Assembly: GCA_002070115.1 (NCBI GenBank)
Contig: MWCO01000024.1
Span: 1-64,000 of the forward strand
DNA from: Deltaproteobacteria bacterium ADurb.Bin207
GTDB lineage: Bacteria > Myxococcota_A > Polyangia > Polyangiales > Polyangiaceae
Direction: 5' to 3'
DNA: 64,000 nucleotides
The notes beneath the pieces are model-generated. The model worked only from the letters and a program-made list of their open reading frames with translations. It searched no databases and was not told where the DNA came from. The translations under genes were made by a program, and so were the position numbers. Below, in pieces: positions 1 through 64,000 of this stretch. How positions within the stretch are numbered: position 1 is the first letter of the stretch; every line of letters starts with the position of its first letter.

Positions 1-11
1 TCACGCCAGGA

Positions 12-453
12 TCACGAAAAGTGCGGGTCACACCACCGAAACCGTTCCCCAAAACGGCCTTTCTGGGATGGGAACTTGTTAAGCCCAAACCGCTTGCCTG
101 CCTCTCCCAGCAACGCAAAGCGGCAAGGAAAAGCAAGGGAGACCGGGATCTGGTCGCGTTCGGCTTCCAGAGACGCCACCCATGGCTCGAACATGGCCCA
201 GGGCGAGAAATTGCCGTTCGCCAAAAAAACAGTCGACCTGCTTGATAGCGTGTCTTGGATCATTGGCCTCCGCCTGTGCCAGGGCGTGGCCCACACCGTG
301 GGTGGATAACGAAAAGGCATGCCATACGCCAGCAAGCCCAACTTCAGGGATAGAAGACGTCCCAACGTTATTGCAATTATTCGAATTTACGTATAAATAT
401 CTTAATCCTTCGGATATTCGGGTCCAATTTCCCTCTTTATTGACCGCCACCAT
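12..453 (-). pseudogene. Degraded IS4-like transposase fragment (frameshifted)
   Basis: Two overlapping minus-strand frames together read like the N-terminal part of an IS4-family DDE transposase. The first frame (about 375-225) gives a segment containing RHAIKQVD, a signature of these enzymes. The next frame (about 230-110) continues with FLANGNFSPWAMFEPWV and AERDQIPVSL. The switch falls in a run of seven A (plus strand, 223-229), one base too long for a continuous frame. After IPVSL the expected WTDFD catalytic region is absent and the frame stops at 12-14, so the element is truncated as well as shifted. No inverted repeats were identified. The family call rests on remembered motif similarity. 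Confidence 0.5.
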
Positions 454-992
454 CTCGGCATGCTGCTTATCGAGGTTCCGTGGGTGGATTAGGCGCTTGG
501 ACTGCCCGGTGCTGTGGGTTGTCGTCGTGGCACTTATCAGGTGCTAGATCTCAAAAAATACTCCGTTTTTTTTCTATTATATTACATAATTTTATTGGAT
601 TTCATCTTTGGCTCGATCGCGGCCGGGTACGCATTCTGACTGCTTTGCCGTGTTGCAGGACCGGGGTCAAGGTGCCAGAAGAGAATAGGGGTTAGTCTGA
701 CGTTATTGCAGCTAAGTACGTGGGGTAACGTGTAATATGTTGAATTTATTGATGTTTACACTATCCTTTCACACCCGAGTCACTCGCACTACCTTTATAC
801 GCATTAGTCAACGTCTCATCAACCTCCTCAACCTCAATCCAGCCTTGGCGTCGTGGCGGCTCCACAAGCCGCTGGATCCTTCTACCTTCTCGGATTCATG
901 CGATCTGCTCCAACCCCGACGAGACAACGAACTGCTTTGGATCGCAGGCTATTGATGATCGCCCAGGTCTTCGAGATGCTTCGCGCTTCGGG
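454..992. other. Intergenic, AT-rich, no gene seen
   Basis: No convincing coding frame was found. Bases 550-605 are strikingly AT-rich compared with the surroundings. Around 660-700 there is a GGGGTCA / GGGGTTA / GTCTGAC cluster resembling scattered repeat debris found next to mobile elements. Together with the transposase fragment this looks like a decayed mobile-element landing zone. Confidence 0.4.
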
Positions 993-1880
993 TCATGCTT
1001 TCGTTCGGCTCGACGAAGCCGCGGGAGCATTCGAAGCCCGAGGTTGAAGCAGCGCTTGCAACCGAGAATCCAGGTCGATGCGCGCCTCACGCAGATGGCT
1101 TCCGGACCAGGCTTGTATCGTGACTTGTACGGCACCATTATCCATGACCGAGACGTCAAGGGCGGTTCCAGGCACCCGAAAAGGACTAAACAGTGCGGCT
1201 TGGCGCACCGCTTCGAGCGTGTCCGAGCCCGCGGGACGGTCCGGAATCATCTGAACCGTCGCGGATTGTGTGTTCTTCGCCTGCTCGACCTTCAGCGCTT
1301 CATGAAGAACGATACGATTGGGAATGAAGATGCTCGCTCCATCGGGACTTTGCAGATGAATCTGCGTCAAACTGATGTCTTTCACGATGCCAACTTGTCC
1401 CGCCACGGTGATACGATCCCCCGCGCGAATACGGCGTCGAAAAGCGATGACGAATCCAGCGCCAATATCTTGAATCGGCTGGGATAACACCAGAGTCATG
1501 GCGCCTGTCATGATGACCAGCGCCAATAGCGAAGCGATGGGAGCTGCCTCGAGAGCGCGTCGAACGAGCAACATGACCACCGCGATGATGATGATGACAT
1601 TGGCGGCGGAACGTGCCGGCGCGAGACGTCGTCGAGGGTCCAGACCCAGTTGCCAGCTAAGCACGACTCCGCTTTGAATGAGCCGAATCAACAACCAACC
1701 AACTCCCATGACCGCAAAAGCGATGAAAATGTCAGTCCACGCGAGTCGGTCGAGGACAGCGGCCCCTTCTCGCGATAGCTCCGCGGTCAATCCCTCCGGA
1801 ACGGGAGAGAGCGTTGGGTGGGAATGACATCCCGTAAGCAATCCCCCGAGCACGAGCGGCGAACCCCAACGACGGCTCAT
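993..1880 (-). CDS. MscS-family mechanosensitive channel-like lipoprotein
   Basis: The 295-residue protein begins with a lipoprotein-type signal (LLTGC, Cys18). Three hydrophobic segments follow at roughly residues 48-70, 88-106 and 115-140. The third leads into DIGAGFVIAFRRRIRAGDRI and a beta-rich domain with IPNRIV, the classic MscS pore-helix and beta-domain layout. MscS proteins are tension-gated channels of the inner membrane that release solutes on osmotic downshift. A lipobox in front of the first helix is unusual and would put the N-terminus in the periplasm. The start overlaps the stop of the upstream antiporter-ATPase gene by 4 bases, making this the last gene of a four-gene operon. 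Confidence 0.85.
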   Translation of the reverse strand: MSRRWGSPLVLGGLLTGCHSHPTLSPVPEGLTAELSREGAAVLDRLAWTDIFIAFAVMGVGWLLIRLIQSGVVLSWQLGLDPRRRLAPARSAANVIIIIAVVMLLVRRALEAAPIASLLALVIMTGAMTLVLSQPIQDIGAGFVIAFRRRIRAGDRITVAGQVGIVKDISLTQIHLQSPDGASIFIPNRIVLHEALKVEQAKNTQSATVQMIPDRPAGSDTLEAVRQAALFSPFRVPGTALDVSVMDNGAVQVTIQAWSGSHLREARIDLDSRLQALLQPRASNAPAASSSRTKA

Positions 1881-4800
1881 GACCAGGCTCCTCGGTTACG
1901 CAACGCCATCAGAATGGGTGGGCGAACGGCTTTGGGGATGATGAACTCGTTTTCGGAGCCTTCGGCGAGATCGAGCAACCCTGCCATGCGAAGAAACTCG
2001 ATGTGCCGCTCGGCAACCTCTGTCGTGGTGCCAATCCCAAGCGCGATTTCATGCGTGGTCATGGCACCGAAGCGGGCGAGATGAACGAGCATCGCGATCT
2101 CTCGAACGTTCATCTGATCGAGAAAAGGCAAGCCAACGTTCATTCCCTGGGGCATTTCCAACGTCACGAGATCGTCGTTTTCGAAGTGGACCGACCGTCG
2201 CCATAGCGCGATGGCTCGTTCCAGATTGCCTTCGCTATGACTCAACAATCCCCTGAAAAAGAGGGTGCGATCGCTGGAGGCGCGAAGACGTCCGAGCAGG
2301 CGCGTGGCGACCGTTTGGGGATAACGCACCTGCATTCCACTCAGCAGGTGACGTCCTTCGACGGCGCGAATGAGGTCATCGAGTTTCAGCGGGCGCAGCG
2401 TGATCACCTGGCCGAACGATGCGCGGATGGGAAGCGCCTCTTCGATGAGTCGAAGAGCTTCCGATTGAATGCTGATGAGCCAAAACACTTCTTCATGGGT
2501 TTGCGCGATGAGGCTGAGGAAACGTTCCAGATCGCGCATCCCCGCGGCGCTTGGTGTCAACCATTGCTCCAGATCATCGATGAATACGAGCGTACGAACT
2601 TGCCGCAGGGCGTGAGCCACGTGGCGCGCGCGAGGGGGACATTCAAGTTCGACCGCAAGCGCTCCGATGATCCCATGGCTCCGAAGGGTCATGCTTCGAT
2701 TGGGTCGTGCAAAACGCGGAGCCGACATCTCGATTTCGCATAAATTGAGCAACGAAGTGCGGCCGGAACCATGGGGGCCCACCAGCAATACGGAACCCGG
2801 AGAGCCTTGTTCCCACGCTCGTTCCGCTTCCAACAAGGCTTCGTAGGATGCCTCGTTGGCGGTAAAACGACGATAATCGCGTACGGGTTGGTCCTCGAAG
2901 AGTCGCGCGTAAGTATCCGGAATCGCAAGCGGAGCGCGCCAGCGACTCACGTACTTATGAATGCTGACCGCATCGAGCACCGGTTTTTCCAAACGTAAAC
3001 GAAGGTCTTTGGACAGCGCGCTGCCTCCGAATCGCTTCGCGATCTCCATCGCCCGCGCGCGATAGCGCAGCATTCGCATTTTGGCGGGAGCTACCAAAAT
3101 GGATAGCCGTTGCCGTAGCTGCGCTGACCATGTCGATGCCCCGGGTAGCTCCGGTCCCTCCGCTTTTTGCCCCGTGGCATCGGCCAACATGGCCCGGGAT
3201 ACCGACGTCACGCAATCCATCACCTCGCGCTGCAACCCTTCGGTCGTGCCGTGAACGTCGGCTTCCAACTCCCGCAACCGCTGTTCGACTTCCTCCAACG
3301 CCGACAAAAACTCCTCCACATGCGGCATTTCGTCATCCGGACCGTCACCAATGCCGTCCACCGAATCCAACGCCCAGTCGATGGCCTCTCGTACCCGCCC
3401 GTTGGAGCGAGAAAGCGAAAGGGAAGCTCGTTGCACGCAATCGTCGAGCGGTGGCAAAAATGACCAAAGCGTATGATGGGCCGCCAACGCGCGAAAATGA
3501 ATCGTCCGGGTGACAACGTCCCTGGCGCGCTGCACGTCCTGAAGATTCACAGAAGGGGGAAGAACCGTGAGTTCTTCCGGTAATTCGCGGACAACGGCTC
3601 TGAGATCGAGCGAGACATTGTGAATGGAAGCGGTGGGACGCAGATCTCCCACGCGATCGATCTGAAGCTCCTCTCGTTCGGGGTAGGCTTCACGACACGC
3701 CTGCTGGATGGCCTTCACATCCAGGACGAGATCAGGATTTTCTATGTTATTTCGAATAGTTGCAATTCTTTCGCGCACCGCCAGGATGATGGGCACCATC
3801 GTCTGCGCCGCGCTTTCGGAACGTTGGCTGATATGACGATCTACGGCATCGCGTGTCGTTCGATCGAGCCGTGCCAGGCATGCGGTGAGGTAGGGAGCCG
3901 CGCGAGCCGCTTCCATTTTCGAGAGCCAGGCACTCGGCTCTTCGTGCAATTTGCGAATGGCTTCACGCACTTGGGGCTCTACGGTCGAATACCGAAGCGT
4001 GGTGGTGGGCATCGTGGGAGAGCCAACCTCCGAGAGCGTTCGCGTCATGGTCGTCATTGCCGTAGATACGGCCATATCCAGGGAAGCGCGAACACGGCCG
4101 AGCCATGTTTCCATTTGCTCATCGGTTCGTTGCAGGACGTGGGCGAGGGATTCGGAGTCGCTGGCGAACGCGCTCAATTGATGAAGCATGCCTGCCTGCA
4201 TGGCGTACCAGGATTCCAGGACCGCAGCGCTGATGGCCGAAAGCGAAGGTTCGAGCGAGGATCGAGCCACCAGGCGCACGGGAATCGTGCGAACGGCAGG
4301 TTGTCGAAAAGCGAGTATCCATAACGAACGAAAGCGTTTGCGGATGAATAGGGCGATGGAATCATCCGACGATACGGCTAGTTGCGAAGCGTCGAGGTCC
4401 GCGGTGACATGGTCGGGAAGCGACGAAATGGGCGAGCGCAAGGATTCGAAGAGTTTTTTGCAGGTTTCGCCTTGTGCCGAAACATCGGGAAGGGTGATGG
4501 ATTCGAGCCAGACCTGGGGGGAGCCTCTGTCTTTGGCGATCATCGTTAGCGAATCGCGCAATTCGGAGCGAAAGGTGGCTGCCCAGGGTTCGAGGAGATC
4601 GCGATAAAAACCATCGACGGACTGGCGAAGATGCGTGTGCGTCTGTTGAGCCATCGAACGAAGCTTTTCGTTTTTTTCCTCGTCGATGGCGGCGGTAGCC
4701 CGTTCGATGGAAGCAGCGGCATCCGCTTCCGCTTTTTCGAGTGGTTCTTCGGGAATGACGCTGGGATGTTTGCTGGATGGTGCGGAGGAGCGGCGGCTGG

Positions 4801-6088
4801 CAGGAACGCCTTCGATATCCCCGGTGGCCCGAAGGGCATGGCGGAGGCTGATGGGGCCAATGAGCAAGTTGATGGCGACCATGGCCATGCCCGTGGTCGA
4901 GATAGGTCCGGCCAGGTCGGGCAATTGTTGCGCGGCGAGTCCTACCAAACCAAGAGTGACACCGGCTTGTGGGAGGTAGCCCAGCCAGGCGAAGCGACGG
5001 ACCTGGAAGTCTTCCTGGCCGACGGCGCCGCCTGCTCTTGCGCTGAGATAAAAAGCGATGGCTCGCGCGGCGCAAATCGCCAAAGCGAGGGGAAGAATCG
5101 TGAGGGTGGTTCGCAAGTCGACACTGGCGCCCGCATTGGTGAAAAACAGCACGAACACGGGGAGCGACACGAGAGAAAGCGGCGAAGCCAACTCTTCTTC
5201 ATGGTGCGAAAAGTTGCGCACGACGAAACCGGCGGTGATGAATACGAGCAGGATTTCGAGATGAAGGGCACGGCCGAGTTCAGAGACCACCAAAATCATG
5301 GCCGCCACGAAAAGCAGCATTTCCGCGCGGACATAACGAATATAAAGAATGAGAAGCACGCCCAAAACGCCGCCTGCCGCGATCGAACTCGCAATCTCCT
5401 TGCCGACATTGATGATGACCCGCGCATCGACTTCCGCATCCGGCGCAAGCAATGTGCGCGATACCGCAACCACCAACGCCAACAACGTCACGACCACCAA
5501 GTCCTTGAGTACCGCCGCTCCAAGGGCCAGGTCCGTCATCCGTCCCTTGGACTTCGTTTCATTGAGAACCGCCATCACGATGGCGGGTGATGTGGTCAAC
5601 GACAAAACACCGAGCACCAACGAAAGAGAAATCAGCTCTGCTTTCGACCCCAACTCGAGGGAACCCAACGCGGTTTGCACCGCAAGCAGCGTGGCGATCA
5701 CAAAACTCCCACTCAGGATTACCTTTACGCCCACCGTGGCGATCAAGGTTTTCCAAACGCGTCGCAACCGGCTCACGTCGAGTTCCAATCCCGCCCCCGT
5801 GGCAATCAAGCCAAGGGCAAGGGTGTTGAACATCTTCATCTCGACAACCACTTCCGACGACAGGATGTTCGCCGCCGCGGGACCCAACGCCAGACCGGCT
5901 ACGATATATCCCGTCACTTGCGGAAGCTGGAGCAGACTGCCCACCTCCGAAACCGTATAAGCCGCGAGGATCACGAAGCCGATGGCCGCCAGTGTCATGG
6001 GATCATGGGCTGCGCTTTGCGACGTTTGCAACGCCGTGATGGCGAGCATCATCGCGAGCAGCACACCAAGAACGACGATTCTTCTCAT
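1877..6088 (-). CDS. CPA2 cation:proton antiporter fused to a large C-terminal AAA+/STAND-like ATPase
   Basis: This is a 1403-residue protein. Residues about 1-425 form a Kef/NapA-type antiporter: many membrane helices, LPQVTGYIVAGLALGP, TSPAIVMAVLNE, and an LKD motif where many CPA proteins have ND or DD. Residues 430-1080 are a long, mostly helical soluble region that I do not recognise. A P-loop domain follows, with Walker A GPHGSGRTS at 1104-1112 and Walker B LVFIDD ending at Asp1171-Asp1172. The C-terminus looks like a winged helix (MTTHEIALGIGTTTEVAERH). Arg1110 occupies the usual Walker A lysine position. Kef-type antiporters normally end in a TrkA-N/RCK domain, so this tail is atypical. 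Start and stop overlap both neighbours by 4 bases. Confidence 0.85.
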   Translation of the reverse strand: MRRIVVLGVLLAMMLAITALQTSQSAAHDPMTLAAIGFVILAAYTVSEVGSLLQLPQVTGYIVAGLALGPAAANILSSEVVVEMKMFNTLALGLIATGAGLELDVSRLRRVWKTLIATVGVKVILSGSFVIATLLAVQTALGSLELGSKAELISLSLVLGVLSLTTSPAIVMAVLNETKSKGRMTDLALGAAVLKDLVVVTLLALVVAVSRTLLAPDAEVDARVIINVGKEIASSIAAGGVLGVLLILYIRYVRAEMLLFVAAMILVVSELGRALHLEILLVFITAGFVVRNFSHHEEELASPLSLVSLPVFVLFFTNAGASVDLRTTLTILPLALAICAARAIAFYLSARAGGAVGQEDFQVRRFAWLGYLPQAGVTLGLVGLAAQQLPDLAGPISTTGMAMVAINLLIGPISLRHALRATGDIEGVPASRRSSAPSSKHPSVIPEEPLEKAEADAAASIERATAAIDEEKNEKLRSMAQQTHTHLRQSVDGFYRDLLEPWAATFRSELRDSLTMIAKDRGSPQVWLESITLPDVSAQGETCKKLFESLRSPISSLPDHVTADLDASQLAVSSDDSIALFIRKRFRSLWILAFRQPAVRTIPVRLVARSSLEPSLSAISAAVLESWYAMQAGMLHQLSAFASDSESLAHVLQRTDEQMETWLGRVRASLDMAVSTAMTTMTRTLSEVGSPTMPTTTLRYSTVEPQVREAIRKLHEEPSAWLSKMEAARAAPYLTACLARLDRTTRDAVDRHISQRSESAAQTMVPIILAVRERIATIRNNIENPDLVLDVKAIQQACREAYPEREELQIDRVGDLRPTASIHNVSLDLRAVVRELPEELTVLPPSVNLQDVQRARDVVTRTIHFRALAAHHTLWSFLPPLDDCVQRASLSLSRSNGRVREAIDWALDSVDGIGDGPDDEMPHVEEFLSALEEVEQRLRELEADVHGTTEGLQREVMDCVTSVSRAMLADATGQKAEGPELPGASTWSAQLRQRLSILVAPAKMRMLRYRARAMEIAKRFGGSALSKDLRLRLEKPVLDAVSIHKYVSRWRAPLAIPDTYARLFEDQPVRDYRRFTANEASYEALLEAERAWEQGSPGSVLLVGPHGSGRTSLLNLCEIEMSAPRFARPNRSMTLRSHGIIGALAVELECPPRARHVAHALRQVRTLVFIDDLEQWLTPSAAGMRDLERFLSLIAQTHEEVFWLISIQSEALRLIEEALPIRASFGQVITLRPLKLDDLIRAVEGRHLLSGMQVRYPQTVATRLLGRLRASSDRTLFFRGLLSHSEGNLERAIALWRRSVHFENDDLVTLEMPQGMNVGLPFLDQMNVREIAMLVHLARFGAMTTHEIALGIGTTTEVAERHIEFLRMAGLLDLAEGSENEFIIPKAVRPPILMALRNRGAWS

Positions 6089-7365
6089 GACGCCCGCCTC
6101 GTCGAAGCTGGTAGTGAGTCATGGGCCGATTCACCTGCATCGAGCAAAACCGACCGCAACGAGCGCGCGCTCCACAAATCACTGACGAGGGTTCCCGCCA
6201 ATACGGTTGTCAAAACACTGGCGGAATAATGCGGAAAACGCTGAGAAAAATCGACTCCTATGGCCACCGCCATGGTTCCTTGGGACAGAAGTCCCAGACC
6301 TATTCTTGGCGATAGGACATGGCTCGGAGCTACCACGCGGACGGTCAAACGCGTGAAAGCTCGTCGGACCGCGTAACGCACGGCGATATAGAAGATTGGC
6401 AATAACCAGACCCAGCCTTCGACAGGAGCCCAAAGCGCTCCGCCGAAAATCATGATGAGCACGAACAACGGGTGCTGGAGACGATCCAATTCATCGCGCA
6501 ACCTTTGGGTGTGTCGCGAGGTGAGTGCGACGGTGATACCTGCCACGAGGTTGACGAATAGCGGCGATAGTCCGAGGGCCGTTCCCACGCCCGAGGCGAA
6601 AATGACCGCTCCCGCCGTGGCAAGAAAGATGCGCACGGCGTCTTTTTCTTGTCCAATGAATAGCGTGAATAAAAGCCCGCAGATGACTCCCACGACGACC
6701 GCGGTCAGAAGCGCCATTCCGGCGGAAAGCCCAACTCCTGTCGCGGTGTCTGTCGATCGAGCGGTGGTTGCGGCCACGCCCACGACGATCACGGCGAGCA
6801 CCTGACTCAACGTCGCGGAGCCGTGGAGCAATTCTGTCACCGGACCGCTCGCTTTGAGCATTCGAGCCGCGGAATCGATTACGAAAGGAGAGGCTACGCA
6901 CGCGGCGGCGCCCAACGCCAACGACATCCAAAGATGACTCGTGGACAAGGTCAGCACGAGCGCGTGGCGCTGGGTTCGAAAGATCTCCCACTCGAAGTGC
7001 AACGAGCCCGGCGCCGGCACAAGGAGACGATCCGCCAAAAACAGCATGGCTCCGGCAACGATGAGCAATACGAACGTCGCGGAAACAAGACCCACCATCG
7101 TGATTCGCAGGTTTCGAAATACATCGCGGGTGTGCAGAGCAACCACGAATCCCACCAAACCAAGCAATAACGCGATGAATGGCTCCAGCAACGCCAGAGA
7201 GTCATGGGTCATGAGCCGGGGAGGCACTTGAGGGCCGATCAACAGACCCACGAGCAAGTATTCCGCACCGGACAAGGCGATGTAACGCGATACGTAGCGA
7301 GTCAGTAAATGCCCGAAAGCAAAGCTGAAAATGACGACCAGGACGAGCAGGATGGTCACGCTCAT
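6085..7365 (-). CDS. Cation:proton antiporter-like membrane protein
   Basis: The 426-residue polytopic protein resembles the membrane domain of CPA-type Na+(K+)/H+ antiporters, with about 12 hydrophobic segments and the N-terminal SGAEYLLVGLLIGP motif found at the first discontinuous helix of this family. No cytoplasmic nucleotide-binding domain is present, and the canonical Asp-Asp or Asn-Asp ion-binding pair is not obvious. It lies between the asparaginase-like lipoprotein gene and the antiporter-ATPase gene, overlapping each by 4 bases. A heteromeric transporter of the two antiporter proteins is a reasonable inference but is not shown by the sequence. Confidence 0.8.
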   Translation of the reverse strand: MSVTILLVLVVIFSFAFGHLLTRYVSRYIALSGAEYLLVGLLIGPQVPPRLMTHDSLALLEPFIALLLGLVGFVVALHTRDVFRNLRITMVGLVSATFVLLIVAGAMLFLADRLLVPAPGSLHFEWEIFRTQRHALVLTLSTSHLWMSLALGAAACVASPFVIDSAARMLKASGPVTELLHGSATLSQVLAVIVVGVAATTARSTDTATGVGLSAGMALLTAVVVGVICGLLFTLFIGQEKDAVRIFLATAGAVIFASGVGTALGLSPLFVNLVAGITVALTSRHTQRLRDELDRLQHPLFVLIMIFGGALWAPVEGWVWLLPIFYIAVRYAVRRAFTRLTVRVVAPSHVLSPRIGLGLLSQGTMAVAIGVDFSQRFPHYSASVLTTVLAGTLVSDLWSARSLRSVLLDAGESAHDSLPASTRRAS

Positions 7366-8717
7366 GGTTCACTCGCCTGGATAGGGGTAGGCGTATTCGG
7401 GGCGCTGGGCAAAAAGCCCCAAGCGACAGGTCCGCGCGAGCCCATGCGGAACGTGTCGCGATCGACTGCGACGATGGCTAGGGTCGTATCTTTGGGCGTA
7501 GCTTCGAGACCGTAGACAACGGCTTGGGTCGTGGATTGGCTTTCGATCATCTGCTCGTACACCGCGCGAGCAAGCTGGATACGAAGGAGCAAGGGACTTG
7601 GGCCGCTGATCGCGACCGCTCCGTTTTGTCCCACGAACAACGCAGCGCCCGGGATGCCGGCCGCTCCGATTTCTCCGGGTAGCGCAAGGGATGAGCCTCC
7701 CCCGCTCGCCGCCCCCGCAAATTGCCCTTCGGCGGTCCGAAGCACTACCGCGGCATTGTGGTAAGCTATTGTATTTACAGATGAATGTTGAGAATCGGAG
7801 GCCCCCTCTCCGTCCCGCTCCCGACCTGCATCCGCCATCGAGGCCACTTCCCATTGACGCTGCGCGCGCGAAGACCAGGCGTCGAATGCGGGATGACCGT
7901 GGGCGCGAGCAAACGACGTCGCACCGGGGCCTCCCATCATCGCAAGCTGTGAATTAGCGACATCCAGAGCAACTTTGACAGGGTTTCGCACCAACCCCAG
8001 ATTCGTTACCGCTCCGAAATTGCCGCTCGAGTCCCAAACCATGGCGTCCATCAGGATCGATAACCCATCCTGGCGAAGTGCTGACCCTCGTCCAGCATTG
8101 AAAGCGCCATCGTCTTCCAACGCGGCAACGGCTCTGGTTACCGCGGCCAGAGGCTTGGAGCCTTCGGCGAGTGCAAGCATGCTTTGCTGCAAAGCTTTTT
8201 GAACGTCTCGACTCAGGCTTGGGTCTGCACCGGAGCCTCCGATTCCGAGCACGACCCATCCTGAATGTCCCGGTGTTGCCTTTGACGGCTGGGAAGGCGC
8301 GGAGGAATGCGGGGGTGGTGTACTAGAGCTTGCTTCGGGCAAAAGGAGAGCGGTTGAGGTATCCGGTGTGGGAGCCGAAGAGGCAGCGGGAGCTGGCGCG
8401 GAAGCACTTGCCAAGGCAGAAGCGGTAGAAGCAGCAGGAGTCGTCAACGAAGCGGATGGAGGCGCCGGCGGCTTTAGCGCGGAAGAAATGGCAGCGGACG
8501 CGTGGGAGTTCATGGGAGCCAAAGGGACAGCCCCAGCCACGGAACCAGAGGATGCGTCTGGCATCGAAGCCTCCGTTTGGGTTTCCGCCAGACTGCGAAG
8601 TCGACAGCTTCCCGCTCCCAGGCTTGCCACGGCCAGCACAAAAACAGCCGCCATCACGCGTTTTTCCGGACGAAAGCGCGGGGATTGTCGCTCGTTCGAT
8701 CGGGGTGAGCCACACAC
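7362..8717 (-). CDS. Asparaginase/isoaspartyl-peptidase-like lipoprotein with altered active site
   Basis: The 451-residue protein starts with a positively charged leader and lipobox GAGSC (about residue 38). A long Ala/Ser/Pro-rich linker leads to a family-2 asparaginase (Ntn-hydrolase) domain from about residue 165, including FNAGRGSALRQDG and LPGEIG. In an ungapped alignment with E. coli IaaA the nucleophilic Thr179 falls on Asn321, with Thr316 five residues upstream. Substrate-binding Arg207 and Asp210 become Glu349 and Ala352. It may therefore be inactive or act on something else. A GTG at 8717 is preferred because it supplies the charged signal-peptide start; ATG 8654 is the alternative. 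It is the first gene of the operon reading to 993. Confidence 0.8.
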   Translation of the reverse strand: MCGSPRSNERQSPRFRPEKRVMAAVFVLAVASLGAGSCRLRSLAETQTEASMPDASSGSVAGAVPLAPMNSHASAAISSALKPPAPPSASLTTPAASTASALASASAPAPAASSAPTPDTSTALLLPEASSSTPPPHSSAPSQPSKATPGHSGWVVLGIGGSGADPSLSRDVQKALQQSMLALAEGSKPLAAVTRAVAALEDDGAFNAGRGSALRQDGLSILMDAMVWDSSGNFGAVTNLGLVRNPVKVALDVANSQLAMMGGPGATSFARAHGHPAFDAWSSRAQRQWEVASMADAGRERDGEGASDSQHSSVNTIAYHNAAVVLRTAEGQFAGAASGGGSSLALPGEIGAAGIPGAALFVGQNGAVAISGPSPLLLRIQLARAVYEQMIESQSTTQAVVYGLEATPKDTTLAIVAVDRDTFRMGSRGPVAWGFLPSAPNTPTPIQASEP

Positions 8718-8867
8718 GATGGGCGCATTCTATCGTCCATGCGGGCTCATGACTATCGACGGCTTTCGAAGAAGCGTCGAAGGGGGGAGCGGAACGGTAT
8801 TGTCCGCAGCGCCAGAGCGTGTAAATCTGTCCTAAACTCGGTGAACGGGCTTTCGGAGTGATACAGG

Positions 8868-10031
8868 ATGATCTTTGTCGATTGCCGAAGTGTGTTGGCG
8901 TATCCGACGGGATTGTTGGCCTACCAACGATCTTTGGCGAAGCATCTTCCGGATATTGCGCCCCACGAGCACTTCGTGTGGTTGCGCCACAAGGATGCGC
9001 CGGGACGATTGAGCTATCGTCCTAACGCCCACGAAGTATTCGTTTCCGGAGACCCGGAGAGCACGTTGGCTCCGTGGCTTTTGCACAAAAATCTCCGTAT
9101 GGAAGGGGCGCGCCTATTTCACGCCACCGCCAGCTTTTTCCCATCCAATCTACCAATTCCCGTCGTGACGACCGTCCATGACCTCGTGTGGATTACGAAC
9201 CCTTCCTGGTTGATCCGTCGGGGATTCAAAGGGAAAATATCTTCGTTTCTGGGTCGTCGATACGTAATCGATGCCTTGCGCCATTCGGCGCATATCATTG
9301 TGCCAAGCCAGGCAACCCAACGAGAGATCGATGAAATTGCTCCATTTGCTTCCGATCGCGTGACGGTCATTCATCATGGGGTGGAAGAGAGGTTCAAGCC
9401 TCTCGATCGCGAGGATGATTCCGCGGTGGCGCGCGTCCATACGATTGTGTCGAGGTTATTGGGGGGAGCGCCGCGTTACGTTCTCGACGTGGGGCGAGCT
9501 GCGGTTTATCGAAATCATGAAGGCTTGATCAAAGCGTTTGCCACGGCATTCAAAAGCGATCCCGACATTCATCTGGCTTTTGTTCAAGCCATGTGCCGCC
9601 AGTCCAGGCCGATCATGCGCCTGGCCGCTCGTTTGGGTCTCGATGGCCGTGTCCACCTGCTCAGCGGTGTAGCCTCCCGAGACCTCGTAGCCCTGTATCA
9701 AGGTGCGATCTGCTTGTGCCATCCCACCTTGCACGAGGCTTATGGCACCGTGGTCGCTGAGGCCATGGCTTGCGGTTGTCCCGTCGTGACTTCCGGAAGA
9801 GCCGCCGCGGGAGAGATTGCGGAAGGCGTGGCGCAACTCGTCAATCCTGAGCACGAAGACGAAATCGCAGCAGCCATGCGTCGCATCGCCTACGAACGGG
9901 GTGTGGCAAAAAGGATGCGAACTCGCGGACTTGCACGCGCCGCCAGCCTCGATTCCCGTCGTATGGCCCAGGCCACCATGGCGGTATACGAAAAAGTGCT
10001 ACAGCGGCCTGTTCAGGCCGTTGCCGGATAA
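8868..10031 (+). CDS. Family 4 glycosyltransferase
   Basis: This 387-residue GT-B fold enzyme probably transfers a sugar from a nucleotide donor to a surface glycan or lipid carrier. The C-terminal half carries the family signature HEAYGTVVAEAMACGCPVV, the spaced-glutamate motif that contacts the nucleotide sugar. The N-terminal half (residues 1-190) has the acceptor domain, with TVHDLVW and IVPSQATQREI as in GT4 enzymes such as mannosyltransferases. There is no signal peptide or membrane helix, so it is probably cytoplasmic or membrane-associated. It stands alone, divergent from the antiporter operon, with no polysaccharide cluster beside it, so donor and acceptor cannot be predicted. Confidence 0.88.
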   Translation: MIFVDCRSVLAYPTGLLAYQRSLAKHLPDIAPHEHFVWLRHKDAPGRLSYRPNAHEVFVSGDPESTLAPWLLHKNLRMEGARLFHATASFFPSNLPIPVVTTVHDLVWITNPSWLIRRGFKGKISSFLGRRYVIDALRHSAHIIVPSQATQREIDEIAPFASDRVTVIHHGVEERFKPLDREDDSAVARVHTIVSRLLGGAPRYVLDVGRAAVYRNHEGLIKAFATAFKSDPDIHLAFVQAMCRQSRPIMRLAARLGLDGRVHLLSGVASRDLVALYQGAICLCHPTLHEAYGTVVAEAMACGCPVVTSGRAAAGEIAEGVAQLVNPEHEDEIAAAMRRIAYERGVAKRMRTRGLARAASLDSRRMAQATMAVYEKVLQRPVQAVAG

Positions 10032-10175
10032 AAACACGACACCCAGGCGCTCGCTGTTGCCAGCACCTCTGGAAATCTCAGGATGATAGATTCACCTTGT
10101 AGGTGCAGGTGGTTCGCGGATCGATCTGCCGATTCGAGGCTGCCGATGGGATGGATTTCACGCTACACTACGCGA

Positions 10176-12191
10176 ATGTCGCGCTGTTCTCGTTCTTTGC
10201 TCATAGGTAGCCTCGGGGCGGCCTTGTTGTGGAACACTCCCGCCTCGGCCGTGATCACCCAGGTGGATGGAACCGTCCTGCCGGTTAGCGATCGCCTTCA
10301 AATTGCGCTCGATCGCTCGGTGGCGCTGGGGGGGGAGGGGACTCCAGGGCTCCTTCATGCCGTTTTCGATGCGGATATCGTGCCGGAGGTCTTTCAAATC
10401 CCCAAAAATAGCAATGGGAAGTATCGCGTGGTGGAGTTTTTCGACATCGAAGAGGGCGCGGGATACGAAAATACCATCGGTTGGTACAACGTCTCCGACC
10501 CCTCCACCCTCTATCCCGTGTTGAACTGCGCTCATGAACCACCGAACAAAGTCAATGTCGATTTCCAAAAAGAATTCGATGATGGCCGATACAAAGGAGG
10601 ATTCGTGGGATTTTTCCTTGTGTCGCCGGGAAGCAATGGCGGATGTGGCAACCCCGCCAACCTCGGGCAGCCCGGTAGCACAGCGTTCATCGTCTATACC
10701 GAAGCGCAGCTCAACGGTGATGGCAACTACGTCCACTATCTCATCTACCAATCCAAACAAAACCCCTTGGCCTATTACTTCGGCTTCGAGGATCTTTGGC
10801 GTGGCGGCGACAACGACTTCGAAGACATGGCGGTCAAGGTCACGGGCCTCATCAAAGCCTGCGAACCATCACCTGAGATTTGTGATGGAAAAGACAATAA
10901 CTGTGATGGCCTGGTCGACAACGAGCCCGTGGACGTGGGTCAAGCTTGCGTGACCATTTCGGGCAACAAACCTGGCTTCGGCGCTTGTCAAGCAGGGATT
11001 CTGGAATGTGCAAGCAAGGGGCCTGGGGATACGACCAAAATATGTGTTGGTGAGGTCGGCCCTGGTATCGAAGTGTGCAACGGTCTGGATGACGATTGTA
11101 ACGGGATCGTCGACGACAACCCAACCGATCCGTCGCTTGGAAAACCGTGTGGGGGCTCGGATGAAGGGGAATGCCAGCGAGGCACCTATGCGTGCTTGGC
11201 GGGCACCATTGCGTGTGTGGGCGTAGTGGGACCTTCACCAGAGCTTTGTGATGGCAAGGACAACGATTGCGATGGGGTGGTGGATGGCACGGCGCTGGAG
11301 CCGAGGCAAAACTGCAAAAACGATGGGGATTGCTCGACGAGCGCGCCGTATTGTCTCCCGACCGTACTCGGAGAAATGGTTTGTGCGCGCGGTCCCATCG
11401 ATGTGGTGGGGCAATGTACCGTATCGGGGTCGACCTGCCCTGGGGTCAAACGATGTGAGAACGGTACAGTCATTTGTGAGCAATCCGATCCGGGAACCCC
11501 AGAAATCTGCAATGGCGCGGATGATAATTGTAACGGGCTGGTGGATGAGGGAGATCCAGGAGGTGGCGCGGAGTGTGGTCCAGGAGGAATTTCGCTGGAA
11601 ATGGCGAGGACCGGGCAATGTGAACCGGGGATCGAACATTGTTTGGGTGGAAAGATTCAGTGTGTCGGGGGAAGGGGCCCCACGCCCGAAATCTGTGATG
11701 GTCTCGACAACGATTGTGATGGTCTCACCGATGAGACGGCGGAATGTCCTGGAGAGAGCATTTGTGTGGAAGGAAAGTGCGTGGAGCCTTGCGCCGGCGG
11801 CGAATTCCCTTGTCCCGCCGGACTGGTTTGCGTGGACGGATATTGTGTCAAATTGGGTGGGGGTACCGGAGGCTCTGGTCACGATGCGGGAACGCAGGAC
11901 GATGGTGCGGCAGGACAAAATGGGGAAGCTGGTGTGGACGCTTCGGCTGGCGCAGCAGGGACAGCCGGCTCCGGAGGGACAGCCGGTTCCGGAGGGGGAT
12001 TCCGACCGGATGGGGGAGCCTCACCAGGGCCACACGAGCAGAGCCGAGAAAATTGGGGATTGGTGACGGGCGGCGGTGGCGTGTCCTGTGCCCTTGGACG
12101 GGCCACCTCTTCGCTACCGGCTGCCATCGTTGCCCTCTTTGCTCTCGCCATGGCAGGACGAATGAGCCCTCGTACCGGGAGGAAAGGATAA
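10176..12191 (+). CDS. Secreted MopRP metal-binding-repeat protein with DUF4114 domain
   Basis: The 671-residue exported protein has a signal peptide (SLLIGSLGAALLWNTPASA). A DUF4114-like domain covers about residues 130-230, ending in FGFEDLWRGGDNDFEDMAV, an acidic motif likely to bind calcium. Five copies of the MopRP motif (C-D/N-G-x-D-[DN]-[DN]-C-[DN]-G) follow. After a Gly/Ala/Ser-rich linker the protein ends in GGVSC, a hydrophobic helix and basic residues, resembling a MYXO-CTERM surface-anchoring tail. The start is set at ATG 10176 because the signal peptide begins there; an in-frame start lies upstream at 10083. The stop overlaps the next gene by one base (TAATG), so the two are co-translated. 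Confidence 0.85.
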   Translation: MSRCSRSLLIGSLGAALLWNTPASAVITQVDGTVLPVSDRLQIALDRSVALGGEGTPGLLHAVFDADIVPEVFQIPKNSNGKYRVVEFFDIEEGAGYENTIGWYNVSDPSTLYPVLNCAHEPPNKVNVDFQKEFDDGRYKGGFVGFFLVSPGSNGGCGNPANLGQPGSTAFIVYTEAQLNGDGNYVHYLIYQSKQNPLAYYFGFEDLWRGGDNDFEDMAVKVTGLIKACEPSPEICDGKDNNCDGLVDNEPVDVGQACVTISGNKPGFGACQAGILECASKGPGDTTKICVGEVGPGIEVCNGLDDDCNGIVDDNPTDPSLGKPCGGSDEGECQRGTYACLAGTIACVGVVGPSPELCDGKDNDCDGVVDGTALEPRQNCKNDGDCSTSAPYCLPTVLGEMVCARGPIDVVGQCTVSGSTCPGVKRCENGTVICEQSDPGTPEICNGADDNCNGLVDEGDPGGGAECGPGGISLEMARTGQCEPGIEHCLGGKIQCVGGRGPTPEICDGLDNDCDGLTDETAECPGESICVEGKCVEPCAGGEFPCPAGLVCVDGYCVKLGGGTGGSGHDAGTQDDGAAGQNGEAGVDASAGAAGTAGSGGTAGSGGGFRPDGGASPGPHEQSRENWGLVTGGGGVSCALGRATSSLPAAIVALFALAMAGRMSPRTGRKG

Positions 12192-14419
12192 TGAAAATCT
12201 ATACTTACCTACTCCTCCCGTTGTTCGCGGGCATTGTGTCCGGCTCCTTTGCTTGCACCACCGAATCGTATTGTTTCGATTGCGAACACGCGGCGGCCGG
12301 GGCGGCTGGTTCCTCTGGCTCTCCCGGAACGGGCGGCAGCGGTGCAAGCGGCGTCCTCGATGCCTCCTTCGACAACGTCTTCATCGATTCCAATTCGTGT
12401 AACGCCGACCTCGACAACGATCCGCTCAATTGTGGATTCTGCGGCCACGTTTGCGAAATCCCCAACGCGTATGCCATGTGCAAGGACAAATTCTGCGTCA
12501 TCGATCGCTGCGCTTCGGGCTATTACGATATCAATGGCAAGGTCGAAGACGGATGCGAATACGAATGCGAACCTTTGCGCGATACCCAGGGCAATCCCGT
12601 TACCGAAGAAACGCTTTGCAATGGCATCGATGACGATTGCGATGGCTTGATCGACGAGGTTTTCGATCTCGAAAGCGACGCGCAGCATTGTGGCGGCTGC
12701 AATCAAGCTTGCCAGGATTTGTATCCGCATGCCAAGACGATTTGTGAGAACGGGGCCTGTGCTTTCGGCGGTTGTTTACCGGGATTTCATGATGTCGACG
12801 GCTTGCTTGCCACCGGATGCGAGTATGAATGTACGCCTGGTAATCCCGCGGTGGAGGCGTGCAATGGCATCGACGATGATTGCAACGGTTTTGTGGACGA
12901 TGGCGTATTGCCCGGGGTTGGGGAATCCTGTGGAAGCAATGTCGGCGCGTGCAAGTTCGGCAAGCAACAATGCGTGGGTGGTTCGCTCATTTGTGTAGGG
13001 GATACGAAACCGTCGACCGAGTTATGCGATGGGATCGACAACGACTGTAACGGAAAGACGGATGAGATTTGTCCAACCGCCAAGTCTCCCGTGCGGTTGG
13101 ATGTAGGTGGTTCGGCGCAAGGCCAGCATTCGACGACGCAACTCAGCATGGCGACGCAAGGCGATGCTACGTTTGCTGCGTACTTGGATCGAAGAATGGC
13201 AAGCAATGGGGCGGATATTCGGCTCAACTACACCTTGACGGCCAACGGGGCATGGTTGACCTCGGACATGGTGGTGGCGGGCACGGCAGCCAGCGAGGTG
13301 GAGCCGTGGGTTTTCACTTCGCCTACCAAGCTCTATGTGGCGTATGAACTCTTCATTGCCGGAGACGTGCGTCGTATCCAACTCGCCCGAACGGGGATTT
13401 CACCTACGACCTGGACCACCATACAAGCGGAAAAAAGCGCTCCGGCCTCATCGGATTCCTTTTATGTTCGCGGTATCGTGGCGGGTCAAGCCGCGGGAGC
13501 CGACCAAATCGTGTTGGTATGGCAGACGCTTCAAGGCACGAATCGTGACATTTACTTGCAGGCGTCCAACGATGGTGGCGTAACATGGCGAGCGAGCGAC
13601 CTTCGCGTCAATGCCGTCGCGGGAAAGGCGGAACTGCCGGATCTCGCTTCCGATGGGAAAGGACGGGCGTTCGTGGTGTGGCGGGATGCGCGAGGCACCG
13701 TACCGGAAGTGTATTTCGCTACCTATGATGTGGCGTCGGCAACCCTGGGAGCCAACAAAAAGCTTTCTTCGGGGGATGCCACGAAGCCTGCTGTGATCGC
13801 TGCGGATGACCAAAACAATGTGCATGTGGCGTGGACGCAGCTTCCTTCTTCGGGCGCGAAAACCATACGTGTGGCGACGAGTGTGAATCGTGGCGATACG
13901 TTTGTTGTTGGGGTGGTCGACAATACGCCAGTTTTTGCCGATGCGGATTCTCCGCATATCGTGGCGAGGGCGGGGCGCGCTGCCGTGGCTTGGGAAGACA
14001 ATCGTTCGGGTCTATCGGATGTTTATGTCAACGTATGGGCATCGGGAGCTTGGCGTTCCCAGGCTGCTCGCGCCGATGGGGGACCTCGGGGAGCCTATCG
14101 CTCCACGCAACCTCGTATTGCCTTCGGGGCTGGCAACCGATTGTTCGTGACGTACCAGGAGTATCGAGGCACTGGCAGCAACAACCAGGCGGATGTTCAC
14201 GTGAACTTCTCTCTCGATGGTGGCGTCACATTCCAGCCCAAGGATACGAGGGTCGACCCAGGGGCGGTTGGATTGGCGGATTCCACTTCCCCAAGGCTCA
14301 GCGTACCTGGAACTTCGGGACCCGGCATTCACCCGATTGTCATCTGGCTCGACAACTTCAATGGCACGACCGCTTCGCAGAATGCGGATGTGTACGCAGC
14401 ACGCGTCGAATTCCCTTGA
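12191..14419 (+). CDS. Secreted MopRP and BNR/sialidase-like repeat protein
   Basis: The 742-residue exported protein has a hydrophobic leader ending near FACTTE, possibly a weak lipobox. A Gly/Ser-rich linker is followed by Cys-rich segments (DNDPLNCGFCGHVCEIPNA) typical of myxobacterial surface proteins. Three MopRP motifs lie around residues 140-305. The C-terminal 430 residues look like a beta-propeller, with Asp-box-like turns (SNDGGVTW, SLDGGVTF) as in BNR/sialidase-like proteins. No catalytic sialidase residues were recognised, so a binding role is more likely than hydrolysis. ATG 12191 follows AAAGGA and overlaps the upstream stop. The two MopRP proteins are probably made together and displayed at the surface. 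Confidence 0.82.
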   Translation: MKIYTYLLLPLFAGIVSGSFACTTESYCFDCEHAAAGAAGSSGSPGTGGSGASGVLDASFDNVFIDSNSCNADLDNDPLNCGFCGHVCEIPNAYAMCKDKFCVIDRCASGYYDINGKVEDGCEYECEPLRDTQGNPVTEETLCNGIDDDCDGLIDEVFDLESDAQHCGGCNQACQDLYPHAKTICENGACAFGGCLPGFHDVDGLLATGCEYECTPGNPAVEACNGIDDDCNGFVDDGVLPGVGESCGSNVGACKFGKQQCVGGSLICVGDTKPSTELCDGIDNDCNGKTDEICPTAKSPVRLDVGGSAQGQHSTTQLSMATQGDATFAAYLDRRMASNGADIRLNYTLTANGAWLTSDMVVAGTAASEVEPWVFTSPTKLYVAYELFIAGDVRRIQLARTGISPTTWTTIQAEKSAPASSDSFYVRGIVAGQAAGADQIVLVWQTLQGTNRDIYLQASNDGGVTWRASDLRVNAVAGKAELPDLASDGKGRAFVVWRDARGTVPEVYFATYDVASATLGANKKLSSGDATKPAVIAADDQNNVHVAWTQLPSSGAKTIRVATSVNRGDTFVVGVVDNTPVFADADSPHIVARAGRAAVAWEDNRSGLSDVYVNVWASGAWRSQAARADGGPRGAYRSTQPRIAFGAGNRLFVTYQEYRGTGSNNQADVHVNFSLDGGVTFQPKDTRVDPGAVGLADSTSPRLSVPGTSGPGIHPIVIWLDNFNGTTASQNADVYAARVEFP

Positions 14420-14677
14420 GTCCTCCCCGATACGCGTCGCGCGTGCCAGCGTGAGCGCGGCTCCCTGCAACCGTTCGAATTCCGATTCGCCTGTAGTGGT
14501 GTTTGGGACCGCGTGTGGCGTAAACCATGGAAACGACTGACTTTTATTGATTTTTCCCCACGGAAGGGGATAAGGACAAGGTCATGAAGCCGTAGGGGAG
14601 TGCGAGTGTTTTTCGTGGAAACGCTCAGCATATCGCCCCTGCGCACGATGTTCGGCTGACCAACTTGGGATAGACAC
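14420..14677. other. Intergenic region upstream of the rnf operon
   Basis: This 258-base gap lies between the BNR protein gene and rnfC and is the natural place for the rnf promoter. No convincing sigma70 or sigma54 promoter and no hairpin with a T-run was identified by eye. Confidence 0.4.
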
Positions 14678-16021
14678 ATGAGGCGAACGTTTCGTGGTGG
14701 AGTTCATCCTCGCGACCACAAGGAGCTGACTTGTGAAAAACCGATCCGTTCCTTACCCAGCCCCGACAAGGTCGTGCTCCCCTTGCGTCAGCATGTCGGC
14801 GCGCCGGCCCGATGTATCGTCAAGGTAGGCGATCATGTCGCGCAAGGACAGCCCATCGCCGAAGCCGTGGGCCATGTCTCTGCTCCTGTGCATGCCTCGA
14901 TGGCCGGTGTGGTTCGGACCATCGGAAAGCACTTGCATCCCGCCGGTTTCGAATGCGAAGCCGTGACGTTGGAAGCGCATGCCGAAGACGATGCAAAGCG
15001 CCCCTCTTCCCCTTATCGATTGCCGAACGCCAGACCTGACTATACGAATACGGATAGTGAGGAGCTTCGAGCCCTCATCCAATCTGCCGGGATCGTGGGG
15101 GCCGGAGGCGCCGGCTTCCCCACCCACGTCAAGCTCGCCCCTCCCAAAGACAAACCCGTCGACACGCTGATCATCAACGCTGCCGAATGCGAGCCTTATC
15201 TGACGTGCGATCACCGCACCATGCTCGAAGAATCCGAAATCGTCGCCCATGGAGTCCGCATCGCAAAGCGCATTCTCGGTGTCGATCGCGTGCTTGTCGG
15301 TATCGAAGACAACAAGCTCGATGCCGTGCAAGTCATGAAAAAGGCTTTCGCCAACGATCCCGCGGTCGAGGTCGCCGTTCTTTCCGTCAAATACCCTCAG
15401 GGCGGTGAAAAACAACTTATCGAAGCGTTGACCGGACGACAGGTGCCTCCGCCTCCGGGGCTGCCCATGGATGCGGGTTGTGTCGTACAAAACGTCACGA
15501 CCTGCGCCGCCATCGCACGCGCCGTGATGCAAGGGATTCCCGTATTCGAACGGGTGATCACGTTGGCCGGTTCGATGGTTAACGACCCGGGCAATGTTCG
15601 TGTCCCTATCGGGATGCTGCTGAGCGATGTCATCGACCGGGTGGGCGGCCTCGCCGAGCCACCTTCGAAAGTGATCATGGGCGGTCCGATGATGGGCCTT
15701 GCCATGGCCGAACTCGATGTGCCCATCGTCAAAGCGACCTCGGGATTCGTGTTTTTATCGAAAAATCAGGTCAAAACCGTACTTCCCAGTCCGTGTATCC
15801 GCTGCGGACGTTGCGCCGCGGCTTGTCCTCTTCATTTGCAACCGGGGGAAATCGCGCGCTGGGTCGAGCTGGGAAACCTGGACGCCGCCAGCGCTCTGCA
15901 CCTGATGGACTGCATGGAATGCGGCACGTGCAGCTATATCTGTCCCTCCTATCGCTGGCTGGTTCAGCAAATCCGGCTTGGTAAGGCAAAAGTCCATGAA
16001 CGAAAACAACCCTCCGCCTGA
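14678..16021 (+). CDS. rnfC: Rnf electron transport complex subunit RnfC
   Basis: The 447-residue RnfC is the peripheral NADH-binding subunit of the Rnf complex, which couples electron transfer between ferredoxin and NAD+ to ion movement across the inner membrane. The N-terminus has FRGGVHPRDHKELT, matching the family start. A glycine-rich flavin/NADH region (GIVGAGGAGFPTHVKL) lies near residue 140. Two ferredoxin-type 4Fe-4S motifs sit at the C-terminus, with cysteines at 373/376/379/383 and from 412. Its 3' end overlaps rnfD. It opens the gene order C-D-G-E-A-B, which is the arrangement of acetogens and many anaerobes, whereas E. coli has A-B-C-D-G-E. Confidence 0.95.
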   Translation: MRRTFRGGVHPRDHKELTCEKPIRSLPSPDKVVLPLRQHVGAPARCIVKVGDHVAQGQPIAEAVGHVSAPVHASMAGVVRTIGKHLHPAGFECEAVTLEAHAEDDAKRPSSPYRLPNARPDYTNTDSEELRALIQSAGIVGAGGAGFPTHVKLAPPKDKPVDTLIINAAECEPYLTCDHRTMLEESEIVAHGVRIAKRILGVDRVLVGIEDNKLDAVQVMKKAFANDPAVEVAVLSVKYPQGGEKQLIEALTGRQVPPPPGLPMDAGCVVQNVTTCAAIARAVMQGIPVFERVITLAGSMVNDPGNVRVPIGMLLSDVIDRVGGLAEPPSKVIMGGPMMGLAMAELDVPIVKATSGFVFLSKNQVKTVLPSPCIRCGRCAAACPLHLQPGEIARWVELGNLDAASALHLMDCMECGTCSYICPSYRWLVQQIRLGKAKVHERKQPSA

Positions 16022-17048
16022 GCCGAAGGCCATGGAACCTGTCCAACCATCGCCCCTTCGGCTTTTGGTTGGGACCTCTCCCCACGTGCATGCCGAGCAA
16101 GGCGTCCCGGAGATCATGCGCTGGGTCGTGCTGGCTCTGCTGCCTGCCGTGGCCGTCTCGTTATGGTCCTTCGGCCTCGAGGCGTTGCGGGTTTACGTTC
16201 TCGCCGTGGGCGCTTGCTTGGCTATCGAGTGGATTTGCCTCCGGATTTTCAAGACTCCCGGGAGCCTGGCCGATGGATCCGCCGCCGTGACCGGCGTTCT
16301 TCTCGCCATGAATCTGCCTCCCACCTCGCCGTCGTGGATGGTGCTCATCGGCGCGGTGGTGGCCATCGTTTTCGCAAAGCATCTGTTTGGCGGTTTGGGC
16401 AGCAATATTTTCAATCCCGCGCTCACCGCCCGTGTATTTCTACTCATTTCCTGGCCCGTTTCCATGACCACCTGGCTCAAAGTCGGCGAGCGAGGCTTCA
16501 TTTCTCCAAGCGCGGACCTGCAAGCCATCACCCAACCCACCCCCCTTGGCATGCTGAAGGTGGGCGAACTTCAATCGGTCGCCACGGAAGCTGGAGAGTG
16601 GCTCTTGCGCGATGAAGGAGGCTCCCTTGGCGAGGTATCCGCACTGGCGTTGGTGCTCGGCGGGGTGTGCTTGCTCTGGAAACGCATCATCACCTGGGAA
16701 ATCCCTGTCTTTTTCATAGGCACCACCGTTGTATTCACCGCCGCGGCTTGGCTCATCGACCCATCCTCATACGCCTCTCCGCTCACCCACGCGCTGTCGG
16801 GTGGCTTGCTGCTCGGCGCCATCTTCATGGCCACCGATATGGTGACCTCTCCCGGAACCTTCCAAGGACGCGTGATTTTCGCCATCGGATGCGGGCTGCT
16901 GACCGCCATCATTCGGCTCTGGGGCGGCTATCCCGAAGGGGTTAGTTTCGCCATCCTCCTGATGAATGGCCTCACCCCGCTCATCGATAGGCTCGTTCGC
17001 CCACGACCCCACGGCGCGATGGCGCCGAGCCGCAAGGTGCCAGCATGA
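15996..17048 (+). CDS. rnfD: Rnf complex membrane subunit RnfD
   Basis: The 350-residue integral membrane protein has about nine hydrophobic segments and is homologous to NqrB. The motif ATDMVTSPGTF carries Thr284 in the context used for covalent FMN attachment, so it is a likely ApbE substrate. The conserved GGLGSNIFNPALTARVF loop is present. ATG 15996 is chosen: AAGG lies about 9 bases upstream, and it lies inside the 3' end of rnfC (26-base overlap). A TTG further upstream is less likely. The stop overlaps rnfG by 4 bases. RnfD forms the ion-translocating membrane core with RnfA and RnfE. Confidence 0.95.
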   Translation: MNENNPPPEPKAMEPVQPSPLRLLVGTSPHVHAEQGVPEIMRWVVLALLPAVAVSLWSFGLEALRVYVLAVGACLAIEWICLRIFKTPGSLADGSAAVTGVLLAMNLPPTSPSWMVLIGAVVAIVFAKHLFGGLGSNIFNPALTARVFLLISWPVSMTTWLKVGERGFISPSADLQAITQPTPLGMLKVGELQSVATEAGEWLLRDEGGSLGEVSALALVLGGVCLLWKRIITWEIPVFFIGTTVVFTAAAWLIDPSSYASPLTHALSGGLLLGAIFMATDMVTSPGTFQGRVIFAIGCGLLTAIIRLWGGYPEGVSFAILLMNGLTPLIDRLVRPRPHGAMAPSRKVPA

Positions 17049-17659
17049 AAACCGCGCTTCATTATGTCGGTGTGTTGGCGCTGATTTGCGCCATGGCCGC
17101 CGGATTGCTCGCCACCGTCCACGAAATCACCTCCGAACCCATCGCTTCTTCCCGAAAACGGGTCACCCTGGAAGCCGTCCGCACGGTGCTTCCCCCTTTC
17201 GAAACCCTAGCGGACGCCGAAACCGTCAAAACCATCGTGACCGACCCATCGGCTCCCGAAATGGCAGCCGCCTTTTCCGCTGGTCGACTCATCGGAGCTG
17301 CCGTGAAAGTAACCGACCCGGATGGTTTTGGCGGCGATGTAACGTTCATGGTGGGGGTGACCTCCGACGCCAAAGTCCATGCGATTCGGCTACTTGCCCA
17401 CAAGGAAACCCCAGGCCTTGGCACCAAGCTCGGGGATCCAATATTTACCAAGCAATTTCAAGGACTTGCGATTCCAGCGGGAGGCCTGCGCGTCCACAAA
17501 GACGGCGGCACCATCCAGGCGATCACGGGTGCGACCATTTCGAGTCGGACGGCGACTCGTGCGGCGACTCGTGCGGTCGAGCACTTCGAAAAAGTAAAAA
17601 ATCAGCTAGCGCAGGCCGCTTCCCAGGCCCAACCCGCGCAAGGAGGTCCTCGTGGCTGA
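17045..17659 (+). CDS. rnfG: Rnf complex flavoprotein subunit RnfG
   Basis: The 204-residue protein has one N-terminal membrane anchor (residues 7-24) and an FMN-binding domain facing the periplasm. The motif [10 protein letters not shown] provides Thr164 for phosphoester-linked FMN, the classical RnfG/NqrC flavinylation site. The preceding stretch [12 protein letters not shown] is also typical of the FMN-binding domain. The start overlaps rnfD (ATGA). It passes electrons between RnfD and the other redox subunits. The apbE gene at the end of the same operon should install the flavin. Confidence 0.95.
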
Positions 17660-18272
17660 AAGGACCGCTTCCCAGGAATTCCAAAAAGGATTGCTCCGCG
17701 AGAACCCCCTTTTCGTTCTCGCCCTCGGCATGTGTCCTTCCCTGGCCGTGACCACCAGCCTGTTCAACGGCATCGGCATGGGATTGGCCGCAACCTTCGT
17801 GCTCGTCTGCTCCAATGCCGTCATCTCCTTGCTGCGAAACTTCATTCCCAAAGGCGTTCGCATCCCAGCTTATATCGTCGTCATCGCCTCGTTCGTCACC
17901 GTCGTGGAAATGCTCATGGAGGCGTATGTCTTCGACTTGCATCAAGCCCTCGGCGTGTTCATCCCCCTTATCGTCGTCAACTGCATCATCCTCGGCCGTG
18001 CCGAGGCATTTGCTTCCCGGAATGGACTGTGGCGGTCGGTTCTCGACGGATTGGGGATGGGGCTTGGGTTTACGTTAGCGCTTGTATCGATGGGGACGGT
18101 GCGTGAAATTCTTGGAAACGGGACGCTTCTTTCCGGCACGCCGTTCGAGTTGACCGTGTTGGGTGAGGGATTCAAGGCCAATCCGGTGCTCGTGATGGTG
18201 CTTCCTCCGGGCGCGTTCTTTACCTTGGCGGTGTTGATGGCGGGGGCCAACCGCTGGATGAGGAGGGCCTGA
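17652..18272 (+). CDS. rnfE: Rnf complex membrane subunit RnfE
   Basis: The 206-residue membrane protein of the RnfA/RnfE/NqrD/NqrE family has six predicted helices. Family landmarks include [20 protein letters not shown] and [20 protein letters not shown]. The conserved cysteines within helices help form an intramembrane iron-sulfur site with RnfA, according to structures of related complexes. Translation starts at GTG 17652 after a strong AGGAGGT (17641-17647), overlapping rnfG by 8 bases. RnfA follows 2 bases after the stop. Confidence 0.95.
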
Positions 18273-18274
18273 CC

Positions 18275-18871
18275 ATGGAACTATCCTTCGGCCAGATTCT
18301 ACAGCTTATCGTCTGGGCGGTTTTCGTCAACAACTTCATCCTCGCGCAATTCCTTGGGATTTGCCCTTTCCTGGGGGTTAGCAAAAAAACCGAATCCGCC
18401 GTGGGCATGAGCTTGGCCGTGATCTTCGTCATGACCGTGGCTGCTGCCGTCACGTGGCTGCTGAATCAATACGTTCTCGTGCCCTTGGGACTGGTTTTTC
18501 TCAAAACCATCCTTTTCATCCTTGTCATCGCCGCTCTCGTGCAATTCGTGGAAATGGTGATCAAGAAGATGTCGCCCGCGCTGTTTCAGGCTTTGGGTAT
18601 CTTTTTGCCTCTCATCACCACGAATTGTGCGGTGCTGGGAGCGGCGTTGCTCGCCATTCAGAAAGATTTTTCGTTCTTCACCACCCTGATTTACGCCTTC
18701 GCTTCTTCCCTCGGCTTCGGGCTCGTCATGGTCCTTTTTGCGGGCATCCGTGAGCGGATGGACACCACCATCGAAACCCCGGCAGGAATGCGGGGGTTGC
18801 CCGTCACCCTGGTGGCGGCTGGCATTCTTTCTCTGGCATTTCTTGGGTTTGCGGGCCTGGTCAAGATGTGA
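18275..18871 (+). CDS. rnfA: Rnf complex membrane subunit RnfA
   Basis: The 198-residue protein has six hydrophobic helices and is paralogous to RnfE with inverted topology. Signature segments are NNFILAQFLGICPFLGVSKK and LPLITTNCAVLGAALL. Cysteines in the first and fourth helices are those expected to share an iron-sulfur cluster with RnfE at the centre of the membrane. ATG 18275 follows rnfE by 2 bases, with GAGGAGGG just upstream. It is followed by rnfB after 13 bases. Confidence 0.96.
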   Translation: MELSFGQILQLIVWAVFVNNFILAQFLGICPFLGVSKKTESAVGMSLAVIFVMTVAAAVTWLLNQYVLVPLGLVFLKTILFILVIAALVQFVEMVIKKMSPALFQALGIFLPLITTNCAVLGAALLAIQKDFSFFTTLIYAFASSLGFGLVMVLFAGIRERMDTTIETPAGMRGLPVTLVAAGILSLAFLGFAGLVKM

Positions 18872-18884
18872 GGAGAGCATCACC

Positions 18885-19838
18885 GTGGATTGGAACACCA
18901 TCCTGATAAGCACGGGCACGCTGGGAGGCATCGGCGCGGCCGCGGCGGCTTTGCTCGCGGGAGCCTCCCGAGTCCTGCGTGTAGAAGAAGATCCGCGCAT
19001 CGAACAAGTCACCGAAGCCTTGCCTGGCGCCAATTGCGGCGGCTGCGGGTTCCCTGGCTGCGCAGGATTCGCCGAAGCCGTCGTCGCCGGAAAAGCCGAC
19101 CCCACCCTCTGCGCTCCCGGTGGGGCCGCTATCGCCCAAACCATTGGCGATATCCTCGGAATCACCGTCGAAGCCAAACAACGACAGGTCGCAAGATTAC
19201 GCTGCCAGGGCAGCAAGGACCGCGCCGTGGTGCGCGTGACCTACGATGGCATGACAAGTTGCAAAGCCGTCTCCCTTCTCGTTCCCCTGGGCACCAAAAA
19301 ATGCGCCCAGGCCTGCGAGGGGCTGGGCGATTGTGTGGCCGTCTGCGTTTTCGATGCCATTCGAATGGGCGACGATGGGCTGCCCGTCGTCGATGAACAG
19401 GCTTGCACGGGCTGCGGCAAATGCGTGACCGAATGCCCTAAATCCGTATTGATTCTACACCCTTACGACGAAAAACTATCTGTCGGCTGTGGCAACCAGG
19501 TCGCGCCGAAGCTGGTTCGAAAAGTCTGTGAAGTTGGCTGCTTGCACTGCCGGGTTTGCGTGCGAACCTGCCCCTACGATGCCTTGCAATGGGAAGGCAA
19601 TCTGCCGAAGCGCATCGACGGCAAATGCAAAATGTGCGGCTTGTGCGTGGAGGCTTGCAAAACCCAGGTATTGCATTTCGCCTCTGGATTCGAAGTCGAC
19701 CCGCAAGCCAAAGAGCAAGCCAAGCGCCTTCTGGCCGAGCGTAAAGCCGCCGAAGCCGCCAAAAAAGCCGCCCAACGAACCAAACCCAAAGAAACGAAAG
19801 ACCCCGCCTCTGCCCCCGTCGGAGGAGAGCCGTCGTGA
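18885..19838 (+). CDS. rnfB: Rnf complex ferredoxin-type subunit RnfB, extended form
   Basis: The 317-residue subunit starts with one membrane anchor (residues 4-24). Next is the RnfB-specific cluster motif GANCGGCGFPGCAGFAEAVV, then four further ferredoxin-like cysteine groups (CAQACEGLGDC, CTGCGKCVTECP, CLHCRVCVRTCP, CKMCGLCVEAC). Proteobacterial RnfB usually has two such C-terminal clusters; the expanded set resembles clostridial and acetogen RnfB. It is the entry or exit point for ferredoxin electrons. A Lys/Ala-rich tail follows. GTG 18885 is chosen because AGGAGAG lies at 18871-18877 and the protein then begins at the membrane anchor. Confidence 0.94.
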   Translation: MDWNTILISTGTLGGIGAAAAALLAGASRVLRVEEDPRIEQVTEALPGANCGGCGFPGCAGFAEAVVAGKADPTLCAPGGAAIAQTIGDILGITVEAKQRQVARLRCQGSKDRAVVRVTYDGMTSCKAVSLLVPLGTKKCAQACEGLGDCVAVCVFDAIRMGDDGLPVVDEQACTGCGKCVTECPKSVLILHPYDEKLSVGCGNQVAPKLVRKVCEVGCLHCRVCVRTCPYDALQWEGNLPKRIDGKCKMCGLCVEACKTQVLHFASGFEVDPQAKEQAKRLLAERKAAEAAKKAAQRTKPKETKDPASAPVGGEPS

Positions 19839-20323
19839 ACGAGCAGGGAAAAGTGGTCGAACAACGCCCGGACGGCACGGTCGTTATCGAAGTGCGCCGT
19901 GGGGCCGCTTGCGAAGGGTGTCGAGCCCAAAACGCTTGCGGTATGGGGACGCACGCCAGCTCCATCAAGGTGGTGGCTCGAAATGCCCTGGGCGCAACCG
20001 TGGGCCAAACCGTCACCCTCGAACTGGATGATTCGGCTTTTCTTGCCGCTTGCGCCTGGGTTTACGGCGTGCCCGTCATCGGATTGCTCGTGGGCGCCGC
20101 GGCTGGATTTCTCGTTGCCCAGGCGATGGGGTACGGCTCCCACGCCGACGCTTTCGGCGCTGCGGGCTCGCTGATCGGCCTCGGGCTTTGCGCCGCGGCG
20201 GTTTGGCTCCGGGACCGAGCCGCGAGGGACGCCCACGGCGTGCCCACAGGAAGATTTCAGGTGCGAATCCGCGCCTTTGCGGAGGAAACGCCCCCCGCCC
20301 CTTCTTCGATGAGGTTGTCATGA
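19835..20323 (+). CDS. RseC/MucC-family membrane protein
   Basis: The 162-residue protein of the RseC/MucC (SoxR-reducing system) family has an N-terminal beta domain with a four-Cys motif (CEGCRAQNACG, plus flanking cysteines) and two membrane helices (about residues 73-92 and 105-124). RseC is encoded with Rnf genes in several bacteria and is implicated in SoxR reduction in E. coli. Here it lies between rnfB and apbE with GTGA and ATGA overlaps, so it is part of the operon. The RBS GGAGGAG at 19821 supports GTG 19835. A role in assembling or modulating the Rnf complex is inference from context. Confidence 0.88.
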   Translation: MNEQGKVVEQRPDGTVVIEVRRGAACEGCRAQNACGMGTHASSIKVVARNALGATVGQTVTLELDDSAFLAACAWVYGVPVIGLLVGAAAGFLVAQAMGYGSHADAFGAAGSLIGLGLCAAAVWLRDRAARDAHGVPTGRFQVRIRAFAEETPPAPSSMRLS

Positions 20324-21372
20324 AAACAGACTCAAACGAGCATTTCTTGTCTCGTCGCGCATGGCTCTTTGGCGCCGGAGCGCTTGTCGTGGGCGCCACC
20401 ATGGCCTCTCGTAGCACCTGGCTCCGATGGCTTCCTACCGATCCTTCCCTTCAAACCGCGCGTTTTGCCGCCATGGGCACCTTTGTCGACCTCACCCTTG
20501 CCGGCGCCCTTGGCTCCGTCGTGCAAAATGCCGTCGCAACCATCGCCGAACTCGAGCGGCGAATGACCGTCTTTTCTCCCGATAGCGAGCTGTCAATCAT
20601 CAATAAAAACGCCGCTTTAGACCACCAGCGGGTGTCGGAAGATCTGACCTTCGTGCTCGACCAATGCAACATCTACCACCGGATCACCGATGGCGCTTTC
20701 GACCCCACGGTCGGGCCGCTGATGCGCACCTGGGGATTCCGCGGGGGGCGTCCGACGCGATGGCCCAATTCGCTGGAAATCCGTTCGGTTCTCGAAAAAA
20801 CGGGCATGGCGAAGGTCGATGGTTCCGACGGAAACGTTGCTTTCCGTGCCGAGGGGATGAGCCTGGATTTAGGAGGGATTGGCAAAGGTTATGCCGCGGA
20901 CCGTGCCGCTGAAACGTTCCAACGGGCCAATATGGTCGGCCTCGTCAATATGGGCGGGGATATTCGCAGTGTGGGTTCGCAGCCCGACGGTACGCCCTGG
21001 CAGGTGGGCGTGCGCCATCCTTATCATCCGGAGCGATTGCTGGCACGTCTGGAGTTGTCGGGCGATCGAGCGGTGGCCACCAGCGGGACTTCGGAGCAAA
21101 CGTTCGAATTGGAGGGGCGTTCGATAGCGCATATTCTCGATCCGCGCACGGGTCGGCCCGTGAGCGAGGTCGTGAGTGCGACGGTAGTGGCTGATAGTGC
21201 GATGAAAGCAGATGCGTTTGCGACGGCCGCTTGTGTGCTGGGGGCATCGGAGGCAATCCGTCTGTTCGAATCCCTTGGCGGGGTGGAGGCGTTGTTGGTG
21301 ACGCGGCACGCGGTCGGATCTCGTGTGATGGCTACGCAAGGGTTGAAGGTGCAGATGGTCGCTTCGGTGTGA
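20320..21372 (+). CDS. apbE: FAD:protein FMN transferase (ApbE)
   Basis: The 350-residue enzyme cleaves FAD and links FMN to threonine in RnfD and RnfG. Motifs include AMGTFVDL at the start of the domain, MSLDLGGIGKGYAADRA (flavin and metal site), VNMGGDI, and HILDPRTGRPV near the C-terminus. The N-terminus LSRRAWLFGAGALVVGA resembles a Tat signal (SRRxxL), which would deliver the enzyme to the periplasm where its targets are exposed. ATG 20320 overlaps the RseC-like gene by 4 bases with GAGG upstream. Position at the end of the rnf operon fits its job. Confidence 0.95.
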   Translation: MKTDSNEHFLSRRAWLFGAGALVVGATMASRSTWLRWLPTDPSLQTARFAAMGTFVDLTLAGALGSVVQNAVATIAELERRMTVFSPDSELSIINKNAALDHQRVSEDLTFVLDQCNIYHRITDGAFDPTVGPLMRTWGFRGGRPTRWPNSLEIRSVLEKTGMAKVDGSDGNVAFRAEGMSLDLGGIGKGYAADRAAETFQRANMVGLVNMGGDIRSVGSQPDGTPWQVGVRHPYHPERLLARLELSGDRAVATSGTSEQTFELEGRSIAHILDPRTGRPVSEVVSATVVADSAMKADAFATAACVLGASEAIRLFESLGGVEALLVTRHAVGSRVMATQGLKVQMVASV

Positions 21373-21440
21373 GCGAACGTTTCTCTCTTTCGGAGGCGGG
21401 GCATCTCCGCTATCTGCAGGGAAGAACCCTGGAGGTTGTC

Positions 21441-24137
21441 ATGCGCCACCGATTCGCTCTCACCAGTTCCGTGATTGCCGCGTTGTTCAGCGTCAATGCC
21501 GTCCAAGCCGCGGATTCCCTGACCCCAGAGGCGCAGCAACGGGGGAGGGAGTCCGTCCCATATCTTAGAAATAATAATAAAATCGCAGTGTTCGGTGCGC
21601 CGTCCCAGGCGGAGCTGCGTCGAGCGTTCGACAACGCCACCCTCCGCATCCGGTCCATTTCCGCTCACAATGAAGCGCTCGTGGTGACGCTCGAGCCTGT
21701 GATACGGCAACGTATCGATCCGCCAGAGCTTCGGGCAGCGGAGGCGTACCTTCAAAATCTGCCGGGGGTAAAAGGCATAGGGCCTGTCTATTTCGAAGGG
21801 GATGGGTTGCAAGTGTCGACGGGCCGGGTGTGGGTATACCTGCCCAAAGGAACCGGAGCCGCCAAAGCCCAGGGAATTCTTTCGGGAATCGGGCTTCATC
21901 TCGTGGATTACGAAGATGCTTTCGACGGTATTGCGGTGGGTGTTCCCATGCTCTCGTTTTCGATGGATGCGTTGATACGGGATCTGTTGGCCGCGGGGTA
22001 CCACGCGGTCCCGGAACTGATGAAAAAGTCTTTTCCGCGTCTTATCCCTTCGGATCCGTACTTCGCAAAGCAATGGTCCCTGAGAAATACGGGGGATAAC
22101 GTGACGCGGGCGGGCTCCCAGGCGCCCCTCGAAGGGGTTGCTTTCGCCGATGCGCGTGTGTCGGAAGCGTGGGAATGGACCACGGGGGTTTCGACGACGC
22201 TCGTGGGGGTGCTCGATTCGGGGACGGATTGCACCCATCCGGAGTTGGCGGGCAAGTGTGAGCAGCCCTATAACGCCATTACGAACAAGCCTTCGGCCGA
22301 GCCGCCCCCCTTGTCTCAAGACATGATGGCGGGGCATGGTACGTCGGTGGCGGGAATCATTGCGGCGCCCATCGATGGCAAAGGGATGGTGGGAGTTTGC
22401 CCTTCGTGCCGGATCGTTCCCGTGCGGCTCATCGACAGCGGTATTTTTCTCACGGATATGATGATTCTGCGGGGGTTCAAGCATGCGGTGGACGCGGGAG
22501 CTTCGGTGATCAACAACTCTTGGGGGCCCTCGGTATCCGGAACGTATCTCATTCCGGTTTCGCAAGGGGAGTTGCAGGGCATCAAGTATGCGGGGCAGGG
22601 CAGGGGGGGACGAGGCGTGCTGGTCGTTTATGCGGCGGGCAATGAAAACGCCGATACGAAATACCTGGGGCATCTTCGAACGGGCGAGCCCAATGTCATG
22701 GGCATTGCAGCCTCGAATCATCGGGACCGGCGTTCCTCCTATTCGAATTTCGGCGAGTTTTTGGATATTTCCGCGCCGACCAACGACGAGGCTATCACCC
22801 CTTCCATCATCTCGCTGGACATTGTTGGCGCGGGCGACCTAGCGAAAGACTATACCTCGGCGTTTGGAGGCACGTCCGCGGCGGCTCCGGTGGTCAGTGG
22901 TATTGCGGCCTTGATGTTTTCCCTCGATCCGGAGGTTACGGCGGCCCGGGTCAGGGAGATTCTCAACGAAACAGCCGATAAGGTCGATGCGGACAGGGGC
23001 TTTTGGGATGCCCAGGGCTTCAGTGTGCTCTACGGCCACGGGCGGGTAAACGCTCTTCGGGCGATACTATCCCTAAAAGGACAACACGATCCGGCGTGCG
23101 ATGCTCCGCAGGCTGCCGATGATTGCCAGGTGCATCTCGATGAAAACTGCGATGGCTTCGTGGACGAAGGATGTTCCGAATCATCGAACGTGGGGTTGCT
23201 CTGTGCGGAGGCTTCCGAATGTGGGCCTGAAAACCATTGGTTATGCCCCTCCGCCGGCAAAGTGCGCGGCGCATGTACCTATTCCTGTGTCGATATGCCT
23301 TGTCCCGATGGGTCGATGTGCCTCGTGGGACGATGTGCGCCGTATTGCAACAAGGACAATCCCTGTCCGCAATCGGATACCGTATGCACCGATGAAGGTC
23401 TTGGGGTTTGCTTACGTAAGTGTGAATCGTCGACCGATTGTCCCGCGGACGAAATATGCGATCCGGTGAAAGGATATTGCAAGCTCGATACGGATGGTCT
23501 TCCCGGTTCGCCTTGCACCTCGGACGAGTGCAAAGGGGCGCAGGGGTTGTGCCTTTCCGAGGGGATGGGCTTTCCGGATGGGTATTGCACGCACGCCTGC
23601 AGCGTGAATGCCCATTGTGAAAACAAGGGCAAGTGCATTGCCACGATGAATGGGTCGTTTTGTTACAAAGCCTGCTCGTTCGACGGGGATTGTCGTCAGC
23701 ATTATGTCTGTGAGCAGGCGGGGCCGCGCGCGGGCACATGCTACAAAAAATGCGATAAAGACTCGCAATGCCGCGGCACCGAGCCGGGCTGGGAGCATAT
23801 CGTCTGTGAACTCTCCACCGGACGATGCGTCGATACGGAAGAGCCGGATGCTGGAACGGATGCGGCCGAGGATGCGGCGACCGAGCCGGATGGAGCGTCG
23901 GATGCACAGGATGAGCCCGATTTTCCCGTGGAAGCGGGCGTTGCCGACGCCGCTACGGATGCGACCGGACAGCCAGAAGCCGGGGCGCATCCTCAGGACG
24001 GCGAGCAGGATGACGACGGTTGTTCTTGCCGCATGGTGGGAACGCCGACGAAGCCTTGGGGGAGCCTTGGGGTAATGATGATGGCGTGGCTTTGGTCCCG
24101 GCGGCGAAGGCGAATGCCCGTGACTGGACGGGTATGA
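21441..24137 (+). CDS. Secreted subtilisin-like serine protease with MYXO-CTERM-like tail
   Basis: The 898-residue S8 family protease has a signal peptide ending near VQAADS and a propeptide-like region up to about residue 200. The catalytic triad is visible: Asp259 (VLDSGTDCTHPE), His299 (GHGTSVAGI) and Ser479 (GGTSAAAPVVSG), with NNSWG supplying the oxyanion Asn. Downstream are one partial MopRP motif (DENCDGFVDEGC) and a long series of Cys-rich repeats (about 580-800), then an acidic Asp/Glu/Ala linker. The end, DDGCSCRMVGTPTKPWGSLG plus a hydrophobic helix and RRRRR, matches the MYXO-CTERM sorting tail. GGAGG at 21431 supports the start. It overlaps the next gene by 4 bases. Confidence 0.93.
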   Translation: MRHRFALTSSVIAALFSVNAVQAADSLTPEAQQRGRESVPYLRNNNKIAVFGAPSQAELRRAFDNATLRIRSISAHNEALVVTLEPVIRQRIDPPELRAAEAYLQNLPGVKGIGPVYFEGDGLQVSTGRVWVYLPKGTGAAKAQGILSGIGLHLVDYEDAFDGIAVGVPMLSFSMDALIRDLLAAGYHAVPELMKKSFPRLIPSDPYFAKQWSLRNTGDNVTRAGSQAPLEGVAFADARVSEAWEWTTGVSTTLVGVLDSGTDCTHPELAGKCEQPYNAITNKPSAEPPPLSQDMMAGHGTSVAGIIAAPIDGKGMVGVCPSCRIVPVRLIDSGIFLTDMMILRGFKHAVDAGASVINNSWGPSVSGTYLIPVSQGELQGIKYAGQGRGGRGVLVVYAAGNENADTKYLGHLRTGEPNVMGIAASNHRDRRSSYSNFGEFLDISAPTNDEAITPSIISLDIVGAGDLAKDYTSAFGGTSAAAPVVSGIAALMFSLDPEVTAARVREILNETADKVDADRGFWDAQGFSVLYGHGRVNALRAILSLKGQHDPACDAPQAADDCQVHLDENCDGFVDEGCSESSNVGLLCAEASECGPENHWLCPSAGKVRGACTYSCVDMPCPDGSMCLVGRCAPYCNKDNPCPQSDTVCTDEGLGVCLRKCESSTDCPADEICDPVKGYCKLDTDGLPGSPCTSDECKGAQGLCLSEGMGFPDGYCTHACSVNAHCENKGKCIATMNGSFCYKACSFDGDCRQHYVCEQAGPRAGTCYKKCDKDSQCRGTEPGWEHIVCELSTGRCVDTEEPDAGTDAAEDAATEPDGASDAQDEPDFPVEAGVADAATDATGQPEAGAHPQDGEQDDDGCSCRMVGTPTKPWGSLGVMMMAWLWSRRRRRMPVTGRV

Positions 24138-25036
24138 GGCTGCACGAAGATTTTCGAATCGGCTGGGCGTGCTTGATGGTGACAGCCGGTTGTGCGGTCG
24201 AACCGGTGGCAGCGCCTCGTCGGACGACACCGGAGGCATTTCAGGTGTCAACGCTGGCAGATGCGGGTCATGGGCAGGAGGGGGGGGAGGGGGGATTGGA
24301 GGCTGCCTATGAAACGGCTGGAGAAGAACTAATAGATGCAGCGGATACGGCAGACACAACGGATGCGGGGGAGCAAAAGGCAGCCGTACCGGAACCATAC
24401 CAAGAGCCGTTGGCGCCGATGGATCGTCGGGACGCGCCGGCCAGGGCGACGGCACGTCTTTCGCCGCGGGAGTGTCGGCAGCGGGTCAGGCTGAATAAAT
24501 TACCAGTAAAAACAATAGGTTATGCCAGAGGGGTCGCGCTGCCGATGCGTCTCGAAGGGCCTTTGCACGGTGTGAGTTTTCGCGGTCCCGATGAAAAAAG
24601 CAAGCATAGCATCATGGATTGTCGGCTGATTGTCGCGCTCGAGGGGATGGCCGAGGTGCTGTCGAAGCATGGTGTGACGGAGGTGCATTTCGGCAACACC
24701 TATCGTCCGGGTGCGAGATTTCGTGGGAAAAATGGCTGGCGTTCGAGTCAGCACGCCCATGCTCTCGCGATTGACATCGACCGATTGACGTTGCGTGATG
24801 GGACGGTGTTATGGGTAGAGCATGATTATGGCGGCACGTTGGGGGAGCCGTCATGTGGGCCGGAAGCGTCGATGGCGGAGCCGACGCCGAGGTCGGTATT
24901 ATTTAGGAATATCGTCTGCGATGTGGCTCGAAAAGGCGTATTTCACCATATCCTGACACCGAACTACGATGGGGCTCACCGCACGCATCTTCATTGTGAT
25001 ATCGAGCGTGATGGGGTGTGGGTGACGATTCGGTGA
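24134..25036 (+). CDS. Extensin-like (M15-related) secreted lipoprotein
   Basis: The 300-residue protein carries a leader ending in VTAGC (Cys about 20), so it is probably a lipoprotein. An acidic low-complexity stretch (about 45-100) precedes an extensin-like C-terminal domain from residue 115. The metal-ligand pattern of this M15/VanY-related group is present as HAHALAIDID and HRTHLHCDI. Relatives act on or bind peptidoglycan peptides, so a cell-wall role is plausible. It overlaps the protease gene by 4 bases, implying co-translation of two exported proteins. Substrate is not predictable from sequence. Confidence 0.78.
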   Translation: MRLHEDFRIGWACLMVTAGCAVEPVAAPRRTTPEAFQVSTLADAGHGQEGGEGGLEAAYETAGEELIDAADTADTTDAGEQKAAVPEPYQEPLAPMDRRDAPARATARLSPRECRQRVRLNKLPVKTIGYARGVALPMRLEGPLHGVSFRGPDEKSKHSIMDCRLIVALEGMAEVLSKHGVTEVHFGNTYRPGARFRGKNGWRSSQHAHALAIDIDRLTLRDGTVLWVEHDYGGTLGEPSCGPEASMAEPTPRSVLFRNIVCDVARKGVFHHILTPNYDGAHRTHLHCDIERDGVWVTIR

Positions 25037-25333
25037 ATGGTTCATCGAGTCATGAGGTTGGGTGCGGGTTCATCCGTTTTCTGTGTGGGGAAGCTCCGGG
25101 GTGGTGTGTGTTTGTGGGGTGGATTGATTTCGCACGCGTTTGGCAGGCGAATCGAGAAGTTGGGGTGCATGGACGAGCTATCTGTCCTGTCGATGCTTTC
25201 CCAGGATAGTCATAATACGCTCTGGCGTGTCGTGCTCCGCGGTGGTAGGGCTTCGACACCTTCGTTTTCATGGCCTTGGCAAGTTCCTTTTCCAAGAGTG
25301 TGGCTTTAGGGTCAGCTCCAAGGAATTGATGTG

Positions 25334-26488
25334 ATGAAATCTCCAACATGGCTTTCTATTCGGCTTGTTTTTCCCTGGATGGCTCTCGCGATCGTTGTCA
25401 TGGCTCTGGGTTGCAAGAAAGCATCCGCCGTCAACGAAGGAGAAAAGCCCAAGCCAGTACGTGTCGAGAAGCTTGGACGCGCCGATATCGTGGATGCCAT
25501 CAGTTATCCAGCCACGTTGCGAGCGCATAACGAGGTGAGAATTATTTCCACGATTCCGGATATCATTTTGGATTTTCCCCTCGAGGATGGCGACGAAGTC
25601 AAGCGTGGACAGCGTATCGCATTAATTCGTCGAGACGGTATGGACAAAGGGCTGGCCAACATGGCGGCACAAATTGACGGTGTCGACGCACAGCTTGCGA
25701 ATATCGAATCCGAACTGGACCGAACCCGAGGCCTGTTGGATGCGGGAGCCGTCGCCACCTCCGCCTTCGACCGTCTTGAAACCCAGTACAAAACCCTAAA
25801 AGCGCAGCGACGTTCCCTCGATGCGGCCCGCGGCCAGCTCGCGGTCACTGCGGGCAATGCCTATATCACCTCTCCCATCGATGGAGTCGTGGCGGGCAAG
25901 ATGCTCGAGCGGGGTGATATGGCGGCGCCGCAGATTCCCTTATGCCGCGTGCTTGGCGTGGACCGGCTGAAAGTCGATATCCGTCTTGTGGAAACGGATG
26001 TTCCCAAAGTCCGTGTGGGTCAGGACGTGGTGTTGACGATGGATGCCTATCCTGGCCGTGAATTTCCCGGCAAAGCAACCCGCGTGCTGCCGTATCTCGA
26101 TCCTGCCACGCGCACCAACGGGGTCGAAATTACCTTGGATAACGCATTGGATCCGAAAACCGGACAGAGGCCATTGAAACCAGGCATGTTCGGGAGAGCC
26201 GAGATTGTCGTGGCGGAGCGAAAGGCCGTGCTGGTCGTCCCCGAACCGGCCTTGCTGCTCGACAATGAGCTTCTCAGCCAACAGCAACCCGGGCAGATTG
26301 TGAGAAAGGCAATGGTTGTCGATGGGGAAGGCATAGCGCGCCAGCGGGTCGTTCATTGTGGAGCGAGAAAAGGCTCACTTTACCAGGTGCTCGACGGCCT
26401 CGCCGAAGGAGACCGAATCATCGTGCGGGGACAACACGGTCTTCGCGATGGCCAACGTGTCGAAATTGTCGACGCGAAATCCGAATAG
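25334..26488 (+). CDS. RND efflux periplasmic adaptor lipoprotein
   Basis: The 384-residue membrane fusion protein has a lipobox at MALGC, then a biotinyl-lipoyl-like domain, an alpha-hairpin coiled coil (about residues 100-175, ANMAAQIDGVDAQLANIESE) and beta-barrel domains including ITSPIDGVVAGKMLERGD. It links an inner-membrane RND permease to an outer-membrane channel. ATG 25334 is preferred over the adjacent GTG 25331, with AAGGAA upstream. The RND permease gene follows after 19 bases. No TolC-like gene lies in this window, so the pump probably uses a channel encoded elsewhere. Confidence 0.92.
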   Translation: MKSPTWLSIRLVFPWMALAIVVMALGCKKASAVNEGEKPKPVRVEKLGRADIVDAISYPATLRAHNEVRIISTIPDIILDFPLEDGDEVKRGQRIALIRRDGMDKGLANMAAQIDGVDAQLANIESELDRTRGLLDAGAVATSAFDRLETQYKTLKAQRRSLDAARGQLAVTAGNAYITSPIDGVVAGKMLERGDMAAPQIPLCRVLGVDRLKVDIRLVETDVPKVRVGQDVVLTMDAYPGREFPGKATRVLPYLDPATRTNGVEITLDNALDPKTGQRPLKPGMFGRAEIVVAERKAVLVVPEPALLLDNELLSQQQPGQIVRKAMVVDGEGIARQRVVHCGARKGSLYQVLDGLAEGDRIIVRGQHGLRDGQRVEIVDAKSE

Positions 26489-26507
26489 GCGTGAGCGAGG
26501 CATACCG

Positions 26508-29500
26508 ATGAACCTATCCGACCTTGCCGTTCGCCGTGGTGTCACGTTCACGATGGTTTTCCTCGTCATCGTGGGCTTTGGCCTGTTTTCTCTTTCTCGT
26601 CTCCAACTCGACCTTTATCCCGACATCACGCTGCCTTCCGTGGTGGTCATCACCAACTACACGGGAGCAAGCCCAGAAGACATCGAAACGCTCGTCACAC
26701 GACCCATCGAAGGCGCCGTGGCCGCGGTCAAAGACGTCGAGGAGATCCGTTCCACTTCCAAACAGGGGGTATCCCTGGTCGAGGTCAAGTTCGACTGGGG
26801 AAAGGATATGGATCAGGCGGAAACGGATGTGCGTCGAAAGCTTGAAATGATTGAGGCCTTGCTTCCGCAAGACGCCGATGACTCGATTGTTTTTGCGTTC
26901 GATCCATCGCTTCAGCCGGTGGTGATGTTGATGGTCACGGGCCCGTATCCGTTGGATGAGTTACGACGGATCGCGGAAAACGACTTGGAACCGAGGATTG
27001 CGCGCTTGCCAGGCATTGCTTCTGCCGAGGTGGCTGGAGGGCTCGAGCGAGAAGTGCATGTGGAACTCGATCCCACGAAAATCGCGGCTTTCGGTTTGGA
27101 CGTCAACAACGTCATCGGCGCGGTTTACCGGGAAAATTCGCAGATTCCTGGTGGCGCGCTGGAACAGGGAACCCTCGATTTTACCATCCAAACCGAGGGA
27201 AAATACAGCAACGTCGAACAGATCGGGGAAGTCGTGGTCGGAATGAAGCCGACGGACACGGGGCCCGTGCCGATCCGGCTCAAAGAAGTCGCTCGGGTGG
27301 TGGACACGTTTTATGAAAGCCAGCGAGTGTTGGAGGTGGATGGGGAACCTACGGTGTGGCTGCTCGTTCGAAAGCAGTCTGGCGCCAATACGGTTCGCGC
27401 CGCCGAGGGAGTCATCGAGGCGTTGCCCAATCTCAGCCGCTCGGTAGCCGCCGAGCTGAACTTCAAGGTCATCTTCAACCAGGCGGATTTCATCAATGAA
27501 TCGCTCGGGAACCTATCCTCCACGGGACTGTTGGGCGTGGGAATCACCTTTCTCGTCCTGCTCGTCTTCCTGCGCAACATGCGAAGCTCTTTGATTGTCG
27601 CTTCCGCCATTCCCTTATCCGTGGTGGCTACCTTTTCCATCATGGATCGAGCCAATATGACGCTCAACACGCTATCGATGGCCGGATTGGCGCTGGCCAT
27701 CGGTATGCTCGTCGACAACGCCATCGTGGTGCTCGAAAATATTTTCCGTCTCCGACAGGAGGGGATGAACGCCTGGGATGCTGCCATTCACGGTGCCAAA
27801 GGGGTGAGTTTGGCGGTGACCGCCTCCACCTTGACCACGGTGGCGGTATTCGTTCCGGTGCTTTTCGTTCCGGGAATCGCGGGGGTGTTGTTCCAAGACA
27901 TGAGCATCACCATCTGTTTTTCGTTGATGGTTTCCCTGGTCGTTGCCTTGACGTTCATTCCGCTTGCGAGTTCGAGACTTTTGGGTACGGAGCGGGCCAC
28001 TCGTTTGCTGGAAAAAGCTGCTAAAAATGATCCGTTGCGGCGTGTCCAACACCATTACGGTCGCGCCTTGGATTGGGTGCTGGCGCATCGATGGGTTACG
28101 TTGGTGGGTTTGGTGGGCGCGTTGGCAATCACCGCATTGTTGGCCGCGGCCATGCCGACGGAGTTCGTTCCCAAGGATGACCAATCGTTGCTCTTTGTCA
28201 CCATCGAAACACCGATTGGCAACAACCTTCAGCAGACCTACAAGATGGTCAAAGAAGCGGAAGAACACGTCAAAAAAATCATTCCCGAGGATGCCAGAAA
28301 GCTCGTGGCTCTCGATGTGGGTGTAGGAAAAGGCTTCGTTTCGATTTTCTCCAAAGGCGTTCATGCCGGCCTATTGCGTGTTCCGCTCGTGAAACCGGAC
28401 CAACGGACGAAGTCGCAAGCGCAGTACGAAGCCGAGGTACGTGAGGATTTGCGAGGGATTCCAGGCATCAAACCCACGGTTTCCATGCCGTTCAACCTGA
28501 TGGGCGATGGCGATATCGCGGTGGAGATTCGGGGGCATGACCTCGATATGTCGAGAAATCTAGGACTCGACCTCGTGGAGAAACTCAAAACCATGCCCGA
28601 TCTCGCGGAAGTCGTCTTCTCCATGGACGACCAGAAACCCGAGGTGCGTGTGCGATTCGACCGGCTCAAAATGGCCGAGCTAGGCATCTCCGCCGCCGCT
28701 GTCGGTAACGTCATTTCCACCTACTTCATGGGTCGTACCGCAGGCCGCTACGCCGAAGGGGGTGATGAATACGATATCGTCGTTCGTTACGCCAAAGCGC
28801 ATCGTCGTGATGTCGATGAATTACGGAAAATGCCGATCGCCACGCCGAGCGGCCAGGTCGTCCCCCTGGACAATATCGCCAGCGTCGACATCGGTCTCGG
28901 CCCCGTCGATATTACCCGTCTCGATCAAGAGCGCATCACCACGTTGAAAATCTATCTGCACGACGATTGGGTGGATTCGAAGGGGAAAAATCAAAAAAAG
29001 GACCTGGGTGGAACAATCGGCCGTGTGGACGAATACCTCAAAAATTATCCTTGGCCGCCTGGTTTTAGCTACGAGATAGGCGGTTCGGCGGAAGACTTCC
29101 TCACTTCGTTTCGGTATCTGGGCTGGGCGCTGCTCGTCTCCGTGTTGCTCGTGTACATCGTCATGGCGAGCCAATTCGAGTCTTTCCGCCAACCCTTCAT
29201 CATCATTTTTGCCGTTCCTCTCGCCGCCATCGGCGTGGTGTTGATGTTCACCGTTACCCGCAGCGTCATGAATATCTCCTCGTTGGTGGGAGTCATCATG
29301 CTGGCGGGCATCGTGGTCAACAATGGCATCGTGATGATCGATGCGGCCAATCAACTTCGCGACGAAGGCAAGGGAAGGCTGGAAGCCATTGCGATAGCAT
29401 CGCGAATTCGGTTGCGTCCCATCATTCTCACGAGTGCAACGACGGTGTTGGCGATGCTTCCGCTTGCGCTGGGGATTGGGGAAGGGGCTGCGGCCTGGTC

Positions 29501-29660
29501 AGGCATGGCGAAGGCCGTCATCGGTGGTCTAACCGTGTCTATGTTATTGACTTTATTCGTAATTCCTGTGATGTACACGTTCTTCGCCAGCAAAAAACAG
29601 GAACTCAAAGCTCGCGAGCGGATCTCTCGGGTGAGTGGGGCTCATGCCCCTTCCGAGTGA
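26508..29660 (+). CDS. RND efflux transporter permease (HAE family)
   Basis: The 1050-residue inner-membrane permease has the 12-helix, two-loop RND layout. Landmarks are the first helix ending in LYPDITLPSVVV, the porter-loop segments, and helix 4 with GMLVDNAIVVLENIFRLRQE, where the Asp-Asp proton-relay pair of AcrB appears as Asp-Asn. The C-terminal half repeats the helix bundle and ends with SMLLTLFVIPVMYTFF. Substrates are probably small hydrophobic compounds or drugs; metal pumps of the CusA type have a different helix 4. ATG 26508 places the start at NLSDLAVRRGV, the normal beginning of the family. It forms an operon with the adaptor. Confidence 0.95.
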   Translation: MNLSDLAVRRGVTFTMVFLVIVGFGLFSLSRLQLDLYPDITLPSVVVITNYTGASPEDIETLVTRPIEGAVAAVKDVEEIRSTSKQGVSLVEVKFDWGKDMDQAETDVRRKLEMIEALLPQDADDSIVFAFDPSLQPVVMLMVTGPYPLDELRRIAENDLEPRIARLPGIASAEVAGGLEREVHVELDPTKIAAFGLDVNNVIGAVYRENSQIPGGALEQGTLDFTIQTEGKYSNVEQIGEVVVGMKPTDTGPVPIRLKEVARVVDTFYESQRVLEVDGEPTVWLLVRKQSGANTVRAAEGVIEALPNLSRSVAAELNFKVIFNQADFINESLGNLSSTGLLGVGITFLVLLVFLRNMRSSLIVASAIPLSVVATFSIMDRANMTLNTLSMAGLALAIGMLVDNAIVVLENIFRLRQEGMNAWDAAIHGAKGVSLAVTASTLTTVAVFVPVLFVPGIAGVLFQDMSITICFSLMVSLVVALTFIPLASSRLLGTERATRLLEKAAKNDPLRRVQHHYGRALDWVLAHRWVTLVGLVGALAITALLAAAMPTEFVPKDDQSLLFVTIETPIGNNLQQTYKMVKEAEEHVKKIIPEDARKLVALDVGVGKGFVSIFSKGVHAGLLRVPLVKPDQRTKSQAQYEAEVREDLRGIPGIKPTVSMPFNLMGDGDIAVEIRGHDLDMSRNLGLDLVEKLKTMPDLAEVVFSMDDQKPEVRVRFDRLKMAELGISAAAVGNVISTYFMGRTAGRYAEGGDEYDIVVRYAKAHRRDVDELRKMPIATPSGQVVPLDNIASVDIGLGPVDITRLDQERITTLKIYLHDDWVDSKGKNQKKDLGGTIGRVDEYLKNYPWPPGFSYEIGGSAEDFLTSFRYLGWALLVSVLLVYIVMASQFESFRQPFIIIFAVPLAAIGVVLMFTVTRSVMNISSLVGVIMLAGIVVNNGIVMIDAANQLRDEGKGRLEAIAIASRIRLRPIILTSATTVLAMLPLALGIGEGAAAWSGMAKAVIGGLTVSMLLTLFVIPVMYTFFASKKQELKARERISRVSGAHAPSE

Positions 29661-30004
29661 GCAAGGGGAGCACCGACCGGAATCATCCAGCCCCTATCGA
29701 ACCGGCGTATGACCCAGCGGGAATACGGGAAACAGGCTTTGCGTACGGTATGGCGAAACAATGTTGGATGCTGCCCATGCATTCGATGGGTTTTGGCTGG
29801 ATGAGGCTCATCTTGTTGGGGGGTTGGGTACGGGCTGGCGCTTGGGCTAGAAACATCAAGGCCAGGAGAGTCCATGCCGCGAATCTGGGTTTGGCCGGGC
29901 TTGAATGTGGCTTGATGCTCGATGACGGAACGGTGTTACTGGTCATGGGCGTTTTGGGTTATGCCGCTTGCTTGTCTTGGCGAAGATCGGGATCGACAGG
30001 GTGA
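29657..30004 (+). CDS. Doubtful small ORF after the RND permease
   Basis: A 115-codon frame opens with GTG overlapping the stop of the permease gene by 4 bases (GTGA), the coupling seen at other junctions here. The product would have a Trp/Met-rich middle and a hydrophobic C-terminal helix (LLVMGVLGYAACLSW). There is no clear ribosome binding site, and I recognise no family. The opposite strand (29683-29946) has an 87-codon frame with a signal-peptide-like start, so coding on either strand is uncertain. If neither is real, 29661-30028 is simply a 368-base gap before dedA. Confidence 0.22.
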   Translation: MSKGSTDRNHPAPIEPAYDPAGIRETGFAYGMAKQCWMLPMHSMGFGWMRLILLGGWVRAGAWARNIKARRVHAANLGLAGLECGLMLDDGTVLLVMGVLGYAACLSWRRSGSTG

Positions 30005-30028
30005 AGGGGATGTGCTAGCCCCCGCCGC

Positions 30029-30715
30029 ATGACCGAAACTTTGATTTCTCATATCGAGACGTTGGCGAATTACGCGCCCGTTTGGGGTTTTTTCTTGGTA
30101 TTTTTTTTCATGACCATCGAAAGCTCGTTCATTCCATTTCCGAGCGAAGTGGTGATGATACCGGCTGGATTTTTGGCAGCCCGGGGAGGATTGACGTTTG
30201 GAAGTCCCGTGCTCGACGCCATCGTTGCCATCGCCGCGGGAACGATAGGTTCGCTTGCCGGTGCGTATATCAACTATTACTTGGCGAAATGGCTCGGATA
30301 TCCTGTGCTCGAGCGTTACGGTAAGTATTTCTTTTTGCCGAAGGACAAACTTGAGCGAGCGCAGGAAATCTTCCGGCAATACGGCCCTGGGGCGACGTTC
30401 GTATGCCGGTTGCTTCCGGCAATTCGTCAGCTCATTTCGATTCCGGCAGGACTTTCGAACATGAAATTGGGCCCATTTACGCTGTGGACGGGTTTGGGGG
30501 CGGGATTCTGGGTAACGATATTGACCGTCGTTGGCTATACCATCGGCGCCCATACGGCTTCGATGAGCTATGCGGACCTCGTTCATAAGGGAAAAGACCA
30601 GATCGGCGCCAACCTCATCTATTTGATACCGACCTTGCTCGTGGGGTTTGCGCTTTATGTGTGGATCAGCAATCGAATCATGGGCAAGGGCAAGAAAGTA
30701 GCTGTTTCGGGCTGA
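30029..30715 (+). CDS. DedA-family membrane protein
   Basis: The 228-residue protein is of the DedA/SNARE-associated family. Diagnostic segments are MTIESSFIPFPSEVVMIPAG near the N-terminus, GTIGSLAGAYINYYLAKWLG, and FVCRLLPAIRQLISIPAGLS, whose Arg is essential in E. coli DedA proteins. Four to five hydrophobic stretches are visible. Members help flip lipid carriers such as undecaprenyl phosphate, or phospholipids, and affect membrane potential and peptide resistance. No strong ribosome binding site is near ATG 30029. It lies 168 bases before the Na+/Pi gene and may be independent of it. Confidence 0.92.
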   Translation: MTETLISHIETLANYAPVWGFFLVFFFMTIESSFIPFPSEVVMIPAGFLAARGGLTFGSPVLDAIVAIAAGTIGSLAGAYINYYLAKWLGYPVLERYGKYFFLPKDKLERAQEIFRQYGPGATFVCRLLPAIRQLISIPAGLSNMKLGPFTLWTGLGAGFWVTILTVVGYTIGAHTASMSYADLVHKGKDQIGANLIYLIPTLLVGFALYVWISNRIMGKGKKVAVSG

Positions 30716-30883
30716 ATGAAGCTCTTTTCCTCGGCGATACCACGCTGAAAAATCGACCGATGCAAGCTGTTTTCCCATTGGCCTTCCGAGCGGCTGTGGT
30801 ACACGATGAGCGCTTTTCTGGGCCGATGAGGCCCCTTCCACCCCTCGCTGCTTTTCTTTGCGAATTGCCATGAGGGCTTGGAT

Positions 30884-32584
30884 GTGGAGGCAGCCATTTC
30901 GATCGTCGCCCTGATTCTCACGGTGCTTGGTTCCCTCGGCGTTTTCCTTCTGGGGATGAAGCTCATTTCCGAAGCTTTGCAGAAGGTGGCGGGCGAGCGT
31001 CTCAAGTCATTGTTGGCCAAAATGACTTCGAACCGGTTCAGCGGTGTGCTCACGGGTCTTGCGGTCACGGGGGTACTGCAATCCAGTTCGGCCACCACCG
31101 TCATTGTCGTCAGCTTCGTTTCGGCCGGCTTGTTTACGCTCACCCAAGCCATTTCCGTCATCATGGGCGCCAATATCGGCACCACGGTGACCGGGTGGAT
31201 CGTGGCGTTGGTCGGCTTCAAGATGGAAATCACGCTTTTTGCCCTGCCCGCGATTGCCTTCGGCGTGTTCATGAGCTTCATGAAACACGTAAAAATCAAG
31301 CTCTGGGGCGAGGTGCTCGTCGGTTTCGGTATCTTATTTCTCGGCCTATCGTTGATGAAGGATTCGATCCCCACCATCTCGAACCCCGAACAACTTGCCT
31401 GGCTCAAGCACTTTTCGGGGGGAGGACTGTGGTCGACCCTCGCATTCGTGCTGTTTGGGACGGTCATTACGGCGATTCTTCAGTCCAGCTCGGCGACCAT
31501 GACCATGACCTTGACGCTTGCGGCCATGGGATGGCTTCCCTATTCCGCGGCGGCAGCGTTGGTTCTTGGCGAAAACATCGGCACGACGGCAACCGCCAAT
31601 CTTGCCGCTATTGGAGCGCCTCCGGTGGCCAAGCGGGCAGCCCTTGCTCACCTGTTTTTCAACGTCTTTGGTGTCATATGGGCGGTCGCTCTCATGAACA
31701 TCTATTGGCTTCCCATGGTGGATTGGCTCGTGCCCGGAGACCCTACCGTGGACTTCAATACCATTCAGGGCGATCCGGCGGCATTGGCTTTGGCCGCTGG
31801 CGTCGTCTCCACGCATCTGGCCGCTGCCCACACGCTATTCAATGTCACCAATACCGCGATCATGCTGCCTTTCGTTCGTCAACTCGAGCGCCTCGTCACC
31901 CGAATCGTTCCTGAAACCGATGACGAAGCACCCGCCCGTGCCCGATTCCTCGACCCTTCGCGCATCGGAAGCGCCGAAATCAACGTGGTTCAGGTGAGCA
32001 AGGCCATGCAGCATATGATCTCGTTGGTTCGAAATATGCTCAAAGACGCCTTTTATATCGTCGCCCATCCCCACGATGACCTCGGAAAAATGGTCGAAAA
32101 AACGCTGGGGATCGAAAGAGAGGTCGACCAACTCGAACAGGAAGTCCTGTCGTATCTGGCGGCTCTCGGCCAAATGCCTGTTTCGGAAGCTACCTCACGA
32201 AAGCTCTCGGACCTGGTGCAAAACACCCACCGACTCGAACGCATTGGAGACCATTGTGCCGTCATCGTGCGCATCGCGCGACGCATTCATTCCGCGGGAA
32301 CACCGTTTTCGGAGGAAGCCATCGAAGACACCCACCGTCTTTATGAACAAGTGGACCGCTCCCTCGAACACGTAAGCGCTTTCATATCCGGTTCGGGAAG
32401 TATCACCGTGGGCGAGGAGATCGAGGATAGGATCGATTCTACCCGTCGAAAACTCCGCGGAAAATACGTGCAGAAAATGGAACAGGAGGGGGCTCAGCGG
32501 GCGCAATGCCTCGCGGTGTTGGATACCATCACCCATCTCGAGGAGATTGGGGATAGAGCGGTGGGAATCATCCGGCGGGCGTGA
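30884..32584 (+). CDS. Na+/phosphate cotransporter (NptA-like) with PhoU domain
   Basis: The 566-residue protein has an N-terminal membrane domain with the two inverted QSSS motifs of the Na/Pi cotransporter family (VLQSSSATTVIV and ILQSSSATMTMT), each followed by a GxNIGTT segment. From about residue 360 a PhoU-like helical domain follows. It imports phosphate, or exports it in some bacteria, driven by Na+. GTG 30884 is selected because GAGGG lies 7 bases upstream; a TTG at 30878 is too close to that site. No Pho-box-like repeat was seen in front of it. Confidence 0.93.
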   Translation: MEAAISIVALILTVLGSLGVFLLGMKLISEALQKVAGERLKSLLAKMTSNRFSGVLTGLAVTGVLQSSSATTVIVVSFVSAGLFTLTQAISVIMGANIGTTVTGWIVALVGFKMEITLFALPAIAFGVFMSFMKHVKIKLWGEVLVGFGILFLGLSLMKDSIPTISNPEQLAWLKHFSGGGLWSTLAFVLFGTVITAILQSSSATMTMTLTLAAMGWLPYSAAAALVLGENIGTTATANLAAIGAPPVAKRAALAHLFFNVFGVIWAVALMNIYWLPMVDWLVPGDPTVDFNTIQGDPAALALAAGVVSTHLAAAHTLFNVTNTAIMLPFVRQLERLVTRIVPETDDEAPARARFLDPSRIGSAEINVVQVSKAMQHMISLVRNMLKDAFYIVAHPHDDLGKMVEKTLGIEREVDQLEQEVLSYLAALGQMPVSEATSRKLSDLVQNTHRLERIGDHCAVIVRIARRIHSAGTPFSEEAIEDTHRLYEQVDRSLEHVSAFISGSGSITVGEEIEDRIDSTRRKLRGKYVQKMEQEGAQRAQCLAVLDTITHLEEIGDRAVGIIRRA

Positions 32585-32704
32585 GTCTTTGTGGCGTCGA
32601 CGGGACGCTCGGGGCACCGTGGAGGCTCGTGGATGCATGCTCGCAGGCCAAGTGGGCTATTGAGGCGAGAATGCGAACGTCGGATTTGGTATAACTATTT
32701 GTAA

Positions 32705-34192
32705 TTACTTGGTTTTTATGTTTCCCGGAACCATGGGTTCAGGCGTGGGAGCGGGGGATTCGAGGGGGTGCGCGAGGGGGTCCGAGCGGCCGTATCCGAA
32801 AAAGGAAACGAGGGCGGCGATGGTGGAGCAGGCCGCGCTGATTTGCAAACCGAGCCGAACGACACTGTTGGCGCTTTCGGGCCAGCCTTCGACATGGCCT
32901 TCGGGGAAGGCGGTGGCGAAGATACCTGAGGCTACGGCTACGCCCAACGCCATGCCCAGGGTCCTGGCGAGGGCCATGACGCCGCCTGCGCTACCTTGTT
33001 GGGATGCGGGGGCTGAGCCCATCAAGGCGCTTGAATTGGGGGAAATGAAGACACCGGTGCCCGCGCCGCAAATGAAAAGCCAGAACATCGGCGTGGTCAC
33101 CCCCGTGGTCGGCCAGCTCAGCGACAGGCCAAGCATTCCCACCGCCGTGACGAGCATTCCTCCAGCGGCGAGTCCTCGCGGGCCCAGCTTGTCCGAAAGC
33201 CATCCCGACGTGAAAGTGAATAGCGCCATTCCCGCAGCCTGGGCGGCCAGCACTCGACCCACCATCGAAGGAGGCATCTGCTGACCGTCCCGTAACGCAA
33301 AAGGCAGTAAGTATAACGCTAGAAATACCGTAATATAGTTCAACACCGCGGCCAGTGCGGCGGAAGAAAACACCACGGACCGAAATAGGCGGGGGTCCAG
33401 CGTAGGCGCGGGATGCCGAAGCTCGAAGAGCACGAATACCGGCAGCAAGGCCACGGCAGTGACCGTAAGCCCTATCGTGGCGGGATGAAACCAGCCCCAA
33501 TCCGGCCCCCGGGTACAAGCGAGCAGGAAAGATAGGGTTCCTACGCCGATGAGAATCGCTCCGACAGGGTCGAACCTATGGCGTTGTTTCACCACGGGGG
33601 AACGAGGAACGATTCGAAATGCGACGGAAAGAACGATAGCGGAAACGATGGCCATAGAGAAAAAAACGGATCGCCAACCGAGCCATCGGACGAGTTCGCC
33701 GCCTACCGGGGGGCCGATGGCCAGGCCGACATAGACGGCTGTGGACATGAAGCCGAGGGTGAAGCCGCGACGGTGGGCAGGGGCGGATTGGGTGAGCAAG
33801 GCGGGGGCAGTGGCCATGACCATGGCGGAGCCGATGGCTTGTGCGGCTCTCGAAGCCACGAGCATAAGCTCGGTGGGGGCGAGGGCCGAGCCGAGGGAAG
33901 CAATACCAAATACTGTAAATCCAAGTAGATACACTCTCCCCGGCCCGATCATATCTCCCAATCGTCCGGCGAGCAGAAGCAGCACGGTGACGGTGAGCAA
34001 AAAGGCGAGGACGACCCAAGCGATTCTTGATGGGTCGACGTGAAACTCACGGGCGATATCGGGAAGCGCCACGTTGATGACGCTAGCGGTCATCGAGCTG
34101 AGCAGGGCACCCAGGGCGACGGCTCCGAGCAGGGTCCAATCGATTTGGGCTGTGGGTGGAGGTTGCATGACGAGAGGATATTTGGGTGTCAT
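32705..34192 (-). CDS. MFS drug transporter, DHA2 (14-helix) type
   Basis: The 495-residue protein has about 14 hydrophobic helices. It contains the major-facilitator motif A (LAGRLGDMIGPGRVYLLG) between helices 2 and 3 and the antiporter motif C-like region (FMSTAVYVGLAIGPPVGGEL) in helix 5. This matches EmrB/QacA-type proton-driven exporters of hydrophobic compounds. ATG 34192 is used; ATG 34168 is possible, and neither has a good ribosome binding site. No regulator or membrane-fusion partner is adjacent. It converges with the Na+/Pi gene. Confidence 0.9.
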   Translation of the reverse strand: MTPKYPLVMQPPPTAQIDWTLLGAVALGALLSSMTASVINVALPDIAREFHVDPSRIAWVVLAFLLTVTVLLLLAGRLGDMIGPGRVYLLGFTVFGIASLGSALAPTELMLVASRAAQAIGSAMVMATAPALLTQSAPAHRRGFTLGFMSTAVYVGLAIGPPVGGELVRWLGWRSVFFSMAIVSAIVLSVAFRIVPRSPVVKQRHRFDPVGAILIGVGTLSFLLACTRGPDWGWFHPATIGLTVTAVALLPVFVLFELRHPAPTLDPRLFRSVVFSSAALAAVLNYITVFLALYLLPFALRDGQQMPPSMVGRVLAAQAAGMALFTFTSGWLSDKLGPRGLAAGGMLVTAVGMLGLSLSWPTTGVTTPMFWLFICGAGTGVFISPNSSALMGSAPASQQGSAGGVMALARTLGMALGVAVASGIFATAFPEGHVEGWPESANSVVRLGLQISAACSTIAALVSFFGYGRSDPLAHPLESPAPTPEPMVPGNIKTK

Positions 34193-34499
34193 ACAGGAAA
34201 TCGCGAAGGAGAAACAGCAATTCGATGGATCGAGCTGGTTCCGAGGGGCTAGGTTTGGCCCTGGGTAGTTTTTCTAGCATGGGTATCTAACCTGGATCTG
34301 GGTGTAAATTGCGTTGTGCAGGTGCAATTTCTCGATTGACCCTTGCGATGGGAGTCGTATCGTCGCCCGCGAGGGGGCAGCGTGGATTCGATGAATAACC
34401 CCCGGTTCTTCCAAGCAAAGAGAAATATTTTGAAGCGGATTCAGCGAGGGGAGGCTGGGCTATAGTTGAATCGTATGGTATCGTTGTTCGTGTATAGGT
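34193..34499. other. Divergent intergenic region
   Basis: This 307-base gap lies between the divergent drug-transporter and PilZ genes, so it should carry both promoters. A CTATAGTTG segment near 34460 could be a -10 element for the PilZ gene, but no well-placed -35 partner was seen. No gene or hairpin is evident. Confidence 0.4.
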
Positions 34500-35390
34500 G
34501 TGAAAAACATGGAAAATAAGCAGTATTCTTCTGAACCGGAGAGTAGAAGTTCGGTTGTCCGGAACTCGGCGGCTCGTGCGCGAAAAATGCTCAGTTCCAC
34601 ACTGCGGATGCTACAAGAGGTGTCGTCCGAGGCGGATTCCAACGTTAAGCTTCGACTCGCGCGAGCCACCGAGCAAGTGGCGGAGGCTTCGGGCGTGCTT
34701 TTCGAATTGGAACACGAATCGAAGTCGGATTTCGACTGCCTTGCGGGAGCGGTCCGTGCTCGGGACCATCTTCGGACAGCGTTGTCCGCGCTTCAAGCGC
34801 CGGAAATGGCGGGGTCTTTTCCGGTGGAATGCGCGGAGGCGGTGGCTTCTGCCCTGGCGATCGTATTTTCCGCCGCCAAAGGCCAGGATTGGCAAGAGCA
34901 AGATCGGCTGCGCGAAGCATCCCATAAAGCAACCGAACGACGAGCGGAAAACAACGACTCGATGGTTCCTATTGCCTTGTCGCGACGTCGTGGGGCAAGC
35001 AACAAAGCACCGGAAGTTCTCGCACCGCAAGCGGAAGTTGCGCTGGAACGACGGCAAGCGGATCGGGTTTTGCTCGAAGCCGATGTGGGTTTGGTCAGTG
35101 AGTCTCAGTTTTATGCCGGATTGTCGATGGATTTGAGCGTCGGCGGGGTTTTTATCGCAACGTATCAACGAAAACCGATTGGTGCGCCGGTGGCGTTGTC
35201 GTTGGTGCTGCCAGGGGGGCATTTGGTGTGGGCCAAAGGGGTTGTGCGGTGGATACGAGAAGCCGCTGGAGACGAGAACGTTCCTGGAATCGGTGTGGAA
35301 TTCACCGAGGTGGAACCTGCGGATATGAAGGCGATCAGGCAATTTTGTAAGATGCGGGCACCGCTATTATTCGATGCCGACGACGTGTGA
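34500..35390 (+). CDS. PilZ-domain protein (myxobacterial type)
   Basis: The 296-residue protein has an N-terminal helical region (residues 15-120) and a C-terminal PilZ domain (about 180-290). The c-di-GMP-binding signatures are visible: the Arg-rich start ERRQADRV and DLSVGGVF, the D/NxSxxG element. This small PilZ form is common in Myxococcota, where members are linked to motility and surface behaviour. Binding of c-di-GMP is therefore plausible. ATG 34509, three codons in, is an alternative to GTG 34500. It stands alone, with no diguanylate cyclase nearby. Confidence 0.87.
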   Translation: MKNMENKQYSSEPESRSSVVRNSAARARKMLSSTLRMLQEVSSEADSNVKLRLARATEQVAEASGVLFELEHESKSDFDCLAGAVRARDHLRTALSALQAPEMAGSFPVECAEAVASALAIVFSAAKGQDWQEQDRLREASHKATERRAENNDSMVPIALSRRRGASNKAPEVLAPQAEVALERRQADRVLLEADVGLVSESQFYAGLSMDLSVGGVFIATYQRKPIGAPVALSLVLPGGHLVWAKGVVRWIREAAGDENVPGIGVEFTEVEPADMKAIRQFCKMRAPLLFDADDV

Positions 35391-35522
35391 GGGCGTGACG
35401 GTGCCCTGGCTGAGGGGCTCGAGAAACGTGGGTCGGATCTATCGGATTTTCATGCGCCCGCGGTTCTTTTGGAAGGGAGCGTGGGATAAGCCCTGCAGGA
35501 ATGACTTGCGTTTTGCGCAACG

Positions 35523-37205
35523 CTATTTTTCGGTTTTCGTTTGGTTCGCCTCCGTTTTTCGTTTCCATAAGGTCCAGTCGCCGCTTTCGCTCATTTTTTC
35601 AAACCCTTGTTTTTCGATCAGGCGAAGGTGTTCTCGTTGCTTGTCCGGCTGGTTGGTCAACATCACCACGTATTCATAGTTTTTGGCATGGGCGCTCAAC
35701 CCTGGCATGGGGTTACGGGCTCCCGGCATGGGAAGTTGTTGCGTGCATATCAACGGATGGAAGGGCAGATCGCAGAAAGAATAGGGTTGCAAGCTCGTGG
35801 AAAGCACGGCGCTCCATCGCACCAAGTGCTGGTTGATAAAGCCGTGGAAGCCATGGAAGCGCCAACGTTTCGCATCTTGCATATATTCGTGGGAAAATAC
35901 CGGCAATACGATCGAATGGGAGGGTATGGAGTGAGACACCTCGACCAATCCTCGTGTGGCGTGGGCAAAAGCACGAAAAGGTCCCACCAAACTGAAAAGA
36001 TGAAAGAAGGAAAACACCAAAATTGGGGCCATACGTAGAGCTTGACGCATCGTGGCTGGCACCGCGCGTGGCACCATCACGAGGAACATGCCGACGAATA
36101 CGGTCAGTCTCGTATCGATGGACCATGCTACCCAGGGATAATGAACGCTGGTCGGGGAGGCCATATATCCCGCAAACATCAATGCCGCCATGATTTCCGC
36201 GCGATACTCGCAAAACCTTCGCCACAGACTTTGCGATTCCGTCGGTCTGCCAATCACGCTCGTCAAGGATATCGTTGCGATCACCGCAGCGAAAAAAAGT
36301 GGCGTCGATAACGCATCCCAGCCATTGATTGTCCAATTCAGGAAATCACCGTCGAAATGATCGAGATGCTCACTGAGAGAGAGCGTTCCCATGGCTTGAG
36401 AAACGTGGGCAGGAAGAGGGGTTCGAGGTTTTGGGACGAGCCAGATCACGGCCGCGAAAGCCACCGTCATCGCTGCCCCGTGATACGCCACGCGACGAAA
36501 GGAATGCTGACTCAACACCACCCAGAGCCCAACGCAAGCAAATAGCACGGGTGTGATCAACAGATGGAAGAATGGCGAAACCGAAAGGGTGAGGATCAAC
36601 GCCACCACGCGCCACCATCGCATACCCTTTGCATTGTTTTCGACCCACGCCAAACACAGGGGCAGCAAGGGAATCGCCAGCAAAAATGGCAAGTATCCCA
36701 TGGCGAGTTGGAGGTTGAAAGCCAGCGCAAATCCCGCAAGGCAAAGCCATTCGCTTCGCCCCATCGCGCGAAGCAACGAGCGCATGCCAAGGGGCAGCGC
36801 CAGCACGACAACGCTGACCGTCAGTTTGATGGCATGTACGGGGGATAAGACATTGAGCAGGAGCCCAAATAGACGATAGAACGCGAGATGACTGACGGCA
36901 CCGGGACGCGCTTCGTACCACGACGAAAAGAAAGGATCGCCCTTTTGCAATGCGTGCAGCACCATACCCGAGTAGGCGACAGAGGGGGAATCGACGAACG
37001 GTGGCAGGGGGGGCAGCCATATCAGACCAAGGGAAAGACAGGCGAGCGCGAAAAACGCAAGCATCCACGCGTGGCGTTGTCCCCACGAACGCGGACGGCA
37101 GAACCCAACTATCCGTATTCGGATAGCCTCGAAACATGCGGCGAGCAGCCGTTGGATTCGAGAACGCTTGGGCGTGACTGTCTCTTCCTCGTCTTGCCCT
37201 TGCAT
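35523..37205 (-). CDS. Polytopic membrane protein, possibly GT-C glycosyltransferase-like
   Basis: The 560-residue protein has about ten to eleven hydrophobic helices between residues 48 and 420, followed by a soluble C-terminal part of about 130 residues. The first large loop contains DSPSVAYSGMVLHALQKGDP, reminiscent of the acidic periplasmic loop of GT-C fold lipid-linked sugar transferases, but I could not match a named family. The C-terminus ends in an alternating pattern (YEYVVMLTNQ, then GDWTLWKRK) also seen in GT-C-type proteins. Function is unassigned. It is followed on the same strand by unrelated genes with gaps of about 100 bases. Confidence 0.72.
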   Translation of the reverse strand: MQGQDEEETVTPKRSRIQRLLAACFEAIRIRIVGFCRPRSWGQRHAWMLAFFALACLSLGLIWLPPLPPFVDSPSVAYSGMVLHALQKGDPFFSSWYEARPGAVSHLAFYRLFGLLLNVLSPVHAIKLTVSVVVLALPLGMRSLLRAMGRSEWLCLAGFALAFNLQLAMGYLPFLLAIPLLPLCLAWVENNAKGMRWWRVVALILTLSVSPFFHLLITPVLFACVGLWVVLSQHSFRRVAYHGAAMTVAFAAVIWLVPKPRTPLPAHVSQAMGTLSLSEHLDHFDGDFLNWTINGWDALSTPLFFAAVIATISLTSVIGRPTESQSLWRRFCEYRAEIMAALMFAGYMASPTSVHYPWVAWSIDTRLTVFVGMFLVMVPRAVPATMRQALRMAPILVFSFFHLFSLVGPFRAFAHATRGLVEVSHSIPSHSIVLPVFSHEYMQDAKRWRFHGFHGFINQHLVRWSAVLSTSLQPYSFCDLPFHPLICTQQLPMPGARNPMPGLSAHAKNYEYVVMLTNQPDKQREHLRLIEKQGFEKMSESGDWTLWKRKTEANQTKTEK

Positions 37206-37306
37206 GCTCAGCCTTCATCCAACGTTGGGAGGATTGCGCACGACATCATGGCTGGTGTGGAAAAGCCCTGAAAACGTCGGGAGCCGTTGTGTTTCACCCG
37301 TCGAAA

Positions 37307-37639
37307 TCAAGGATCCGAGTCGGGTGGAGGACCATAGACCGCGACAGGAGGTTCTAGGTATTCGGGGCGATCGCCATCCTGGTCAGCGTTGCCTTGGTTG
37401 TCTTGGTCGGAAGGGGAGGGCCGCTGCTGCTCGCTGGTCGGCGGGTTCGCGGATTGCGGAGGAGGGCCGTAAACAGCGACGGGACCGGGACCGCATCCCC
37501 CCATCATCACGGCTGTCACCGCCGCGGCGAGCATACCCGTATGCATCGCCACCCGAGGGGAAGAACAAAACGGACACGTTTCTTCGCTGTTGCGTATGTG
37601 GCGTCCGCATTGTGAGCACAACACAAGTTCGGTACCCAT
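37307..37639 (-). CDS. Small zinc-ribbon membrane protein with Pro-rich tail
   Basis: The 110-residue protein opens with a zinc ribbon (CSQCGRHIRNSEETCPFC). A single hydrophobic segment follows (about 32-49), ending in GGCG. The tail is rich in Pro and Gln, with the repeated motif VAVYGPPP near residues 54 and 101. The same combination recurs in myxobacterial genomes in small proteins of unknown role. Bidentate cysteines suggest Zn binding. It lies 54 bases downstream of the gpt gene on the same strand, so co-transcription is possible. Confidence 0.75.
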   Translation of the reverse strand: MGTELVLCSQCGRHIRNSEETCPFCSSPRVAMHTGMLAAAVTAVMMGGCGPGPVAVYGPPPQSANPPTSEQQRPSPSDQDNQGNADQDGDRPEYLEPPVAVYGPPPDSDP

Positions 37640-37693
37640 CCTGCCATCCTATCACGACATCCCGTCGTGGGAGCCGTTTCATCCATGCAATGG

Positions 37694-38191
37694 CTATTTT
37701 TGACGCACCCGCTCCACCAAAGGAACCGCAAAATCCAGCGCCATATCCCAAGGAAAGCGGATCCACGTATCCTGGGTCACTTCCCGAACACAAAGATCGA
37801 CCTGCGATCGACCATCGGGTTTGGCGTACACCGTGGCGAAAAACGCCTTGGGAAGCATGGTTCGGATCACCGATGCCGTCTGACCCGTATCCACCAGATC
37901 ATCGATCAACAACAACCCCGTCCCATCTCCGGAAACCTGTTTTAATACGCGTACTTCATCCGTTTGCTCCCGACCTTCTCGCCCCGCGTAGCTGACCACA
38001 CAGACTGTATCGACCAGACGAATATCCAGTTCTCTGGCCACGATGGCTGCTGGAATCAGGCCGCCTCGGGTGATGGCCACAATGCCGTGCCAGTCGGTTT
38101 GCTGATCGAGCAGGGCCTGGCAAAGGATTCGTGTATCCCGATGCAGTTCTTCCCATGACACGAAAAAGTCTTGGCGATACGGATGCGTCAC
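37694..38191 (-). CDS. gpt: Xanthine(-guanine) phosphoribosyltransferase
   Basis: The 165-residue purine salvage enzyme transfers phosphoribose from PRPP to xanthine or guanine. The PRPP-binding motif LLLIDDLVDTGQTA (about residues 93-106) is nearly identical to that of E. coli Gpt, as is the N-terminal AITRGGLIPAAIVARELDI region. Length is close to that of the E. coli enzyme (152 residues). It is soluble and cytoplasmic. It diverges from the Ser/Thr kinase gene at 38429. Whether hypoxanthine is also used cannot be told. Confidence 0.9.
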   Translation of the reverse strand: MTHPYRQDFFVSWEELHRDTRILCQALLDQQTDWHGIVAITRGGLIPAAIVARELDIRLVDTVCVVSYAGREGREQTDEVRVLKQVSGDGTGLLLIDDLVDTGQTASVIRTMLPKAFFATVYAKPDGRSQVDLCVREVTQDTWIRFPWDMALDFAVPLVERVRQK

Positions 38192-38428
38192 GATGGTGGC
38201 CTCGCTTGGACGGATAAACCATGGGTAGACTCAAGTGGCTTGGGGCTGCAACCACGTTTCCTTCCACGAGCCCAGCAGGGCTGCCCGTTTGCGGTTGGAC
38301 TTCGGTGTTGTGGCTATCGAGAAAGCTAGACGACACGCGCGGGGTTGCGTATGGTTGCCTTGATGATCTGCCCTGAGGAGCCGTCAAATCCCGTTCGTCG
38401 CGGCACCGTGGATCAAGGACGTGACTGA

Positions 38429-39784
38429 ATGAGCGATGCGGATTTCATCTATGGGCTGCTTGCACCGGGAACATGGGTCGAAGAGCGCTACCAGATTGGT
38501 GAACTCATTGGCAAGGGCGGAAGTGGACTGATTTTTCAAGCGCTGGACACCACGAACGGTCAACCGGTGGCCTTGAAAACCCTCAACGCCGACCTTTTGT
38601 CCCATCCTTCCGCGGTGACCCGTTATCACCGGGAAGCCAAGGCCGCGGGAAGCATCGGGCATCCCAATATCTGCACGGTGTCGGATGTCGGACAGCTTCC
38701 AGATGGACGACCTTTTCTCGTCATGGAATTACTGACGGGTCGATCGCTGGCGGATTGCATCCGAGACGATGGCGCGCTGCCGTTTTCTCAAGTGCTCAAT
38801 ATCTTGACACAAACCCTGTCGGCTCTCGAAGCGGCGCACGAAAAGAAAATCGTCCATCGGGACATCAAACCCGATAACGTTTTTCTCACCGATCGAATTC
38901 AAGGGATTACGGCGGTCAAGCTGCTGGATTTTGGAATTGCCAAGTCCCTCGACGAAAACGCGGAATTGTCTCTGACACGCACGGGGATGGTCGTAGGAAC
39001 GCCGTTTTATATGGCGCCTGAACAAGCGCGAGGAGAAAAACTCGATCATCGCGTGGATCTGTACGCCTGCGGCGTGCTGCTCTACGAAATGCTCACCGGC
39101 CATCGCCCGTATCACGCCACGAACTATAATGCGTTGATGGTGCAGGTGCTGTCGAGCCCGCCGCCGGATCCACGCCATATTCGCCCCGCCATCCCCGCCG
39201 GTTTCGCTGCCGCCGTGCAACGCGCCATGGCAAAAGACAGACGGGAACGCTATCCCAACGCACGCAGTTTTCTCGCCGCGCTCTGGGAATTGAGAGCCGC
39301 CATTGCCGAAGGACCCCGCCCCGAAGAAGTCGAAAGAATCGCGCAGGCCATCCAATCCCCTGCCCATCGTCCCTTCGAATCCAATGATTCCCTCGAGATT
39401 CCTGTGTTTCACGAAGCCGAACCCCAGCCCCCCATCTCCCTGGGCATGGTAGAAAATATCGATAGCGAAACCGTCACGCAACCTTTCGTACGGCCCGAAC
39501 AACTCCGCTTCAAACGCCCTGCCTCGCGCTCGAGCTTTTCGGATGTCACCGAAGTGATGATGGATGCGCCCTGGCTCGAACACCATCCCCCTTCCGAACC
39601 GCCCGCGCCCTTGAGTTCCTCCTCCCAAGTCGCCCCTTCTTCGTGGGATGATGAACCCACCAGGGTCGACAACGAACTCCCATCCACACCCAAAAGCGGC
39701 ACCGCTTCCACCACCCCCAAGCCGCAACCTTCCAAAGTCCCACGACCAGCGATTCGAGCCCCGCGTCCCAAGCCCAAATCCTAG
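38429..39784 (+). CDS. Ser/Thr protein kinase (Hanks type), intact
   Basis: The 451-residue kinase has all key elements: Gly loop GKGGSG (28-33), Lys50 (VALK), catalytic HRDIKPDN with Asp145, DFG at 167-169, and the APEQ activation-segment end. The kinase domain covers about 20-290. The C-terminal 150 residues are Pro/Ser-rich and acidic and contain no membrane helix, so the enzyme is probably soluble. Such kinases are numerous in myxobacteria and control development and stress. No partner gene is adjacent. It contrasts with the degenerate kinase at 52839-54767. Confidence 0.95.
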   Translation: MSDADFIYGLLAPGTWVEERYQIGELIGKGGSGLIFQALDTTNGQPVALKTLNADLLSHPSAVTRYHREAKAAGSIGHPNICTVSDVGQLPDGRPFLVMELLTGRSLADCIRDDGALPFSQVLNILTQTLSALEAAHEKKIVHRDIKPDNVFLTDRIQGITAVKLLDFGIAKSLDENAELSLTRTGMVVGTPFYMAPEQARGEKLDHRVDLYACGVLLYEMLTGHRPYHATNYNALMVQVLSSPPPDPRHIRPAIPAGFAAAVQRAMAKDRRERYPNARSFLAALWELRAAIAEGPRPEEVERIAQAIQSPAHRPFESNDSLEIPVFHEAEPQPPISLGMVENIDSETVTQPFVRPEQLRFKRPASRSSFSDVTEVMMDAPWLEHHPPSEPPAPLSSSSQVAPSSWDDEPTRVDNELPSTPKSGTASTTPKPQPSKVPRPAIRAPRPKPKS

Positions 39785-39854
39785 CCTCAGGCAGACAGCT
39801 CATCGGACAGCACTTCGTTCTGCCCCACTTCGTCCGCCATCTTCTTATGCGCTG

Positions 39855-39880
39855 GAAAAAACACCATAAACTACGGTGTA
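39855..39880 (-). terminator. Weak Rho-independent terminator candidate
   Basis: On the minus strand, ACACC and GGTGT form a 5-bp stem with a 9-base loop, followed by six T. It lies just past the stop of the minus-strand gene ending at 39903. The stem is short, so efficiency is doubtful. Confidence 0.4.
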
Positions 39881-39902
39881 TCTAGTTGAAATTATTGTAT
39901 AT

Positions 39903-41129
39903 TTATTCCTCTTGGGAAGGTAAGAGGCCCTTCGCGTCGTCCGCCTCCTGGGCCTCATCACGGGTATGAATCTCTAGCCCTTCGGCCTTCGCTTCTTGCA
40001 CGTGAAGGTCTTCCATCGTCAATTCATGCATTTGCAAGGGAACCGACAAGGCTTTCACGCGCAGCGTGCCCACGCGTGTCGTCAACGTCATCCCTTCCAA
40101 TTTCAATTTTCCAACCTGAAAAACAACCTTGGGTTCGATTCTTACCGAAAGACGCGTCACGAGACGATCGATGGCGGCGGGCATCGAAGGAAAGGTTTTG
40201 ATGGTCAACGCGGGCAGTTGGACCTCGAATCCAAGGTCCAAGTCCTGACCGGAGGCGGTGGCTCGACCGTTGACGATCCTTGCGCCTTTCACGACGACAT
40301 CCGACGCTGTGAGGGGCTCGGCAAGACCCGCGCGGGCCGTTTTGCAGTTGGCTACCGACGCTTCTCGAAGAACGGCGCGCTCGACCTTGGCATGATCGAG
40401 CTGCAAGCTTGCGGAAGGACCTTGCGGTATCGACAACTCCTGCAGGTCGATGTCTTCCACCACGATGGTCCCCGCGTTGGCGTTGGCAATGGGAGCGACG
40501 TCCGCGATCACTTCATCGGCTTCCACGCTCGACAAGGTGAACGTCGTGGACAGGCCTCCGGCGAGGGAAGAGATATCGATGCGAGGCAATTTCGGGGTGG
40601 AAACGCTTTCCTCGACAGGCCCGAGTTTGTAGACTTTGGGCTTTCGCAAACTGGGGACCTGGAAGCCGAGGCCGACTTTGACATGAAGCTGCACGGTGGC
40701 ATCTTCGAAGGCGACGGATTCGGCCTGGACATGGATATGGATGTCTTCGCCGGAAATGTCCTGGCCTCGCCACGTTCCGGTGGCCAGCGAACCAATGCGC
40801 ATGGCCGCAGCGAATCGCTGAAGATGAGCATGGGCCGCCTCGAAATGAGTCGATGGCAAGAGGGCTCGCACTCGTGCCGCCAGATCCTCTGGCAGACCGA
40901 GCAGAAGCCGTTCGAAACGGGTGGGGTCGCGCATGTTTGCAAAGAACCATATCAGCAAATGGGCAAGCCATACCCAGAAGCTGAGGTCGATTCGAAGAGG
41001 CGCGACCGTGTTTTTAGGCGTTGGTTCCCGTGCGGGGGTGGAGGGGGCCTTGGCCTCGCCTCGTTCAGAACGCTCAAAACGGGAATCAGCCGTTGTTTCG
41101 CAAGCGGCTGGCCTGCATCCGTATGCCAA
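39903..41129 (-). CDS. Unrecognised protein with N-terminal hydrophobic segment
   Basis: The product is 408 residues if started at TTG 41129 (AGGA about 4 bases upstream), or 343 residues from ATG 40934, which would skip a short hydrophobic segment (FWVWLAHLLIWFF). After MRDPTRFERLL the protein is largely beta-rich, with repeated short strands such as GTIVVEDIDLQEL and VVVKGARIVNGRA. This recalls AsmA-like or other membrane-associated beta-repeat proteins, but no family is recognised. The C-terminus is acidic and Gln/Glu-rich. It follows the lipoprotein gene at 41244-43133 on the same strand after 114 bases and could be co-transcribed with it. Confidence 0.6.
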   Translation of the reverse strand: MAYGCRPAACETTADSRFERSERGEAKAPSTPAREPTPKNTVAPLRIDLSFWVWLAHLLIWFFANMRDPTRFERLLLGLPEDLAARVRALLPSTHFEAAHAHLQRFAAAMRIGSLATGTWRGQDISGEDIHIHVQAESVAFEDATVQLHVKVGLGFQVPSLRKPKVYKLGPVEESVSTPKLPRIDISSLAGGLSTTFTLSSVEADEVIADVAPIANANAGTIVVEDIDLQELSIPQGPSASLQLDHAKVERAVLREASVANCKTARAGLAEPLTASDVVVKGARIVNGRATASGQDLDLGFEVQLPALTIKTFPSMPAAIDRLVTRLSVRIEPKVVFQVGKLKLEGMTLTTRVGTLRVKALSVPLQMHELTMEDLHVQEAKAEGLEIHTRDEAQEADDAKGLLPSQEE

Positions 41130-41243
41130 ACCATCCTAAAGGGCCGTCGTGGCCACGCTCATCGTCAGACGCTACCAGGGGGAAGGCTGGGCTATTTTTG
41201 GGCGAACCATGGAGCAAGGGGATGAATGGACTGGCCCCATGCC

Positions 41244-43133
41244 TTACGGAAGCACATATCCAAGCAATTGTTCGAACTTCTGTCCTTCGCATCCTGGGTC
41301 CGTGGACACGAAATGATCCGAACCGGCTCCAATTCGGCAGCGATGCAACGCAACGGTCCCGCTCTGCTTGGTTTCGTAAATATAGCCCACGGGGCCCATC
41401 GGATGCTGGTTTTCGCAATTGACGGAGGTCGACAACATATTGTGGCTACCGACCAGGCATTCGTACAGCATCTTGGTTCCGGCTTTGGGGGCTCGCAGCA
41501 GACGCCATGACTGTTCGGTTTTGAATCCCGACGGGGCGATGCGCGAAGAGGCCCAATGGCCGCGGCTGGAATGATAGGAGCGCGTCAGACGCGTGTACGG
41601 GAGGTGTTCGAAGCCGCAAGATAGCTTGGGAGGATTGAGGTCGTTTCGATTCGCGAGGGCCCAGACTGCCCAGGCTTCTTTGGCATGGCCTTTGTCATCG
41701 TGAAGTCCGAGGCCAAGTCCCGCAGCCGTTTCCGCGGGATGATCGGTCATGCGATGGTAGATATAGCTTTCGATTCCGGGGGTTCCGAGCACGTTGCGCA
41801 ACGACCGGCAGACCCCATCGGCCTGGGCGGCTTGACTGGACTGCGGCGCCAAGGAGTTCACGCCGCTTTCCGTAAGCTGGATTTCCCAGGCGCTGGGCGT
41901 GTTGGGAAAGGTTTTTCGAAGCCATCCCGCGAGCGTCCCCAGATTTCCATACGTCACGCGAGGCCAATCATCGGGCCCAAAAGCAGGAGCCAGGAGGTTC
42001 GGAGGGTAGGGGTGATACGCCACCCGCCAGGCGCGGGAGCCAACCCGTGAAGCCAGCCCCGTCAGCATGGTCTGCCCGGATAAAAGCGGGTTATTCGCGG
42101 CTGGAGCATCATAACTCGAGCCGAAATGATGCTCCAACGAGATCAAGATCTTGGCTTCGGTTTGCTCGGCCTTCACGGCATCGTAAGCCGCGTTGTAATT
42201 GGCCGCATACGTGTCCATCCACGCTTTGGGATCGCATGGCTTTCCTTGCCCGCAGCCAATATCGAACCAATCGTTGGCGTTGACTTCGTTGTGGATGACG
42301 AAGTCCGCGATGCGCCCGTGTCCGTGAAGACCGTTGTAACGACGCGCCAGCATACCCGTGAAGCGTCCGTAATCATTGGCGTTTTTTGGTGCACAGAAGA
42401 TTTCGAACCCCGGGGATACCGGGGAGCAGCCCGATGAAATCCTCGCCCACGCGGGCACTCCATATACGACCGCCGTGACGACGAGTCCGCGGGCGGTCCA
42501 ATCCGCAATGGCTTTATCCACCTTGGAATTGACGACGAAGCAGTGGCCGTCGAACTCCTCTTCGTTGCTAGCGCAAGGGGGGGCTTTCTTGCTCGGTTCC
42601 CAATGGGCCCATACGAGATTCATGGCGACGCCCCCGGTGTTGTTGCCGGAGATTTCGTCGGGGTTTGGCCAGAAATCGGGTTGTAAACCCTTGATTTTAT
42701 AGGCATTTCTTGTTGGATAGGGCAGCCCGTTCCCTCCTGAACCGCCCGAACCCCCGGTGCCCCCCGCCCCTGCGGTCCCTCCGCTGCCTGCTGTTCCCGC
42801 GGAACCCCCGGTTCCCGCCGAACCCGCTGCTCCCCCGGAACCACCGATGCCTCCCGCGCCGGCGGCTCCACCTTTGCCTGCTGCTCCTGCTTCCCCACTC
42901 GTTCCCCCAACGCCCGCGGAACCTCCAACACCCGCTGAGCCACCGGTTCCCGCCGACCCGTCTGCAACACCAGATTCCGCGTCGACTCCACCGGAATCCG
43001 ACGCTCCCTCCGCGCCACTATCCGTGGAGTCGGAATTGCTAGCAACGCCGCCGCTTTCCGTTCCGCAAGAGCTGAGGCAGAGCGTGATACCCACGGTCAT
43101 GGCCAAGGCAAAAACACGGCTTTGATACGTCAT
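41244..43133 (-). CDS. Glycoside-hydrolase-like lipoprotein with Gly-rich linker
   Basis: The 629-residue lipoprotein has signal and lipobox LCLSSC (Cys23). Residues 59-136 are almost entirely Gly, Ala, Ser and Thr (GGSAG-type repeats) and form a surface spacer. The domain from about 140 to 480 resembles TIM-barrel glycosidases or DUF5722 proteins: an [12 protein letters not shown] segment with a Glu at a typical acid/base position, and [12 protein letters not shown] with a possible nucleophile Glu. The last 110 residues contain two similar modules ([19 protein letters not shown] and [20 protein letters not shown]), a repeat seen at the end of secreted hydrolases. Carbohydrate degradation is likely but unproven. 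Confidence 0.78.
42726..42959 (-). repeat. Gly/Ala/Ser low-complexity coding repeat
   Basis: These bases encode residues 59-136 of the glycosidase-like lipoprotein, a run of GGSAG/GGTAG-type units with almost no other residues. Similar shorter linkers occur in the genes at 10176, 12191 and 55151. Confidence 0.7.
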
Positions 43134-43249
43134 GCTCCGAGAATGATAGCGCCCTCGCTGGCCGCGGGGGCGGGAAAATACGCAAAATGGGATTCGAACG
43201 ATGCGCCTGGCGCTTTGTCTTGAGTCTGCTAGGTTCCGTGCCTTCCATC

Positions 43250-45013
43250 ATGCAAACCGAATTATCCTTCGAGGATCTCCCACCACCGTTGTCGGGCGCG
43301 CTTGCGCGCCGTGGCTTCACATCTCTGACCCCCATTCAACGCGCGGTGCTCGAACCCGATACGGTCGGCCACGACCTGCGCCTTTGTTCCCAGACCGGCT
43401 CGGGAAAAACGATTGCGCTTGGTTTCGTCATTGCGCGCGATATCCTCTCCGACGAGCCTCATGAGCCAATTCCGCGCAATGAGCGAGGGGCCATGCCGGT
43501 GGCTCTCGTGGTGGCGCCCACACGCGAACTCGCCGCCCAACTCACGAAAGAATTGACCTGGCTGCTTCGACCCTCCGGTCATTCTTGCTGCACCATTACG
43601 GGGGGAGCCAGCTATCCCCAGCAAATGCGCGCGCTTCGGATGGAGCCCTCCATCATCATCGGGACTCCCGGAAGGCTTCGGGATCATATCGAACGGGGGT
43701 TCATCGATATGTCTCATGTTCGAAGTGTGGTTCTCGACGAAGCCGATCAGATGCTGGATATGGGGTTTCGCGAGGATCTGGAGGCGATCGTGGATCGAGC
43801 GGCGCCGGGGAGGCGAATGCACATGGCTTCCGCGACATTTCCGCCGGATGCCCAGGCGCTTGCCAAGCGGTATCAAGTCGATTCACGGACGGTCTTCGGT
43901 GCGGAACCTGGCGAAATCAATACGGATATTTCGTTTTCGGCGCATCGGGTGCGGCCTTCCGATCGATTCGCGGCCCTGGTCAATGTGCTGCTTCTGCAGC
44001 CCGAAGAGCGAACCCTGGTGTTCGTACGCACGCGCGCCGACGCCGCAACCCTTGCGCAACAACTCGCGGAAGCAGGCTTTTTGGCGCGCCCCATCAGCGG
44101 AGACCTGGAACAAGCCGAGCGAACGCGAACGCTCGAAGCCTTCCGGTCCGGTATCATCAAGGTGTTGGTGGCCACGGATGTGGCGGCAAGAGGTTTGGAT
44201 ATCGCCGATGTGAGTCGGGTGATTCATGCCGATCCGCCGGGAGATGCGGAAGCGCTGACCCATCGTTCCGGACGAACGGGCCGAGCGGGTAAGAAAGGCC
44301 ATAGCATCATCCTCGTTCCTCCCGCGGCCGAAGAAGCGGTTACGCGCATGTTTTCCCGTGCGAAAGTGCATGTCCGATGGACCGCCGTTCCCACCGAAGA
44401 GCAGGTTTGGAAAGCCGCGGACGAGCGGCTCTTGGCATCCTTGCAAGATGCCCTGCACGCGCACGACGATCCGGATTCGGAGCCCGAACCCGATAGACTT
44501 CACGCGCTGGCGGAGCGTCTTTTGCGCGAAGCCCGGGACCCGGTCCCGTTGGTTCGGGAACTGCTAAAAAGAGCGCATCACGGGGGGCCATCGGAACCAC
44601 GCAAGGTGGAGACGGTCGTGGTGGAACGCCACAAGCGAATGCTATCGAAAGAGCATGCGGATCGCGATTCCTGGCTTCCGTTTCGCATCAATTACGGGGC
44701 TCGCGCAGGGGCGGACGCGCGACGATTGCTGGCCATGGTCTGCAGGCGAGGCCGGATTCAGGGCTCGCAGGTGGGGGCTATCCGAATCGGGGAAGCGTTT
44801 TCCACCTTCGAAGTGCAGGCCCAGGTCGTGGAGGCGTTCCTTCAGCACGTTCGAAAACCCGATCCACGAGATCCTCATATCCGTATTTCGCGCTTCGATC
44901 CCCAATATTTCAAGGGAAAAGGAACGCCCAGACCGGCTCGTGAGCCCAAGGCTCATCTCCTTGTCAAACGCTTTGCCAAGCACCACCAGGCAAAACATCG
45001 AGGCCAAGGCTGA
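43250..45013 (+). CDS. DEAD-box RNA helicase with DbpA-type RNA-binding domain
   Basis: The 587-residue helicase contains the full motif set: Q motif (FTSLTPIQ), Walker A (SQTGSGKT), PTRELAAQ, TPGR, DEAD (LDEADQML), SAT (MASATF) and motif VI in the second RecA domain (HRSGRTGRAG). After residue 370 a linker leads to a C-terminal DbpA-like RNA-binding domain (about 475-550). DbpA binds a 23S rRNA hairpin and assists large-subunit assembly, so this protein probably has a ribosome biogenesis role. ATG 43250 is chosen because the Q-motif region starts directly after it; the frame extends upstream without a recognised domain. Confidence 0.93.
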   Translation: MQTELSFEDLPPPLSGALARRGFTSLTPIQRAVLEPDTVGHDLRLCSQTGSGKTIALGFVIARDILSDEPHEPIPRNERGAMPVALVVAPTRELAAQLTKELTWLLRPSGHSCCTITGGASYPQQMRALRMEPSIIIGTPGRLRDHIERGFIDMSHVRSVVLDEADQMLDMGFREDLEAIVDRAAPGRRMHMASATFPPDAQALAKRYQVDSRTVFGAEPGEINTDISFSAHRVRPSDRFAALVNVLLLQPEERTLVFVRTRADAATLAQQLAEAGFLARPISGDLEQAERTRTLEAFRSGIIKVLVATDVAARGLDIADVSRVIHADPPGDAEALTHRSGRTGRAGKKGHSIILVPPAAEEAVTRMFSRAKVHVRWTAVPTEEQVWKAADERLLASLQDALHAHDDPDSEPEPDRLHALAERLLREARDPVPLVRELLKRAHHGGPSEPRKVETVVVERHKRMLSKEHADRDSWLPFRINYGARAGADARRLLAMVCRRGRIQGSQVGAIRIGEAFSTFEVQAQVVEAFLQHVRKPDPRDPHIRISRFDPQYFKGKGTPRPAREPKAHLLVKRFAKHHQAKHRGQG

Positions 45014-45037
45014 GGAAGTCAAACTATCCGTATATGG

Positions 45038-46336
45038 TTAGTTCGTAGCGCGATTGGGTCGCAATTCGATGGGATACGTGACGGTCGTTTTCCCTCCCAC
45101 GGCAGGGAAAGAGAGCCCGCGAACGACGCCGAGAAAGCATTGTTGCAGCTCGGCATCCGTCAAGGTGGAGTTGGGTTCCATGCGAGCCATACCGACCGCG
45201 CCGCGATCGTCGATTTCAAATCCCACGATGAACTTGCCAGCGGCTTCAGGCGATTTTTCCAAGTGTTTTTCGTAACATTGGCGCAACGAGGGATACGCCG
45301 CGCGAATCGTGTTGCGTATCTCCGAAGAGCGCAAGCCATGGGTGAGCGCAATGGGTTTGGGTTCCGTGGGGAGTTCTGTCATTTCGGAAAATGCTCGTTC
45401 CACCTCGGATAATAGCCCCCAGCGCGGAGCCGCGATCACGATGATGGGAGGCGCGTTTTCACGTAACTTGGCGACAACTACCCCTTGCTCCGGATGCAGA
45501 TAGGAGGCGATTTGGTCCGCGGCCAGCGGAAGATACCGATCGTAGCGTCCAGGGACTCGAAGCTGTTCCAGATCGAAATAAAAGACCGTCAGCGAGTCGG
45601 CCAAAGAAGGATTGTCAGAAGACGAGGCGGCAAGGACCATGGGCAAGGACGTCCATGAGGAAAACCCTGAATGGGTATTGTCCATCCGCACTTTGTTTTC
45701 GCATAGCGGGCAGGCGTCTTCCGCAGCGCGACGAATCGCTCCTGCGATGTTGAATGTTCCTAACGTTTCACTGCTTTCTGGAGGACGGCCAAAAACCAAG
45801 ATGCGAACGGAGTAAGAGCCATTCGCGGCAGGAGGGAAAAACTTGGATAGCACACCGGCCATCGGGGCCACTTGCTCTTCACGCGTGGGTTGACGCGGCT
45901 CACGATCGTCATTGTTCAACAGCTTGCTGAGGCGACGTTCCGCCGTGGAACGGCTTTCGAAATGCTTGGAACCAGGATGGGAGCCCAGCAGAGTCTCGAC
46001 TTGCACGATGGCCCCTTCTCGGTCCCCTTGCAATTCCAAGGCGCGGCTCAGCGCCAGACGCGCATCGTCTTTCGCCGAAGCCGTAAGCGATGGATCCTGC
46101 AACAGGGCTTCCAGTGATTTTCGCGCGCCATCCAGGTTTTTTCCCGTCTCCACTTGACGAATGGCGTCTTCGAGACGAGCCGTGACGGCCTGGGGTTGTG
46201 CGACCAGCTCGGTCGACACTTGGGCATTGTCGATCTCGGTGGGAGCATCCTGGTTGCAACCAAATCCGGCAAGGATCGCGAGCAGAGGGGATGCAAAACG
46301 AAACGTTCGGGCGATGCGGGTATGGGTCGGGTTCAT
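45038..46336 (-). CDS. Lipoprotein with TPR-like region and AgmX/PglI C-terminal domain
   Basis: The 432-residue exported protein has a leader with a lipobox-like GFGC at Cys27. Residues 45-140 look like TPR helices. The middle (160-310) contains a CPLC pair. The C-terminal 100 residues carry the AgmX/PglI-type tail (SLRQCYEKHLE, and QCFLGVVRGLSFPAVGGK), a TonB-like fold with paired cysteines that is frequent in Myxococcota. ATG 46336 follows a strong GGAGG. Upstream lie TGTCA direct repeats similar to those in front of the adjacent histidine kinase, so it may be a target of that two-component system. A gliding or surface role is suggested only by AgmX naming. Confidence 0.82.
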   Translation of the reverse strand: MNPTHTRIARTFRFASPLLAILAGFGCNQDAPTEIDNAQVSTELVAQPQAVTARLEDAIRQVETGKNLDGARKSLEALLQDPSLTASAKDDARLALSRALELQGDREGAIVQVETLLGSHPGSKHFESRSTAERRLSKLLNNDDREPRQPTREEQVAPMAGVLSKFFPPAANGSYSVRILVFGRPPESSETLGTFNIAGAIRRAAEDACPLCENKVRMDNTHSGFSSWTSLPMVLAASSSDNPSLADSLTVFYFDLEQLRVPGRYDRYLPLAADQIASYLHPEQGVVVAKLRENAPPIIVIAAPRWGLLSEVERAFSEMTELPTEPKPIALTHGLRSSEIRNTIRAAYPSLRQCYEKHLEKSPEAAGKFIVGFEIDDRGAVGMARMEPNSTLTDAELQQCFLGVVRGLSFPAVGGKTTVTYPIELRPNRATN

Positions 46337-46417
46337 CAATTTTTCCTCCAGGTTGGGGGGCCGAAGTGGCCCTTCACCCTGCATCCTGGATCGCCGATGT
46401 CTTGGAATTGTCCCTGC

Positions 46418-46447
46418 CATGTCACGGATTTGTCACGGCGTGACAAA
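46418..46447 (-). promoter_or_regulatory. Pho-box-like direct repeats with inverted third half-site
   Basis: On the plus strand, two TGTCACGG units lie 11 bases apart (units at 46418 and 46429), the spacing of PhoB-family binding sites. The second unit is followed by CGTGACAAA, making a 19-base palindrome (46429-46447). With a one-base centre and no T-run it is not a terminator. It sits about 80-110 bases upstream of the AgmX-tail lipoprotein start and 60 bases past the regulator gene. Confidence 0.5.
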
Positions 46448-46509
46448 CCCGATGCAGCCCTTTGCCATGAATCATTGCCAGGAATTATGACGATCGCGGT
46501 GGGCATGAT

Positions 46510-47220
46510 TCACTTTCCCGTAAGAGAAAAGCGATAGCCCGCGCCCCGTACGGTAACGAGAAAACGAGGCGTTTTTGCGTTCGGTTCGATGATCCCGCGA
46601 AGACGATTGATGAAATTATCTACGGTCCGATCCGTGCCGTAATAATCCGCTCCCCATACCGCATCGAGGATCTGCTGACGCGACAGCACACGTCCATCTC
46701 TTGACAAAAAATACCGAAGAAGCCGGACTTCGAGCGCCGTGAGCGTGATCGCCTGGCCATCGCGTTGCGCTCGATGCGAAGATAAATCAATGGTCACATC
46801 ACCTATCCGAACCGTGGCGGATTGTGCTTCTTCACGGCGGATCCGTCGCAAATTCGCTTCGACGCGCGCGATCAATTCAGCTATCCCAAAAGGTTTAACG
46901 ATATAATCGTCCGCCCCCAATCGAAGTCCACGAACGCGATCTTCTTCCTGTCCCTTTGCGGTTAGCATCAGAATCGGTAGATCCGCATTGCGCTGACGAA
47001 TGGTTTCCAGTACCTCGAACCCATTCATGCCGGGAAGCATCACATCGAGCAATACGAGATCCGGTCGTTCGGATAAGGCCGCTTCCAGTCCAGAAGGTCC
47101 GTCGTTGGCCACAATCACCCGAAATCCCTCGGAACGCAACGTGGCGCGCAACCCCATCCGCAGCGTGGGATCGTCTTCGATGACAAGCACGGTCTCTTGT
47201 CTCGTCGGTGGTTGTATCAT
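46510..47220 (-). CDS. OmpR/PhoB-family response regulator
   Basis: The 236-residue regulator has a receiver domain with acidic pair Asp16/Asp17, phosphoacceptor Asp59 (LVLLDVMLPGMNG), a switch Thr (LMLTAKG) and Lys (IVKPFG). The C-terminal winged helix (about 135-232) has the OmpR/PhoB signature LTALEVRLLRYF and the VDNFINRLRGII recognition region. ATG 47220 follows AAGGAGCG and overlaps the histidine kinase stop by 4 bases. Its partner is certainly the upstream kinase. Direct TGTCA repeats in front of the kinase and of the next gene suggest it binds Pho-box-like sites and controls itself and the lipoprotein. Confidence 0.94.
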   Translation of the reverse strand: MIQPPTRQETVLVIEDDPTLRMGLRATLRSEGFRVIVANDGPSGLEAALSERPDLVLLDVMLPGMNGFEVLETIRQRNADLPILMLTAKGQEEDRVRGLRLGADDYIVKPFGIAELIARVEANLRRIRREEAQSATVRIGDVTIDLSSHRAQRDGQAITLTALEVRLLRYFLSRDGRVLSRQQILDAVWGADYYGTDRTVDNFINRLRGIIEPNAKTPRFLVTVRGAGYRFSLTGK

Positions 47221-49037
47221 GATTCGCTCCTTGGGAATCGAATCCGAAAAGTGGCCCCTTTTCCGGGTTCGCTCATGACTTCCGCATGACCGTGATGGGC
47301 TTGTGCAACCTGTCGCACAAGGGACAATCCGATACCGCTGCCCTGAACCGCGCTGCTCAATCGATCGTCGCCGCGAACGAATGGCTCGAAAATACGTTTC
47401 ACATCCGATCGTCGGATACCTGGGCCGCGATCGATGACGTCGATGACGATCCACGCGTTTTGCTCACGGGCTACCACCCGATAGGGTGTGCCGGAAGGAG
47501 CGTATTTTGCCGCGTTTTCCAGAAGATTATCCAAGGCCAGACGCAGATGATTGTCATCGAATTGCGCCTTCATGTCCCTTTCCACTTCGACTTCGACGGC
47601 CAAGTCCGGATGCCGATCTCGAAATGCCATCACGGATTGATGGATCGGTTCGAATACCAAACCCTCTTTTCGCACGATGGAATACCTTCCGGCGCTCATC
47701 CGGCTGAATCCGAGCAAGCGGTCCACCGTCTCTCCCAGTCGCTTCGCTTCTCGCGAAAGGGCAGCATGAACTTCAGCCTTCTCATCCTCCGGCACTCGGT
47801 TTTCTTCTAATAATTCCGATAACATACGAAGCGATGCCAGGGGCGTCCGAAGCTCATGGGATACGGTCGATACGAATCCGGCGCGCAAAGAACTGAGTTT
47901 TCTGGCCGCCCGCATCCGCGCAAACAAAAATGCCGCAAGCACGAACGCAACGACCATCGCACCAACCCCAACCCCCGCCAATACAATGCGTGCTCGAGAC
48001 GTGCGCCGATCGATCAACAGAGGATCTGCCAAGGATACCTGCACACCGAGGGAAGGGGTGATCCAAGAAACGCTCTTGAAAGGAGTGGTGTCGCGATCCA
48101 TCTCGGCGGGAGTCTCGATGAGATCCACGCGATAATCCGCGGATCCCGTCGACCAACCGTGGGCCATCGCCCGACGAACGGATGCCGCGTGGATGACGAA
48201 ACCAGCGCGCATTCCCGTGGATATCGTTTTCAAATAGCCAATCGATGCATCCGAATTCCATTCGATGATTTCTGGCGTCGTGGCGCCATCATGAAGAACC
48301 GGCCTGGGGTTGGGGTCCGGCAATACCGCACGAACCGCCTCATGGTTGGTCGAATCCGCTGATAATGCTGTCAGGACGCGTTTTCGGGCCGGTCCCGTGA
48401 GGGTAGGCAATGCGAGGCTTGCCCGCATCGTTGCCTCCCGTTCGGAGGGGCGCATCGAGGAAGCATGGCTTTCCATCCACGAGGCCAGACCATCGGCGTG
48501 CTCGGGCGTGAAAGACTCCATCGCGATGAGCGGCCAGACCCAACGCCCCGTGACGCTTCGATATTCCTGACACTGATGCATGAAGTCATCGCGAAGCCCC
48601 CCATGGGACGGCGACGATCGAGATCGCGCGAGTTCATCTGCCATGGTCCCACAACGAGGGGGAGCGATTCCCTTGGGCTCGGAAGTAATGGCTTTTCGGG
48701 CAGGAATGAGCAGTTCTCCCTCGGAGGAGAGCACGACCGCGTCCGCGATCGCGGGCGTGATCGATCGTAACGCGTTTTCGAGCAAAACCGGATCGGTCGG
48801 CAAGGAGCTATCGCGAAGACGGTTCGAGCCAGCGCGTGTCATGGTTTGTGATTCCATGACCATGCGTTTGGCCATGGCCTCGATGGTCACCTGGATTTCA
48901 CGACGGGTAGCATCTTCCTGGCCCTGCAAAGCGCGCAATCCGATCCATCCCATGGCAAGCGCGGGCGTGAGCGCAATGACCGTAAATCGCAGCCAATCAC
49001 GCATCGTCTCGCCAATCGCCCGTGTGTCGCTCGACAT
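47217..49037 (-). CDS. Membrane sensor histidine kinase
   Basis: The 606-residue kinase has TM1 at about residues 17-33 and TM2 at 350-372, enclosing about 315 residues of periplasmic domain that I do not recognise; no HAMP domain is visible. The dimerisation box is VSHELRTPLASLRML with His394. The ATPase domain shows the N box (DNLLENAAKYAPSG), DRGPGI and GSGIGLSLVRQVAQAH. Start at 49037 is supported only by position; ATG 49004 has a better GGCGAG upstream and would leave a normal leader after the proposed promoter. It overlaps the response regulator and forms one operon with it. Confidence 0.94.
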   Translation of the reverse strand: MSSDTRAIGETMRDWLRFTVIALTPALAMGWIGLRALQGQEDATRREIQVTIEAMAKRMVMESQTMTRAGSNRLRDSSLPTDPVLLENALRSITPAIADAVVLSSEGELLIPARKAITSEPKGIAPPRCGTMADELARSRSSPSHGGLRDDFMHQCQEYRSVTGRWVWPLIAMESFTPEHADGLASWMESHASSMRPSEREATMRASLALPTLTGPARKRVLTALSADSTNHEAVRAVLPDPNPRPVLHDGATTPEIIEWNSDASIGYLKTISTGMRAGFVIHAASVRRAMAHGWSTGSADYRVDLIETPAEMDRDTTPFKSVSWITPSLGVQVSLADPLLIDRRTSRARIVLAGVGVGAMVVAFVLAAFLFARMRAARKLSSLRAGFVSTVSHELRTPLASLRMLSELLEENRVPEDEKAEVHAALSREAKRLGETVDRLLGFSRMSAGRYSIVRKEGLVFEPIHQSVMAFRDRHPDLAVEVEVERDMKAQFDDNHLRLALDNLLENAAKYAPSGTPYRVVAREQNAWIVIDVIDRGPGIRRSDVKRIFEPFVRGDDRLSSAVQGSGIGLSLVRQVAQAHHGHAEVMSEPGKGATFRIRFPRSES

Positions 49038-49043
49038 CCTGCC

Positions 49044-49079
49044 ATTATCGCATGGGCCATGTCATGGCCATGTCACAGG
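49044..49079 (-). promoter_or_regulatory. Proposed autoregulated promoter of the kinase-regulator operon
   Basis: Plus-strand CATGTCATGGC and CATGTCACAGG lie 11 bases apart (49058-49079), resembling a Pho box. Immediately downstream in the gene direction is GATAAT (minus strand, 49049-49044), a good -10 element. The repeats occupy the -35 region, as in PhoB-activated promoters. Transcription would begin very close to ATG 49037, favouring ATG 49004 as the true start. Confidence 0.5.
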
Positions 49080-49124
49080 AGAAAAATATGTTGAATATCA
49101 TAGACTTGTATTAGTTCCGGGCAG

Positions 49125-50465
49125 TCATGTCTTGGAAGGGTCGGCGACGATTCCCAGGAATAAGATGAGGTTGGTTTCGTTGTCTCGGACGACGAAGACG
49201 AAGGGATGGTCGGCTTTGAACGCGCGCGGACGCAAAATGGCGGATGCGGTTCGAGCCATGGTTACGGCAGTTGCGGCGGCTGCTTCTGTTCCTTTTTCGT
49301 CCGTGCGGATGAATCCTTTGTGGAAAACCTCGGAGATATAGAGTCGGTCCTGAGGGTTCGGAGGATTGGCGATTTTCGAAAAATTCGCGTTGCGGCGATC
49401 GAAAGCGGTGCGCATACCCAGTTCGCGCAACGGCGTACTCAGTCGCATCGGAGCGCTGGGTTCGAGTTTGAAGGAGGGGATCGATACCCATACGGATTCA
49501 TGCGAAAGCCCGTTCGTGAGTTCGCGCCAACGCGTTTCGTCCATCGATGATAGCGCGGCATCGAGCCCGTCGACCGCGTCGGGAAGAACGATGATCATGG
49601 ATAGGTCGTTGCCTTCGTAGGGAAGTTCGAGAGCGGTAACACCGTCTTTGGAGGCGATTCGGTACGAACCCGTGCGGCTCATGGTGGGCACGGAGATGGT
49701 ATTCGAAGGCGAAAGATGAAACGGATTGGGCTGGGTGCGTTGTTTGTCGAAGGGCGCGGCCCAATCGCCGAGAAAGTAGACGGCGTTGACCAACACAAGA
49801 CGTGTCTCCGAATCGACGCCGCGATTGGGAATTAGGTTTTGAATTCGGTTTTCCGTTTGTTGCTCCACCCATTCGTTGATGAGCCGTCGCGTGGGTTCGT
49901 GCGCCGTTTTGAAGTTGACCTGTTGCATGGGAGCGCCAAAAGCACGGGCGGTTTGCGAAAGGAAGGAAGGCTCGAAGGGATACGTTTTCTCCCCGAATAG
50001 CTGGTTGGCCACACGAAAGGTAATGGGCCGAGATCGGTCGGTCAGCGCTGCAATCAGCTTCCCACTTGCCTCCATCACTTCGGAACTGGAGGACTCAAAA
50101 TGCAGGACCTGTTGCATTTCCTTGGCGGTCTGCCCGTCCGCGCCTCCCCACGTCATGGATAACGCAAACGAAATGCTCGCGGGAGAAAACACGAGGTTGC
50201 CCGGCTGCGCACGAGAAAGCTTGGGGAATAGGTCGAACGCCAGACGATTGATCGATGTCGCGAGTTTGGTCATCGTATCACCGGTGGAATCCGCGGTTGG
50301 GGAATCGGGCGCAACCGGTTCGGTGGGGGGTAAGACCACCGACGATGGTGCTGGCTCCGGTTGTGGGGAAGAGCGGGGGACGGAGGACTGTGGGGGTTGG
50401 GGACCGCAAGCGGTAACGATCGTGGCAACGATCAAGGGAAGAACGCGTTTCGATAAGCGATACAT
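49125..50465 (-). CDS. Serpin-family lipoprotein (protease inhibitor)
   Basis: The 446-residue serpin is a suicide inhibitor of serine or cysteine proteases. A signal with Cys20 (VTAC) and a Pro/Ser-rich linker (to about residue 60) precede the complete serpin fold (NLVFSPASISFALSMTWGGA; FHKGFIRTDEKGTEAAAATA). The reactive-loop hinge GTEAAAATA (392-400) with small residues is the inhibitory type. By standard spacing P1 is Thr406, with Arg405 at P2. The end matches HPFVFVVRDNETNLILFLG. ATG 50465 follows GAGGAG. It lies 87 bases upstream of the sensor kinase operon. Lipoprotein serpins are uncommon in bacteria; target protease unknown. Confidence 0.94.
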   Translation of the reverse strand: MYRLSKRVLPLIVATIVTACGPQPPQSSVPRSSPQPEPAPSSVVLPPTEPVAPDSPTADSTGDTMTKLATSINRLAFDLFPKLSRAQPGNLVFSPASISFALSMTWGGADGQTAKEMQQVLHFESSSSEVMEASGKLIAALTDRSRPITFRVANQLFGEKTYPFEPSFLSQTARAFGAPMQQVNFKTAHEPTRRLINEWVEQQTENRIQNLIPNRGVDSETRLVLVNAVYFLGDWAAPFDKQRTQPNPFHLSPSNTISVPTMSRTGSYRIASKDGVTALELPYEGNDLSMIIVLPDAVDGLDAALSSMDETRWRELTNGLSHESVWVSIPSFKLEPSAPMRLSTPLRELGMRTAFDRRNANFSKIANPPNPQDRLYISEVFHKGFIRTDEKGTEAAAATAVTMARTASAILRPRAFKADHPFVFVVRDNETNLILFLGIVADPSKT

Positions 50466-50843
50466 GATGGTGCTCCTCAAAGGATTCAGAGGCTTCGGCC
50501 CGAGCATGATAGGCCCGAGGGATGTAGGAAAGAAACGAATGAATGCGGGTATCCTTACAGGGATGCGCGTGGTCGATCTTCCCAAACGCGGTTGTGGCTG
50601 TGGCGAGAGCCTGCGTCACGGGATTGGATGGCTAAGCGTGGCAACCATAAAAGGCGCACGACTTGAGAGAGCCATGACCACGGCTGTTGCGACAGGCTTG
50701 CGCTTCGGCAGTTCGGGTTCGTGCGTAACGCGGGAAAATGCGCCGTAACAACATCCATGCTGGTGATAGGTCCTACACATTTTTCCATTTGATGCATGAC
50801 GCCGCTTCGCTTCCCGTGAGATAGATGCCAGCGGAGGTGCTGC

Positions 50844-52571
50844 TTGAAAAGCGATCTGTTCCGTCGAAAGGGCTTGGAAAAGATATTGGCGGTCACGAAC
50901 GACGAGAACCATTCGCTCAAGCGGTCGTTGGGTGCGTTGCACGTGACCCTGTTGGGAATGGGGGCGATCATTGGAGCAGGGATTTTTGCCACGATCGGCA
51001 CGGCAGCGGCGGGAGATGCAGCACGGCCGGGGGCTGGCCCCTCGCTCATGCTCTCGTTCGTGATCACGGGCATCGTCGCCGCGCTTACCGCTGTTTGCTA
51101 TGCGGAGCTGGCATCCCTCGTGCCCATTGCTGGATCGGCCTACACCTATTCGTATGCCACGTTGGGAGAACTCGTGGCGTGGGTCATCGGCTGGGACTTG
51201 ATCATCGAGTATGCAGTGGGCAATGTGGCGGTGGCGATAAGCTGGGCGAATTACTTTCGAACTCTTCTCGAAGTGGCCTTCGGCATTCAGGTTCCCGCCT
51301 GGCTGGCGACGGATGCGAGGACGGCCGCGCACATCCCGGGGCTCCTCGAAAGCGCTCCCCACGTTTTGGGCATCCCCATCGTATTCAATCTTCTCGCTTT
51401 TCTCATCGTGGCCGTCATCACCATGGTGCTCGTCTGGGGCATCCGGGAATCCGCGCGATTCAACGCGGGCATGGTCGTGATCAAGATCGTGGTGTTGTTG
51501 TTTTTCATCGGGGTTGCCTTGTATTTCGTGCCTTCGGACAAGATCGTTCAGAACTGGCAACCGTTTCAGCCCAGGGGATGGGGAGGAACCCTGGCCGGGG
51601 CGGCCGTCGTATTTTTTGCCTATATCGGTTTCGATGCGGTCTCGACGGTCGCGGAAGAAACGCGCAATCCAAGCCGGGATTTGCCCATCGGCATCATCGC
51701 TTCGCTGACCATTTGCACGCTTTTGTACGTGGTTGTCGCGGCCGTATTTACCGGGATGATGCCGTTTCCGGAGCTTGTGCAACGGCTGGCAACCGAGCAA
51801 GCCGAGCCGCTCACCATGGCGCTCGATCACGTGGCTCCCCAGGCCACCTGGGCCTCGGGCATCGTCGCGTTCGGAAGCGTCATCGCCCATACGGCAGTGC
51901 TGTTGGTTTTCCAACTCGGGCAGCCGCGAATCTTCTTTTCCATGGCCAGGGATGGTCTGTTGCCCCCATCGTTCGCGCGGGTTCATCCCCGTTTCAAAAC
52001 CCCTCATGTAACGACGATTCTGACGGGGCTGGTGGTGGGAACGGTAGCGGCCTTCGCGAGTATCGACGAGATGGTGGATCTGACGAATATCGGTACGCTA
52101 TTCGCGTTCGTGCTCGTATGTCTGGGGATTCCGATTTTGCGTCATACCGATCCGGACCGAAAGCGTCCTTTCCGCGTTCCTTTCGGGCCCTATCTGATCC
52201 CGGTCGCCGGTGTAATTTCTTGTTTATTTTTGATGGTTTACCTGCCACCTGCCTCCTGGTGGCGCTTCATTGGCTGGTTGATTCTCGGCTTGGCGGTGTA
52301 TTGTGCGTTCGGCTATACGCATAGCCATCTCGGACGAGAAGCGGGAAGGGTGCAGCAGGCTCCGATAGGGTTGAAGGTCGCGGCGGTGGCGCTGCTTCTG
52401 ACGTCGTTGGGGCTATTTGCGATGCCCCATGGTCTCGGCTGGCTCGAATTGCTCGGCGCGATGGGACGAGGGGAGCCGCGGGCCGTGTTGGGTATTGGCC
52501 TGGCGTTTGGGGGGGCGATGGTGGCTTCGCTGGCCTTGTGGCGCACGCGGATTGCCTTACGAGCACGGTAG
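50844..52571 (+). CDS. APC-superfamily amino acid permease (CAT-like)
   Basis: The 575-residue transporter has about 13-14 helices. The N-terminal cytoplasmic segment is followed by LGMGAIIGAGIFATIG, the unwound helix 1 motif that binds substrate in the APC superfamily, and CYAELASLVPIAGSAYTYSY in helix 3. Overall it resembles cationic amino acid transporters (YfnA/CAT type) that exchange or import amino acids with protons. TTG 50844 is chosen because GGAGG lies 6 bases upstream (50833-50837). Substrate is uncertain. No adjacent amino-acid enzyme gene was found. Confidence 0.92.
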   Translation: MKSDLFRRKGLEKILAVTNDENHSLKRSLGALHVTLLGMGAIIGAGIFATIGTAAAGDAARPGAGPSLMLSFVITGIVAALTAVCYAELASLVPIAGSAYTYSYATLGELVAWVIGWDLIIEYAVGNVAVAISWANYFRTLLEVAFGIQVPAWLATDARTAAHIPGLLESAPHVLGIPIVFNLLAFLIVAVITMVLVWGIRESARFNAGMVVIKIVVLLFFIGVALYFVPSDKIVQNWQPFQPRGWGGTLAGAAVVFFAYIGFDAVSTVAEETRNPSRDLPIGIIASLTICTLLYVVVAAVFTGMMPFPELVQRLATEQAEPLTMALDHVAPQATWASGIVAFGSVIAHTAVLLVFQLGQPRIFFSMARDGLLPPSFARVHPRFKTPHVTTILTGLVVGTVAAFASIDEMVDLTNIGTLFAFVLVCLGIPILRHTDPDRKRPFRVPFGPYLIPVAGVISCLFLMVYLPPASWWRFIGWLILGLAVYCAFGYTHSHLGREAGRVQQAPIGLKVAAVALLLTSLGLFAMPHGLGWLELLGAMGRGEPRAVLGIGLAFGGAMVASLALWRTRIALRAR

Positions 52572-52838
52572 CGGTGGATTCGCGAATGACTCCGCGGGGA
52601 GCGGACGGAGGAACTGCAGAAATAATACCGTTTTTCAAGGACTTATGGGATACAGGGGGGCAACGGTGAAAGCGCATGCCCGATGGCAAAGAGATAATCG
52701 AATGCAGGCGACAAGAGGGCTTGCATTTTTCAGCAGGTGTGTGACCAAGATGCGGCCGCATGGTTCGCACGCTTTCAGCTATGGAATTTCGTTTCGCGGC
52801 TTCCATGACGGCGAAGCATCGTTGGAAAGAGCGCTAGG

Positions 52839-54767
52839 ATGAGCGAAAAGGAGTATGAGCCCCCGACAAGCGCCACACCTTCAGGCGTGCTCGGATCGAT
52901 CGGTGCGTACCAACTTACCGAAGTCCTGCGCCGAACGAGGGTGGCGGAGGAGTTTCTGGCTCGCCAGCGTGGGCCGGGCGGGTTCGAACGGGTTTGTTTG
53001 CTCAAAGTAGCCCAACGCAATCGCACGGACTTGCGGGGGGCCGAGATGCTTGGACGCGAAGCCAAAGTGCTCATGCGCCTGGATCATCCGTGCATCGTTC
53101 GTTTCCACGACTTTTTCGAATTGGGCGATAGGGTCGTTCTCGTCCTCGAATATTTCAGTGGATTGACGCTGGAACGATTTCTCGAACTATTGGTGGAACA
53201 CGAGGAAGTGCTCGACGAACGTATCACCTGGCACGTGGCGTTGGCGCTTTTCGAGGCCTTGGCTCACGTTCATGGACTCGGAGGGGAAGGGGAATCAGGC
53301 TCGGTCGTTCATCGAAATATCTCGCCTTCCAACGTGTTGCTATCCTCGAGCGGAAGGGTGCGTGTCACCGGATTTTCCGCGGTCCAGGATGGCGATACGT
53401 TGCAAGAAGCGACGGCTCTTGGCGAGATCGTTCGGGTTCCTAGCTATCTTGCGCCCGAACAATTGAGGGGAAGCGCTGCGTCGGAGGAGGCCGATGCTTT
53501 TTCCGCGGCTCTTATCGTGTGGGAGTTGCTCACCGGACAAAGGGCTACTCCGGAAGGCCTTTCCGAATTCGACTTGCTCAAGGTTTTATCCACGAGACAT
53601 CCGGATTCCTTGCGCGTGCTTCGCCCCGATGTGCCTGCCCTCGTCACCACCGCCCTCGACTTATGTTTGATGCCCAACCCCCAAGAGCGTCGAATCCGCT
53701 GCGAAGAGGTGGCAGGCTGCATTTCCGCGGGATTACCGCCGGGCGATGGCGCAACGGTCTTGAGGGAAACCATCGCCAGAATGGGACCCGCAGTGGAAAA
53801 ATTGGCGGGGGGTAAAGCTCAATCCACCCCCCCATCCCGTCGTCCAGGTTCCACTCCCCCCTTACCTTCTCGCCCCGAACAGATTACCTTGCCAGATCGA
53901 GTGCGAATCTCCGCAAGGATGGAAGCAGCGGTCACGGCAATTCCTCGCGCCCCAGGATCCCGTCCTAGCCTGCCTTCGTTGCCAGCGGCTTTGCCCGATC
54001 TACTGCCCGACGATTCCCAGCCCAGCATCATTGCCTATGAAGCCAATGAGGTTGCGGAAAAACAGGTTCTCGAAGCAGCAAGGCAGGAGGAGCCAACGAC
54101 CGAGGAAATCGTTGTCGATAATCGAATTACAGCAATAAATTCAGTTGGTTATGGAGATGCCGCCGCGGAGTCCGGCACCACCACTCCCGCTCCTGCCTTT
54201 ACCCATTCCAACCCCTATTTACCTGCAGAAACAGGAGGGGATGACGACCTCGACCTGCTACACGCCGCGCAGAAACGTCGTCGAATCGTGCGGGTTCTCG
54301 TGTTGGTGATCCCCGTGCTTCTCACACTGTTGATTCTGCTGTTTGCGTTGGCGAATGGGGCGTTTTCGTCGAATGCTGGCCTTCCTCCCCCCTTGCCAAC
54401 CACGATTCCCACGGAACCCACCTCGCGCAATGACGACTCGGATCGCGTACCTGAGCCTTCCACGCCTTCAAAACCGTCAATGCCGAGCGCGGGAACAGAC
54501 CAAGCCGTGCTTGTCGTTCGAGGACCACCGACGGGTATGGTGTATGTGATGGGAAAACCTCTAGGGGCGACCGATTCACCGATTTTGACGGATTGTGGTC
54601 AACGATTCGTTCGGGTGGGTTCCGAAATGGGGGCCAAAGGGCTTATGTCGGTGCAGTGGTTGGCAAAAGGGCAGTCGGTGCAGCTTCGCTGTGGGGAAAC
54701 CACGACAATTACCGCGGACCCTTCCGTTCGGGCGGAGTCCGCCGGAGAAGAGGGGCGGGTCCCGTAG
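52839..54767 (+). CDS. Membrane-anchored Ser/Thr pseudokinase
   Basis: The 642-residue protein has an N-terminal kinase-like domain (about 22-310). Lys56, Glu74 and YLAPEQL are retained, but the Gly loop is lost (YQLTEVLRRTRVAE), catalytic HRD is HRN (Asn160), and DFG is GFS (178-180). Phosphotransfer is therefore unlikely; a scaffold or nucleotide-sensing role is inferred. A long acidic/Pro-rich linker leads to one membrane helix (about 482-505) and an extracytoplasmic tail of about 130 residues containing a PEGA-like beta unit (VYVMGKPLG). No partner kinase is adjacent. Confidence 0.9.
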   Translation: MSEKEYEPPTSATPSGVLGSIGAYQLTEVLRRTRVAEEFLARQRGPGGFERVCLLKVAQRNRTDLRGAEMLGREAKVLMRLDHPCIVRFHDFFELGDRVVLVLEYFSGLTLERFLELLVEHEEVLDERITWHVALALFEALAHVHGLGGEGESGSVVHRNISPSNVLLSSSGRVRVTGFSAVQDGDTLQEATALGEIVRVPSYLAPEQLRGSAASEEADAFSAALIVWELLTGQRATPEGLSEFDLLKVLSTRHPDSLRVLRPDVPALVTTALDLCLMPNPQERRIRCEEVAGCISAGLPPGDGATVLRETIARMGPAVEKLAGGKAQSTPPSRRPGSTPPLPSRPEQITLPDRVRISARMEAAVTAIPRAPGSRPSLPSLPAALPDLLPDDSQPSIIAYEANEVAEKQVLEAARQEEPTTEEIVVDNRITAINSVGYGDAAAESGTTTPAPAFTHSNPYLPAETGGDDDLDLLHAAQKRRRIVRVLVLVIPVLLTLLILLFALANGAFSSNAGLPPPLPTTIPTEPTSRNDDSDRVPEPSTPSKPSMPSAGTDQAVLVVRGPPTGMVYVMGKPLGATDSPILTDCGQRFVRVGSEMGAKGLMSVQWLAKGQSVQLRCGETTTITADPSVRAESAGEEGRVP

Positions 54768-55150
54768 AGCATCGAGCCGACGACTTCCTCCCGTGGTTTG
54801 CGATATCGGAGCCGAAATCGACATGCCGGGATCCCATTTCCTGAGTTGCAACTCGCTACTCCTGGGGCAAACGCCTTACGATAACCAGTTCCGTGCTTTC
54901 TCCGGGACGATCTTCGTGCAACAGGCCACGATGGGCCACCGGTTGCCTGGTTGGTCATTCTAGAAAACGCGGCGACAATGCGTTTATCGGTGGTAAATCG
55001 GAGGCGGTGGGAGGCAGGTAGTTCAAAGGGAGCGAGATACGCAATCGCGGACGTCGTGCGATGGTGCTTCTGAATCTAGCTTCCGCAATGCCGAATAACT
55101 CCCAAGAAACCCCCGAAAAAGAGGAGGAAAGATGAGGCTAACCACAGAAT
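54768..55150. other. Convergent intergenic region
   Basis: This 383-base gap lies between the pseudokinase and the minus-strand lipoprotein gene. A strong GAGGAGGAAAG at 55121 precedes ATG 55132, which opens only a 26-codon frame running antisense into the lipoprotein 3' end. No terminator or RNA gene was recognised. Confidence 0.35.
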
Positions 55151-57481
55151 TCAGGGCGTGGACGGCGGAAGAGGTTTCGTCCCCTCAGGGCGGGGTAGCA
55201 AATCCCAACTAAACCACTCGGTGCCGTAATCTGTTTGACTCGTCGCGCGCACGTGCGTGCTGAGCCATGCCCACGCCTCCTCGCCTCCAGGTTCCCAATA
55301 CGTGGCGGACGCGGCGCTTGCCGCCAAAAGTGGATAGTAATTGCTTCCCCCTGCCGTTTTTTGTGCCTCATAGGTGGATTGTGGAATCGCGTTGGCAATG
55401 TCCGCCCACGTGGGAAAGTAATTGCCGCTTACATCGGCAATGGGGGTCATGTACATACGACAAAGAACGGGGTCGTAGCCCGGATCGGTGAACTGCCCAT
55501 TGAGCACCGGTGCAAGCCATTTCAGCAGCGGTTCTGCAGGAAAGCCACGGTCTCGCGCCACACCGAGTTCAATAAGAAAGTAGTAATGCTGCCACAATGC
55601 CGTAATTCTCGAGGTCGTATTGGGGTCGAGTCCGTTCAATGAAGTCGATGCCAGGTCGATTCCTCGGTCAAAAATGTGCAAAGGCGAAGCTGTCACAGGA
55701 ATCGTATCGTGCCCATAAGCCCATTGCGGATGATTGGCGAGTGGCGTGCCCTGGATGTTCCGCTGTCCTTCCCACAAGGCAAAAGCGTCTTCGATGAGTT
55801 CGTGGAAGTAGGTTTTTTCAGGCGTTCCGTCGGGGGAAAGGAAAGCGGCATTGACGCGATTACGTATGACCCAGCCATTGCCTCGGATCTGGTCCTGAAT
55901 TCCACCGTAGCCGTTGAGGCCACGACCGTATTGCCCGTAGGGGTACGCCACGGTTTGTGCAGCAGCCCAGAGTTGGATCTGTTCGAGATAGAAATGATCA
56001 CCAGTGAGGATATACTGAGGTGAGAACGGATCGGGCTGGTGAGCACCATCCGCAACCCATGGAGTTTTGGGGGAAATTCTCGGGGTAGGCAAAATTCCGT
56101 GATAGTTCCCGTTGTTGTCCGGAAACCAGATGTCGGGATGGGCGTTGACCGAAATGGGCATTCCCAGACCCGGGATCGTCTTTTTGCGGTCGAATTTGGT
56201 TTGCTCATCGCCCTCACGCCAATGCAAAGGCCAGGAACCAGCGAGGTCGGCTTGCCCCAACGCTGCTTCCCGTGCTCGCGGGTCCCCCGTCCGAAGCCAA
56301 AGATTCGTCCAGGAAGGGTAGGGAGCGATCTCGGCACGCCCACCCGTGGTGGGCATGTAAGGGGTCCACATGCCCGTATCGAAAAGCTCCTTGTCAGCCG
56401 CCGACCAACTCGCTGCCAGGGCCGCGAGCCGCTCCTCGGGAACCGTCCGGGATGTGTCGAAGTTGGGCATGAATTGGCTTTGGGCTAGATAAGGAAGCCC
56501 GAAATCGATGAGCACGTTGCTCTCGGGAGCCGTGGGGATCCAGGCGACTTTCGTCCAGCGTGTGCCGAAATAATGGGGCACATTGGCACGAGTGTAAAAC
56601 GACTTGGGAGCAGTGGAACCGGTAGTCAACGCAAGGTCGTAAGCAACATCTTGTAGCGTCGTGGTATTCGCGTTCTCCCCAATGAAGCGAATGCGAACCT
56701 GATGGGTCCGAGGCCAGAAAGTCGCTTCGAAAATCGGACGTATGGAACGGTAGGTGTCGAAACCAAGGTCATATACCCGGCCTTTGGAATGATCGGCGAG
56801 GATCACGGTGGTGGCAATGGGGCCCGAAACCCAGGGGATTGCCTTGCCATCCGTGAGCATTTTGCGAGCAGAGGCGCTGACTGTCTGACCACCGCTCGTC
56901 AATGCCATCTGCGCATCGAAATCGAACACCGGATCGAGCATCTCGGCCGTGGTTAACGGCGTGTTGTCACTAGTCGACTGTTCGCCAAATTTCAGCGTCA
57001 TGGTGGCGTTGGGCTCCAGCGCATCGATGACGACCGACACGATGGCAAAACGGACGGAACCATCGGGCCAGCGTTGTTTGATATCCGTCTGGGTCGGGAT
57101 GGGCGTGTCATTGGCGTAAACAACAGGAAATGCCTTGATCTCGCCTTGCAGAAAGGGACGACCGAATTGGAATGGGTAGTTCGTGAGCGTTTGCGGGGAT
57201 TGGTTTCGCATGATAATTTGGTTTGAGGCTTCCACGGGCGGCTCCAGCGGGTTTCCCCCGCCCGTCCCACCGTTACCTCCCATACCGGCGGCTCCCCCGA
57301 CATTGGCAGTCCCTCCGCTGCCCCCGTCGACTGCAGCCCCGCCGGAGCCACCGTTGGCATTTCCCGCACTGCCGCCGGAACCAGAGACTCCAGGGGAGGA
57401 CTGCTCATCGGATCCACAACCGAACATCCCTAACGAAATTGCCAGAAAAGAAAGGATATACAACGACTTCTCGGTAACCAT
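55151..57481 (-). CDS. Large Gly-rich-linker lipoprotein, possible polysaccharide-active enzyme
   Basis: The 776-residue lipoprotein has lipobox-like MFGC (Cys22) and a Gly/Ser/Ala-rich spacer (34-77). The N-terminal domain (80-250) contains IKQRWPDGSVRFAIVSV, resembling the RIFT-barrel N-domain of PcRGLX/YetA-type rhamnogalacturonan lyases. The rest is rich in aromatic residues (PYPSWTNLWLRTGDPRAREA; QWAYGHDTIP) like an alpha/alpha-toroid, typical of polysaccharide lyases and glycosidases. The assignment is tentative. ATG 57481 follows AAGGAG. It diverges from a PilZ gene across a long intergenic region. Confidence 0.8.
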   Translation of the reverse strand: MVTEKSLYILSFLAISLGMFGCGSDEQSSPGVSGSGGSAGNANGGSGGAAVDGGSGGTANVGGAAGMGGNGGTGGGNPLEPPVEASNQIIMRNQSPQTLTNYPFQFGRPFLQGEIKAFPVVYANDTPIPTQTDIKQRWPDGSVRFAIVSVVIDALEPNATMTLKFGEQSTSDNTPLTTAEMLDPVFDFDAQMALTSGGQTVSASARKMLTDGKAIPWVSGPIATTVILADHSKGRVYDLGFDTYRSIRPIFEATFWPRTHQVRIRFIGENANTTTLQDVAYDLALTTGSTAPKSFYTRANVPHYFGTRWTKVAWIPTAPESNVLIDFGLPYLAQSQFMPNFDTSRTVPEERLAALAASWSAADKELFDTGMWTPYMPTTGGRAEIAPYPSWTNLWLRTGDPRAREAALGQADLAGSWPLHWREGDEQTKFDRKKTIPGLGMPISVNAHPDIWFPDNNGNYHGILPTPRISPKTPWVADGAHQPDPFSPQYILTGDHFYLEQIQLWAAAQTVAYPYGQYGRGLNGYGGIQDQIRGNGWVIRNRVNAAFLSPDGTPEKTYFHELIEDAFALWEGQRNIQGTPLANHPQWAYGHDTIPVTASPLHIFDRGIDLASTSLNGLDPNTTSRITALWQHYYFLIELGVARDRGFPAEPLLKWLAPVLNGQFTDPGYDPVLCRMYMTPIADVSGNYFPTWADIANAIPQSTYEAQKTAGGSNYYPLLAASAASATYWEPGGEEAWAWLSTHVRATSQTDYGTEWFSWDLLPRPEGTKPLPPSTP

Positions 57482-58018
57482 CGACGTCTCCTTCAGGTCT
57501 ATCCTCAAGCGTTGAGGCGCGAGAGGAAAGCACTGCTCATGCCAAGGGTGGACGAACCCAATCGAGGCGAAATGACCAGGCATCTGCGACATGAGTGACT
57601 CGACTTGGCATCGATAGACCATCGTCCTGGGTCGAGCTTGTCGCAGTCGTTGCCCAATCGACCCCTTTGATACAAGCAATTCACGAAAAATGCTCCGCTT
57701 CAGGGCGCCCGGACCCCCTTCATCCCGACTGCAGTGCCCATTTCCGCCCGCAAGGTCAGCACGTAGGATATTTATGCCTTCTCGACCTCCCCTACCGTCC
57801 AGAAAACAAAGAAAATCACGAAAAATATAAAGGTTGGACTACCGAACCGTGGGATGAGTTCAAGCTCCACCGGCCCAACCCCCGGTGCCTCGCTGCCTGC
57901 GATGCAATATGACGCCGGGCTGCGCCTCCTGACTCCAGTCTGTGCGTCGAGGGAAGCTTTCCTCCCGTATCAACCAAAAATTTGGCCCTTCCTGGCCCAT
58001 GCCTACCATCGCCCCATC
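57482..58018. other. Long divergent intergenic region
   Basis: This 537-base region lies between the lipoprotein and PilZ genes. Small frames exist, including an upstream extension of the PilZ frame from 57854, but none has convincing conservation or a ribosome binding site. No hairpin terminator or RNA was identified; promoters for both flanking genes must lie here. Confidence 0.4.
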
Positions 58019-58414
58019 ATGCATGCCGAAATCAACTCTTTGCCCGCTCCGCGCCCCCTTCCTTCCCGCCAGCTCCCAGGCGGAAAAAAACATGATGATT
58101 CCCCTCCCATCGTCGTGCAACTCCGCGAATTTTCAGAGGCAAACCTATACGCGGGCCTGAACGCAGACGAAGTGCTGGGTGTGTTTGTCCCCACCTATCG
58201 CCCATGGGCCGTCGGAACACTCGTGCCCGTAGCGCTGGATATTCCCGGACGCGACGACCCGCTGGTCGTCCACTCGGTGGTTCGATGGACGCGACAGGGG
58301 AATTCCGACACTTATCCCGGCGTTGGACTCGAGTTTTTGCACCTCGATGCCAAAGCAAAAAAACGGTTGTCACGATTCATTCTCACTCGAACACCCATGC
58401 TATTCGAAATATGA
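58019..58414 (+). CDS. Degenerate PilZ-like protein
   Basis: The 131-residue protein (from ATG 58019; an in-frame start at 57854 would add 55 residues without a recognised domain) contains the C-terminal half of a PilZ domain: GTLVPVALDIPGRD, VVRWTR and PGVGLEFLHL correspond closely to the protein at 34500-35390 (WIR, PGIGVEF). However, the Arg-rich motif and the DxSxGG element are replaced (ANLYAGLNADEVLGVFV), so c-di-GMP binding is doubtful. It may be a non-canonical PilZ partner protein. It lies 28 bases upstream of a small lipoprotein gene, and the two are probably co-transcribed. Confidence 0.72.
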   Translation: MHAEINSLPAPRPLPSRQLPGGKKHDDSPPIVVQLREFSEANLYAGLNADEVLGVFVPTYRPWAVGTLVPVALDIPGRDDPLVVHSVVRWTRQGNSDTYPGVGLEFLHLDAKAKKRLSRFILTRTPMLFEI

Positions 58415-58442
58415 GCGTTTGTTCCTCACCCAAAGGATTCGA

Positions 58443-58997
58443 ATGAGAACCCGTTTTTTCCCCTTGCTCCTGATGGTTGCCGTAGCGGTTAGTTGCCACG
58501 AAAAAGAGGATGCCTCCTCCGCTTCCGCCATCTCTTCCCACACCCCCGAGGCGCCAAACCCCTCATTATCCGTACCTCCCGTCATCCCCTCGACTTCCAA
58601 CTCCGCCGCCCCCGTTGCGGAACAGCTCAATACCGTCGCGCTCGAATTGCAAGAACTGACTTTCACTTCCGATGTGAACAATAAGGAACCCGTCGACGTG
58701 CTCCTCACCGCCGAAACCGGAAAACGCGTCTGGGTTCATCTCCGCTTGCGAAATCGTGGAGAAAACCCTCGAAAAATAATCGTCCAATTCACCGTCAACG
58801 GAGAGAAAAGGACGAAAGTCGAGCTGCAAGTCGATAAATCATGGTCCTATCGAACCTGGGCCTACAATACTCTTCGGGCTGGAGATAAAACAGGGAAAGT
58901 GCAGGTTACGGTGACCGACGACGAAGGTGTCAACCTTGCCGATACGAGCCTGCCCATCGCCAATAAGGCGCAAACCAAGGGATATGGCAAAAAGTAG
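58443..58997 (+). CDS. Small lipoprotein of unknown function
   Basis: The 184-residue lipoprotein has leader FFPLLLMVAVAVSC (Cys18) and a Ser/Pro-rich spacer (25-60). The mature domain (about 65-180) looks beta-rich, Ig-like, with alternating hydrophobic strands (VWVHLRLRNRGE, IIVQFTVNGEKRTKVELQV). No family was recognised. ATG 58443 follows AAAGGA with proper spacing, 28 bases after the PilZ stop. It is probably exported to the outer membrane. Confidence 0.75.
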   Translation: MRTRFFPLLLMVAVAVSCHEKEDASSASAISSHTPEAPNPSLSVPPVIPSTSNSAAPVAEQLNTVALELQELTFTSDVNNKEPVDVLLTAETGKRVWVHLRLRNRGENPRKIIVQFTVNGEKRTKVELQVDKSWSYRTWAYNTLRAGDKTGKVQVTVTDDEGVNLADTSLPIANKAQTKGYGKK

Positions 58998-59181
58998 TCT
59001 CGCTTCGCCAATATGCCTATCCGAATCCCGATATTTCCTCGATAAGAATACCGCGTAACATCATTTCTTCCCGGGACTCATTCTTCGGAACCGATAAAAA
59101 ATGTGTAATAACAAATAGTTGTACGGTTTCTGCCAGGATGGAAACCTTCTGGGCAACGAAGCGGCCTTCCTATCCCCTCCC

Positions 59182-60762
59182 TCATACCCAAAACGATAGA
59201 CCGAACATCACGAGCAACAGCCCCAAGGCCACGACAGGATACACCGTTGCGTAGACATGACTTGGGATTTTTTCCCGAAACTTATCCTGCAGGTTGATGA
59301 GAGCCGGCGTGTTCATGGCAACCGTCGGCAAAAGCGATAACACCGTCAACGGCCCATAACGGAAAAGCCGTCCTGCGAGCACGACCAACAGGGCTACGAA
59401 AAGAATTGGAGCGACCGCAAGGACGAAAAGGATAGAGCCGTATTCATCCCAGGACTGGACGAGACCGGTATAGGATTCATTGCCGATTTGCGCGAGAAAT
59501 AGAGGTAATCCTATTTGTGACATCAGACGCGTGGTGGGGCCGGATTGGCTCCAGACCATGGGACCAGTTCGGTGCAAGGCAGAGGTGATCAACGAAACGA
59601 CAAGCACCCCAAGGGCGGGTCCCAAACGCAGGGAACCCGCCGCGCCAAGCTGGATTGGCAGCGCGCCAAGCAAACCGCCCACGAAAATCACGAGCGCCGC
59701 CCGGGGAAACGCAAATGTCTCCAAACCATGCGCATCATCGCCAAACAACTGACGAAGATCGTCGATCCTATCGGCCGGAACACTCACCTGGATACGGTCC
59801 CCCCAGCGAAAACGAAAACCATGATGCGCACGAAGATTGATCCCCGCACGACGAATCCTCGTCACCGTCGCCCCGTAACGCTCACGTAACAATAGGTCTT
59901 CCAAACGTTTTTCGATGGCTCGCGGATTGGAGACGAAAAACTTGCGCACGACGATTTGCGCGCTGCTTGCGGGCAGGGGAGGGATACCACGCCCGACGCG
60001 CTTAATCGTGTTTTCGACGCCTTCCCGTGAGCCACTCACGTGGATCACGTCGTTTTTCATCAATACCGTATCGGCGGAAGCGGCAATGCTTGTTTTGTCG
60101 CGCGTGACCCACAGAACCTGACAGCCAAGACGAAGATCGCGCAGGGACTGGCCGAGGACCTCATCTTGCTCGACCAGCAGGGTAGCGGATTCGGAATGCT
60201 CCTGTTCGGCAGCCATCGTACGATTCCATTCGTCGAGTTCCCCGGTGATTCGTTTCTGGGAGAGGGCAAGCCAGATTTGAACGAGCACCATGATGAAAAC
60301 GGCACCTATCGGAGCAGAAACCGCGAACGCCGCCGACGCACCGCCTCCCCCCGCGGCTCCTTCGAGCAACGCCAAGGCGGCCCCGGAACCAAAAAATCCA
60401 GCGTAAGATCCGAGAGATACGAGCAAGGGGACCCCCAGCAAACGACCCAACGACACCACCCCTCCCATCGCCACCAGGATGATCCCAAACCCCACGGCCG
60501 CAAGCTGAAAGTCACGTCGATCCATGTTGCGAAGCGCCGGACCTGAGCGAACGCCGACGGTGTATAAAAACAGAAGCAAACCAAATAAGCCAAGGGCGGG
60601 AGAAAGCGTGACTCCAAAATGCGCTACGCCAACCCCAAGCAAAAGCATGGCCGCCACATCGAGGCGAATGCCATGGATCTGCAACCGACCCAGCATCGCC
60701 CCCGCGGCGATGACGGCCATGGTCGCAAGCAGTTCAGAAGACGCGGACATGCCGCGCCACAT
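59182..60762 (-). CDS. AspT/YidE/YbjL-family transporter with TrkA-C domains
   Basis: The 526-residue inner-membrane protein of the aspartate:alanine exchanger family has two membrane halves (about 1-170 and 360-526) separated by two TrkA-C-like regulatory domains (about 195-345, including VLGQSLRDLRLGCQVLWVTR and RWGDRIQVSVPADRIDD). Family landmarks are FLYTVGVRSGPAL near the start and FLAQIGNESY. AspT exchanges aspartate for alanine to generate proton-motive force in Tetragenococcus; most bacterial homologues have unknown substrates. It ends the leftward run after the ALDH-like gene, 60 bases away, and may form an operon with it. Confidence 0.87.
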   Translation of the reverse strand: MWRGMSASSELLATMAVIAAGAMLGRLQIHGIRLDVAAMLLLGVGVAHFGVTLSPALGLFGLLLFLYTVGVRSGPALRNMDRRDFQLAAVGFGIILVAMGGVVSLGRLLGVPLLVSLGSYAGFFGSGAALALLEGAAGGGGASAAFAVSAPIGAVFIMVLVQIWLALSQKRITGELDEWNRTMAAEQEHSESATLLVEQDEVLGQSLRDLRLGCQVLWVTRDKTSIAASADTVLMKNDVIHVSGSREGVENTIKRVGRGIPPLPASSAQIVVRKFFVSNPRAIEKRLEDLLLRERYGATVTRIRRAGINLRAHHGFRFRWGDRIQVSVPADRIDDLRQLFGDDAHGLETFAFPRAALVIFVGGLLGALPIQLGAAGSLRLGPALGVLVVSLITSALHRTGPMVWSQSGPTTRLMSQIGLPLFLAQIGNESYTGLVQSWDEYGSILFVLAVAPILFVALLVVLAGRLFRYGPLTVLSLLPTVAMNTPALINLQDKFREKIPSHVYATVYPVVALGLLLVMFGLSFWV

Positions 60763-60821
60763 AGGACAAGCTTGGCCCGTTGTCGACGGCGGTCTGCAGC
60801 TTTCTCGAATGTATCAAGTGC

Positions 60822-62318
60822 TCATGAGAGCCAACGCTTCGGATACAACACAAGCAAACGCAACAAGGCCATCAGCCTGCCCAACCATCCGCCGCTCTGA
60901 AGCCGGGCTGTTTCCACCAACATCCGCTGATACGTATCATCGTACGGATACCAACCAAGCTCTCGCGAACGCGTGCATCGGTCCACCAGCACGAGTTTCG
61001 AACACGAATGCTTGTCGAAATCAGACGACCCGCTCACGATCAAATCGAGGGTCCGTTCGGTCGTGGACCAAGGCATGCCCACGAGGGGCGACGGCACGCC
61101 GTGGTGATTCACGGTCCACACGTTTTCACGAAGCCCTTGGGCAATTTCTTGTCCCCGTTCGGCATGACGCGTCCACACACTGATGGTCGGCCCCAGAGCC
61201 GAGTTTTTCGCCAGTTCCAGCGCTTGCTTTTCATCCTTGACCACCACGAGGGACAATACGGGAGCCTTTTCGAACGAAGGCAGCCATGACACCTGTTCGA
61301 GCGCAACGCGAACTACGGTTGGCGGAAAGACATTCTGCTCCGGATCGGATTTGCCTCCAGCCAACACCGTGATGCCTTCGTTGTCGGTGGAAAGCTGCGT
61401 GAGAAGCGCCTGCGATCGTTGCTGAAGGGGAGGGGGGGCATGGTCGATTCCAGCTCGAAGCTCCTTCGTAAGCGTCGCGATCCGCTCCGCCAACGAATCG
61501 GCGATAGCTTGGTGAACGAAGACGTGGCCAAGCGAATGAACGCCTTGTCCCCCTTTGGCAAACGCCGCCCACACCAGCCCCCGCGCCGTGCGTTCGATCG
61601 AAGCGTCGTCCAAAACGACCGCCCCGGTTTTTCGCAACACCTCGACGAAACACGGGATGAAGTCGTGGGCACAGCAAACCGCAACGCGCTTCGCCGCGTC
61701 GAGCCCTCCGGAAAAAAATACCGCCGCGACTCCAGATTTAATTATAAATTCGCCTACTTCCGCGCCGCCGGGGACGACGAAAACCACATCCGCGGGCAGC
61801 AATCCCGACAACGATGATGCGATCAGATTGGTGGTTCGGGGCGTTCGTTCATCTGGTTTGAGCCATAGGGCGTTGCCGGAGAGCAGCGCGGGCAGGCCAT
61901 GGCGAATGGGCGAAAGCAGAGGCGATAGGGATGAGGTCAACACGGCCACGACACCCCGGGGCGCGCGTTCAATTCTTGCTGATTTTCGAGGCAATACGAG
62001 CGGATTGAATTCGAGAGGGGATGATTCGAGCAAGGATTCGGCTTGCAACGACCATTGATCGATGAGCCGGGCAGCGGGAAGGATTTCCAACGCAAGAGCG
62101 TCGGTGATAAGCATCCCGGTATCGTCGTGGATGGCTTGCGCGAATTGTTCCGCGCGTTCCAAAATGATGGTGCTGAGCGAACGCAATCGATGAGCACGGT
62201 CCACGGCGGATTTGGCTGCCCACAGCCCTTGGGCTTCGCGGGATCGGGCCAAGATCTCAACGCTATTTTGCGTGTTGATTTCGATGACGCACCGAGTGGC
62301 CTCGTCAGAGGTTGCCAT
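60822..62318 (-). CDS. Aldehyde-dehydrogenase-like protein lacking catalytic Cys and Asn
   Basis: The 498-residue protein has the ALDH fold: GNALWLKPDERTP (coenzyme-binding Lys retained), a Glu226 in FVEVLRK, and C-terminal GPTISVWTRHAERGQ. The catalytic Cys position is Val260 (AFAKGGQGVHSL), exactly 34 residues after Glu226, as Cys302 follows Glu268 in human ALDH2. The oxyanion Asn in PWN is replaced (LTSSLSPLLSP). Dehydrogenase activity is therefore unlikely. A regulatory or structural role is inference. ATG 62318 is chosen; GTG 62354 is an alternative. The AspT-like gene follows 60 bases downstream; the pair may be co-transcribed. Confidence 0.88.
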   Translation of the reverse strand: MATSDEATRCVIEINTQNSVEILARSREAQGLWAAKSAVDRAHRLRSLSTIILERAEQFAQAIHDDTGMLITDALALEILPAARLIDQWSLQAESLLESSPLEFNPLVLPRKSARIERAPRGVVAVLTSSLSPLLSPIRHGLPALLSGNALWLKPDERTPRTTNLIASSLSGLLPADVVFVVPGGAEVGEFIIKSGVAAVFFSGGLDAAKRVAVCCAHDFIPCFVEVLRKTGAVVLDDASIERTARGLVWAAFAKGGQGVHSLGHVFVHQAIADSLAERIATLTKELRAGIDHAPPPLQQRSQALLTQLSTDNEGITVLAGGKSDPEQNVFPPTVVRVALEQVSWLPSFEKAPVLSLVVVKDEKQALELAKNSALGPTISVWTRHAERGQEIAQGLRENVWTVNHHGVPSPLVGMPWSTTERTLDLIVSGSSDFDKHSCSKLVLVDRCTRSRELGWYPYDDTYQRMLVETARLQSGGWLGRLMALLRLLVLYPKRWLS

Positions 62319-62410
62319 GGGGGCCGGAGTGTAGCGGGTCGTGCGGGGAACCACAAATGAGGAACGGCTCCAAGAAGGAGCCGTTGCTACATCACGTTAC
62401 GAAGATTGGA

Positions 62411-63718
62411 TTACTTCACGTTCTTCGTGATCCACTCCATGCTGACGGACTTGGGACGGGTGATGGCGGTGCCGACGGCGCGGTTCCAGACGAGCTGGGA
62501 CAGCATGCCCATGGCGCGGGAGACGGAGAACAGGACGGTATAGTATTCGAATTCGGTGAGGCCGTAATGGTAGAGCAGGGCGCCGGAGCCGGCGTCGACG
62601 TTCGGCCAGAAGTTGGCGATGGGGCCTTTTCCGGCCTTGACGCGTTCGGCGGAATACTCTTCCAAGACCTTGGGAACGACGTTGAATACGCGGTCCACGG
62701 TCATGAAGACGGGGTCATTGGCGAGGTATTGTTTGCCGAATTTGTTGAAGCCGGTGAAGCGGGGGTCGGTGACGCGAAGCACGGCGTGGCCGTATCCGGG
62801 GACGACCTGTCCGGCGCGCAGGGTTTCGAAGGCGGTGTTGCGGATTTGCTCTTCGGTGGGGGTGCCGCCGAACTTTTCCATGAGTTCGAGGACCCAGCCC
62901 AGGCATTCCTGGTTGGCAAGACCGTGAAGGGGGCCCGCAAGGCCATTCAACCCCGCAGATACGGCGTAATAAGCGTCGGAGAGGGCCGAGCCGACGGTAT
63001 GGCAGGTGTTGGCGGAAACGTTGCCGCCTTCGTGGTCGCAGTGGAAGTGCAGGTACAGGCGCATCAGCTTGGCAAACTCGCCCGTGGGGTCAGAAATACC
63101 AAGCATATTCGCATAGTTAGCACCCCAGTCCAGACCTGGAGTCCAGTGGATATAATCACCTTTTTCATAGCGGAGACGATAGACCGCCGCCGCGAGGCCT
63201 GGCAGTCTCGCAAGCAAGGTCATCGAGTCGTCGAGCGTTGAAACCCAGTAGTCTTCCTTCTTCGTGCCTTTGGTGTAGGCGGCGCGGAAGGAACTCTCCT
63301 TTTCCATTACCAAAATGCCCGTGTTCAACATGCACATGGGATGGCTGTCCCGGGGCATGGCCTCGAGGACATCGTAGACGTATTGCGGGATCTGGGACCT
63401 TCGGTCCATCTCTTTTTGGTAGTTTTTGATGATCGGATCGTCGAGATCGTAGATTTTTCCGGTCAAGAGCAGGCAGAAGGTTTGCTCGGGCCATAGGTCC
63501 ATGATGTCGAGCAGTGGATAGCCACGGATAATCAGGCCTTTATCCGGTTCCACCACCGAGGTGTCGCAGATCATGCCTTTGATGCCGCGCATGCCACCGA
63601 ACGCCATCGTCACGGTCGCCTTCGAGAGCTCCTTATCACCGTATTCTTTGAGGATTTTGGCACGCTCGGTGCGCCATTGGGGAATGAGCTCCTGAAGTTT
63701 CTCTTGCAACGTTGCCAT
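62411..63718 (-). CDS. gltA: Citrate synthase, eukaryote (mitochondrial)-like type
   Basis: The 435-residue enzyme of the tricarboxylic acid cycle condenses acetyl-CoA with oxaloacetate. The catalytic set of pig heart citrate synthase is conserved: His in GPLHGLANQE, His in VPGYGHAVLR and Asp in NVDAGSGALL. HCDHEGGNVSANTCH and long N- and C-terminal regions match the eukaryotic type I enzyme more than the hexameric GltA of enterobacteria. Similar eukaryote-like forms are known from Geobacter. ATG 63718 follows AAGGAG. It lies alone, upstream of the ALDH-like gene on the same strand (92-base gap). Confidence 0.94.
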   Translation of the reverse strand: MATLQEKLQELIPQWRTERAKILKEYGDKELSKATVTMAFGGMRGIKGMICDTSVVEPDKGLIIRGYPLLDIMDLWPEQTFCLLLTGKIYDLDDPIIKNYQKEMDRRSQIPQYVYDVLEAMPRDSHPMCMLNTGILVMEKESSFRAAYTKGTKKEDYWVSTLDDSMTLLARLPGLAAAVYRLRYEKGDYIHWTPGLDWGANYANMLGISDPTGEFAKLMRLYLHFHCDHEGGNVSANTCHTVGSALSDAYYAVSAGLNGLAGPLHGLANQECLGWVLELMEKFGGTPTEEQIRNTAFETLRAGQVVPGYGHAVLRVTDPRFTGFNKFGKQYLANDPVFMTVDRVFNVVPKVLEEYSAERVKAGKGPIANFWPNVDAGSGALLYHYGLTEFEYYTVLFSVSRAMGMLSQLVWNRAVGTAITRPKSVSMEWITKNVK

Positions 63719-64000
63719 GTTGGTCTCCTTTACTCGCCCATGCACGTTCGTCATTTCATCGCGAACGGTAGCCAGCCGGACACGATTGAACCCGGGAGTG
63801 AGCCCCCACTGAGCCCATCTCGACGCCCATCCTATCCCCTCATTTGCAGTGGCTGTCAACACGATCCGCGCATCATCGCGTGGGTCCCCCAGCCAACATA
63901 GACCAAACCCATTCGCACCATACGCCGATGAGTTGAGCGATTCAAGAGCCTGATGCGGAGTCCTTTGCCCAACGCAGACAATTTGCCTATTTCTTTAGGA

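Follow-up and report, generated by a model that had tools for sequence, protein, structure and literature searches.

An AAA+-type module carried by three unrelated membrane proteins in Myxococcota is encoded beside MscS-family channels and may link them to K+ transport

In a stretch of 64,000 nucleotides from Deltaproteobacteria bacterium ADurb.Bin207 (contig MWCO01000024.1, positions 1 to 64,000 of the forward strand), called the window here, one gene joins an antiporter-like membrane domain to a long tail that contains a P-loop domain. An earlier note on this DNA took it for a possible new type of transporter regulation. Is the fusion genuine, and what might such a tail do on an ion transporter? 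The genes concerned are the following.

993..1880, minus strand: predicted MscS-family channel, 295 aa (PF00924; adjacency; nearest solved relatives MscK and MscS)
1877..6088, minus strand: fusion gene, CPA2-like antiporter, helical region, AAA+ P-loop domain and winged helix (open frame, fused relatives)
4829..5956, minus strand: antiporter membrane domain, fusion residues 45-420 (PF00999, TIGR00932, motif alignment)
6085..7365, minus strand: ANT2, second antiporter-like protein, 426 aa (phmmer paralogue, conserved upstream partner, motif)
7362..8717, minus strand: Asparaginase_2-like gene (PF01112, E 5e-36; a similar gene in the same place in locus L024)

The fusion frame runs from 6088 to 1877 on the minus strand, with an ATG start and 1403 amino acids uninterrupted by a stop. 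It overlaps both neighbours by 4 nt, the ANT2 gene before it and the MscS gene after it. The Asparaginase_2-like gene overlaps the ANT2 gene by 4 nt as well, and is probably co-transcribed. That a frameshift or a misassembly had joined two genes, the worry raised with the first reading, was ruled out: an orthologue fused over its full length, with 43% identity, is present in genome G015, and the same antiporter-tail fusion was found at about 40 Myxococcota loci, one of them in a single-contig assembly (G178). A first scan of genome contigs with the window protein as query gave no match. Because about 40 loci carry the same fusion and the tail is modelled with a pLDDT of 86, we conclude that the 1403-residue protein is real and not an assembly artefact. 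Elsewhere in the window, two large secreted-looking proteins with many tandem Cys-rich CDGxDNDCDGxxD repeats lie at 10083-14419; by eye, an Rnf electron-transport-like cluster with RnfC-, RnfD- and RnfB-like ORFs was seen at 14678-19838, and an AspT/YidE-type transporter-like ORF with RCK_C-like domains at 59182-60762.

The membrane domain matches the Pfam Na_H_Exchanger model PF00999 over residues 45-420 (E 8.6e-24, 84.5 bits against a cut-off of 26.2). With the CPA2 model TIGR00932 the score stays under the cut-off of 238.3 (56 bits, E 4e-15), and, judged from these matches, the domain is a distant member of the superfamily and not a standard CPA2 protein. The TSPA and LKD motifs are intact, and motif alignment places the ion-binding Asp of the core helix at Asp196; this Asp is retained in most ANT1 rows of the alignment. 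Going by the family, the transported ion would be K+. ANT2, which gave no match in a Pfam search, is a paralogue of the fusion membrane domain (phmmer E 2e-12), and is probably the partner subunit of an antiporter dimer. In the window ANT2 has SQ in place of KD, so that the ion-binding Asp is replaced and the protein may partner the fused antiporter without transporting ions itself. Its nearest relatives also lack the core Asp (SQ or TE), while in other ANT2 rows an Asp is retained. Standalone ANT1 genes without a tail also adjoin ANT2 in many relatives, which means that the tail is dispensable for the antiporter pair; it seems to have been added to an ANT1-ANT2 pair that is more widespread. 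At L043:8550-12843 an ANT2-ANT1 pair without AAA tail has a 575-aa MscS-family gene upstream (marginal PF00924 score), and this arrangement suggests that the link between antiporter and MscS may predate the tail.

The distribution of the tail was followed with a profile of its AAA-winged-helix part (A1), which at E up to 1e-8 matched 143 of the 379 Myxococcota genomes sampled. Eighty further loci, picked by module score and length with their neighbours disregarded, were retrieved and annotated with home-built profiles. Three membrane hosts were found. Class A, to which the window belongs, is the antiporter with its tail (41 loci). Class B consists of a signal peptide, a helical region, a TM region and the AAA-winged-helix part (25 loci, one of them from Photobacterium). 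Class C is an SLC12 cation-chloride cotransporter followed by a tail of about 970 aa (15 loci); its N-terminal domain matches human NKCC1 with E about 1e-61 and Pfam AA_permease with 8e-45, and the SLC12 C-terminal domain is matched weakly. Profile comparison showed that classes A and C have the entire tail in common, helical middle included (963 columns, E 6e-57), and that the similarity to class B is limited to the AAA-winged-helix part (349 columns, E 8e-36). In a tree of the ATPase part, classes B and C form supported groups (99 and 100, respectively), and class A is one side of a weakly supported branch. The window's genome has a second cassette, of class B, at L004:3942-8076 (contig 87; 1083 aa and 283 aa); a further MscS gene lies near it on the opposite strand (L004:10044-11912). 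The taxonomic survey proposed earlier thus finds the antiporter fusion at some 40 Myxococcota loci, and the module in at least one further phylum, Pseudomonadota, where 16 of 399 genomes have it at E up to 1e-15. Three plasmid records carry it too, from Novosphingobium pentaromativorans US6-1, Caulobacter sp. NIBR2454 and Novosphingobium sp. PP1Y.

What these loci share besides the module is the gene that follows it. In the window this gene is, on its domain, predicted to encode an MscS-family channel: the MS_channel beta domain PF00924 was found with E 1e-12 (48.4 bits against 20.2), and among solved structures MscK is the nearest (E 1.9e-17). Adjacency was counted by the position of the domain; longer overlapping ORFs mask some MscS genes. 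Of the 78 Myxococcota loci with sufficient sequence for the count, 77 have an MscS domain that starts under 1 kb downstream in the same orientation (37 of 38 in class A, 22 of 22 in class B, 15 of 15 in class C, and 3 of 3 loci left unclassed in the first pass); in the sole exception an MscS lies 2.1 kb downstream. The two genes often overlap by 4 nt. MscS is likewise next in all 16 Pseudomonadota loci and in all three plasmid copies, where the records of US6-1 and NIBR2454 annotate it and a profile detects it in that of Novosphingobium sp. PP1Y. No MscS adjoins two further, far weaker matches in the Photobacterium genome (E 8e-8 and 3e-6). The window's genome holds only six PF00924 matches, and each of its two AAA modules directly precedes one of them.

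The channels follow the classes of their modules. The same classes are recovered in the MscS tree, with a support of 100 for B, 99 for C and 97 for a ten-member group containing the window. Pairwise distances for MscS and ATPase are correlated (Mantel r 0.85, the largest of 999 permutations being 0.14), and r is 0.77-0.95 within classes, an agreement that partly reflects shared species history. Shared history does not explain the class-specific pairing of paralogous cassettes, which holds within single genomes (e.g. G026, G275 and G379, with A, B and C). Taken on balance, we think that the tail is a regulatory module coupling transporters of K+ or KCl with an MscS-family channel dedicated to them, for the control of turgor and K+. 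Conserved gene order could, against this, reflect co-expression alone. The neighbours would then serve osmotic stress as independent parts, and the tail would regulate its own transporter only; the existence of ANT1 without a tail agrees with this, as does the failure to find any ORF joining AAA and MscS. We nevertheless consider such independence improbable, given that adjacency is nearly strict for three unrelated hosts and in two phyla, and that the MscS partners are specific to each class.

The structure of the tail was then considered, and its parts are as follows.

2939..4801, minus strand: helical middle, fusion residues 430-1050, about 600 residues (profile match to the class C tail, helical model)
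2129..2866, minus strand: AAA+ (Cdc6/Orc-RuvB-like) P-loop domain, residues ~1075-1320 (Foldseek, class B profile match)
2756..2779, minus strand: Walker A GPHGSGRT, residues 1104-1111, with Lys replaced by Arg
2573..2590, minus strand: Walker B LVFIDD, residues 1167-1172
1895..2128, minus strand: C-terminal winged helix, residues ~1321-1398 (AlphaFold model; HTH_5 in the orthologue at L024)

The AlphaFold2 model of residues 430-1403 (pLDDT 86.3, pTM 0.78) predicts an alpha/beta P-loop core followed by a C-terminal winged helix. Foldseek matched it to RuvB, Cdc6/Orc1 and Orc4, with a best E of 1.8e-6, and the class B model likewise to Cdc6/Orc1 and RuvB. The P-loop fold on which the first reading had staked itself is therefore present in the C-terminal part. 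The label STAND-like fared less clearly, as STAND proteins (CED-4, plant NLRs) are also among the matches of the window model and the two groups of folds are not separable here. On the window protein alone the Pfam AAA score is under the cut-off (AAA_16, 17.3 bits against 32.6); class B and C relatives are above it (AAA_16 41.7 bits, AAA_22 46.8), and class C passes the AAA_16 model and fails nSTAND. No family for the tail was found in Pfam, NCBIfam or PADLOC. The helical middle has no Pfam match and no PDB sequence match, and the top 50 Foldseek matches of the window tail comprise AAA+/STAND-type folds only, with no other fold for this region; the profile comparison of the whole tail nonetheless tied this region to the tail of the SLC12 fusion. 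A possible two-fold repeat, with the motif LPxxxxV ... V/IPxRxLxR occurring twice, was noticed at window 3173-4801 (residues 430-972); it is weak, hhalign giving E 7.5e-5 and a probability of 62% in one comparison. An RCK domain in the tail was looked for and rejected, no TrkA_N/KTN match being obtained with Pfam up to E 1.

The winged helix, which had been called probable, is borne out both by the model and by an HTH_5 match above cut-off in the L024 orthologue (24.8 bits against 22). It raises the question of whether the protein might be a membrane-tethered transcription regulator, with the winged helix binding DNA, the transporter acting as sensor, and the operon or osmotic genes as targets. 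The HTH_5 match would fit, and the nearest structures, Cdc6/Orc and RuvB, are DNA-binding. Winged helices of AAA+ and STAND proteins often do not bind DNA, however, and the C-terminal region differs strongly between classes. DNA binding would also leave the near-invariant MscS partner and the matched trees without explanation, and we judge this reading to be decidedly unlikely.

We examined next whether the ATP site is of the hydrolysing type. Walker B ends exactly at Asp1171-1172, as had been read from the sequence; Walker A was also correctly placed, but its canonical Lys is an Arg. The Thr and the Asp-Asp are intact in the window. Four catalytic residues were scored (Walker A Lys and Ser/Thr, and the two acidic residues of Walker B), and the full set is present in 19 of 23 sequences of class B and in 9 of 14 of class C, compared to 2 of 41 in class A, where ten sequences have Arg for the Walker Lys. 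Since class A mostly lacks the complete set, the antiporter branch has drifted away from a hydrolysing enzyme while keeping the fold, and with such a degenerate site a nucleotide sensor or scaffold is likelier there than a motor. The class A tail, that of the window included, is thus probably a sensor or scaffold, and the idea of an ATP-responsive switch, put forward earlier, becomes doubtful for this class. ATP hydrolysis may drive a conformational change in classes B and C, where the site is mostly intact.

The intact site of class B, together with the AAA+ fold and an operon strictly shared with a channel that is oligomeric, could belong to an assembly or quality-control chaperone, with a part in the folding or assembly of the MscS heptamer or of the transporter complex. 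The covalent fusion to transporters argues against such a role, and so does the fact that class A has lost catalytic residues. A chaperone is in our opinion unlikely, and counts with the tethered regulator and plain co-expression among the strongest rivals of a coupling module.

Coupling of transport to the channel, the reading that we favour, is also in keeping with the genes around the cassette. The operon of most class A loci runs ANT2, TrkA (with two RCK units), TrkH, fusion and MscS; the window and a few other class A loci have no Trk genes in the cassette, and in the window's genome a TrkH gene with a TrkA_N gene beside it lies on another contig. The contrast drawn with Kef systems and their RCK domains thus holds for the fusion itself, but not for the surroundings of most relatives, in which a two-RCK TrkA is encoded upstream. 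In Photobacterium sp. GB-56 (L136:4941-9150) a voltage-gated-type K+ channel gene directly precedes the class B AAA-MscS pair; an upstream K+ channel gene was seen in this locus only. A link to ion flux, also foreseen in the earlier note, is supported by operons holding TrkA, TrkH, a second antiporter and MscS, and by the same tail on SLC12.

The same note had speculated on a danger-sensing defence valve, a STAND-like sensor opening an ion channel upon phage attack. A P-loop with a winged helix does resemble STAND sensors, CED-4 and NLR being among the Foldseek matches, and the partner is an ion channel. PADLOC models gave no match up to E 1, though, no class B module was found in phages, and a plasmid search with the window protein gave none either. 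The stable inheritance with K+ transport genes and the degenerate ATP site speak against it as well, and we hold a defence role to be very unlikely.

If the tail does couple transporter and channel, the module would sit in the cytoplasm under the transporter, and would bind the MscS protein or otherwise set its opening. The nucleotide state, or a bound signal, would act on transporter and channel at once, and K+ exit via the antiporter would not be independent of solute release via the channel. The decay of the class A ATP site argues against one ATP-driven mechanism shared by all classes. We infer the contact between module and MscS, as well as the interdependence of transport and channel and the direction of control, from the arrangement described above. 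In its most specific form, the proposal is that an AAA+-type module physically joins K+/KCl secondary transporters to MscS channels and gates them together, that it was re-used on unrelated membrane proteins, and that in the antiporter branch it turned from a motor into a non-hydrolysing sensor. This form we put forward tentatively, as a possibility that falls short of even chances.

By function, the tail belongs with Kef KTN and Trk/Ktr RCK, regulatory domains of K+ transporters that bind nucleotides. For bacterial K+ transporters the known regulators are chiefly RCK/KTN domains and small partners, and MscS channels are taken to respond above all to membrane tension. The window protein resembles Kef (CPA2 with KTN/RCK, and KefF/KefG) in that a cytosolic domain of nucleotide-binding type comes after the CPA2-type membrane domain. 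It differs in carrying a helical region and an AAA+ winged helix instead of TrkA_N/RCK, and its partners are an MscS channel and ANT2, with an asparaginase neighbour, and no KefF/KefG. In the Kef system too, the operon partner gene overlaps by a few bases (PMC10224563). TrkAH and KtrAB are likewise nucleotide-regulated K+ transport systems, and TrkA and TrkH are in the operon of most class A relatives; their regulator is an RCK ring, whereas here it is AAA+-like and covalently attached to the antiporter. MscK (KefA), the closest solved relative of the MscS partner, links K+ and mechanosensitivity, its activation being reported to need external K+ (PMC9653487). It is a single chain whose N-terminal part is large, in contrast to the short channel with a separate AAA+ neighbour found here; for the class B model, the top Foldseek matches concerned the AAA part only, and MscK, with its N-terminus, was not among them. 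Class C proteins are like SLC12 (NKCC, KCC) in their N-terminal domain, and differ by the extra tail with its AAA+ domain and by the adjoining MscS gene, as seen for example at L031, L036 and L087. Cdc6/Orc1, RuvB and STAND ATPases share the P-loop core and winged-helix fold, but here the module is fused to membrane proteins, its class A ATP site is degenerate, and what it has in common with the DNA-binding members is the fold.

We know of no counterpart for an AAA+-type module that three unrelated membrane proteins carry and that nearly always has an MscS gene as its neighbour. The suggestion of a new type of transporter regulation has so far stood up, as none like it was found in Pfam, NCBIfam or the literature searched; that search covered open-access papers, and a description elsewhere is possible. 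Physical coupling, if true, would be a new kind of system. The class B cassette, being compact (two genes; WP_007014233.1 and WP_039857743.1 in US6-1), makes it directly testable, and the bacterial SLC12 proteins, which are related to human NKCC and KCC, would gain a regulatory partner that can be tested. Some bacteria would then tie active K+/KCl transport to emergency solute release by means of a nucleotide-binding machine.

Follow-up and report, generated by a model that had tools for sequence, protein, structure and literature searches.

Several described systems come close to the locus analyzed here. In PhoB-PhoR, the phoBR genes are autoregulated and the Pho box replaces the -35 element; in Bacillus subtilis, where PhoP controls the phosphate regulon of a Firmicute, the operators are repeats of TT(A/C/T)ACA. 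The E. coli Pho box is described as two 11-nt direct repeat units, CTGTCAT (PMC4415409). For Salmonella PhoP, the half-site is given as (T/G)GTTTA, and promoters carry one or two boxes that work in a single orientation at a given distance (PMC3335776). In QseE-QseG-QseF, a lipoprotein controls the kinase and QseF acts at sigma54 promoters, with autoregulation reported absent in the cited account (PMC6075780).

The locus encodes a histidine kinase (HK), a response regulator (RR) and a lipoprotein-like protein (LIPO), and lies in a 64-kb window, the whole stretch of DNA that was analyzed. With PhoB-PhoR it shares an OmpR/PhoB-family regulator, an 11-bp direct repeat and a TGTCA core; it differs in that its half-sites are mirror-oriented relative to the promoter, that phosphate genes are not linked to it, that its proteins score below the PhoB and PhoR cut-offs and that its recognition helix is changed. 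Moreover, three module-bearing relatives carry, in addition to the module's RR, a separate PhoB-like gene, labeled by its position near PhoU (G058, G019 and G046). Several 11-bp-phased half-sites are also found with Bacillus subtilis PhoP, whose TTnACA resembles the gene-sense GTGACA of the module, but which serves a phosphate regulon. The placement of tandem half-sites roughly one helical turn from the -10 element, and the occurrence of promoters with one or two boxes, recall the account of Salmonella PhoP, whose (T/G)GTTTA half-site differs from GTGACA (PMC3335776). Kinase, regulator and envelope lipoprotein are encoded together as in QseE-QseG-QseF, which is distinguished by its sigma54 promoters and the reported absence of autoregulation (PMC6075780). 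By sequence, the solved structures nearest to RR are those of RegX3, MtrA and VicR, with RegX3 matching best in the PDB both for the whole RR and for its DNA-binding domain; all belong to the same fold family as RR and are not known to share an operator or partner genes with it.

Organization of the locus

The features, from the HK promoter to the end of LIPO, are as follows:

49071..49076, minus strand: HK promoter half-site 1, GTGACA
49060..49065, minus strand: HK promoter half-site 2, ATGACA, 11 bp from half-site 1
49044..49049, minus strand: predicted HK -10 hexamer GATAAT, TGC just before it, 10 nt after half-site 2
47217..49037, minus strand: HK, 606 aa, HisKA and HATPase_c domains
46510..47220, minus strand: RR, OmpR/PhoB-family response regulator, 236 aa; its ATG overlaps the HK stop codon (ATGA)
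46429..46447, no strand: palindrome TTTGTCACG-G-CGTGACAAA, half-site 1 of the LIPO promoter plus an upstream inverted unit, seen only in the window
46431..46436, minus strand: LIPO promoter half-site 1, GTGACA
46420..46425, minus strand: LIPO promoter half-site 2, GTGACA
46409..46414, minus strand: LIPO promoter half-site 3, GGGACA, degenerate in relatives; G and A conserved (2.00 and 1.38 bits)
46398..46403, minus strand: LIPO promoter half-site 4, AAGACA, degenerate in relatives; A conserved (2.00 bits)
46383..46388, minus strand: predicted LIPO -10 hexamer CAGGAT, 9 nt after half-site 4
45038..46336, minus strand: LIPO, 432 aa, with TPR-like helices, a C-terminal AgmX/PglI domain (NF033768) and, by eye, an N-terminus of lipoprotein type

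RR (Response_reg, 115.8 bits; Trans_reg_C, 87.4 bits) and the adjoining HisKA/HATPase kinase have the domain composition of an OmpR/PhoB-family two-component system. The HK N-terminal region contains an invariant Cys pair (C129, C156). The LIPO start at 46336 was placed by alignment, and the frame is also readable from an upstream ATG at 46420. The AlphaFold models of HK and LIPO made without alignment (mean pLDDT 45.9 and 50.3) were both too poor for use, only the TPR-like region of LIPO, about residues 51-120, being confident.

The 64-kb window has exactly two copies of TGTCA-N6-TGTCA, one at 46420-46435 and one at 49060-49075, each on the plus strand; 0.10 copies are expected, and two copies arose in none of 100 shuffles. 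The initial annotation had placed TGTCA repeats with 11-base spacing ahead of HK and LIPO, in the same orientation relative to each gene and flanking an OmpR/PhoB-type regulator gene, and this arrangement is confirmed, with RR sitting between HK and LIPO. The GATAAT that it had noted beside the HK repeats is found at 49044-49049 on the gene strand, and the added inverted unit at the LIPO site is real, forming the palindrome listed above; by-eye inspection found no such unit in the LIPO promoters of 13 relatives. The proposed TGTCA unit is present but runs antisense to the genes, which lie on the minus strand; the transcription-sense unit is GTGACA, and the operator in the gene sense reads GTGACA-N5-GTGACA with an 11-bp period.

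HK promoters have two half-sites and LIPO promoters four, and in both the last half-site precedes a -10-like hexamer by 9, rarely 10, nt. The pattern nANNNT follows half-site 2 in 20/20 boxed HK promoters (at 9 nt in 18, at 10 nt in 2) and lies exactly 9 nt after half-site 4 in 22/23 boxed LIPO promoters. The distance from the box to the HK start codon is also regular across loci. In the window, the HK ATG comes 6 nt past the -10 hexamer, and the HK mRNA is therefore predicted to be leaderless. By-eye inspection also raised a sigma54 promoter at LIPO (TGGC...), a reading that was abandoned.

Conservation and genome-wide specificity

LIPO was found in 24 of the 317 class genomes searched, all from one family, and HK and RR occur in the same genomes. 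The three genes adjoin one another in 11 of the 14 discovery loci, are rearranged in two and are cut by contig ends in one. Of the 22 HK upstream regions available, 20 carry the box; in the other two (L043, L045) LIPO keeps its box. The box is also present at 23/24 LIPO upstream regions, including that of a LIPO that has moved (L045), with 7 of the 14 discovery boxes missing the strict criterion and placed by alignment. Conservation of the repeats in related genomes, on which the initial annotation had staked its claim, is thus observed: the boxes are kept in intergenic DNA of divergent relatives, with strand and spacing fixed.

A PWM built from HK boxes only, with the tested locus left out, ranked the HK box first in 11/11 boxed relatives, and it gave the LIPO promoter the top rank in both the window and L045; the L050 LIPO box was not among its top four. 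In ten further loci, from genera already represented in the discovery set, the box precedes HK in 8/8 and LIPO in 9/10, with no unrelated PWM hits of 11 or more. A search of named relatives with HK returned none, the LIPO alignment proved too weakly conserved for this purpose, and among 593 loci matched by the RR alignment the best 80 are OmpR-type regulators of 39-52% identity, which were left out of the conservation counts.

When the model is built with the two sites of the window left out, these take ranks 1 and 2 in the 6.5-Mb genome. With 150 candidate sites scored per genome, the best-scoring site is that of HK or LIPO in 23/24 genomes, many of the best E-values being only 0.01-1; the model missed 4/20 HK boxes (G312, G040, G057, G067). 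The third-ranked site of the window's own genome (C149) was set aside: it is inside a 566-codon open frame and has no nANNNT at 9-10 nt. TGTCAY-N5-TGTCAY has six matches in this genome, and the four outside the window were read as chance, three of them being within reading frames (L002, L005, L007) and one, with three tandem 11-bp units, in a short inter-ORF gap (L006).

The proposed circuit and its alternatives

Because some two dozen relatives have similar sites ahead of these genes, the boxes are, judging by sequence, very probably the switch through which the sensor system regulates itself as well as its target. The suggestion of autoregulation plus one defined neighboring target is strongly supported by the comparative evidence (conserved boxes, spacing, genome-wide ranking), and HK-RR-LIPO is probably a dedicated, self-activating two-component module with LIPO as its main output. 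In such a circuit, the membrane sensor HK, responding to a putative signal, would phosphorylate RR, which as a tandem dimer would bind GTGACA-N5-GTGACA at the usual -35 position. A single dimer site would drive HK-RR, giving positive feedback through a leaderless mRNA, and two adjoining dimer sites, comprising four 11-bp-phased half-sites, would drive LIPO, an envelope lipoprotein that may also be a feedback partner of HK. LIPO usually adjoins HK-RR in the same genomes, and by analogy to QseE-QseG-QseF one may guess that it contacts HK.

RR could instead bind the boxes as a repressor, covering the -35 region of both promoters until freed on signal. The boxes do overlap the -35 position, and a constitutive promoter could lie beneath them, but their constant phasing to the -10 element is reminiscent of class II activation, the boxes of Salmonella PhoP are described as working about 12 nt upstream of -10 (PMC3335776), and four phased LIPO half-sites would fit graded activation better; repression is unlikely. 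Comparative genomics cannot name the binder, and the two genomes in which LIPO but not HK has a box would suit another DNA-binding protein that owns the box and for which HK is merely one target. However, an 11-bp direct repeat is described as a usual operator of OmpR/PhoB-family regulators (PMC4415409), the three genes co-occur and in most cases the promoter of the regulator operon itself carries the box, which makes a foreign owner very improbable. The palindrome at the window's LIPO box could hint that the repeats are a chance or structural by-product, such as a terminator or REP-like repeat, yet the boxes persist between genes of divergent relatives with strand and spacing fixed, recur in further loci and stand at the top of the genome-wide ranking, which renders this extremely implausible.

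The boxes might also be Pho boxes read by a PhoB as part of phosphate control. The likeness to PhoB sites drawn by the initial annotation stands for the regulator subfamily and the half-site core: PhoB (TIGR02154) is the best-scoring model for RR, RR has the top score for it in its own genome, and CTGTCAC-N4-CTGTCAC boxes near relatives' pst/phoB-type genes have the TGTCAC core in common with the module box. It fails in other respects. RR scores 235.9 bits against a cut-off of 296.2, a strict one passed in only 2/14 control genomes, and no response regulator of its genome exceeds it; HK reaches 151.4 bits with the PhoR model TIGR02966, below the 334.2 cut-off. The recognition helix is DNFINRLR in RR, DTHVKRLR in the PhoB-like proteins of G058 and G019 and DVHIRRLR in E. 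coli. The module box does not read CTGTCAY-N4-CTGTCAY along transcription, its gene-sense half-site being GTGACA, and there is no pst/phoU genomic link: PhoU is sited away from the module in 14 relatives. The claimed absence of pst and pho genes nearby mostly holds, but a Na/Pi-cotransporter-like protein with PhoU domains is encoded at 30878-32584, about 14 kb off; window scans found no box by this gene. Phosphate control of the module is not supported, because its own genome has no PstC above cut-off (29.4 bits vs 196.45) and no stand-alone PhoU, PhoU occurring only inside the Na/Pi-type protein.

Box orientation also differs. Among 13 PhoU loci, whose genes were labeled by position and motif rather than by family search, five have a clear CTGTCA-type box (11-12 of 12 matches; L217, L219, L221, L305, L311), in each case pointing into a pst- or phoB-type gene, in the sense opposite to the module box. 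A weaker box in L218 has the pst/phoB sense too, and the other seven loci, several covering the region only partly, have none. In L217, L218, L305 and L311, an oppositely directed ORF (dubious in L305) lies on the other side of the box, which would have the module orientation with respect to it, so that mirror orientation is free or nearly free of doubt only in L219 and L221, from one genus. The pst-type box of G055 (L219) scores 20.5 with the PWM, matching module boxes, and was also found by the genome model (G055:C1:9290422); the PWM thus separates the two types incompletely. Despite this overlap in score, the evidence above leaves a Pho box very unlikely. It is possible, if rather doubtful, that two PhoB-type regulators share the TGTCAC core in one cell but read it in mirror-image directions relative to the promoter, PhoB using the pst sense and RR the opposite one; operator direction and small changes in flanking bases and recognition helix would then insulate the envelope circuit from phosphate control, and either protein could block the other's promoters. 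RR and the relatives' PhoB form a natural pair for asking how PhoB-type regulators with a common half-site core stay insulated.

The putative regulon

On the best reading, the regulon of the self-regulated module is tiny and concerns the envelope. An uncharacterized HK-RR pair, conserved in part of one family, would become a circuit whose operator grammar is resolved to single bases, whose own promoter is leaderless, whose target promoter has four half-sites and whose output protein is named, and the function of AgmX/PglI-tail envelope proteins becomes more testable. Extra sites in relatives were examined where the locus had been fetched, excluding HK, LIPO and pst-type sites. In eight of these 22, nANNNT follows half-site 2 or 4 at a distance of 9-10 nt (L245, L246, L247, L269, L272, L273, L276, L279), against an expected rate of roughly 10% (two anchors, 5.3% each), although L245 is within a long open frame; the remaining 14, L251 excepted, look like chance. 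AgmX/PglI-tail domains number 11-35 per genome (12 genomes), and no box was found in 20 other tail-gene regions. A few extra sites lie ahead of other envelope proteins, and three, found from DNA alone, precede proteins with the AgmX/PglI tail domain of LIPO.

Paired repeats and gene layout

The initial annotation had proposed matching repeats in front of a histidine kinase gene (HK) and a neighboring lipoprotein gene (LIPO), and the pairing is borne out: TGTCA-N6-TGTCA occurs exactly twice in the window, at 46420-46435 and 49060-49075, both on the + strand, against 0.10 copies expected. Read in gene sense, the site is GTGACAtggccATGACAtggcccatgcGATAATggcaggATG before HK and GTGACAaatccGTGACAtggcaGGGACAattccAAGACA before LIPO; its general form, GTGACA-N5-GTGACA, is called the box here, and each GTGACA-like unit a half-site. 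The genes concerned are:

49125-50585, - strand: serpin (PF00079, 378 bits)
47217-49037, - strand: HK, HisKA/HATPase kinase
46510-47220, - strand: RR, OmpR/PhoB-type response regulator (receiver and winged helix)
45038-46336, - strand: LIPO, AgmX/PglI C-terminal domain

The HK stop and RR start codons overlap in ATGA, so HK and RR are probably one unit; LIPO boxes lie just past the RR gene. A perfect palindrome with 9-bp arms (46429-46447) overlaps the LIPO box of the window, was not seen in relatives, and is possibly an extra, species-specific control. The serpin, whose N-terminus is lipoprotein-like by eye, is the immediate upstream neighbor of HK and shares its strand; at 41244-43133 is a DUF5722 protein containing a long linker rich in Gly, Ser and Ala.

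A family-restricted module

The HK N-terminal region matched no Pfam family; its cysteine pair, C129 and C156, is invariant in 12/12 aligned orthologs. LIPO combines a lipoprotein-type N-terminus (by eye), TPR-like helices (Pfam matches weak and below cut-off; structure model confident for helices ~51-120) and the AgmX/PglI domain, or tail (71 bits, cut-off 40). Near-full-length HK was found in 15 of 116 genomes (71 from the window's family, its own included, and 45 from other families of the order), every one within the family. Of 317 class-level genomes, 26 gave a LIPO match: in 24, all of the same family, it spans most of the protein, and in two outside the family it covers the tail only. 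All 14 HK-bearing relatives carry LIPO, and among the matches listed for the 317 genomes no full LIPO was seen elsewhere in the compared genomes G001-G115. The remaining nine LIPO genomes also have HK and RR, with HK cut off at a contig end in one genome and RR truncated in a second. The order HK-RR-LIPO holds in 11 of the 14 loci used first (the discovery set); locus L051 is cut by contig ends, L043 has 5.4 kb between HK and RR, and in L045 LIPO lies ~4 kb before HK on the opposite strand. These two rearranged loci are the same two whose HK lacks a box, and a CxxC motif shared by the 11 other LIPO proteins among the 13 aligned is missing from theirs.

Conservation and specificity of the box

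The repeats proved to be conserved in relatives: a box stands at 20 of 22 readable HK upstream regions, missing in L043 and L045, and at 23 of 24 LIPO upstream regions, equivalent to 11 HK and 14 LIPO promoters once similar ones are down-weighted. Across 284 kb of sequence from the loci and the window, the strict form (TGA invariant, no more than one mismatch in each half) is confined to HK and LIPO promoters, always on the gene strand, apart from two further matches in the window, which are chance. It is satisfied by 10/12 discovery HK boxes and 7/14 LIPO boxes; the HK boxes of L049 and L050 came from a position-weight matrix (PWM), and the LIPO boxes of L039, L040, L044, L045, L046, L047 and L050 were placed by alignment. 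Built on nine HK boxes with the tested locus omitted, a PWM ranked the HK box first in 11/11 relatives possessing one, with L046 and L047 near-identical and L047 thus not independent. In the window its top match was the LIPO box, followed by the HK box; the LIPO promoter also came first in L043, L044 and L045 (in the latter two via half-sites 2 and 3), the LIPO box ranking lower in other loci and being absent from the top four in L050.

A second PWM (11 HK and 13 LIPO discovery sites) was applied to ten further loci, which come from genera already used and include a genome (G028) that had contributed its HK box to the training set; they are therefore not fully independent. This PWM found boxes before HK in 8/8 and before LIPO in 9/10, with scores of at least 18, and, apart from these boxes shifted by 11, no other match of at least 11. 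The LIPO box is missing in L215 (G313:C1:9559000-9569000), where that assembly also loses the C-terminal half of RR at the same spot. Both losses look like a single deletion, either a natural knock-out or a fault of assembly.

A sequence-only model was built from 30 boxes and applied to 24 genomes whose sites had trained it, with no more than 150 first-look candidates scored in each. The best site was that of HK or LIPO in 23/24 genomes (in G019 the LIPO site came second), with best E-values from 0.007 to 0.95; the LIPO site was listed in 23/23 genomes possessing one and the HK site in 16/20 (missed in G312, G040, G057 and G067). A second model, built without the window's sites, still ranked these two first and second in their own genome (LIPO, E 0.029; HK, E 0.30), and the third match (E 1.05) is coding sequence.

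Promoter architecture and proposed circuit

HK promoters carry two half-sites and LIPO promoters four, with an 11-bp period. In the latter, conservation is strong in the cores of half-sites 1-2, half-sites 3-4 retain G24/A25 and A36, and a linker C recurs at positions 9, 20 and 31 (2.00, 1.47 and 1.27 bits). A -10-like hexamer, nANNNT, searched 8-11 nt after the last half-site, follows at 9 nt in 18/20 and 10 nt in 2/20 HK promoters and at exactly 9 nt in 22/23 LIPO promoters (L039 excepted), against a background of 5.3% for either of two adjacent offsets. Because a long-frame start codon lies 5-12 nt past the hexamer in 20/20 HK promoters, HK transcripts should be leaderless. Operator and predicted -10 are equally spaced in both promoters, the operator standing where a -35 element would, as expected for class II activation (PMC3335776).

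On the best reading of these sequences, HK would sense an envelope condition, and RR-P would activate its own operon via one dimer site and LIPO via two. LIPO may in turn feed back on HK; this would parallel, by analogy only, the action of QseG on QseE (PMC6075780). No description of the circuit was found among the open-licence papers listed on GTGACA or OmpR-family direct repeats, on Sorangium/myxobacterial two-component systems with lipoproteins, or on AgmX with two-component systems.

Relation to the Pho regulon

The module boxes very probably do not belong to the Pho regulon, and the resemblance to PhoB sites noted initially holds only in part. RR is its own genome's best match to the PhoB model yet falls below the cut-off, and HK is far below that for PhoR. 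The genome lacks any PstC above cut-off. The related statement that no pst or pho genes are nearby needs a qualification: the genome's only PhoU domains sit within the window, in a Na/Pi-cotransporter-like protein (30878-32584). In the 14 relatives PhoU is located away from the module; near PhoU, G058 and G019 have a kinase and a PhoB-like gene with 42.8% identity to RR, and G046 likewise has a PhoB-like gene. CTGTCA-N5-CTGTCA occurs at 11-12/12 matches in 5 of 13 PhoU loci read, each time pointing along a pst- or phoB-type gene (labeled by position), opposite to the module boxes; most of the five adjoin an ORF in the other direction, so that the orientation is secure chiefly in L219 and L221, of one genus. 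The core is nonetheless common to both box types, the pst-type box of L219 scoring 20.5 with the module PWM.

Salmonella PhoP boxes ~12 nt from the -10 function in one orientation only (PMC3335776). RR may have evolved to recognize GTGACA in the ordinary sense, which would fit its changed recognition helix (DNFINRLR in RR vs DTHVKRLR in G058 and G019 and DVHIRRLR in E. coli), or it may bind the old core in reverse. In two PhoU loci (L217, ~4010; L218, ~5060) the box separates the PhoB-like gene from a lipoprotein-like ORF in divergent orientation; toward that ORF, TATAAG stands ~8-11 nt away, oriented as in the module, and the box may serve both genes. In L221 (6687-6727) so little DNA separates a -10-like TACGAC from the start of a pst-type ORF that this ORF, too, may be leaderless.

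Extra sites and regulon size

The regulon is apparently small, with two promoters in the genome of the window and a few more in some relatives. A -10-like hexamer stands at the right distance in 8 of 22 extra sites examined, and the convincing ones precede envelope proteins.

Extra box sites in relatives
L246 (G038): protein with N-terminal hydrophobic segment and AgmX/PglI tail, 60.8 bits
L273 (G033): protein with N-terminal hydrophobic segment and AgmX/PglI tail, 39.4 bits, just below the cut-off of 40
L247: small lipoprotein downstream (by eye)
L269: lipoprotein-like protein (by eye), no family
L272: lipoprotein-like protein (by eye) with S41 peptidase domain
L279: precedes a fatty acid desaturase
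L276 and L245: hexamer at the right distance; unexplained
L251 (G019): upstream of a tail protein by position; without matching hexamer

With 11-35 tail domains per genome (12 genomes searched) and no box in 20 other tail-gene regions, hand-picked from the tail list (best score 8.1), the three tail-protein sites seem unlikely to have arisen by chance. Elsewhere in the window's genome, an 11-bp unit, TGTCAWTCGGC, is repeated three times in tandem at L006 (G000:C94, ~16567), within the short gap separating two ORFs of an apparent tad-type cluster.
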